Below, one piece after another: positions 1 to 28,780 of a stretch of DNA of 28,780 nucleotides. Below the pieces are notes generated by a model. That model ran no database searches. It worked only from the letters and a program-made list of their open reading frames with translations, and was not told the origin of the DNA. This DNA comes from a virus, in IMG/VR virus record IMGVR_UViG_3300043448_001059, positions 1 to 28,780 of that record, one strand, 5' to 3'. Position 1 is the first letter of the stretch, and each line of letters starts with the position of its first letter. A program made the position numbers and the translations under genes.

Positions 1-1862
1 AAGTTTCCTACCTTGACAGACTTGACTACATTCTTTCCTGAGCCTTCCGCCACACCTTGCTCGTCTAAGTCGTCTAATTTTAGAGTCCTATATTTTTGGG
101 CTCCAGAAAGGCTGAGTAATTCATCAATCAAATCACTTACATGGTCCATCCTTCTATTAGAAATTTGAGCTTCTAGGCCAGCACGCTCTCCCTTTGTAAT
201 ATAGATTTTAGCAATTTTTTTAGCGTAGGCAAAATCTTCAGGAGTAAAATCATCATATTCATCTTGTTCCACCGCGGGTAATTCTTGTAAGATTGCTTTA
301 CCAATTAGCTCTCCAGGATCATTAGGGGAGTTAACTACTTTAGTAAGGGCAATTTGTTTGATTTGATCAATATCGCCAATTTTTTGTCCATTTGATGATG
401 ATATCTCTTGCCACACTGCTACCCTATAACCTGGCAGTCCAGTGGATTGTAAACTGCTGTTTAAGCCACTGAAAAATTTGTTGATTTGGTTTACTGTATT
501 GACAATATTTTTTGCTAATATACTCTGATTATCAGATGTATAATTAGCATTGGTATCAAAGAATAGTTCTGAATAGCCTCTGCCATGTCCAGGATCAATC
601 ATACTCCATCCATTATCTCGACCAATTTTTATAAGATGTCGTTCAATTTCGTCTGGCTCAAATTCTATTTCACCGTCTAAGTCATCTCTATCAACTGAAG
701 ATGGCATGGGTTTGCCTTTAAGGGTCGCACCTTTGATTCGGTCTGATTTGTTTTCGCTGGCATATTCCACTGCCACATATCCTGTCACCGAAACTGGGGC
801 AGATTTCTTAATATTGCCCATCATGGTATCAAACTTATTATCTCCGGTTGCCTCCGCCACACCTTGCTTGTGTTTTTTAATCCAGGCATGTGCTTCATCT
901 CTGCTCTTGAATGGTCCCGCCACTGCCACCGCTTGCCCATCCTTGAACACACGCCAGGTTCCGTCTTTGGTTTCACGACCGGTATAGCCTTCCGCCACAC
1001 CTTGTTCTGATTTTTTCTTTTCAGGTTTCTTCACAGGCTTGGCTATGTCCTTATCACTAACTGGATAATCTCTTAAATGACGAGTAGTAGCATTAGGTTT
1101 CTTCGCCGCCTCTTCCACGCTTTCAGAAGGATTTGCTCCTGTAGGATAAACTTCTACTTCTTTGCCTTTCATTCTAAGACTTCTAGCAATATTCATAGCT
1201 TGCCTTTGATCAGCAAACACTTTCCAAGGCCTACCATTTATGCTTACCTGGTAGTTATTTCTTTCGTGTTCAACTCCGACGTTTCTTTCTCTATTCCGAA
1301 AATCGTTGTCTCTTTCTAATCTTCCTCCAAGGCTAAACTGATCATCTCTATTACGACCAAACCTACCCTCGTCTAACTCTTTACCTTTATGTTTTGCCTT
1401 ACCCTGTTTCTGATCTTTCTTTTTATCTTTGTGTTTACCTGCACCAGTTTGTGGACGTAGTGGACCCTGTCTTGGCTTTTGTGGAACACGAGCATCTTCC
1501 ATCATACGCTGTACAATACTACGAACTTGTTCTGTACTCTCATAAGATTCTTGTACTGGTAAAGGAGCAGGTGGACGTGGTCGTTGTCTTGGCATTATGC
1601 TATCTAATGCTTTTTTGGTAGCAGGCCCAAGTTCACTACCGCCTACGTATTCTGTAGTTTCTCTACCACCAGCTACGGTGACTATATGATAGCTGTCTGG
1701 TATTTTAAGACTTATAAGGATCATTTTATTAGTTTGTTGATCCAATACACCAGCCATACCATTATAACGTATATTAGCAAAGCCATCATCCAATTGTCCT
1801 AATACTTGCATATTAGGGATGTCAGCTTGCTCAACTAATTGGATGAAGTCTTTAATACTCAT
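1..1862 (-). CDS. Conserved phage protein with repeated modules, 3' end beyond the left edge
   Basis: An open frame starts at ATG 1862 (MSIKDFIQLVEQ) and stays open to the left edge, giving at least 620 residues. I do not recognise a catalytic domain. Residues about 100-190 are rich in Pro, Lys, Gln and Arg and look disordered. Two short modules of similar pattern follow, at about 204-241 (a YQV start, then PWKVFAD and an Ala/Arg helix) and 293-331 (a GTWRVFKDG core, then a DEAHAW helix). The motif QGVAE[GA] occurs three times, near residues 286, 332 and 601, encoded by nearly identical DNA. A more ordered region (RDNGWSMIDPGHGRGYSELF) lies near 410-430. The ATG overlaps the upstream stop (TAATG). 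The N-terminus resembles those of the following genes, so it is probably a virion or prohead-associated protein, which is inference. Confidence 0.7.
   Translation of the reverse strand, partial: MSIKDFIQLVEQADIPNMQVLGQLDDGFANIRYNGMAGVLDQQTNKMILISLKIPDSYHIVTVAGGRETTEYVGGSELGPATKKALDSIMPRQRPRPPAPLPVQESYESTEQVRSIVQRMMEDARVPQKPRQGPLRPQTGAGKHKDKKKDQKQGKAKHKGKELDEGRFGRNRDDQFSLGGRLERDNDFRNRERNVGVEHERNNYQVSINGRPWKVFADQRQAMNIARSLRMKGKEVEVYPTGANPSESVEEAAKKPNATTRHLRDYPVSDKDIAKPVKKPEKKKSEQGVAEGYTGRETKDGTWRVFKDGQAVAVAGPFKSRDEAHAWIKKHKQGVAEATGDNKFDTMMGNIKKSAPVSVTGYVAVEYASENKSDRIKGATLKGKPMPSSVDRDDLDGEIEFEPDEIERHLIKIGRDNGWSMIDPGHGRGYSELFFDTNANYTSDNQSILAKNIVNTVNQINKFFSGLNSSLQSTGLPGYRVAVWQEISSSNGQKIGDIDQIKQIALTKVVNSPNDPGELIGKAILQELPAVEQDEYDDFTPEDFAYAKKIAKIYITKGERAGLEAQISNRRMDHVSDLIDELLSLSGAQKYRTLKLDDLDEQGVAEGSGKNVVKSVKVGN
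42..1007 (-). repeat. Three dispersed copies of a GC-rich repeat encoding QGVAE[GA]
   Basis: On the plus strand nearly the same 18-19 bases (core TCCGCCACACCTTG) occur at 42-60, 850-868 and 987-1005. Each is read in the same frame of the minus-strand gene as Gln-Gly-Val-Ala-Glu-Gly/Ala. The copies are richer in G and C than the surrounding sequence and use the same codons. The near-identity at DNA level suggests recent duplication or recombination. The peptide has the shape of a T4-type prohead protease site (hydrophobic-x-Glu before a small residue), which is inference. Confidence 0.75.
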
Positions 1863-2947
1863 TATGCTGCTTTCTTCTTTTTAGCCATGGCAATAGCGGC
1901 CTGCTGTTTAGGATTTTTGGCTTCTTCCATACTACACTCTTTCATACCGTGTACTGGACAATTTTTTCCTTTGGCTGTATGATTACACTTGGCACTTTCA
2001 GCAACCTTTTTATCTTTAACAGCCTTTTTCATTGGCTCTTTTTTATTGCCATCTTTATCCATATCTAAAAAGTCTGGTTTAGCCTTTTTAGCTTCACTGA
2101 ATGGCTTACCTGATTTGGCTGCTGCTTTGGCACGACTACCCCATACTTCATCTTTAGGTGTTTCTTTTTTGCCATCACCGTCATAATCTTTTTTACTTAA
2201 TTTTTGACCTTCTCTTGTTTTTGTATTTTTAGGAGGTGGGGCTGTGGCACCATCTGGAGGACTTGGTACATTACCAGTTACACCGCCTTTTGGATATAAT
2301 TTATTAGTGGGTTTTGGTTGAGCCATTGTGTTTTCACTAGTTTTCTTACGAATGCTGTCCACGCTATAGCCTTGACTCTTATGATCACGACTTGCACGAT
2401 CTCTTACTTCGCCTTCGCTTTCACCTTCATCTGCATCATAGTGAACATTTTTAGTCTTAGCGCCATCCTTGTGCATCAACTTTACACTATATTGACTCTT
2501 TGTACTGGTATCAACTTTGCCCTTACGTTTGTCTTTAGCAGTAAATCCAGTGGCTTCTTCTACCTTTTCGTCCTTCTTTTTATCATCCTTTTTCTTCATC
2601 TTTTCAGCCTGTGCCTTTTTAAGGGCTTTCATTTTGTCCTTGGCTTCCATTAGTTTGTTTTTAAGGATACGTTTTTCTTCTGTGGTGTACATGTCACTCA
2701 TTTCAAGTTTTTGTCCATATTCATTGAACTTCATTTCATATTCCATGTAGTGATATACACTGGCCATATAGTCTGCGGCCTTAGTGATTTTAGCCTGTAC
2801 CCAACCATCAAGTTGAGAATTATCGTCCATCATTTTAAATAGCTTTAATGCATATTTGGCAGTCTTGTAGAGATCTGCCTTGGCCATTTTACCTTCATCA
2901 TTGTGTTCTGGTTCTGGCATTGTACTTTGCTGCATAATAGGATCCAT
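1862..2947 (-). CDS. Lys-rich conserved phage protein with DxDxDG loops and a Cys/His tail
   Basis: This 361-residue protein is strongly Lys-rich. Residues about 22-75 form a helical, ordered domain (ADLYKTAKYALKLFKMM, then GWVQAKITKAADYMASVYHY) of a kind I recall from uncultured marine phages, with no known function. Residues 95-135 are charged and probably coiled-coil, and 150-200 hold a small YSV...YSVDSI module. Two acidic loops, DYDGDGKKE (254-262) and DMDKDGNKKE (295-304), have the DxDxDG spacing of EF-hand or dockerin calcium loops. The tail carries C321, H323, C330, H333 and C338, a possible metal site. The start at 2947 has a GGAG Shine-Dalgarno and a GATAAATA late promoter about 20 bases upstream, so it is likely a late, virion-associated or scaffold-like protein. 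Confidence 0.8.
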   Translation of the reverse strand: MDPIMQQSTMPEPEHNDEGKMAKADLYKTAKYALKLFKMMDDNSQLDGWVQAKITKAADYMASVYHYMEYEMKFNEYGQKLEMSDMYTTEEKRILKNKLMEAKDKMKALKKAQAEKMKKKDDKKKDEKVEEATGFTAKDKRKGKVDTSTKSQYSVKLMHKDGAKTKNVHYDADEGESEGEVRDRASRDHKSQGYSVDSIRKKTSENTMAQPKPTNKLYPKGGVTGNVPSPPDGATAPPPKNTKTREGQKLSKKDYDGDGKKETPKDEVWGSRAKAAAKSGKPFSEAKKAKPDFLDMDKDGNKKEPMKKAVKDKKVAESAKCNHTAKGKNCPVHGMKECSMEEAKNPKQQAAIAMAKKKKAA

Positions 2948-2967
2948 ATCGTACTCCGAATTTAGTA

Positions 2968-2975
2968 TATTTATC
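2968..2975 (-). promoter_or_regulatory. T4-type late promoter
   Basis: The minus strand reads GATAAATA, one base off the T4 late consensus TATAAATA, about 20 bases before ATG 2947. It overlaps the stop codon of the preceding gene. It belongs to a set of six such sites in the window. Confidence 0.65.
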
Positions 2976-3198
2976 GTTTTATTGTAGTTCCACCAAATAA
3001 GCTGATATTGCTATCAAGTGCATTTTTAGCTGTTCCATTAGGATTCTTATTTGAATCTACACGTGGTGGTTTAGGTTTTTTACCCTTACCATATTCTTTA
3101 ATATTACCTATAGCAATGTGTGGATTTGGAACAGCAACTACATTTCCTGCACTGGTCGCTCCTGCACTTGCTGTTTCAAATAGCTCTCGTATTCTCAC
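2971..3198 (-). CDS. Small protein with capsid-targeting-like N-terminus
   Basis: The product is 75 residues from a GTG start, one base after the upstream TAA; a GGAA lies just upstream. It begins MRIRELFETASAG, which closely resembles the first residues of several neighbours and the T4 internal-protein signal MKTYQEFIAEA. The remainder is low-complexity (Ala, Gly, Lys, Pro, Asn) with no recognisable fold. If the leader is cut after FET or similar, a peptide of about 65 residues would remain, comparable with T4 internal proteins. The function is unknown, and the internal-protein idea rests only on the N-terminus and context. Confidence 0.65.
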   Translation of the reverse strand: MRIRELFETASAGATSAGNVVAVPNPHIAIGNIKEYGKGKKPKPPRVDSNKNPNGTAKNALDSNISLFGGTTIKR

Positions 3199-3199
3199 A

Positions 3200-3556
3200 T
3201 TAAATTCCGTATTTGTTAGTTTTTGGTTTAGCCACAGGACTTATCTTATTAATATCTTTGAGTTCTTCACTATGACCTTTGGTTACTATATTTTTTCCTT
3301 TTATACCTTGGTTGCGTTCTGCTGCACTTACTATATCTTCGTCACCTTTGCTATATAACCAAACTGTAGGAACATCCTTAGCAGGACCAGCTTTGTTTAT
3401 ACTTTTATCAGGTGCACCGGCCATAGCTATACCAAAGCGATACATTCCGTAATATTGATCAATATCCTGATATTGTTTAGCATGAGGATGTGATTGTCTT
3501 ACGTTTTTGCCTAACTTTTTATCAGCCTTTTCTGTAATTATATCTCTGATCTTCAT
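3200..3556 (-). CDS. Conserved small phage protein, function unknown
   Basis: The product is 118 residues, starting MKIRDIITEKADKKLG at an ATG that overlaps the upstream TGA (ATGA). The N-terminus again resembles the leader found on its neighbours. The middle (KQYQDIDQYYGMYRFGIAMA, about residues 28-47) looks folded, followed by a segment containing VPTVWLYSKGDEDIVSAAE. I have seen this kind of protein in marine phage genomes but know no function. There is no signal peptide, membrane segment or metal motif. Tight coupling to the nucleotidylyltransferase upstream suggests co-expression. Confidence 0.7.
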   Translation of the reverse strand: MKIRDIITEKADKKLGKNVRQSHPHAKQYQDIDQYYGMYRFGIAMAGAPDKSINKAGPAKDVPTVWLYSKGDEDIVSAAERNQGIKGKNIVTKGHSEELKDINKISPVAKPKTNKYGI

Positions 3557-4962
3557 TGCTTGAACATATCCTTTGAACCAAACACTTGTCCAAACTTGTC
3601 ACCTAACATACCTTTTAGTTTGTCACGTTGATCTGCACGTAGCACAATCATACCATTATCAAACTTGTAGCCCATGTCACGTAGTTTTGGCATTAGTTCA
3701 GTGGCCAACAATTTATATCTAAACACATTGGGCTGTGCCACTGCTTGTCCACCCATTTGACTATTAGGTTTGCCTGGTATGGGCACACGACGTCGTTTAC
3801 CATCTGGACCAACAACAAAATGATCTACACCTTTAGGTTTAGTATCTGGTTCAGAGCCAGCGTCCTTACCTTTATATAGTTTAAAGCGTTCGTCAGCACC
3901 ACCTGCTATAAGGCTTTTTAATTCGTTTAGTTCTTCGCCAAACTCACTACGCATAGCACTTAAAGGGAATACAAGTTCAGCAGCCTCACCACCAATAAAG
4001 TCCACATCACGTATAGCATCCTCTAATTCACCAAGAGCACTGCTGGCATCTTGGAATTGAAAGTTCACTCTCAATGGACGACCTTTGCCACCCTTCTTAT
4101 CTCTAATACCTACGTTTTGACTACGTTGTACAACTTCTTCTGGGAATGTGGCAAAGTCACCTATAACATGGACTTGTTCAGTTCTTGGGTTCAGTTTGAA
4201 TATAATATATAGTGTGCCACTGGGCTGTTCTAATTCATATAATCTCATTTCTTTAGCCTTCTTTTTTGATTTAGCAGCAGCGAATTGACCCATACGCTCC
4301 TTGGCCTTACGCATTAGGTCCATAACCTGTGCATCATCTATTTCTGGACTCATAGAATCACGCCATACTGCAAATGGCAATTCAACATCCGCCACTCCTT
4401 TGAATTTAGCCATTAATTCTGGATTATCTTTCTTAAATTTATCCAAGTCAGTTAGTACAGTTCGCATAGGGGTAGCACGTGGGCCTTCTTCACTAGCACT
4501 GGGATCTCCTGTTTCTTGACGGGAAATAACGTCTAGATTATCAAACTTAAATGGAATGTCACCTGCTTTGTTAGGTTTACCGTTATATTGTTTAAGATAT
4601 TGGAATGCCTGTTTTTGATCAGCACCAACCACTACAGTGACATTATTATAGCCTTGTTGATTTAAATTAGTTAATACTCTAGTTAGATCAGGCAATTCAT
4701 CTGTAGCAGTTTGAAAAATGTGTCCCTGTTCTGGAAATACTTGTTTGTATATGGCTAATTTTTCTTCAGGTTGTAATGGATCATCTGGACCGTATGTTCT
4801 ACTCACTACAAAATAAGGATCACCGTTTAGTTTATCCGCATAAGTTATAACACTTCTGGCCAACATCATATGACCTTTGTGTCCCATACCACGCCCCCAA
4901 CCTACTACGGCTGTATTACCTTCTCCTGTACGATCAAGTTCAAATAGCTGTCTTAGTCTCAT
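3553..4962 (-). CDS. HxGH-type nucleotidylyltransferase with C-terminal extension
   Basis: The product is 469 residues. The start is set at ATG 4962, not TTG 4983: AAGGAAAGG precedes it, it overlaps the upstream TGA (ATGA), and it gives MRLRQLFELDRTGEG, matching the neighbours' leader. Residues 16-125 resemble a Rossmann-like cytidylyl/adenylyltransferase (NMNAT or CCT superfamily): strand TAVVGWGRG, the HxGH signature at 28-31 (GHKGHMML), and VTVVVGADQ at 108-115. A true ISTxxR motif is not clear. The linker at 228-240 is Lys/Ala-rich, and then EMRLYELEQPSG (238-249) looks like a second copy of the leader, suggesting fusion of two genes. The 250-469 part is not recognised. The substrate is unknown; NMN, CTP-linked or nucleic-acid-related roles are possible. 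Confidence 0.75.
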   Translation of the reverse strand: MRLRQLFELDRTGEGNTAVVGWGRGMGHKGHMMLARSVITYADKLNGDPYFVVSRTYGPDDPLQPEEKLAIYKQVFPEQGHIFQTATDELPDLTRVLTNLNQQGYNNVTVVVGADQKQAFQYLKQYNGKPNKAGDIPFKFDNLDVISRQETGDPSASEEGPRATPMRTVLTDLDKFKKDNPELMAKFKGVADVELPFAVWRDSMSPEIDDAQVMDLMRKAKERMGQFAAAKSKKKAKEMRLYELEQPSGTLYIIFKLNPRTEQVHVIGDFATFPEEVVQRSQNVGIRDKKGGKGRPLRVNFQFQDASSALGELEDAIRDVDFIGGEAAELVFPLSAMRSEFGEELNELKSLIAGGADERFKLYKGKDAGSEPDTKPKGVDHFVVGPDGKRRRVPIPGKPNSQMGGQAVAQPNVFRYKLLATELMPKLRDMGYKFDNGMIVLRADQRDKLKGMLGDKFGQVFGSKDMFKQ

Positions 4963-6839
4963 TCGCCTTTCCTTGGAGCCCAATTAGCTTGGTCAATAGC
5001 TTTTACAAATTGTCCTGGTAAATCATTTTGGAAAGGTGTGCCAGGATGAGCACTAACATATCCTTCTGGTTTGGTTTGTCTTATACCATTATGTGTACCA
5101 CTGCTTAAGTTTTGTATCATTTCTAATTTAGCTTTGGTTAGTAATTCTACAGCAGTCAATACAGCATCCATACCAGCACGATCTTTTAGTATAAGATCAG
5201 CCTGTTTAGTACTGGTGTTAGCAGTTACCCAGTCAATAAATTTTTGTCTAACTCCAGGTATACGCAAGTTTTGATTATAGAATTTGTATAATAAATCACC
5301 TGGTTTGCTCAGTCCTGGTTTAGGTGACAGGAAGTTATTGATCAAATTAGCGTTTTCTTTTATATATTCTTGTACATTATCTAAGTTATTATTTGTAAAC
5401 TGTGGTGCTTGTTCTACGTAAGTAGTTCCTTGTACTATAGTATCAGGAGTGCTCAAGCTTTCTGGATTAGGGTATCTATCTTCATCACTGCTGCCCAGGG
5501 TTTCATAATATCCTGTAGCAGCCACCATAACTTTAGCAGATCGTATTCTGCGACCTAAATCACTATTTTTACCAATATGAAATGTGGTGATATTTGGAGT
5601 GAATTCATATTCCTGTGTCTGACTATTCAGCACAGGTTTAGCAGTTTGTCCATCTGGTTTAGCACCAGGATAAAATAATAAGCCACCTTCTAAAAATCCT
5701 TCCTCTGGACTGGCCTGTTCAAAATAGGGCCATAAACTACTTAATTGTTTGGCGTATTGTTTACGTTGAGCCAATTGTTCTGGATCAGCTTTACCAGTGC
5801 CCATTAAAAATTTCTGTACTTCTTCTGCACTACGGGGTACAGTGCTTATACCATTTTGTAATTCTGTTTTACCACGTTTAAGATATTCCCAAGCATTTTT
5901 AGGAATCATCATAAATTGACCATCTTGTTTGCCCCAATATACTACAGGGCTACCATCCCATTTAAGTTCAATATTACCACCTTGACTACTCATATAGCGT
6001 AGACGTTCTACAGCATGTAGTCCACCTTTAGCACCATTAGTAAACACAAGATCTTCAATGTGTTGATACTTGCGACCTATTGTTGGTGCAGCAGCTTCAA
6101 AAAATTTACGCTCTGGACCTTTTAGTGGACTACTTTTCCAACTTTGCCCACTTGCTGCCAAGTTATAAATTTTTTCACGTTGTGCTGGATTCAATACGTT
6201 CATTATACTTTCTACACTGCCCAGGTCACGACTTGTAGCTATAGGACCCAATAGACGTTGTGCTATTTCATCCATATCTGTAGATATAAGATTAGCTTTT
6301 TTACCTTTATCATCTCTAGCAAAAAGGCCTTCGTCTGGACTCCATAACATACCTTGGCTACTAGCCAAAGCATTCATAACCATTTGTTTATGTACACCTT
6401 TATAAGGACTATCTTTTGGTAATTCGTGTACATGAAATCTATGTACTTGCTGTGCATTAGGTACTACTTTTATATCCACCTGATGAAAACTACGCCCAAA
6501 TGGTAATTTAACATGAACTTGACTGCCACTTTTTTTAGTATCAAGTCCTTTGCCTTGTAGGTATTTTTCTAATTCTACTCTAACACCTTTTGCATCTTGT
6601 TGTTGGAAAACTTTAGCAGCTACGCCTGCATCAGCCATTACATCAAGATCTCCACTCATAACACCAGCTGTAGGTGTTGCTCCACTGCCTATACGATATA
6701 ATTTAATACCAGTACCTTGTAGGTATCGTTCAAGTTCTGTTTCTAATCTAGGTGCAAGACTTTGGTCAAATGGTTCAACATCGTCCCAAATATTGCCACC
6801 TTCTTTAAGAGGCTTACGAAACAGTTCACGCAGCATCAT
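4959..6839 (-). CDS. Nucleotidyltransferase plus ligase-like bifunctional protein
   Basis: The product is 626 residues, beginning MMLRELFRKPLKEGG (ATGA overlap with the gene before; the second ATG at 6836 is equally possible). Residues 45-130 show the pol-beta-type nucleotidyltransferase signature: GSG (51-53), GDLDVM with D64 and D66, and a third acidic strand VDIKVVP with D122. After a helical linker, residues 258-310 contain QHIEDLVFTNG and then ELKWDGSPVVYWG; KWDG at 293-296 matches the KxDG nucleotidyl-lysine motif of DNA/RNA ligases. EGGLLFYP (384) and PEGYVS (E592) could be later ligase motifs, but the spacing is long. It may be an RNA/DNA end-processing enzyme; the activity and substrate are inferred. 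The leader peptide suggests packaging in the capsid. Confidence 0.75.
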   Translation of the reverse strand: MMLRELFRKPLKEGGNIWDDVEPFDQSLAPRLETELERYLQGTGIKLYRIGSGATPTAGVMSGDLDVMADAGVAAKVFQQQDAKGVRVELEKYLQGKGLDTKKSGSQVHVKLPFGRSFHQVDIKVVPNAQQVHRFHVHELPKDSPYKGVHKQMVMNALASSQGMLWSPDEGLFARDDKGKKANLISTDMDEIAQRLLGPIATSRDLGSVESIMNVLNPAQREKIYNLAASGQSWKSSPLKGPERKFFEAAAPTIGRKYQHIEDLVFTNGAKGGLHAVERLRYMSSQGGNIELKWDGSPVVYWGKQDGQFMMIPKNAWEYLKRGKTELQNGISTVPRSAEEVQKFLMGTGKADPEQLAQRKQYAKQLSSLWPYFEQASPEEGFLEGGLLFYPGAKPDGQTAKPVLNSQTQEYEFTPNITTFHIGKNSDLGRRIRSAKVMVAATGYYETLGSSDEDRYPNPESLSTPDTIVQGTTYVEQAPQFTNNNLDNVQEYIKENANLINNFLSPKPGLSKPGDLLYKFYNQNLRIPGVRQKFIDWVTANTSTKQADLILKDRAGMDAVLTAVELLTKAKLEMIQNLSSGTHNGIRQTKPEGYVSAHPGTPFQNDLPGQFVKAIDQANWAPRKGE

Positions 6840-7225
6840 TTATAAAGACCGTCCTTAAGATTACGTAGTTCAGTTTCATATATAGCGTGAGCTATTTCTT
6901 CAGTTAGATCTTCCTCTATACTTTCCTCAAGTTCACGAACTGGAAATTCTTTTCTATATGCTTCATAGGCTTTTTTAATCACTGGTTTAAAAACTCTATG
7001 TGAAAAATCACCACCACTTTCAAACTGTGCCTTACAAGTTTTTAATACAGGAAAAAAATGACGTCTATAAAAGTCATCATTATTATGCATGAAGTATACA
7101 AGATCTTCTGCTAAATCAAACTCATATTCATTGTTGTGACCTTTGATCATTTTTTTAGGTCCTGAGCTCTTGAGCATATCCTCAATTGATACTTCACTGT
7201 TTCCAAACATTTCAAATAATTTCAT
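6836..7225 (-). CDS. Conserved small phage protein, function unknown
   Basis: The product is 129 residues and acidic, starting MKLFEMFGNSEVSIED, which shares the Leu-Phe-Glu character of the neighbours' leaders. The body is predicted mostly helical (DLAEDLVYFMHNNDDFYRRH at about 36-55, then KAYEAYRKEFPVRELEESIE). No motif is recognised. It starts two bases before the position expected for coupling with the upstream TAA (TAATAATATG) and overlaps the next start by ATGA. It is probably a virion-associated or regulatory protein of the same transcription unit as the nucleotidyltransferases. Confidence 0.7.
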   Translation of the reverse strand: MKLFEMFGNSEVSIEDMLKSSGPKKMIKGHNNEYEFDLAEDLVYFMHNNDDFYRRHFFPVLKTCKAQFESGGDFSHRVFKPVIKKAYEAYRKEFPVRELEESIEEDLTEEIAHAIYETELRNLKDGLYK

Positions 7226-7229
7226 ATTA

Positions 7230-7820
7230 TTACCACGCTCTACATGACCAATAACGAGCTTTCCATTTAGGACCAGGATTGTCGCAATTATGTCTTGCTC
7301 TAAAATTTTTCCGCCTTGAAGGTATATGTTTTTTAATACTTAATTGTTTATCACCAAAATTAACCTTGACAATTTTACCATTAGGCTTTCGTACATATAC
7401 TTTGCTCTTGGCTACATCACCTTTCATAGGCTTACCTAAAGGAACATTATGTCCTTGATGTTGTGCTTCATGTTCAATATTTTCAGCAGCACCTCCAACA
7501 AATTTACCCTTTGGATACCCTGTTGGTCCTGGGCTACGTAGTTGTCCTGCACGACCTATTTTATGTTTGCCTAAACCGGCAAAAGGATAAGTTTTATCAT
7601 CCATTAAAAATTCTTCAAAAAAACTGATTCCAGTATCCTGTAGAAGGGCTATACCCATTTGGTCTAATTCTACTAGAATTGCATCCTCTAATACCATGAG
7701 GACTTCAGTTTCTATAGCATCACGATCATTGAGATCAAAATAGAATCCGTCTCCAGGTTGTATGTCTACATCCTCGGATTCTACTTGTTCAATGTATTCT
7801 AATATGCTTTTATTAGCCAT
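7230..7820 (-). CDS. Conserved phage protein with C-terminal RARH...YWSC basic module
   Basis: The product is 196 residues, starting MANKSILEYIEQVESED. ATG 7820 has an AGGAG Shine-Dalgarno and a GATAAATA late promoter. The N-terminal 75 residues are acidic. Residues 78-115 are Gly/Pro-rich and contain a GAAENIEHEA stretch. The last 60 residues form a compact basic module, KVYVRKPNGKIVKVNFGD then RRKNFRARHNCDNPGP and KARYWSCRAW, with C179 and C193 in a pattern I recall at the C-terminus of many marine phage proteins, often attached to otherwise different N-termini. The module's role is unknown; nucleic-acid or metal binding is a guess. It is the first gene of the 7820-1 late operon. Confidence 0.75.
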   Translation of the reverse strand: MANKSILEYIEQVESEDVDIQPGDGFYFDLNDRDAIETEVLMVLEDAILVELDQMGIALLQDTGISFFEEFLMDDKTYPFAGLGKHKIGRAGQLRSPGPTGYPKGKFVGGAAENIEHEAQHQGHNVPLGKPMKGDVAKSKVYVRKPNGKIVKVNFGDKQLSIKKHIPSRRKNFRARHNCDNPGPKWKARYWSCRAW

Positions 7821-7836
7821 ACAGACTCCTATGTAA

Positions 7837-7844
7837 TATTTATC
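7837..7844 (-). promoter_or_regulatory. T4-type late promoter
   Basis: The minus strand reads GATAAATA (followed by T), 17 bases before ATG 7820, with an AGGAG between it and the start. It would drive the operon of leader-bearing genes at 7820-2971. Confidence 0.7.
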
Positions 7845-7873
7845 GATATTACAACTAACTGTATAGCTATTTT

Positions 7874-8512
7874 CTATGCCTTTGCTTTGACCACACGATC
7901 TATGCGTTGTATATTTGAACCAATAAACATTTGTACCATACTCAAACTTTTAGCATCTTTAACGTAAAAGTAGCTATCTCCTACCCTCCACCCACGCTTA
8001 ACGTGGCGTTGACAGCGTTCTGGCATACGAATTTTATCATTATCTCTACACCATTTAAAGAAGCTTTCGTTGTTATCAATACGGTTTGAAATGGTGACTT
8101 TGTAGTCATAATCAATTCGTTTTAGATAAATTGTATTTTTTTCTAAAACTGGATCTTTTTCAGACGGCATACTGATATATCTAATTTGATTTTTAAGGGC
8201 TTTAGTTAGGCTATTAAAATCAGCTTGATTATCAGTATAAAAACTTATCCATGGACTACTGACCATTACCTTATATTCTGCACCACTTGAATTTATAGTA
8301 TTGGCTATATTCAGCCCTATATCATAATCAGATTTATGACCTCCGTAGATATAGGGCGGAAACTTATCAACACTTTTCCAATACTGTATTTTGTTGATAA
8401 TAGCACTAATGTCCTTATTTCTAAACATAGGTGCAAATTTAGTTGTTAGAACTACTTTATACCTATATTTGTCTAAAAATAATTTGTTAGTTCTCTTCGT
8501 GGGTAATAACAT
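7874..8512 (-). CDS. Conserved phage protein of unknown function downstream of clpA
   Basis: The product is 212 residues. The frame is open from TTG 8530, with ATGs at 8524 and 8512. I chose 8512 (MLLPTKRTNKLFLDKYRYKVVL) because it gives the shortest overlap with clpA and starts just before the first ordered strand; no start has a good Shine-Dalgarno. The sequence alternates strands and helices, contains YKVMVSSPWISFYTDN near residues 85-100 and a basic C-terminal part (MPERCQRHVKRGWRVGDSYF) near residue 166. No catalytic motif or membrane segment is seen. The frame runs 26 bases into the clpA 3' end, so translation is coupled. A link to proteolysis by position is only a guess. Confidence 0.7.
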   Translation of the reverse strand: MLLPTKRTNKLFLDKYRYKVVLTTKFAPMFRNKDISAIINKIQYWKSVDKFPPYIYGGHKSDYDIGLNIANTINSSGAEYKVMVSSPWISFYTDNQADFNSLTKALKNQIRYISMPSEKDPVLEKNTIYLKRIDYDYKVTISNRIDNNESFFKWCRDNDKIRMPERCQRHVKRGWRVGDSYFYVKDAKSLSMVQMFIGSNIQRIDRVVKAKA

Positions 8513-10748
8513 CAGATGATTCATTTTCAATCACTTTAGGTTGTTTTACTTTCTTTGTTAAAGTTATAGCCCCATCTACTAATGTTATAGTAAGGCTTCC
8601 ACCATCCTTTAAATCGCCAAACAGCATCATACGACTTAAGGGACGTTTGATCTCCTTGTCTATAACACGTTGTAGTGGACGGGCACCCATCTTACTATCA
8701 AACCCCTTTTCGATCAAGTGATTTATAGCAGCATCGTTAATACGTATGCGAATGCCCTTGTCTGATACTTGTTGTTTAAGTTCATCAATAAACTTAACAA
8801 CAATCTTATACATTGTATCCTTATTCAACTTGGTAAATGTTATGATAGCATCTAAACGGTTTCTAAATTCAGGAGCAAAGAACTTCTTTAGATCCTTGTC
8901 ATCGTAGTCTTTTTCCTGCTTGCCAAAACCAATTTGATTCTTTTCAGCAGCCTGTGCTCCAGCGTTTGTAGTAAGAATTAAGATAATATTTCTACAATCT
9001 GCTTTCTTACCATTGCTGCCAGTGACAAAACCATTATCCATCATCTGTAATAGGATAGTGCTTACATCTGGATGGCTTTTTTCAACTTCGTCAAATAATA
9101 ATACGCTATAGGGATTTTCTTGAATTTGTGTAATCAGTAAGCCTGCGTTTTCTTCAAAACCAACATAACCTGGAGGACTACCTATTAGTTTACTTACACT
9201 ATGCTTTTCTTGATACTCACTCATATCAAAACGAATAAGTTTTACGCCAAGATGTTTGGCCAGTGTTTTAGCTGTTTCCGTTTTACCACAACCTGTTGGG
9301 CCCATAAACACAAATGATCCAATAGGTTTGTTTTCAGGTTTTAGACCAGCACGAGCTACCAGTATTTTATCTACAAGTTCTGTAACAGCGTTATCTTGTC
9401 CAAATACTTCTGCATTAATTTGTGTTTCTAAGTTGGCAAGATTATTACTTTCAGTTTCAGCAATTTGTTCTTCTGGAATTTGTATAGATTGCGCTAACTC
9501 ATATTGAATTTGATCTTCACCAATAATACGTTCTTGATCCATTTTAATATTAAACCTACTACAAGCACAATCAATAAGATCGATAGCTTTATCAGGTAAT
9601 TTTTTATCACTTTGATATTTTACACTGAGTTTAACTGCTGCTTGAATAGCTTCATCTGTAATTTTAACTTTATGAAATTGTTCATAATATTTTTTTACAC
9701 CTTTAAGTATCTGTATACTATTATCGTAACTGGGCTCATCAATAGTAATACGTTGGAAACGTCGCATAAGGGCACGGTCTTTTTCAAAGTATTTACGATA
9801 TTCCTCCCAAGTTGTGCTGGCAATTACTTTAATATTACCTTTACTCAGTGCTGGTTTCATCATATTCGCAAGATCATTAGCACTGTTACCTGCACTACCT
9901 GCACCACTAATCATGTGTGCTTCATCAATGAACAATATAGTTTTACCCTTGGTTTGTAGACCTTTAAGTACAAGTTTGAATCTTTCTTCAAAATCTCCTC
10001 TATACTTACTGCCAGCCAGCATACTACTAATATCAAGATTATAAACTTTATAGTCTTTTAGAAATTCGGGAACATGACCTTTAACTATATTAAATGCCAG
10101 TCCTTCTGCAATAGCAGTTTTACCAACTCCAGGATCACCTACAAGCATAACATTATTTTTATTACGACGACCCATGGCCAAGGCAATATTTTCTAATTCT
10201 GATATACGTCCAATTACAGGATCTACCTTATTGCGCTTGACTAATTCATTTAGGTTAGTTGTAAAGGCTTTTAATGCTCTATCTGCTTGATGATCACTTA
10301 CTTCTTCCTCTTCACTTTGAATTTCGTTGTTCAAGTAGTCTGCAAATTTATTTTTATCTACTCCTGCTTGTTGTATATAGTAACTGGCATAGCTACGTTT
10401 TTCGCCCATAATACTAAGGAATACATCACTAAGTTCCATAGTTTGACGACCATTAAATAGAGCCTGTGTAAATGCACGATTAAGAACACGTTCTACAGCC
10501 TGTGTCTTTTTTGGTTTTACGACATCTTCTTTAACAATATCATTTAATTTATTTTTGAGATAGTGATCAAGATTTGTTTTAATATATGCTACATCTGCAC
10601 CATATCCCTGCACACTATTTACAAAGTGTTCTTCATTGAGCATACTGTATAATAAATGCTCTATTGTAACATATTCATGTTTTAAATTTTTGGCTAACTC
10701 AATAGCATTTTCAAATACTGCTTTCAGACTTTCGCTGGGCTCTACCAT
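8487..10748 (-). CDS. clpA: ClpA-like AAA+ unfoldase
   Basis: The product is 753 residues, the usual ClpA length, with no ClpB middle-domain insertion. A Clp N-domain spans about 1-145. The first AAA+ module has Walker A GDPGVGKT (204-211) and Walker B ILFIDEAH (271-278); the second has GPTGCGKT (483-490), pore loop GYVG (527-530), Walker B VLLFDEVEK (549-557) and PEFRNRLD arginine/sensor region (626-633). The tripeptide IGF (606-608) sits where E. coli ClpA has the IGL loop that docks on ClpP. No ClpP or ClpS is encoded nearby, so it probably uses host ClpP. ATG 10748 has an AAGGA Shine-Dalgarno and lies 38 bases inside the deformylase gene. The C-terminal tail after 735 is acidic. It uses ATP to unfold proteins in the cytoplasm. 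Confidence 0.92.
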   Translation of the reverse strand: MVEPSESLKAVFENAIELAKNLKHEYVTIEHLLYSMLNEEHFVNSVQGYGADVAYIKTNLDHYLKNKLNDIVKEDVVKPKKTQAVERVLNRAFTQALFNGRQTMELSDVFLSIMGEKRSYASYYIQQAGVDKNKFADYLNNEIQSEEEEVSDHQADRALKAFTTNLNELVKRNKVDPVIGRISELENIALAMGRRNKNNVMLVGDPGVGKTAIAEGLAFNIVKGHVPEFLKDYKVYNLDISSMLAGSKYRGDFEERFKLVLKGLQTKGKTILFIDEAHMISGAGSAGNSANDLANMMKPALSKGNIKVIASTTWEEYRKYFEKDRALMRRFQRITIDEPSYDNSIQILKGVKKYYEQFHKVKITDEAIQAAVKLSVKYQSDKKLPDKAIDLIDCACSRFNIKMDQERIIGEDQIQYELAQSIQIPEEQIAETESNNLANLETQINAEVFGQDNAVTELVDKILVARAGLKPENKPIGSFVFMGPTGCGKTETAKTLAKHLGVKLIRFDMSEYQEKHSVSKLIGSPPGYVGFEENAGLLITQIQENPYSVLLFDEVEKSHPDVSTILLQMMDNGFVTGSNGKKADCRNIILILTTNAGAQAAEKNQIGFGKQEKDYDDKDLKKFFAPEFRNRLDAIITFTKLNKDTMYKIVVKFIDELKQQVSDKGIRIRINDAAINHLIEKGFDSKMGARPLQRVIDKEIKRPLSRMMLFGDLKDGGSLTITLVDGAITLTKKVKQPKVIENESSDVITHEEN

Positions 10749-11250
10749 ATTTTTTCCTTAGTTTATTCCATTTTTTCATTGCTAAATCTTGTTTTAGCTT
10801 ACTGACTCTATCTATAAAACATACACCATCGAGATGATCTAATTCATGTAAAAAGCACTTGGCATCTATTCCTTGTAGTGATATTACACAATTATTACCC
10901 TCGCTGTCAAGATATTCCGCCATTATTGTTTCCGGTCTTTTAACTGGAATAAGCATTTTGGGAAAACTCAAGCAACCCTCAAGTGCTTCAATCTGCTTGT
11001 CACTGGCTGCTTGTAAAGTAGGGTTGAACATGGCAAATGGGCCCATTTGCAAACTTAAATCTTTTGGAAAAATTGCGATAACTCTAGCTCTTACACCAAC
11101 TTGATTACCACTTAATCCTATCCCTCCTTGCCCAACCATTAGTTCAATCATTTGTTTTTCTAATAACTTTGGATCCATTATAGGATTTTCAAAGTCAAAA
11201 TCGGGCATACTTTCCCTTAAAATTTCATTTGGGAAGGTTATCAATTGCAT
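10711..11250 (-). CDS. def: Peptide deformylase
   Basis: The product is 179 residues, close to bacterial deformylase length. All three metal/active-site motifs are present: GIGLSGNQ (43-50; classic GxGLAAxQ), EGCLS (91-95, zinc or iron ligand C93) and HELDH (135-139, two His ligands and the catalytic Glu). The enzyme removes the formyl group from nascent N-terminal methionine at the ribosome. Phages of phototrophs and other marine bacteria carry such genes and are thought to speed maturation of short-lived proteins, a known precedent. A Lys/Arg-rich C-terminal helix (150-179) could bind the ribosome. ATG 11250 has AGAGGAAAT upstream and overlaps dnaJ by 26 bases; its own 3' end overlaps clpA. 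Confidence 0.92.
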   Translation of the reverse strand: MQLITFPNEILRESMPDFDFENPIMDPKLLEKQMIELMVGQGGIGLSGNQVGVRARVIAIFPKDLSLQMGPFAMFNPTLQAASDKQIEALEGCLSFPKMLIPVKRPETIMAEYLDSEGNNCVISLQGIDAKCFLHELDHLDGVCFIDRVSKLKQDLAMKKWNKLRKKYGRAQRKSESSI

Positions 11251-12067
11251 TTTTTATTTCCTCTAACTTTCTTTTTATATTGTCATTGTTAATAGCAGGT
11301 ATGCGTATGTATACTATTATTATAAAGTCTCCTAAGTTTCCTGTCTTTATATTTGGAAATCCTAATCCTTTAGCAGCATACTCTCCCCCATGGGTCATAC
11401 CAGGTTTAATTCTTATGTTTAACATATTGCCATCTATAGTTTCAATAGGTTTAGTACATCCAATCATAGCTTCTATTGGATCTATTTCAATTATAGTGGT
11501 AATGTCGTCTCTGCGTCTTGTAAAGTTTAGATCATCTGCAACATTAATTGTTACATTTAAATCCCCTCTTGGCAATTGTGGATATGTGTCATCGCCCATA
11601 CCTCTAAACTTAATTACATCATTATTTTCTACACCAGCAGGAATATTGATCACTACAGTTTCTTTTCTATTAGAAGGTAAAGCATATTTGGCTTCTATTT
11701 CCTTGCCTTTAAAACTATCTAATAATGTTATTGTACAGCGTATATTAAGATCAAGATTTTTGTTTCTTACATGTTTTCGACCAAAATCAAAGCCATGACG
11801 ACCTCTAAATAGATCATTAAAAACATCATGTATATCTTCGAAACTTCTAAAATTTCCATTAAAATTAGTTTTTAAATTTATTTCATTATCGTATCTATTG
11901 CGCTTGTTTGGATCACTTAATGTCTCATAAGCTTGATTAATTTTTTGGAACTGACTTTCATCTCCACCCCTGTCAGGATGGTGTTCCATTGCCAACTTTC
12001 TAAAAGCTGATTTTATATCTTGAGCACTTGAATCGCGGGTTACACCCAGTATGTCGTAGTAGTTCAT
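11225..12067 (-). CDS. dnaJ: DnaJ/Hsp40 co-chaperone without zinc finger
   Basis: The product is 280 residues. The J-domain is at 1-60 (MNYYDILGVTRDSS, HPD at 30-32), followed by a short Gly/Phe/Asn region (about 66-100) and the two beta-sandwich substrate-binding domains (105-265; e.g. VVINIPAGVENNDVI). The CxxCxGxG zinc repeats of classical DnaJ are absent, so it is a type-B/CbpA-like Hsp40. It would stimulate host DnaK ATPase and deliver clients. It is the first gene of the dnaJ-def-clpA overlap operon. Unusually there is no Shine-Dalgarno; the ATG immediately follows the T-run of a perfect 10-bp hairpin (12072-12098). Confidence 0.93.
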   Translation of the reverse strand: MNYYDILGVTRDSSAQDIKSAFRKLAMEHHPDRGGDESQFQKINQAYETLSDPNKRNRYDNEINLKTNFNGNFRSFEDIHDVFNDLFRGRHGFDFGRKHVRNKNLDLNIRCTITLLDSFKGKEIEAKYALPSNRKETVVINIPAGVENNDVIKFRGMGDDTYPQLPRGDLNVTINVADDLNFTRRRDDITTIIEIDPIEAMIGCTKPIETIDGNMLNIRIKPGMTHGGEYAAKGLGFPNIKTGNLGDFIIIVYIRIPAINNDNIKRKLEEIKNAIDNLPK

Positions 12068-12098
12068 AAAAATTAAGGCTGTGGAAAGCAGCCTTAAT
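12068..12098 (-). terminator. Terminator-like hairpin abutting the dnaJ start codon
   Basis: On the minus strand a perfect 10-bp inverted repeat (ATTAAGGCTG / CAGCCTTAAT, 12098-12089 and 12081-12072) with a 7-base loop is followed directly by TTTTT and then the dnaJ ATG at 12067. This has the form of an intrinsic terminator for the lysis operon upstream. Because the T-run touches the start codon and no Shine-Dalgarno is present, it may also govern dnaJ translation. Confidence 0.7.
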
Positions 12099-12124
12099 AT
12101 TTAACCTACAGTATTGATTCAGTT

Positions 12125-12358
12125 TTATTTTTTTGTGTCTTTTTTGGCATCTTCAATTTTTGTTGCTTCGTGCTTCTGATGTGCCTTAACTTCTTTACAT
12201 TGTTGTTTAGGTTTGTTGGTCTTTGGGTCCATTACTGGCTTGCCATCTTTACCCTGTACATCAACACATACTTTTCGTTTTTCTGCTTTATCATCTGCTG
12301 CGTAGGCAGGTAATGTTAAACTAAAACTTAATACAAATGCTGTGAAAAATTGTTTCAT
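12125..12358 (-). CDS. Small exported protein with Sec signal peptide
   Basis: The product is 77 residues. MKQFFTAFVLSFSLTLPAYA is a textbook signal peptide with an AYA cleavage site before ADDK. The mature part (57 residues) is very Lys-rich, with two cysteines (VCVDVQ and QQCKEV) that could form one disulphide in the periplasm. ATG 12358 has AGGAG seven bases upstream. It is the last gene of the lysis/membrane cluster and is followed by a hairpin terminator. The function is unknown; a periplasmic factor in lysis or superinfection control is possible. Confidence 0.75.
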   Translation of the reverse strand: MKQFFTAFVLSFSLTLPAYAADDKAEKRKVCVDVQGKDGKPVMDPKTNKPKQQCKEVKAHQKHEATKIEDAKKDTKK

Positions 12359-12367
12359 AATCGCTCC

Positions 12368-12877
12368 TTATAGTTCTGGAAATGGGGGTTGACCAGGCAT
12401 TGGTTTACCCTTACTGCTATTGCTTACTTGACCCCAAGCATCGGGTTGTGGAATAGTTGGTCCACCAAATGGATTAGATACTGGAAATCCCATGGGTGGA
12501 ACAGTTGGAGTCCCAAATCCTCCACCACTAAATGTTGTAGTAGTTGTACTCATTGTAGTCGGAGGTGCTGGTGGTGGACTTACTGGAGGCGGTTTGTTGG
12601 CTGCTTCTAATGCTTTGGCCCGTAGTTCCTTATCATTACCTGCTAACATGATACCACTCAGTGTGCCAGTTAAAAATGTTGCTATAGGTACAATAAGTTC
12701 AAAAAACTTTTGATCTATGGGACTAATTGCGTTAAGTGGTTGTGTTACAAATATTAATGAATATAATACTACAAACACAATACCAGTTAGAGTCAATGAC
12801 AAGCAAATTCCAATAAAGAATTTTAGTCTTGCCATCAGTTGTTCTTCAGTATAAATTAGTGGTTGTTTACTTTCCAC
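12368..12877 (-). CDS. Two-helix membrane protein, holin candidate
   Basis: The product is 169 residues from a GTG start. GGAGG lies five bases before GTG 12877, inside the end of the previous gene; the ATG at 12949 would force an 83-base overlap and lacks such a site. Two membrane segments follow a short N-terminal helix: about 17-43 (FIGICLSLTLTGIVFVVLYS) and 60-79 (ELIVPIATFLTGTLSGIMLA). The rest is a long Pro/Gly/Thr/Ser tail (about residues 94-169), probably disordered. Two helices, small size and location in the lysis cluster make it a holin candidate, but this is inferred from context only; it has no recognisable holin family motif. Confidence 0.65.
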   Translation of the reverse strand: MESKQPLIYTEEQLMARLKFFIGICLSLTLTGIVFVVLYSLIFVTQPLNAISPIDQKFFELIVPIATFLTGTLSGIMLAGNDKELRAKALEAANKPPPVSPPPAPPTTMSTTTTTFSGGGFGTPTVPPMGFPVSNPFGGPTIPQPDAWGQVSNSSKGKPMPGQPPFPEL

Positions 12878-13169
12878 AATTACCTCCTTGTGTGGGTGCC
12901 GTCCCAAAAACGGGAGTTTGAGGGCCGAGATTAGGGATTTGATTGCCATCTTTACCTTTTCCTAATGTTCTTGGATCTATTTGACCCTTAAATACGTGTT
13001 CTGGGCAAGTGCGTGTTACATCGCATTGCGGCAGTTGACATATTGATTTATCCCAGTTTTGTGGGTCTTGGCATGGATATCGAAATCTATCTCCACCAAA
13101 TGCTGCTAAGCCAACTGGTAAAAATATAAGTAATCCTAACCATTTAAATAACTTTTTATCTTCTGCCAT
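12867..13169 (-). CDS. Small membrane-anchored Cys-rich protein
   Basis: The product is 100 residues. One membrane helix (about 8-24, WLGLLIFLPVGLAAF) is followed by an external segment with RYPCQDPQNWDK and further cysteines (C33, C44, C49, C55, C98), suggesting disulphides in the periplasm. I recall similar short proteins near lysis genes of marine phages, without assigned function. ATG 13169 has GGGAG upstream and a weak late-promoter-like AGTAAATA 18 bases before it. The 3' end contains the Shine-Dalgarno of the next gene and overlaps it by 11 bases. Confidence 0.7.
   Translation of the reverse strand: MAEDKKLFKWLGLLIFLPVGLAAFGGDRFRYPCQDPQNWDKSICQLPQCDVTRTCPEHVFKGQIDPRTLGKGKDGNQIPNLGPQTPVFGTAPTQGGNCGK
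12883..12889 (-). promoter_or_regulatory. Shine-Dalgarno that fixes a GTG start
   Basis: AAGGAGG on the minus strand is five bases before GTG 12877 and inside the last codons of the upstream gene, which supports coupled re-initiation at GTG over the longer ATG frame. Confidence 0.7.
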
Positions 13170-13187
13170 TATTCGCTCCCAATAATG

Positions 13188-13195
13188 TATTTACT
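13188..13195 (-). promoter_or_regulatory. Weak late-promoter-like octamer
   Basis: The minus strand reads AGTAAATA, 18 bases before ATG 13169, two mismatches from TATAAATA. Its position equals that of the better sites, but chance cannot be excluded in AT-rich DNA. Confidence 0.35.
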
Positions 13196-13436
13196 TTATT
13201 TCTACCGAATCCTTTAGGTCGTTATACTTGTGTTGAGCAGCCAATAATTCCATATCACGATCTTCTTCTTTACTTTTTTCTGCCCGTTTAATGTCCCGTT
13301 CGTAGGCCCGTTCTATACACATCAATGCTCTAGCCTGTGCTTGGCCCAGTTCCCGTCTAACACGATTGAACTCGGCTATAGCATACTTGGCCTTACGCTC
13401 TGGGCTTAAAAATAAGTTTAAAATCCATTTAAACAT
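13191..13436 (-). CDS. Small helical protein in the lysis cluster
   Basis: The product is 81 residues. The N-terminus MFKWILNLFLSPERK is a short amphipathic or membrane-inserting helix, and the rest is a highly charged, Glu/Arg/Lys-rich helix, probably coiled-coil (residues 20-75). It has no family signature I recognise. ATG 13436 follows the upstream TAA by two bases with AAAGAG as a weak ribosome site. It sits between the lipoprotein and the Cys-rich membrane protein. A peripheral membrane role in lysis is possible but not shown. Confidence 0.65.
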   Translation of the reverse strand: MFKWILNLFLSPERKAKYAIAEFNRVRRELGQAQARALMCIERAYERDIKRAEKSKEEDRDMELLAAQHKYNDLKDSVEIK

Positions 13437-13438
13437 AA

Positions 13439-13705
13439 TTACTCTTTATCAAATATTTTCTTTTGTTCATTATACCATTTGATCCAAGCATCCACACGAT
13501 CTTTACAGGTATAGTACAAACTATAATTGTCCTGTACTACTAATAGTAAATCCGTTAAACTGGTATTGTTCTCTGCTACTTCTTTTAAATTTTCACAAAT
13601 TATTAGGTTATCCTTATCAACATCTGGAAACTTTTGTTTAATAGGTACTGGTTGTGTAGCACACCCTGCTAAAAATATTGTTAATAGTAGGGCAGCGGAT
13701 TTCAA
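13439..13705 (-). CDS. Lipoprotein, probable outer-membrane spanin (Rz1-like)
   Basis: The product is 88 residues from TTG 13705, with GGAG upstream and TTGA overlap with the previous stop. The first 15 residues are a lipoprotein signal with lipobox LAGC (C15). The mature part has a Pro-containing stretch (QPVPIKQKFPDVD) and a helical C-terminus with YTCKDRVDAWIKWYNEQKKI, a pattern I recall in small phage lipoproteins next to inner-membrane spanins. It directly follows a membrane-anchored coiled-coil gene, so it is best read as the outer-membrane half of a two-component spanin that fuses inner and outer membranes at lysis. Confidence 0.7.
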   Translation of the reverse strand: MKSAALLLTIFLAGCATQPVPIKQKFPDVDKDNLIICENLKEVAENNTSLTDLLLVVQDNYSLYYTCKDRVDAWIKWYNEQKKIFDKE

Positions 13706-14175
13706 TTTGTTTTCTCCACTGGTTTGTTATCTACTATATTACGTGCTGCTTTATTGTGTAGTTTGTTTACTTCGCTGTCAAACTTACATTCTTTGTCAAT
13801 ATATTCTTTACGAGTTTGTATTTCTGTTCTAACCTTTGTTCTATACTCTACCCTAACTTCCTGTTTCTTCTTACGCTCTGCTTCTAATTTTTTGTTTAGT
13901 TCCTCTGCCTCACGTTCCTTGGCAGCGACCTGTTCCTGTGCCTGTTTGACACGTTCTTCCCATATATTATTGATTTCAGTGCCACCATACATAAACACTG
14001 ATCCCAATATGATCAAGCCACCTACAGGCTTGACAAACATCATATAAGGACGTAGGAATGGTATATGACTGAATACGCTGGCAAAGAAAAATGCTAAAAA
14101 TCCTACACCAGCAAGTAAGATCCAGAATTCACCTGGTAAATTAAGTAGCCAGTGTTCTACCAGCCACATTAACAT
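13702..14175 (-). CDS. Membrane protein with coiled coil, probable inner-membrane spanin (Rz-like)
   Basis: The product is 157 residues. Two hydrophobic helices (about 16-36, FWILLAGVGFLAFFFASVF, and 46-64, FVKPVGGLIILGSVFMYGG) precede a long charged coiled coil (70-140). Classic Rz has one membrane helix, so this is a variant. GGAG precedes ATG 14175, which overlaps the endolysin TAA. The lipoprotein gene follows with a four-base overlap, the usual i-spanin/o-spanin order. Partnership with that lipoprotein across the periplasm is inferred from order and topology. Confidence 0.68.
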   Translation of the reverse strand: MLMWLVEHWLLNLPGEFWILLAGVGFLAFFFASVFSHIPFLRPYMMFVKPVGGLIILGSVFMYGGTEINNIWEERVKQAQEQVAAKEREAEELNKKLEAERKKKQEVRVEYRTKVRTEIQTRKEYIDKECKFDSEVNKLHNKAARNIVDNKPVEKTN

Positions 14176-14804
14176 TATGCTACTCCGAATACGTGTAAAG
14201 CGTGTTTATAGTGCTTTTCACGATCTGCTAAGCCAATAGTACCGCCATTAATCTTCTTGGTTAATGTTAGTATATCACCTTGATCAGCCCAAGTATTAAG
14301 GTTATTCATTTCCCAAAAGAAGCAGCCACTCTGTACAGCACCTTCAAATGTTTCTAAATATTCACTAGCCTCTTCCACAGGAATGTCTAAACTACCAGCA
14401 AAGAAAATATAGTTATTTTTTCCTGTAAGTTGTATAAGTCCTCTGCCACAATACTTATAACCATCTCCACTGGCCTCGTCACCGTTGCCCATACGATTAG
14501 CATATACACGATTAGCAATTTTTTCTGGCTTGTTAGCATAGGCATTAGCAGTGGCATCATCTGGAAAATACTTTGGAAACACTTTACGTAGACTGGCTGC
14601 TTTATAGTTTAGATTTTCTTTTAGGAATTTAAAGCCACCACTTTCGTGAGCACATTGAGCAATGAATGCTGCCACACGTTGTGGTGTATTAATTTGATAT
14701 TCAGGTAGTATAGTATGTAGGGCATTAAACCAATACTCAGTATATGGATTACCTGGTATCATTTGCTTCAATTGTTCTTTGTTAAAATCAAAGGTAAAAC
14801 TCAT
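14175..14804 (-). CDS. GH19 chitinase-fold endolysin
   Basis: The product is 209 residues, single-domain, without a signal peptide. Glycoside hydrolase family 19 features: FIAQCAHESGGFKFLKEN (47-64) with likely catalytic E54 and second acid E63, and the conserved GRGLIQLTGKNNY (120-132). Phage members of this family cleave peptidoglycan glycan strands rather than chitin. Export would depend on a holin. ATG 14804 overlaps the previous TGA, with a GGAG-rich ribosome site. Downstream genes encode spanin-like proteins, completing a lysis cassette. Confidence 0.9.
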   Translation of the reverse strand: MSFTFDFNKEQLKQMIPGNPYTEYWFNALHTILPEYQINTPQRVAAFIAQCAHESGGFKFLKENLNYKAASLRKVFPKYFPDDATANAYANKPEKIANRVYANRMGNGDEASGDGYKYCGRGLIQLTGKNNYIFFAGSLDIPVEEASEYLETFEGAVQSGCFFWEMNNLNTWADQGDILTLTKKINGGTIGLADREKHYKHALHVFGVA

Positions 14805-15535
14805 CTCGCTCTCTCCAGTACAAGGGCATGGTCATCGTTTTCAAATACGAAGTCGTTATTGACCTTAGTTATATTATAATTTCCTAAATATTTTGTTAAA
14901 AATAAACTTTCGCTAATAGCACGTTGCCCTATATCAATACGGCCTCCAAGACGTTGATATACTTCATTTAGTGGGCCGAAATCTTTTATTTTCATTTGTA
15001 TACTTTCTGCATACATTTTATGAAAAGTTATATCATCTTCTAACATTTCTATGTTGTCAAGATAACTCCTACTAAAAAAATTACTAAAATTATTCAGTCT
15101 ATTTTCCTGTATGCTAATAGCATATGAGTCCTTATCTAATGGAACTGTTGCTCTTAGATTTTCTTCATCTGCAATTTTAGTTTTAAAACTTTTATAGTAT
15201 CTAAATCGAAATTTTTCTATATTAGTAAGTTTACGAACTGCATCTAATATACCAATTATTCTTTCTGGGACATGTTTGTTACGTTCTATTTCTACAAAAA
15301 CTTTATATTTGCCTGTATCAATAGGTCCGTTAGTTGCATCTGCATCAATGATCCAATCAAACCCAAGTTCTAAAAATCTTGCAAGATCATCAGCAGGTTC
15401 TTTATCTTCAACATTAAAACTTATAACTACAATCTTACTATCTTCACCTATTTTACTTTTATAGCTATCTATCTCTATAATTGAGCTAACAAGTAATTTT
15501 AGATCTCCTGCTAATAATGTTTCATTGATTTGCAT
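14801..15535 (-). CDS. Conserved phage protein of unknown function
   Basis: The product is 244 residues from ATG 15535 (the GTG three bases earlier is equally possible); it overlaps the upstream TGA. An N-terminal alpha/beta part contains a conserved-looking stretch, IEIDSYKSKIGEDSKIVVIS (22-41 with the ATG start), then LGFDWIIDADATNG, a Gly-linked YKVFVEIER strand and RKLTNIEKFRFRYYKS. I recall homologues in uncultured marine phages, always unannotated. The C-terminal half is helical and then ends in mixed strands. There is no nuclease or kinase signature. It is co-transcribed with the lysis genes from the late promoter at 16147. Confidence 0.72.
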   Translation of the reverse strand: MQINETLLAGDLKLLVSSIIEIDSYKSKIGEDSKIVVISFNVEDKEPADDLARFLELGFDWIIDADATNGPIDTGKYKVFVEIERNKHVPERIIGILDAVRKLTNIEKFRFRYYKSFKTKIADEENLRATVPLDKDSYAISIQENRLNNFSNFFSRSYLDNIEMLEDDITFHKMYAESIQMKIKDFGPLNEVYQRLGGRIDIGQRAISESLFLTKYLGNYNITKVNNDFVFENDDHALVLERAR

Positions 15536-16116
15536 CACATTGGTGCCCCTGGCATAGGTGCTGCTGGCATAGGTGCTGCTGGAGCCATTCCAGGTTGTGC
15601 TGGAGCCATTCCAGGTTGTGCTGGAGCAGGAGCTGGAGCAGGAGCTGGAGCAGGCTGTTGTTGCTCCTTAGTATCACCTTTACGTTCTTCTCTAATACGA
15701 TCCATGTAGCTATTGAATATGTCAAAAACAAGTTTTTTTGGCATTAGTATTTTTACTACCCAAACAGGATGTGCATCAAGTTTGCCCTTCTTAGTTCCTG
15801 GCCTAAAATCATCAGGACTCTTAATCTTCCTTGGCTCAATAAGTTCATCCTTAGTATATTTTATTTTGCAGCCAATCTCAATAAGGCGTCTTGCACCTTC
15901 TGGATCTGGACGTTTATTTTTAGGCCACATGAATTCTGCGCTGACCCAATGACGATCTATTTTAGGGCCGCTTAATAATTCACCATCTAACCAATTATCG
16001 TATACATATATGTCCATTTCATCAAGAACACGTTCAAAGTCCTTAAGTACAGCCAAAGTACTGTTATTATTATAGATAGTATCAATGTTGCGAATAACGT
16101 CTAAAATGTCTTTCAT
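15535..16116 (-). CDS. Conserved phage protein with Pro/Ala repeat tail
   Basis: The product is 193 residues from ATG 16116. A TTG at 16161 is upstream of the late promoter and was rejected. Residues 1-140 form a globular domain with LKDFERVLDEMDIYVYDNW, a FMWPKNKRPDPEGARRLIE stretch and PGTKKGKLDAHPVWVVKI; I recall this family in marine phages without a function. The tail (about 155-193) is alternating Pro-Ala and then repeats of QPGMAPA and APMP, with DNA-level repetition (GGAGCAGGAGCTGGAGC-like on the plus strand complement). Such tails are flexible linkers. First gene of the late lysis operon. Confidence 0.75.
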   Translation of the reverse strand: MKDILDVIRNIDTIYNNNSTLAVLKDFERVLDEMDIYVYDNWLDGELLSGPKIDRHWVSAEFMWPKNKRPDPEGARRLIEIGCKIKYTKDELIEPRKIKSPDDFRPGTKKGKLDAHPVWVVKILMPKKLVFDIFNSYMDRIREERKGDTKEQQQPAPAPAPAPAPAQPGMAPAQPGMAPAAPMPAAPMPGAPM

Positions 16117-16139
16117 ATAGGGCCCAGATTTTACTATAT

Positions 16140-16147
16140 TATTTATC
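16140..16147 (-). promoter_or_regulatory. T4-type late promoter
   Basis: The minus strand reads GATAAATA, 23 bases before ATG 16116. It is the leftward promoter of the divergent phoH region and would drive the lysis operon (16116-12125). It also decides the start of that first gene. Confidence 0.7.
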
Positions 16148-16189
16148 AAGGTCAAAAACAAGCGTAACCTTATGAATAAGTTGCAGATG

Positions 16190-16197
16190 AGTAAATA
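16190..16197 (+). promoter_or_regulatory. Weak late-promoter-like octamer for phoH
   Basis: The plus strand reads AGTAAATA. With T4 late spacing the transcript would begin near 16203, at the base of the leader hairpin. Two mismatches to the consensus make this tentative. Confidence 0.35.
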
Positions 16198-16202
16198 AAA
16201 TT

Positions 16203-16259
16203 GTAGGACCTCTGTAGATATCGGGCGGTACTACAAGTCCTACTTTTCTTTAGTAGGAG
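16203..16259 (+). promoter_or_regulatory. phoH leader with alternative hairpins, one sequestering the Shine-Dalgarno
   Basis: Three segments share complementarity: A GTAGGAC (16203-16209), B GTCCTAC (16237-16243) and C GTAGGA (16253-16258). A and B pair over 7 bp, extended by an inner 5-bp stem TGTAG/CTACA (16213-16217 with 16231-16235). B and C pair over 6 bp with a 9-base loop. C contains most of AGGAG (16255-16259), the phoH ribosome site seven bases before ATG 16267. The two pairings exclude each other, the layout of a translational switch. Whether a ligand, protein or temperature controls it is unknown. Confidence 0.6.
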
Positions 16260-16266
16260 TTTATGG

Positions 16267-16983
16267 ATGAGCAAAAGAGTGAAAAAACGCTTTACCTCAA
16301 ATGTGAATGTGATAGATTTTGCCACATTCATCCCGCAAAAAAATTGCAGGGTACACCTTTATCCTCGCAATGAAGCACAAAAAACATATATTCAAAAGTT
16401 ACAGAATGAAGATAATAGTATACTATTTGCTATAGGACCAGCAGGTACAGGCAAGACGTTACTGGCAGTTCAAGCTGGAATAAAGTTTTTTCAAGAGGGT
16501 AAAGTAGATAAGCTCATAGTTACAAGACCCGCCGTTAGTGTAGACGAAGACCTAGGCTTTTTACCTGGCACACTTAATCAAAAGATGGAGCCATGGACTA
16601 AGCCCATATTTGACGTTTTAGGAGAATATTATAGTCAAAAAGATATAGTAGAAATGTTAAGTGAAGGAGTCATAGAGATCAGTCCCTTGGCTTATATGAG
16701 AGGGCGCACATTTAAACGTGCCTGGATTATAGCCGATGAGATGCAGAATGCTACAGCAAATCAAATGAAAATGCTGCTAACACGATTGGGAGATCAAAGC
16801 CGTATGGTAGTCACAGGAGATCTGGCACAAGCAGATCGTCTTGCTGATAATGGTTTGATCGAGTTTTGCAACCTACTGGGAAATCGTAAAAGAACAGAAC
16901 ATATCGATATCGTTAGGTTTGAAGCCAAAGATATCGAGCGTCATCAAGCCGTAAAGGAGGTGTTAGAAATATACGGTGATTAA
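16267..16983 (+). CDS. phoH: PhoH-family P-loop ATPase
   Basis: The product is 238 residues, typical of the short phage PhoH. Walker A GPAGTGKT is at 57-64, TRPAVSVDEDLGFLPG at 86-101 is a family signature, and Walker B WIIADEMQN is at 153-161. The ATPase/helicase-like role in phage is not established; the name comes from E. coli phosphate-starvation regulation, and the gene is common in marine phages. It is the only plus-strand gene, facing convergent genes: its stop overlaps the stop of the DUF2452-like gene by four bases. ATG 16267 is preferred over ATG 16263, which is out of frame. The structured leader is described separately. Confidence 0.92.
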   Translation: MSKRVKKRFTSNVNVIDFATFIPQKNCRVHLYPRNEAQKTYIQKLQNEDNSILFAIGPAGTGKTLLAVQAGIKFFQEGKVDKLIVTRPAVSVDEDLGFLPGTLNQKMEPWTKPIFDVLGEYYSQKDIVEMLSEGVIEISPLAYMRGRTFKRAWIIADEMQNATANQMKMLLTRLGDQSRMVVTGDLAQADRLADNGLIEFCNLLGNRKRTEHIDIVRFEAKDIERHQAVKEVLEIYGD

Positions 16984-17474
16984 TTAACAGGTTGGCCTTG
17001 GGCGTCTACTTCTATCCAGGAATAGTCGCCCAGCCATTTTACTCTGGTAATATATTCATATTCTACTGGAGGTGCAGTGGCCCAATCATCAGGGCCCAGC
17101 ATACTTAATCTTGTACACGTATGTTTATTATCGTACAAGAGCCAATACACTTTCCCATGAAAAATCTGAAACTGATACTTGGCAGCATGAACAGCATCAG
17201 TAACTTCCAACCTACGTTTGATCTGATCAGCCTGTTTTTGTAGCACTGCTACAAGATCCATAATACGTTGATATTCTTGTTGAGCATGTAGGCGTGCTAC
17301 ATTGACCATTATATCCTTTTGTTTTTCAATAGGAATCAGATCAAACTTTGGAGCACCTACATCGGTAGGATATGGTGTAACATTCTTATTAAAAAAGTTT
17401 ACAAGTCCTGTGCCCAGTTCAGCATCAAAACTAGTACGCCCTTTGGCACTATTTGGTCTATCAGTCATTAACAT
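16980..17474 (-). CDS. DUF2452-like protein
   Basis: The product is 164 residues. The central helix (LVAVLQKQADQIKRRLEV, about 69-86) followed by AAKYQFQIFHGKVYWLLYDN, RLSMLGPDDW and VKWLGDYSWIEVD matches my memory of DUF2452 proteins, found in bacteria and phages with no known function. No catalytic residues are evident. ATG 17474 overlaps the clamp loader's end by 14 bases; a second ATG at 17468 is equally good. It occupies the place where T4 has gp62, the small clamp loader subunit, but shows no resemblance to it. It is convergent with phoH. Confidence 0.72.
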   Translation of the reverse strand: MLMTDRPNSAKGRTSFDAELGTGLVNFFNKNVTPYPTDVGAPKFDLIPIEKQKDIMVNVARLHAQQEYQRIMDLVAVLQKQADQIKRRLEVTDAVHAAKYQFQIFHGKVYWLLYDNKHTCTRLSMLGPDDWATAPPVEYEYITRVKWLGDYSWIEVDAQGQPVN

Positions 17475-18381
17475 GGGCCAGTCTAATTAGTGTAGCAGCA
17501 AGATTAATCTCGGGATCACTGACCAGTGTATGATCTACTAGACCCTGTTTAATGATAAGGATAGCTTTTTCCTGTTTAACATCATCACCAAATAATGTAA
17601 CATTGTCATATAGCCAACGATAGATATCTTCCATTTCTTCTGGCCTGGCCTGGCTACAAAGTAGTTTACGTGCGTCACTTACCTTGCCTGCTTTAAATAA
17701 TTGCACCATTTCAATTTTGTAATCAGCTTGATTAGCATCTGTTTGATCTGGCGGTAGTAGTACACTATTAACACAATTCATCTGTACTGTATTAATACAT
17801 TTTCTAAGATCTGGATACGTAGCCTTAACTACAGTATCTAAATCATCTAAATTAAAGTCTATGTTTTCTTCAACAAGTATAGTAGCAACTCTAGCAGTGA
17901 ATTCAGTTTGATCTACACGTTCTATATGAAAGCCTTGACAGCGACTATGTAGAGCAGGAATAATCCTATTAGGATAATTACAGGTCAATATAAATCTAGC
18001 AAAGTTATGATATTCCTCCATTACGCCACGTAGAGCAGCTTGAGCACTTTGACTCAAATAATCTGCCTCATCAAGTAAAATTACTTTGAAATCACCAAAT
18101 GGAATCATTTGAGCAAAGTTAACAATTTTGCCTCGAACGTCATCCACGCTATTAACACGACTAGCATTGATTTCTAAAATATCTAGTTCATTAATATTGA
18201 GTTCGTTCAATAGTATTTTTGCCAGAGTAGTTTTACCAATACCTGCATTACCACTGAATAGTAAGTGTGGGATACTACGTTCATTGATCCAAGTTTCAAT
18301 TTGTTTACGCTGATGTTCATCTCTGAAAACATATTGGTCCAGAGTACGGGGTCTGTATTTTTCTACCCAAAGTTCACGCAT
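17461..18381 (-). CDS. 44: Sliding clamp loader ATPase (T4 gp44/RFC-small-like)
   Basis: The product is 306 residues. It begins MRELWVEKYRPRTLDQYVF, the RFC box II pattern. Walker A GNAGIGKT is at 44-51, Walker B ILLDEAD at 101-107, and the SRC arginine-finger motif at 146-148 (ALHSRCQG). The C-terminal collar is helical. The protein loads the gp45-type clamp at primer ends for the phage DNA polymerase. ATG 18381 has AGAGG upstream, which is also the end of the small Cys/His gene. The clamp and polymerase are not in the window. Confidence 0.92.
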   Translation of the reverse strand: MRELWVEKYRPRTLDQYVFRDEHQRKQIETWINERSIPHLLFSGNAGIGKTTLAKILLNELNINELDILEINASRVNSVDDVRGKIVNFAQMIPFGDFKVILLDEADYLSQSAQAALRGVMEEYHNFARFILTCNYPNRIIPALHSRCQGFHIERVDQTEFTARVATILVEENIDFNLDDLDTVVKATYPDLRKCINTVQMNCVNSVLLPPDQTDANQADYKIEMVQLFKAGKVSDARKLLCSQARPEEMEDIYRWLYDNVTLFGDDVKQEKAILIIKQGLVDHTLVSDPEINLAATLIRLAHVND

Positions 18382-18383
18382 GA

Positions 18384-18548
18384 TTACCTCTTAAAAAAGT
18401 TTTTAATAGCAGTGAGTAAATTATAAAATCTTAAGTGATGCGTGTCAAGATAACTTGGATGATGTGGGCATCTTCCCTGCCTATAATCACAGGCAGGGCT
18501 ATATTCTTTACGACAAATACCACATTTAAAATTCGTTTGGTCGTTCAT
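18384..18548 (-). CDS. 54-residue Cys/His-rich (putative zinc-binding) protein
   Basis: A short frame from ATG 18548 fills the gap between the co-chaperonin and the clamp loader. It overlaps the former by 23 bases and its stop lies two bases before the loader ATG; its last codons supply the loader's AGAGG ribosome site. The protein reads MNDQTNFKCGICRKEY, then CDYRQGRCPHHP, then a helical basic tail ending in NFFKR. C9, C12, C20 and C27 with H29 and H30 form a plausible zinc site. I have a vague memory of similar small proteins in marine phages. Its function may be nucleic-acid or protein binding. No start has a strong ribosome site, so it may be translationally coupled. Confidence 0.7.
   Translation of the reverse strand: MNDQTNFKCGICRKEYSPACDYRQGRCPHHPSYLDTHHLRFYNLLTAIKNFFKR
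18475..18498. repeat. Perfect inverted repeat inside the small Cys/His gene
   Basis: CCCTGCC (18475-18481) and GGCAGGG (18492-18498) pair over 7 bp with a 10-base loop. There is no T-run on either strand, so it is not an intrinsic terminator. It lies between the co-chaperonin and clamp loader genes and could be an mRNA processing or stability element, or only reflect coding of the Cys/Gly-rich segment. Confidence 0.5.
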
Positions 18549-18846
18549 CGGCTACAGCCAATACGCAATCATTATCTATTCTTCGAATCACAGCTTCATT
18601 ACCATCTTCGTTTTCAATAGTTACACCTCTGGTCCAACGACCATGTTCAATTAATAACCATTGCCCCACTGTAAATTCTTTTTGTTCATCACCAACAGCC
18701 CAAACACGACCCCATCTAGGTCTAATACCTTCACTTTTACCATCATCATTTAGTAAATAGATGCCAGTTTTGGTAGTTCTGGCATCAAAATCCATGTCTG
18801 TAACTAGTACATTATCTCTAATTGGAATTATACGACCTTTGATCAT
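18526..18846 (-). CDS. GroES-like co-chaperonin (gp31-like)
   Basis: The product is 106 residues, close to GroES (97) and T4 gp31 (111). Features in GroES order: IIPIRDNVLV (6-15), mobile-loop segment DARTTKTGIYLL (21-32), GRVWAVGDEQ (46-55), VGQWLLIEHG (60-69) and a closing strand DCVLAVADE (93-101). It would cap host GroEL during folding of phage proteins, as gp31 does for the T4 capsid protein. Start ATG 18846 overlaps the upstream TGA (ATGA). Similarity was judged by eye and a cradle-loop protein of other function cannot be excluded. Confidence 0.72.
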   Translation of the reverse strand: MIKGRIIPIRDNVLVTDMDFDARTTKTGIYLLNDDGKSEGIRPRWGRVWAVGDEQKEFTVGQWLLIEHGRWTRGVTIENEDGNEAVIRRIDNDCVLAVADERPNEF

Positions 18847-19037
18847 TTGGCACCTTTATAATAATCATTTTGTACATCTTCTCTTTTACGACTAATTTTT
18901 CCACCTGGACCAATCTCGTCACCTCTGGCATTTACCCTAGCATTACCTACAGCCAGTGTAGTTTCATTTAGGTTGCGTAGTTTTTCCATATCTACTTCCT
19001 TACCCTGCATGCTTTTGTATATTTTTTTATCACTCAT
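18843..19037 (-). CDS. Small conserved phage protein
   Basis: The product is 64 residues. The whole sequence looks conserved-type rather than random: KKIYKSMQGKEVDMEKLRN, then AVGNARVNARGDEIGPGG and KISRKREDV. I recall this short protein from T4-like marine phages without an assigned role. It has charged, partly helical composition and no membrane segment. ATG 19037 has a strong AGGAG Shine-Dalgarno. It is translationally coupled to the co-chaperonin that follows. Confidence 0.75.
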   Translation of the reverse strand: MSDKKIYKSMQGKEVDMEKLRNLNETTLAVGNARVNARGDEIGPGGKISRKREDVQNDYYKGAK

Positions 19038-19058
19038 TTTATATCTCCTATTTTATAG

Positions 19059-19553
19059 TTATCTCAAAAATTCCCACCAGTCTAAATCATATTTAACGGG
19101 ATCAATTTTATGTACTCCTATCAAGTATAAAACATAACTGGCTACACTACTACCACGACCTACCCCCCAAACTATATTGTTAGCCCTAGCAGTATCTACA
19201 AAGTATTTGAGCCAACGTAGTAGATCCATCATACCACGTACTTCAAATTCAAACAGTTCATCTCTTAGTCTTTGGTTGTTATCATCCCAAGGAGTAATTT
19301 GGTTATAGAGCCAAGTTTCAATATCAAAGTTTTTATATTCTTCTGGCATTAGCCATTCATGTTGGCTAAAAGTATCAAACAGGCTTAATTCTATACTGTA
19401 TAATTCTGGATCAATTTTTTTCAAAACATAGTTATCAATCTCTATACTTGGATCACAGTAAACTTGTTCAATCAGATCAGTTCTATTTTGATATATTAGT
19501 TCTAATATATCCTCTTGGTTATATATAAGATTGCCAAATTTATCAGGTTTCAT
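19059..19553 (-). CDS. Stand-alone DNA polymerase III alpha (DnaE)-like fragment protein
   Basis: The product is 164 residues. Residues 95-164 match the finger/palm entry of bacterial DnaE: RLRDELFEFEVRG, LKYFVDTARANNIVWG, then GVGRGSSVASYVLYLIG (130-146) and IDPVKYDLDWWEFL. E. coli DnaE has GPGRGSGAGSLVAYAL in the same place, followed at once by the PDFDVDF segment with two catalytic Asp. Here the protein ends exactly before that segment. The N-terminal 90 residues (HEWLMPEEYKNFDIE at 65-79) are phage-specific. It cannot be a polymerase; a regulatory or inhibitory role toward host replication is possible. I recall homologues in other marine phages, so it is probably not a recent truncation. 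ATG 19553 follows AAGGG. Confidence 0.78.
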   Translation of the reverse strand: MKPDKFGNLIYNQEDILELIYQNRTDLIEQVYCDPSIEIDNYVLKKIDPELYSIELSLFDTFSQHEWLMPEEYKNFDIETWLYNQITPWDDNNQRLRDELFEFEVRGMMDLLRWLKYFVDTARANNIVWGVGRGSSVASYVLYLIGVHKIDPVKYDLDWWEFLR

Positions 19554-19562
19554 ACCCTTATT

Positions 19563-19796
19563 TTAATTGATATTAATTAAACTGTCAAGTCCTTTATCCT
19601 GATGTTTTTGAAATTGTTGTTCGTAGGTTTTCATACGTCTATTATGTAATTCAGCTTTGTGCATTTCTAATAATTGAACTATTTGGAATTTTAGATCAGC
19701 ACTGCCCATCATAAAGTATTTACGACCCAGCTCCTGTATCTTATCTTCCAATTGAGTGTCAGTAAGATTAGTCAAATCAACTAGAGGGTGTATCAA
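19563..19796 (-). CDS. Small helical conserved phage protein
   Basis: The product is 77 residues from TTG 19796. AGGGAG (19808-19803) lies six bases upstream, and the TTG overlaps the previous TGA (TTGA). The sequence (MIHPLVDLTNLTDTQLEDKI, then helices to KGLDSLININ) is entirely helical, with a Gln/Arg/Lys-rich middle. I recall short proteins of this pattern in T4-like marine phages, none with a function. It joins the tail-protein gene upstream to the DnaE-like gene downstream. Confidence 0.72.
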   Translation of the reverse strand: MIHPLVDLTNLTDTQLEDKIQELGRKYFMMGSADLKFQIVQLLEMHKAELHNRRMKTYEQQFQKHQDKGLDSLININ

Positions 19797-20431
19797 GCAA
19801 AACTCCCTAAATATTTTATGTATACATCGCTGCCATTATTATAGCTCCAAATTTTTAAAACATGTTCATAGGCATTTACATCTGTATTAACAGAGGCATT
19901 GATATATGGTTTTAAGTGCCAACCCCCTGCTCCCGAATTAAAGGTAAATGGAGAATCAGTTGAATAGCCTTTAATATTGCCGCCTACTTCAGTGCTAAAA
20001 TTAATTCTATAATTCATTAGGTTTGTATCTAGTGGATCCAATTGAAACTTACAGTATAAATTTATAGCATGTAATCTTGCTAGGGAATCATTGTTGGGCC
20101 ATGATATAAACTTAATCACAGTAGTACCAGTCACAGTTATTTTTTGATCTAATGAATCTGTTACATCCAGCTCTTTAAGCAAAATAGCCAAGCCTTGATT
20201 TTTAAATAGTGTTTGCGTATTGTTAATTAAGGCATTACTAATTAAGTTTCTATTAAAGTTATTATCAGCATTGGTTTTAGCAGCATTGTTTTCTAAATTG
20301 GTAATTTCAGATTTGGCTGTGGTCAAGGCTGTTTTAATTCCAGCAAAATTATTCCTAAATCCTGCACTGGGATTATCCTGTCCTTGTACTGGAAAGTTTT
20401 CATCAATATTTGTGGTTATAATATTACTCAT
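19793..20431 (-). CDS. Tail fibre/structural protein
   Basis: The product is 212 residues. The N-terminus (ITTNIDENFPVQGQDNPSAG then FRNNFAGIKTALTTAKSEI) is a repeating type in marine phage fibre proteins: a short strand, then a helix that forms trimers. The C-terminal 130 residues are beta-rich (VTGTTVIKFISW, GGNIKGYSTDSPF, VLKIWSYNNGSDVYIKYLG) and probably form a receptor-facing or capping domain. ATG 20431 overlaps the upstream TGA, and a GATAAATA late promoter lies 30 bases upstream inside the previous gene. Confidence 0.7.
   Translation of the reverse strand: MSNIITTNIDENFPVQGQDNPSAGFRNNFAGIKTALTTAKSEITNLENNAAKTNADNNFNRNLISNALINNTQTLFKNQGLAILLKELDVTDSLDQKITVTGTTVIKFISWPNNDSLARLHAINLYCKFQLDPLDTNLMNYRINFSTEVGGNIKGYSTDSPFTFNSGAGGWHLKPYINASVNTDVNAYEHVLKIWSYNNGSDVYIKYLGSFA
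19803..19808 (-). promoter_or_regulatory. Shine-Dalgarno that fixes a TTG start
   Basis: AGGGAG on the minus strand is six bases before TTG 19796. No in-frame ATG occurs until about residue 29 of the product, so this site supports the TTG start. Confidence 0.6.
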
Positions 20432-22827
20432 ACAGTAACGCCTTGATTTTTAAATACCAGATATTTATCGTTGCCATACCCGCTTATACTATCAATAATA
20501 TATCTATCAACCACATAGTCTAAATCATTGAAATTAAAATTTGTAGTGGCCATGTAATTTTTTATGTTTAAAATGATTTCTTGACTCATATTAGGTTTAC
20601 AATAACACAAGGGCATGGCTAGTACAAAGCCTAATTCTTCTTTATTACTTTGAAAACTGGTCATCCATAATGGCAAATAATTTCTTTCGCTGGCTATACT
20701 TTTGCCATTGATAAGTTCATGATATCGTATTCTTCTACGCCAATTAGTAATTGTATTTGGATATCTCTTACTGGACTGCGGATCACTGGCCAATAAGTTA
20801 GTACGATCTATGGTTATGTTTTCTAATGGTCTAGCAGACATTATTTCTCTTTTCTTTACAAAGCTATATTGATCCTGTGCCTTCCATAGATAGTTACTGG
20901 CATCTGCTGTAATTACTGTGTTAACTTTACTGAATTTTTTTGTTTCTAAAGGAAGATGTTGATCTTTCTTATCTAGTGGATCAATAATATCAACATATAT
21001 TATTTCATACACAGTGTTATTGGTGCCTGGAACTGTGGCTCTAGCAGTTTTTATATCACCAAATAAAAATCGTTTTCTCTGATGATTGAGACCAATGATA
21101 CTGATATATTCACCAACATCAACAGTTTCTATACCAGCATAGACCAGTATACGCATGTCAGTCTTTAGACCAAAATTAGGATCAGTTATACGGTATATAT
21201 TTTTTTGTGGGAACACATTTTCATTTAAAATAAAATCTTTAAATAATTTTCTTTTACCTATACTCATATAACTGGTAGTGTATATGTTACTATAGAGCCT
21301 ATCATTAGGTGTGTTTATATCTAAAATAAATTCTCTATCTATAGCACTATAGTTTAATTGGTCATAGGCTCTAACAACAAATCTATAACTCTTATCTATA
21401 GTAGTTTCACCACCATCTAAGGTTTGATTACTAATACGTTCACCAAGTTCTATATCATAAAAAGTTGTTATACCTGGATTATTTTGGCTAGTATATTGCT
21501 GTACTTTACCAACTATCTCACCCTCATCCATTAAGTTAAGACCTGGAGGTAATTGACCTTCCATAATTTGATATCTAATTACAGAATTATCTAAAGTGCT
21601 AGATGCTTGTATTTTTAGAGTACTGGTGTAATTAGCATCAATTGTGCCTAGGTTGTTGGGGCTAATCCATTTTAATGTACTATCAATCTGTCCCAGTATT
21701 GTAATACTAAAGGTTCTAGGCACCGGAGCTGTTTCATTATCATTACCAAATCTTGTTACTGTAACAGTAAAGTGATAGGTTTTAGTGAACTCTGGCTGAT
21801 AAGGTAATAGGCCAAATAGTTCACCACTCTTTATATCTAATTTTAGACCAGGAGGAAGTACACTAGCAGTTTGATCTGGATTCAGTGGATTTAAATAGTA
21901 TTGTACTGGTCCAATGTCCACAGTATTATAAATGTCTAGTTTAATTATTTGATAGTTATTACACCTAACTGTGCCTAAATTAGGAGGTGTGCGCCAAATA
22001 GGAGTTTTCAAACTACTACTGCTGGCTAGATATGATCCAGTACCTACTCTTAGTATTGTATTATCTGCTCTGAGATAGTCCTCACCAACAACGTATATTC
22101 TAAACTTTTTTCTTATTATTGTGTCGCCATCTGTTATAGTCACTATGAATTCATAATTTCTATTAAGTTTTCTAAGTCCTTTAGTTGGAGCACTGTAATC
22201 AAAGGTTATACTATCAAATCCAAAGCTATCAAATCCATTATCGGATACTAGTCCATAGTCAAAGGCCACAGCATCATAACCTTGACTGTCATAATTACCA
22301 TTTTGTTCATTTAATTTTATAGCTAGTAAAGGATCTATAAAGCCACTAATGCGTCCACTGTCACTTAGTGTAGTGCCTGGAGGTAATAGGCCATCACCAC
22401 TGGCTATGAAAAATCTTAATCTTTGTCCTGCTGCTGTATCAGTGTCAGTTACTTCTAGTTGAAAGTCGATAGGAGTTGAATCAAGAACAAAATAAGTTTC
22501 GTTAGGTCCCACTGGCAATAATCCAGGATTAGTAAGAACTATCGGTTCATCACTGCCATTAATGGTTATTCTCAATGTGCGATCGGCTATTTCACTATCT
22601 TTTTCAGCACGTATACAAAAATTAAAAGTAGTAGGTCTTACTACTTCTAGAGGGGTTCCTAATATTTGATTATTTTTTAACCTAATTCCTGGAGGCAGTT
22701 GTCCACTTATTATGCTATACTTTACATTAGGTATATTTGAAACAACAGGTAAAGAAACATTTACAGATGATCTTTCTTCAAAAGTTCCTAAACTATGACC
22801 AGATTTTACGCTCCAAATATCTAACAT
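20428..22827 (-). CDS. Large virion surface protein with putative Ig-like (He_PIG) repeats
   Basis: The product is 799 residues. At least four repeats of the He_PIG/putative-Ig type are visible, each with a xLPPGxxL turn followed by G-x-I-x-G: LPPG at 44-47, 148-151, 324-327 and 426-429 (e.g. ISGQLPPGIRLKNNQILGTP at 40-59). Such domains act as cell-surface or fibre adhesion units. A two-copy motif, DSQGYDAVAFDY (180-191) and DSFGFDSITFDY (200-211), is inserted in the second unit. Residues 500-799 are different: mixed strands, NWRRRIRYHELINGKSIASE and a C-terminal domain. ATG 22827 has GGGAG and a perfect TATAAATA upstream. Likely a tail or baseplate-attached fibre. Confidence 0.78.
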   Translation of the reverse strand: MLDIWSVKSGHSLGTFEERSSVNVSLPVVSNIPNVKYSIISGQLPPGIRLKNNQILGTPLEVVRPTTFNFCIRAEKDSEIADRTLRITINGSDEPIVLTNPGLLPVGPNETYFVLDSTPIDFQLEVTDTDTAAGQRLRFFIASGDGLLPPGTTLSDSGRISGFIDPLLAIKLNEQNGNYDSQGYDAVAFDYGLVSDNGFDSFGFDSITFDYSAPTKGLRKLNRNYEFIVTITDGDTIIRKKFRIYVVGEDYLRADNTILRVGTGSYLASSSSLKTPIWRTPPNLGTVRCNNYQIIKLDIYNTVDIGPVQYYLNPLNPDQTASVLPPGLKLDIKSGELFGLLPYQPEFTKTYHFTVTVTRFGNDNETAPVPRTFSITILGQIDSTLKWISPNNLGTIDANYTSTLKIQASSTLDNSVIRYQIMEGQLPPGLNLMDEGEIVGKVQQYTSQNNPGITTFYDIELGERISNQTLDGGETTIDKSYRFVVRAYDQLNYSAIDREFILDINTPNDRLYSNIYTTSYMSIGKRKLFKDFILNENVFPQKNIYRITDPNFGLKTDMRILVYAGIETVDVGEYISIIGLNHQRKRFLFGDIKTARATVPGTNNTVYEIIYVDIIDPLDKKDQHLPLETKKFSKVNTVITADASNYLWKAQDQYSFVKKREIMSARPLENITIDRTNLLASDPQSSKRYPNTITNWRRRIRYHELINGKSIASERNYLPLWMTSFQSNKEELGFVLAMPLCYCKPNMSQEIILNIKNYMATTNFNFNDLDYVVDRYIIDSISGYGNDKYLVFKNQGVTV
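20462..20469 (-). promoter_or_regulatory. T4-type late promoter inside the upstream gene's end
   Basis: The minus strand reads GATAAATA (codons for Asp-Lys-Tyr of the 799-residue protein), 30 bases before ATG 20431. Spacing is slightly longer than at the other sites. Confidence 0.6.
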
Positions 22828-22844
22828 AAGTGCTCCCTATGTTA

Positions 22845-22852
22845 TATTTATA
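22845..22852 (-). promoter_or_regulatory. T4-type late promoter (exact consensus)
   Basis: The minus strand reads TATAAATA, identical to the T4 late consensus, 17 bases before ATG 22827 and just after the glycosyltransferase stop. Confidence 0.8.
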
Positions 22853-22857
22853 GGATT

Positions 22858-23532
22858 TTAGCTGCCTATTTTATCCCTAACACTGGGCATAAACTTATTA
22901 CTTCCGCCATATGGTTGGGCTGTTCCTGGTAATATGTGTAGTTTTAAATCGTTCATTCCTGCTGCTAGAGGAAAGCTAAGTTGATCCCTGCTGCTACTTT
23001 GTACTATAATATCCCACCAATTTAACATAGTAGCCTGTACTCGAGGATTATTTTTGTATATAAAACTGGTCATTTCGTATAGTCCAGCATGAGCAGGCCA
23101 ATTACAGCGACGAAATACGTCATGCATGGAATTTAAATTTTCTACAGTATCAAATTTACTTAATGCTACAATGTGTATTTCTTCATATACGCAATCTCTA
23201 CTGGCATGTTTGAATACACCCATATCACTATCACCAATAAGATTTATAATTTCTTTTGGATCAGTTTGTAATTCACAGTAGTGATCGTGCCAAATATAGT
23301 AGTCATATCCAGGTATCATCATAAAACCAAGTACTTTAGGTAGTTTGGCATTACGCCTTGCTGCGTATACTGGATCTTTACTAAATTCTATTATTGGACG
23401 TTGACGCCATATGTGTACATCGTGTAAACGATCTACATAAGCGTAATAGTCTACACCTTCAAAGCCACCGTTGCTGGGATCACGTAATGTTGAGTTAAGT
23501 CCTGATAAACTAGTTATTACTGCTACTTTCAA
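22858..23532 (-). CDS. DUF616-type glycosyltransferase
   Basis: The product is 224 residues from TTG 23532 with GGAGG six bases upstream. Features of the DUF616 (TOD1/MUCI70-like) glycosyltransferase family: KLPKVLGFMMIPGYDYYIWH (63-82) where the acidic WHDH (81-84) takes the nucleotide-sugar DxD position, DMGVFKHASRDCVYEE (103-118), and SSRDQLSFPLA near 181-191. The family adds sugars to cell-wall or surface glycans. The gene is embedded between fibre genes, so it may glycosylate fibres or host surface polymers. There is no membrane segment. Recognition is by eye; donor and acceptor are unknown. Confidence 0.75.
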   Translation of the reverse strand: MKVAVITSLSGLNSTLRDPSNGGFEGVDYYAYVDRLHDVHIWRQRPIIEFSKDPVYAARRNAKLPKVLGFMMIPGYDYYIWHDHYCELQTDPKEIINLIGDSDMGVFKHASRDCVYEEIHIVALSKFDTVENLNSMHDVFRRCNWPAHAGLYEMTSFIYKNNPRVQATMLNWWDIIVQSSSRDQLSFPLAAGMNDLKLHILPGTAQPYGGSNKFMPSVRDKIGS

Positions 23533-24008
23533 GCATTGCCTCCGTCGATAACTGCTCCATCCTCTAAGTTATATATAGTAGATGAGCTTCCACCATCGAC
23601 GGTTGCGAAAGTTGCGCTGACTGCCCCAGGACGCCAAATATTACCATCATAGACCAAACTTTCTCCTGCTATAGGAGGTTCCTCTATGATTACATCTGCT
23701 AGTGCGTCCAAATTATGATTACTGATATCACTGATTTGTCCTACAAAATTAGTGGCTGTAACTGGACCAGTAACAGTTAAACCAGGAGCATCTAATGTGA
23801 CCAAGCTATCACTGTTAAGATCAAAGCCGTTTAAGTCTAAATCACCACCTAAAGTTGGGTTAGTATCTTCGGCTAGACTACTAGGAATTGAATCCTTTAT
23901 AGTTTGAAAGTTGGCTATTACTTTGGCAAATGCTGTGCGTAGGTCATCACCTGTGCCATCATTAGCATATCCACCTAAATTAATTTGTTGTAGAGTTATT
24001 GTAGGCAT
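23529..24008 (-). CDS. Tail fibre/structural protein with ANDGTGDDLRTA N-terminus
   Basis: The product is 159 residues. The N-terminus LQQINLGGYANDGTGDDLRT followed by AFAKVIANFQTI is a characteristic opening of fibre and baseplate-associated proteins in marine T4-like phages. The middle has NPTLGGDLDLNGFDLNS and VTGPVTATNFVGQISD, the usual triple-beta-helix-like spacer of phage fibres. The C-terminus is Gly/Ser-rich (GGSSSTIYNLEDGAVIDGGNA). Start ATG 24008 lies two bases after the upstream stop; its ribosome site is weak, within a 14-base palindrome. Confidence 0.75.
   Translation of the reverse strand: MPTITLQQINLGGYANDGTGDDLRTAFAKVIANFQTIKDSIPSSLAEDTNPTLGGDLDLNGFDLNSDSLVTLDAPGLTVTGPVTATNFVGQISDISNHNLDALADVIIEEPPIAGESLVYDGNIWRPGAVSATFATVDGGSSSTIYNLEDGAVIDGGNA
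23539..23543 (-). promoter_or_regulatory. Shine-Dalgarno that fixes a TTG start
   Basis: GGAGG on the minus strand is six bases before TTG 23532. An out-of-frame ATG at 23536 lies between them; no in-frame ATG is near. Confidence 0.6.
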
Positions 24009-24009
24009 A

Positions 24010-24023
24010 TTAGGTTAACCTAA
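24010..24023. repeat. 14-bp perfect palindrome at a gene junction
   Basis: TTAGGTTAACCTAA contains the stop codon of the collagen-like gene and the only AGG before the next ATG (24008). It has no T-run and is short for a terminator; in RNA it would have almost no loop. It may be a protein-binding site or chance. Confidence 0.4.
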
Positions 24024-24447
24024 CAAATACAGCACCGCCTGGTTGATAGTACAGTTGTCCTATGGCTACACCATCCAATCCAGCATTTAAATCATCATCG
24101 TAAGGCCCAGGAATAGTTATAGTTGGGGTTGATCCAGTAGCACCTTGTATACCATCAGTTCCTTGGGTTCCGTTTGGTCCTGGGATACCTTGTAAACCAT
24201 CAGCGCCCTGGGCACCCGTAGCGCCCTGGGCACCAGTAGTTCCTTGAGCACCTGATCCAGCTGGGCCAGTAGTTCCTTGAACTCCTTGTATAGCTACGTA
24301 GGTTAATGCCGCCCAAGTGGTTGTTCCGTCACCAATTTTTAATTTACCAGTATCAGTTTCTACTCCCATTTCACCCTGTGCTAGCGTTGGGTTCGCTGTA
24401 GTCCATTCGGTGGCTGTACCACGTCTTAGTTGTATTCTTGATGCCAT
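24010..24447 (-). CDS. Short collagen-like tail fibre protein
   Basis: The product is 145 residues. The N-terminus MASRIQLRRGTATEWTTANP, then LAQGEMGVETDTGKLKIGDG, is the tail-attachment module shared by many phage fibres (RRGT...W...NP.L..GE.G.E.DT...KIGDG). Residues about 50-108 are Gly-x-y collagen-like triplets rich in GTTGAQGATGAQG. The C-terminal 35 residues (DDDLNAGLDGVAIGQLYYQP) form a short capping segment. ATG 24447 has AGAGGAT and a late promoter 19 bases upstream. It would form a thin trimeric fibre. Confidence 0.82.
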   Translation of the reverse strand: MASRIQLRRGTATEWTTANPTLAQGEMGVETDTGKLKIGDGTTTWAALTYVAIQGVQGTTGPAGSGAQGTTGAQGATGAQGADGLQGIPGPNGTQGTDGIQGATGSTPTITIPGPYDDDLNAGLDGVAIGQLYYQPGGAVFVRLT

Positions 24448-24466
24448 TGTGCTATCCTCTATTCTA

Positions 24467-24474
24467 TATTTATC
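24467..24474 (-). promoter_or_regulatory. T4-type late promoter
   Basis: The minus strand reads GATAAATA, 19 bases before ATG 24447 and directly after the stop codon of the large collagen-like gene. Confidence 0.7.
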
Positions 24475-26892
24475 TTAAATTAATCGTTCTATACAGATCA
24501 TATTGTTGAGCCAGCTGGCACCGATCATCATAGTAACACGATACATTCGATTATTGGTCTTATCAAATATATTATATTGTGCGCCATCGCCTTCGGCGTT
24601 AAAACCCCAGCCAAATGCTGAACCAGATCCTGTTGTAGTATAGGCAACATTATTAGCAGAGGCTCCTCCCCCACCACCAGTATAGCCAAACCATCCACTC
24701 ACATTAGCAGTAAAGTTTGTGCTTACCGCACCTATGCTTAATCCACGAGCACCACCAGTTGTGACACCAACTTTTAGATTGTCCATAGTAACATATACAC
24801 CAGCGTCGACAAATGCACTTTTTTTCCACATTAGTTCCCCTGCTATACCAGTAGGCACTTTGGTAAAGTCAATGTGTACGCCTCTATAGTCACCACCATT
24901 TTCAAAAATTCTAAGTCTGTTTTGGTAAGCATCAAAAAATATGCCGCCATTGAGAGTAGCATTTGGAGGTTTGGCCAAGTGTATCTCACCGCCCTCGTCA
25001 GCCGTAGCATTTGTTGATATTAAAATATTACCGCTAAGATCACCAGTAGCAGTAATAGTACCTACTGAGGCCAAGGTCACTGGAGGATTAATCTGTGATA
25101 TTTCCATTTGGGCCCAACCACCTGAAACCTCAATAGTATTTCCTGTTGCTTGGCGTAGTTCATAAGTGGTATTAACACTGGGTGATACTATGGCCTTGGC
25201 CAAGTTAGTTGATCCCACTGCTCCTGGAGCACTGGCAACTTCTCCAAATCCTTCTACACCAATATATGTGCTGTTGGTCACATCGTACCAACGGAATGTG
25301 CCCCAACTACTACTTGAAACAAATCTTCCTATAGTTGCCTGTAGTTTGTATGTGTATCCACCTGAGAGTGTGACCTGTGTATTACTGATCTTGTTGATCA
25401 AACTACCATTACTGTTCAATGTTGTTTGAAAGTTAACAGGTTGATTTAGGCCAACTCCAGTTTGATTAGTATTATTTACTGCGAATAAGTAACTGCCATT
25501 GACCAAGCCTGTGGCTGTTAATCCTTCTATACCAGCATATTCTGTCACTGTAATACTGGCACGATCCTGTTGATCAACAATCAAACCTGAACCTAATGTA
25601 ATACTCCAAGTTGCTGTGCTGGTACTACCCGAAGTATCTATATATTGTATTGTAGGCAATGTAGTATGAACACTTGCTTGATTAAAATAAAAAGTACCAG
25701 TGGCCACAGTAGTGCCATTCTTTTTAAGATACCAGTTCTTAACACTTCCTGTAGCAATATAAGCAGTTACATCTGCTTCAACTAATAACTTACCACCTTG
25801 TCCAGCGTATGAGGCACTCCATTGTGTAACATCCTGTCCAGTATATGAGGCTGTAGGAGCAACGTGATTTAATATAATAGTATGTTCTAATATATTTTCT
25901 CCAACAGCACCTTGAATACCCTGAATGCCTTGATTACCTTGGACACCCTGTGTGCCCTGTATACCTTGACTACCTGTTGTACCTTGACTACCTGTTGTAC
26001 CTTGACTACCTGTTGTACCTTGACTACCTGTTGTACCTTGTATACCCTGTATACCTTGGATACCTTGTTGTCCTTGTGTACCCTGACTACCTGTTGTACC
26101 TTGACTACCTGTTGTACCTTGACTACCTGTTGTACCTGTTGTACCTTGACTACCTGTTGTACCTTGACTACCTGTTGTACCTTGTGTACCCTGTATACCT
26201 TGATTACCTGTTGTACCTGTACTACCTGTTGTACCCTGTGTACCCTGTATACCTTGTTGTCCATCTACTCCTATAACACCATCTTCGCCCTTAATACCCT
26301 GTATACCTTGACTTCCATCTACTCCTATACTACCATCTTCGCCCTTAATACCTTGTGTGCCTTGTTGTCCATCTGCGCCAATATAACCAGCAGATCCTTG
26401 AATCCCTGTACTACCCTGTATTCCCTGCTCACCTTGAATACCTTGACGACCCTGTATGCCTTGATATCCTTGAGCAGCAGCCTCACCATCTAATCCTTGT
26501 AGGCCCTGTAGGCCCTGTCCAGCAAATGATCCAGTAAGTCCTTGTATGCCCTGCTCACCTTGAATACCCTGCGTACCTTGACTTGCCTGCGTACCTTGAA
26601 TACCCTGCGTACCTTGCGTACCTTGTACACCCTGCGTACCTTGTAGGCCTTGTGTACCCTGTTGTCCTTGAATACCTTGACTTGCCTGTGTACCTTGGAT
26701 ACCTTGATGGCCTTGTATGCCCTGTAGGCCATCTTCACCAATGTATCCGCCTAGGCCTTGGGCTCCTTGTATGCCCTGTAGGCCACGTTCTGCTGCTTCT
26801 ACTGTAAGATTAGGCGCACTGGCAGTATCTACTTCTATGACCTGTGGGGGAGTAGATTCTACAACGATCTCAATAACACTACCAGTTGTCAT
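24475..26892 (-). CDS. Large collagen-like tail fibre protein
   Basis: The product is 805 residues. After a 36-residue head (MTTGSVIEIVVESTPPQVIE) comes a collagen-like region of about 295 residues (37-330) made of Gly-x-Gln triplets such as GIQGTQG, with GTTGSQGTTGSQ in its last part. Residues 330-620 are beta-rich (HTIILNHVAPTASYTG, then KLLVEADVTAYIATGSVKNW) with C1q/TNF-like character, and the C-terminus has GDLSGNILISTNA and a Gly-rich YTGGGGGASANN before a final strand domain. It forms a trimeric fibre with a distal receptor-binding knob by analogy. ATG 26892 overlaps the previous TGA. The tandem DNA repeats are described separately. Confidence 0.82.
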   Translation of the reverse strand: MTTGSVIEIVVESTPPQVIEVDTASAPNLTVEAAERGLQGIQGAQGLGGYIGEDGLQGIQGHQGIQGTQASQGIQGQQGTQGLQGTQGVQGTQGTQGIQGTQASQGTQGIQGEQGIQGLTGSFAGQGLQGLQGLDGEAAAQGYQGIQGRQGIQGEQGIQGSTGIQGSAGYIGADGQQGTQGIKGEDGSIGVDGSQGIQGIKGEDGVIGVDGQQGIQGTQGTTGSTGTTGNQGIQGTQGTTGSQGTTGSQGTTGTTGSQGTTGSQGTTGSQGTQGQQGIQGIQGIQGTTGSQGTTGSQGTTGSQGTTGSQGIQGTQGVQGNQGIQGIQGAVGENILEHTIILNHVAPTASYTGQDVTQWSASYAGQGGKLLVEADVTAYIATGSVKNWYLKKNGTTVATGTFYFNQASVHTTLPTIQYIDTSGSTSTATWSITLGSGLIVDQQDRASITVTEYAGIEGLTATGLVNGSYLFAVNNTNQTGVGLNQPVNFQTTLNSNGSLINKISNTQVTLSGGYTYKLQATIGRFVSSSSWGTFRWYDVTNSTYIGVEGFGEVASAPGAVGSTNLAKAIVSPSVNTTYELRQATGNTIEVSGGWAQMEISQINPPVTLASVGTITATGDLSGNILISTNATADEGGEIHLAKPPNATLNGGIFFDAYQNRLRIFENGGDYRGVHIDFTKVPTGIAGELMWKKSAFVDAGVYVTMDNLKVGVTTGGARGLSIGAVSTNFTANVSGWFGYTGGGGGASANNVAYTTTGSGSAFGWGFNAEGDGAQYNIFDKTNNRMYRVTMMIGASWLNNMICIERLI
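25963..26178. repeat. Perfect 18-bp tandem repeats in the collagen-like gene
   Basis: The plus-strand unit ACCTTGACTACCTGTTGT occurs four times end to end at 25963-26034, twice at 26098-26133 and twice at 26143-26178, the last two blocks separated by a 9-base half-unit. Between blocks are degenerate triplet codons. Each unit encodes six residues (TTGSQG) of the fibre, so length changes by slippage would stay in frame in steps of 6 residues (or 3). Confidence 0.85.
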
Positions 26893-27221
26893 CTTGTAAT
26901 ATCTTCTAATACTGTAACTATCATTGTTTTGCTAGACCTAACTTCTCCTGTAGTAGTAAAAGTAAGTTGGAGGTCTGTTTCGTGTGCGCCTGGCTCAACT
27001 AATTCTGTAACACTGGCTGGAAACGTAGCAGTAACTTTGCCTAATGGTCCATCAATAACAATGCCATCTGATGTATCCACTTCGGCCAGTAATGTCCCTA
27101 CCTTACGTTTACGTATCTGCATCTTGGCAGTACAGTCTGTAAGATCAATAGGAGTATTACCATTTTTCCAAGTAAAGGAAAAAGTCCAAGTATCGCCACG
27201 TTTTACAGGAGTTAGGTTCAT
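26889..27221 (-). CDS. Small beta-rich tail/baseplate-like protein
   Basis: The product is 110 residues from ATG 27221, preceded by GGAAAT; TTG 27239 was rejected because it lacks a ribosome site. The sequence alternates strands: VKRGDTWTFSFTWKNG, LTDCTAKMQIRKRK, VTATFPASVTEL, HETDLQLTFTTTGEV. This resembles the N-terminal domains of baseplate upper or receptor-binding protein partners (BppU-like) of tailed phages. It sits immediately before the collagen-like fibre with ATGA overlap, so it may anchor that fibre to the baseplate. Family assignment is tentative. Confidence 0.68.
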   Translation of the reverse strand: MNLTPVKRGDTWTFSFTWKNGNTPIDLTDCTAKMQIRKRKVGTLLAEVDTSDGIVIDGPLGKVTATFPASVTELVEPGAHETDLQLTFTTTGEVRSSKTMIVTVLEDITR

Positions 27222-27282
27222 TTTATTTCCAAATTTCAAACTGTAGGTTCAAACTAATACCAGAGGCTGCTGTTTTATCATA

Positions 27283-27747
27283 TCACCAAGTATCACCACT
27301 CCAAGCCACACGCTTCCAAATATTAACTGTTGCTGGTTCTGTAGCAGCATAATATATAGTAGCACCTGTGGCAAAAGTTATAGCGGGACTATAGAATATA
27401 ATATACCAAGTAGCCTGAGGAGTAACAGAACTTACAGTAGCAACAGTGGTTCCATTACTGATTTTCCATCCTACCTGAGGTGGTGTTGCTAGAGTAATAG
27501 CAAGGCCATTGCTTACTCCGTCTCCACCTGATATATCAATTGGAGCAGAATAATCCCATACTGGAGCACCATAGGTCTGTGTACAATAATAGATGTGTGT
27601 GCTGCTAAATGCTATGTCACCTTGTAGATTACCGCTAGCACCTTGACTAGTTGTAGGTACAGTTACTACACGACCACCAGTCCAGGCTGTGCTCTGAACT
27701 GTTGAGTCTGAGAATGTAATACCTTCTTCTATTCTAAAATTTGCCAT
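27283..27747 (-). CDS. Small tail fibre-associated protein
   Basis: The product is 154 residues. The N-terminus MANFRIEEGITFSDSTVQST is a fibre-type module (a residue run like I..GITFSD.T.Q.TA), followed by YYCTQTYGAPVWDYS and beta-rich, Ser/Thr/Gly-rich repeats to a C-terminal WKRVAWSGDTW. It has no enzyme motif. ATG 27747 has AGAGAAGA upstream. The 61 bases between its stop and the next gene (27222-27282) show nothing notable. Confidence 0.7.
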   Translation of the reverse strand: MANFRIEEGITFSDSTVQSTAWTGGRVVTVPTTSQGASGNLQGDIAFSSTHIYYCTQTYGAPVWDYSAPIDISGGDGVSNGLAITLATPPQVGWKISNGTTVATVSSVTPQATWYIIFYSPAITFATGATIYYAATEPATVNIWKRVAWSGDTW

Positions 27748-27758
27748 ATTCTTCTCTT

Positions 27759-28780
27759 TTATAAAGTAATAGATTTAACTTTAAACGCTATATTATTAGC
27801 ACCAGGCACTGTAGCATCTAATATCATTCTATTAGTGCCACTATCCCAATCTGCTGCCACTGTGAATAATGGACTAGCACTGGTATGTACTATAGCATAA
27901 ATTGTTGCTACTACGGTATTGTCACTCTTTTTAGTGATCAATACCTCACAACTCTGTGAATCACCAGTAGTGGCTTCTACACCGTTGACCAATAGTTTGG
28001 CCATAGTGTTAGTACTATCAGCATCAGTCCAAATAGTACCAGCAACACCAGCACCTACTGTATTAGTTTCACTGAGTATTTCTTCGACGAATAAAGTATT
28101 GCCATTACTATCTACAATGTCCCCACCTGCTGGTATTTGTAGGTTGCCGTCGGTACCAAATGTCCAATAGTGATACGCATTTGTTCCAATGTTATAAGTT
28201 TTAACATCTATAAAACCACCGTGATTGACATCAATATGAGATCTATCATCTCCTAAAATTAGATCACCTGTGCTGGTACTACCTCTACCTGCGGCAATAT
28301 GAATATGTGGGACGTCATAATCATTAGTAGGGTATATGTTTATGAATTGACCGTTAGCTTTATAGTCATGAAGTCCGGTACTAATATTTGGAACTAATGA
28401 AATATTTCCTAAATCAGCAAATACCCAAACTTCACCTCCTGAAGTATAAGGTGCCCAAGCACTTGCATCAACTGCTTGAGTTAAACCAGAATCAGAGAAT
28501 ATTCTAAAAGCACTTGTGTCTTGAAAATCAATATAATATGCGCCAGTAGCATCACCAGCATTTCTAATATCAACACGCATACCTGGATAAAATTTTGGTG
28601 GAACTAATGGTTCATTCACTGTGATTACAGGATTAGTAAATGGTGTTTCTAATGCTATACTAACTATGTCATAAATTTTAGTTTCAGGGTTGGGTTGTCC
28701 TACAATACTACCACCTGCTGGTAAATTTAAAGAGCCGTTGGATTCAAACTGCCAACTATTAGTCCCACCATTATTATTAT
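27759..28780 (-). CDS. Tail fibre/structural protein, 5' end beyond the right edge
   Basis: The frame is open to the right edge (at least 340 residues); GTG 28619 lies in the middle of the frame and is not needed as a start, because the coding pattern continues upstream with FESNGSLNLPAGGSIVGQPN. Two copies of a fibre module of pattern W-x-F-x-x-x-G-x-L-x-x-P-A-G-G-x-I occur, one at the edge and one (WTFGTDGNLQIPAGGDIVDS) later. The C-terminal part includes LVNGVEATTGDSQSCEVLIT and AIVHTSASPLFTVAADWDSG, a beta-rich domain. It is probably a structural or fibre protein of the tail. Its stop is 11 bases before ATG 27747 of the next gene. Confidence 0.72.
   Translation of the reverse strand, partial: NNNGGTNSWQFESNGSLNLPAGGSIVGQPNPETKIYDIVSIALETPFTNPVITVNEPLVPPKFYPGMRVDIRNAGDATGAYYIDFQDTSAFRIFSDSGLTQAVDASAWAPYTSGGEVWVFADLGNISLVPNISTGLHDYKANGQFINIYPTNDYDVPHIHIAAGRGSTSTGDLILGDDRSHIDVNHGGFIDVKTYNIGTNAYHYWTFGTDGNLQIPAGGDIVDSNGNTLFVEEILSETNTVGAGVAGTIWTDADSTNTMAKLLVNGVEATTGDSQSCEVLITKKSDNTVVATIYAIVHTSASPLFTVAADWDSGTNRMILDATVPGANNIAFKVKSITL

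Follow-up and report, generated by a model that had tools for sequence, protein, structure and literature searches.

Seven genes in a 28,780-nt stretch of viral DNA (the window) begin with similar short peptides, and these leaders are very probably prohead-targeting propeptides of the T4 kind, belonging to a giant T4-like phage, that would be cut after a Glu and whose cargo would enter the next cell with the DNA. For this phage we infer the following series: each leader would attach to the prohead's scaffold core as the core grows, the S77 prohead protease would cut after the leader Glu, as predicted for the capsid protein, and the cargo, left packaged in the head, would then be injected. The cargo would include a polymerase-beta-type nucleotidyltransferase-DUF6267 fusion, a cytidyltransferase/NMNAT-like protein, and several small proteins that are basic or mimic the capsid protein. 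A shared head tag on unrelated proteins, combined with the chaining of cargo, thus indicates that a changeable protein set is probably packed and delivered with the DNA. A readable leader would make head cargo predictable from sequence alone, would tie the classical internal proteins of T4 to large uncultured phage groups and, with the joint described below, may be usable for loading chosen proteins into phage heads.

Leaders, predicted cleavage sites and cargo

All seven leader genes proposed in the initial annotation are present at their starts, as output by a custom-written caller, and all lie on the minus strand (Table 1). The sequence also shows AAGGA as a ribosome site ahead of the 4962 start, and stop codons that overlap the starts at 6839, 3556 and 1862; the start codon of the 3198 gene is GTG. 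The leaders are 8–9 residues long with the consensus M[KR][IL]RE[LI][LFI]xE/ (a slash marks the predicted cut), their C-terminal end being a T4-gp21-type site, [LIVF]xE/. The 7225 leader is an exception lacking a clear [LI]xE, MSIKDFIQLVE and MANKSILEYIE are looser variants, and gene 2947..1862 carries no leader. As had been claimed, the leaders sit on unrelated bodies, which Pfam and PHROG place in differing families or in none. The T4-late-promoter-like pattern [GT]ATAAATA occurs at six sites in the window, all on the minus strand, two of them upstream of genes 7820 and 2947.

Table 1. Leaders, cargo domains, joints and promoter-like sites in the window (a slash marks the predicted cut after Glu)
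Position	Strand	Feature	Support or relatives
7837..7844	-	T4-late-promoter-like GATAAATA, upstream of cargo genes	
7788..7820	-	MANKSILEYIE/, leader-like start (loose variant) of 196-aa gene (phrog_7595 C-terminus)	homologue MSKLLLEYIE/
7193..7225	-	leader MKLFEMFGNSE, 129-aa gene	homologues MRIKELLE/, MKIIELLE/
6801..6839	-	leader MMLRELFRKPLKE/, 626-aa nucleotidyltransferase + DUF6267 protein	Pfam; AF2 pLDDT < 50 at residues 1-14
4962..6839	-	626-aa cargo: ~20-245 polymerase-beta-type nucleotidyltransferase fold, ~256-626 DUF6267	Pfam, AF2, Foldseek
6096..6104	-	predicted internal site FFE/AAAP (Glu248), disordered linker 248-257	split homologues begin here with full leader
4939..4962	-	leader MRLRQLFE/, cytidyltransferase/NMNAT-like gene	Glu8 invariant, 30 homologues
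3556..4962	-	469-aa cytidyltransferase-like cargo (phrog_3041/395), tail variable after residue ~230	PHROG
4228..4248	-	internal leader relic MRLYELE/Q (residues 239-245), second domain fused on here	4962 protein
3530..3556	-	leader MKIRDIITE/, 118-aa gene	recurs in homologues
3175..3198	-	leader MRIRELFE/, GTG start, 75-aa gene	recurs in homologues
3136..3174	-	TASAGATSAGNVV, copy of segment after predicted cleavage site of major capsid protein	LAE/TASAGTTSAGNVA, relatives
2968..2975	-	T4-late-promoter-like GATAAATA, upstream of gene 2947	
1830..1862	-	leader variant MSIKDFIQLVE/, long modular ORF running off contig	homologues MSLEKYIKIVE/, MDMKKYITLVE/
988..1004	-	QGVAE/ joint, DNA CAAGGTGTGGCGGAAGG	
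850..866	-	QGVAE/ joint, DNA CAAGGTGTGGCGGAGGC	
60..851	-	264-aa cassette with a QGVAE joint on either side	related cassettes, other neighbours: L053, L265, L316, L226
43..59	-	QGVAE/ joint, DNA CAAGGTGTGGCGGAAGG	

Head genes are missing from the window, which is a fragment; the evidence on protease and capsid was taken from relatives. A search for the prohead protease and comparison of its site, suggested in the initial annotation, recovered an S77 prohead protease in a 399,796-bp relative (PF03420, E 3.5e-26) and PF03420 in 4/12 and in 3/12 long relatives; the [LIVF]xE/ ends of the leaders are of the type expected from the L/I-X-E specificity of gp21 (PMC9026906). The 3198 gene reads LFE/TASAGATSAGNVV where the capsid protein of relatives reads LAE/TASAGTTSAGNVA, a near-exact copy over 13 residues. 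This capsid-site motif occurs in just two genes of the 399,796-bp relative (the capsid protein and a 3198-type gene), and a Glu directly precedes it in 31/31 contexts. Judged by this sequence match, the leader Glu site is the same as the one that alignment places ahead of the capsid protein's predicted mature N-terminus in the relatives.

Two nucleotidyl-transfer enzymes had been suggested among the cargo; a polymerase-beta-type nucleotidyltransferase fold bears out one of them, while the cytidyltransferase/NMNAT-like protein is assigned by family only, and Foldseek with its 469-aa model returned nothing at E <= 0.001. In the AF2 model of the 626-aa protein, pLDDT falls below 50 at residues 1-14, 248-257 and the last four residues, and nowhere else. 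Split DUF6267 genes start with M[KR][IL]REL..E/AAAP, and [LIVFM]xE directly precedes the DUF6267 domain in 30/30 fused and 32/32 split genes; at cargo-gene fusions the leader thus persists as a predicted internal [LIVF]xE/ site. The 626-aa family profile, which mainly covered DUF6267, matched no PDB sequence, so that a ligase-like reading of the family's KWDGSP motif stays a guess, and a literature search on DUF6267/DUF6321 found nothing relevant.

Cassettes chained by the QGVAE joint

Many relatives carry multi-cassette ORFs in which cargo is chained by a repeated QGVAE/ joint, and the same cassettes begin either after the E/ of a leader or after QGVAE/, making leader and joint interchangeable. 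When post-GVAE segments were compared with protein N-termini, leaving out DnaJ proteins (which have a natural LGVAEN), a Glu stood exactly at the boundary in 24/78 cases (background 7%). Three multi-cassette ORFs and four cassettes gave Pfam matches to DUF5872, DUF6321, DUF5661 and, weakly, DUF7230, and no zincin or papain-like peptidase domains by Pfam. The DNA core of the joint was not found in six cultured phages, nor its 21-bp form in 84,980 prokaryote genomes, and the literature on the QGVAE peptide held nothing relevant.

We tentatively propose that in freshwater giant T4-like phages the repeat core AAGGTGTGGCGGA may serve both as a DNA exchange joint and as an in-frame QGVAE/ prohead-protease site for an injected polyprotein. 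In relatives the joint would link numerous exchangeable cassettes in a single precursor, which the same protease may separate; if confirmed as a protease site, it would be a novel means of assembling and reshuffling sets of injected proteins. It is also conceivable, if somewhat doubtful, that leaders target the head while the QGVAE joints are mere in-frame recombination scars of a mobile or microhomology element, left uncut, with long cargo packaged whole. A recombination site would suit joints whose DNA is conserved beyond codon usage (GTG in 84/97 vs 12% background, GCG in 84/97 vs 6%) and whose flanks are mutually unrelated, but in unselected loci every copy of the DNA core (76/76) lies in the sense orientation and in a single frame, identical cassettes follow leaders as well as joints, and VAE/ is similar to the capsid site LAE/.

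Recurrence of the leaders and fate of their cargo

In the 399,796-bp relative, the gene between portal and protease (the T4 gene-67 slot) begins MILRELFYLN and a cargo gene begins MILRELFARP. A leader in the gene-67 slot, together with the destruction of most T4 core proteins with gp21 sites (PMC9026906), would agree with a tag that recruits scaffold accessory proteins for prohead assembly, which are degraded or lost before infection with nothing injected. We consider this unlikely, in that enzymatic folds would be wasted in a scaffold role and cyanophage homologues of the 4962 gene were recovered from mature virions. The S-SM1 cytidyltransferase, which starts with MKKFSAFLNE/A, was detected in purified virions (PMC3037559). 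In S-CREM2 the pattern MK.[YF]..F[IL].E, derived from T4, S-SM1 and DSL-LC02, matches three genes, 3/3 of them encoding virion proteins (p 0.013, or p 0.002 against non-structural virion proteins), and a looser, post-hoc pattern gives 5/5 virion proteins; virion detection in cyanophages may include contamination, according to the S-CREM2 authors. If cut after the leader Glu, S-CREM2 gp154 would begin ADEKQQQ, gp14 EETEAHK and gp6 FDRDQE. NMNAT-like proteins, kinases and SAM hydrolase recur in cyanophage virions, where those authors left cargo versus contamination undecided, and we found no earlier report of a leader on the NMNAT-like ones.

The leaders recur in homologues, contrary to an outcome that the initial annotation had named as telling against targeting. 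All homologues aligned to the 4962 gene (30/30) retain M1 and Glu8 of the leader, and 82% of leader families have [LIVFMY]xE within residues 7-17, compared with 29% of other families. Leader codons track background usage and vary freely, indicating that the peptide, not the DNA, is the conserved level; because leader DNA varies, a back-translated leader pattern had no match in the window's own record. An RNA signal, translation-initiation or RegA-like, in place of a protein tag would fit the position of the leaders at start codons within a single operon, but such a signal is most improbable given this codon usage and the survival of leaders as internal peptides at fusions far from starts.

The leader scan of relatives that had been called for placed the strict pattern well above chance. 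Proteins were clustered with their first 20 residues removed, and one member was picked per cluster for counting; greedy clustering with coverage was used, single-linkage having joined unrelated families via modular genes. Across 951 body-clusters the strict pattern occurred 18.4 times on average (minimum 14) vs 1.16 (maximum 5) in column shuffles, and in the 399,796-bp relative it marks 9/459 genes vs 0.43 by chance (maximum 3, 500 shuffles). Descent from one paralogous family, a possibility already raised in the initial annotation, or a chance match among short Met-starting peptides can hardly be credited: the motif is short and its residues simple, but 18.4 occurrences were observed vs 1.2 expected, and the bodies cluster separately into different families. 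PBECO4 and Vibrio 2.275, the closest cultured relatives, have just two strict leaders each vs ~0.5 by chance, and we therefore regard the leader system as expanded in one freshwater lineage; no cultured relatives turned up in tblastn searches with the 118-aa gene or the long ORF. PBECO4, an E. coli phage, encodes a 54-aa capsid-mimic protein (266296..266460).

Comparison with known phage systems

The inner-body proteins of phiKZ and SPN3US are also packaged in the head and lose their propeptides to a prohead protease related to T4 gp21 (PMC9026906). These phages form a different lineage, whose proteins are not known to share a short leader or to contain cassette joints. Polyvalent proteins, which occur in phages and in conjugative elements, are multi-domain, codelivered with DNA and sometimes processed, and include polymerase-beta nucleotidyltransferases among their domains (PMC5512222), as does the cargo described here, where multi-cassette ORFs are known from sequence. 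Unlike polyvalent proteins, no peptidase domain of their own was seen in these ORFs, and the prohead protease is predicted to process their repeated joints.

In the cyanophages S-SM1, S-CREM2 and S-SCSM1 (PMC3037559, PMC10665884, PMC9602691), the NMNAT/cytidylyltransferase-like proteins of the virion belong to a homologous family with ~24-33% identity. A leader with an xE/ end is present in S-SM1, S-CREM2 and DSL-LC02, although its type, MKxFxxFLxE, is unlike the consensus in the window.

The targeting sequences that gp21 removes from T4 IPI-III and Alt (PMC9026906) are likewise N-terminal peptides of ~10 residues on unrelated proteins, with a basic residue near the start, a hydrophobic centre and an [LI]xE/ end, and share with the present system an S77 protease (here in relatives) and enzymes among the cargo. 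The cargo families differ, and leaders here also occur internally at fusions. Close identity to the leader of T4 ipII/ipIII, with its targeting residues 4 and 7, was not seen in the window leaders; these differ from ipIII at some targeting positions, are shorter (8–9 residues, M[KR][IL]RE[LI][LFI]xE, unlike MKTYQEFIAE) and have another consensus, and are therefore a related kind rather than the same element. The T4-like capsid targeting originally proposed is well supported by the shared tag, gp21-type end, capsid site, protease, gene-67-slot tag and virion-detected cyanophage homologues, but does not extend to the T4 internal-protein leader sequence itself. In the T4 record ipIII begins MKTYQEFIAE/ and gp24 MAKINELLRE/, and a DUF6267 homologue here begins MKIRELLTE/. 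The cut in T4 gp24 falls after the Glu of MAKINELLRE. That the vertex protein gp24 is cut is documented (PMC9026906), and its propeptide has the same K-I-x-E-L-L-x-E pattern, with 6/8 residues identical to MKIRELLTE. By sequence, the leader is nearer to that of gp24 than to the T4 internal-protein leader; gp24 is a shell protein in T4, whereas here the peptide sits on cargo.

Leader peptides on unrelated genes

The seven genes proposed to begin with related leader peptides are all present at the expected starts (7820, 7225, 6839, 4962, 3556, 3198 and 1862), all on the minus strand of the 28,780-bp window. Their bodies are otherwise unrelated, as the initial annotation had held, and match different Pfam and PHROGs families or none: DUF6267 for the 6839 gene, cytidyltransferase families for the 4962 gene and phrog_7595 for the 7820 gene. 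Comparison with relatives from IMG/VR and the entire 399,796-bp contig of one of them (the large relative), whose 6839-gene copy is 91% identical to that of the window, bore out the expectation that homologues retain the leader. Genes of relatives were predicted with a small hexamer-based caller, and their bodies were clustered after the first 20 residues had been cut off; the strict leader pattern occurred in a mean of 18.4 of 951 one-per-cluster representatives versus 1.16 in column shuffles; the large relative, with 459 genes, had it in 9 versus 0.43 expected. Leader codons follow background usage, indicating that the peptide is the conserved level. Six T4-late-promoter-like sites mostly lie shortly before gene starts, and genes for a ClpA/B-like ATPase, a peptide deformylase and a DnaJ-like protein adjoin the cargo genes.

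Coordinates of features in the window and in cultured phages
Feature	Genome	Position	Strand	Detail
[GT]ATAAATA sites	window	2968-2975, 7837-7844, 16140-16147, 20462-20469, 22845-22852, 24467-24474	minus	T4-late-promoter-like
QGVAE joints	window	43-59, 850-866, 988-1004	minus	in-frame DNA repeat CAAGGTGTGGCGGA(A/G)G at cassette boundaries
DUF6267 KWDG motif	window	5900-5970	minus	invariant
ClpA/B-like ATPase, peptide deformylase, DnaJ-like protein	window	8487-12067	minus	
Collagen-like tail protein	window	24475-26892	minus	long GxQG/GTQG repeats
Capsid-mimic small protein	window	2974-3198		
Capsid-mimic small protein	PBECO4	266296-266460		
Capsid-mimic small protein	Vibrio phage 2.275.O	16459-16635		
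gp12	S-CREM2 (OR473000)	7704-10313	minus	Cas9-annotated virion protein

Leader ends and the capsid site

Most leaders end in [LIVF]xE with the body directly after, and 30 homologues of the 4962 gene all keep Glu as residue 8; T4 gp21 cleaves after L/I-X-E (PMC9026906). The suggested search for a prohead protease and comparison of its site yielded a PF03420 protease in the large relative and Glu sites in leader and capsid alike. The arrangement of head genes there resembles that of T4, running from portal through gene-67-like, two other ORFs, gene-68-like, protease and scaffold to capsid, the gene-67-like and gene-68-like names being assigned by position. Its capsid protein includes KYLAE↓TASAGTTSAGNVA (arrows, predicted cut after Glu), with KYLAE↓SATAGATSAGNVA, KYLKE↓NASAGSTGSGNIA and LLSE↓SSAGTTTAGNIA in other relatives, while the window 3198 gene begins MRIRELFE↓TASAGATSAGNVV. 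Only two genes of the large relative contain this motif, those for the capsid protein and for the homologue of the 3198 product, and they encode it with differing codons; Glu directly precedes the motif in 31/31 distinct contexts. The gene-67-position gene begins MILRELFYLN and the 6839-homologous cargo gene MILRELFARP, which links the leader of the cargo with the core of the prohead.

Small capsid-mimic proteins repeat the segment just after the predicted capsid cleavage site. Judged by the capsid protein, the nearest relatives in culture are giant phages, among them PBECO4, Vibrio phage 2.275.O and Phosso. The first two of these have a small gene (54-58 aa) that includes this segment (MKKKNIKE↓NASSGATSAGAIASV) and so offer a laboratory system. 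Because the mimic is common to distant cultured giant phages, it may have a role beyond the protease site.

Fusions, joints and cassettes

The 626-aa product of the 6839 gene is split in many relatives between separate nucleotidyltransferase and DUF6267 genes, the latter starting, for example, MKIRELLTE↓AAAPTVGRKYQHIEDL; the fused window protein reads RKFFE↓AAAPTIGRKYQHIEDL at the junction. [LIVFM]xE stands right before the DUF6267 domain in 30/30 distinct fused and 32/32 split versions. The AlphaFold2 model is confident (mean pLDDT 85), and, the last four residues aside, pLDDT falls below 50 only at residues 1-14 and 248-257, exactly where leader and internal site lie. Foldseek places the model in the polymerase-beta superfamily, nearly all matches listed aligning over ~200 residues, taken to be the N-terminal domain, which bears a GSG...SGDLDV signature. 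MRLYELE↓Q occurs inside the product of the 4962 gene, and at one compared locus (L117) a complete leader gene (MRAQEFIKE↓) is fused onto the tail of a 4962 homologue. The KWDG motif of DUF6267 is similar to KxDG, which is motif I of covalent nucleotidyltransferases, nucleic-acid ligases among them; a profile search gave no confirmation of this reading.

The long ORF 1862..3 contains three QGVAE motifs, which join exchangeable cassettes. Across non-redundant genes of relatives, 61 instances of GVAE[GA] were counted versus 2 in shuffles, and the motif stands nearly always within cargo-type genes. In unselected instances Val is GTG in 84/97 (background 12%) and Ala is GCG in 84/97 (background 6%); the DNA core AAGGTGTGGCGGA has 76 copies in unselected loci, all in sense orientation and all in the same reading frame. 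A 19-bp form occurs in >120 IMG/VR stretches with unrelated flanks, a 21-bp form has 0 matches in 84,980 prokaryote genomes, and the core was not found in six cultured phages. DNA conservation and fixed frame are firm; cleavage at the joint is a prediction. There are cassettes that occur both after a leader and after a joint (MKIREVINE↓GWTQKYKKSINC and GVAE↓EWSQKYKSSINC; MKIYEILNE↓DWQKVNKNDNTDG and GVAE↓DWQKVNKSDKTDG; MKITDLIE↓NFADG and GVAE↓NFADG; MKITNLLPE↓AGPYGSRNPD and GVAE↓AGRYGSRNPD). Among N-termini matching post-GVAE segments, DnaJ left out, Glu lies exactly at the boundary in 24/78 versus 7% background.

Related cassettes (median length 116), some matching DUF5872, DUF6321 or DUF5661, have neighbours that differ from phage to phage. 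Cyanophage gp114-type proteins (S-SRM01, S-PRM1 and P-SSM2 gp114; loci L332, L333 and L334) are made up of these same cassettes in series (DUF5872, DUF6321, KCW.GY.KKG) with other [LIV]xE joints and without the QGVAE DNA repeat. S-CREM2 virion proteins gp137 and gp160 bear such cassettes.

Virion enzymes of cultured phages and comparison with T4

The 4962 gene has homologues in 382 phage records; most of these are cyanophages, and sequence identity is low and confined to a part of the protein. That of S-SM1 (MKKFSAFLNE↓AERS) was detected in purified virions (PMC3037559); that of DSL-LC02 begins MKRFLQFLSE↓AETM, and T4 ipIII and gp24 begin MKTYQEFIAE↓ASVV and MAKINELLRE↓STTT. The pattern MK.[YF]..F[IL].E, written from the S-SM1, DSL-LC02 and ipIII starts, was applied to S-CREM2, for which a virion proteome has been published together with coordinates (PMC10665884). 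Among its 219 genes only gp6 (SAM hydrolase), gp14 (kinase) and gp154 (cytidylyltransferase) match, and all three are virion proteins (p = 0.013 overall, 0.002 versus non-structural virion proteins), some S-CREM2 N-termini having been known beforehand; a looser pattern, picked after the data were seen, gave 5/5. The S-CREM2 authors left undecided whether such proteins are cargo or contamination (PMC10665884), and the leader speaks for cargo. S-CREM2 gp12, possibly a packaged nuclease, has a leader-like LRFASFMAE↓AAVD slightly inward from its N-terminus.

The shared peptide, conserved Glu, capsid-site identity, equivalence of leader and joint, and detection by others of leader-bearing homologues in virions all stand at the sequence level, and are best read as a putative T4-style targeting and maturation system acting on a changeable cargo set, which in this lineage appears to have grown into polyprotein-like chains. 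In the window phage, we infer, the leader would bind the prohead core and be cut off after Glu, and the cargo would be packaged in the head and then injected. Targeting and maturation would be of T4 style, but the consensus is the lineage's own; the leader alone is a variant of something known, and what would be new, if true, is that QGVAE serves both as cassette joint and as cut site.
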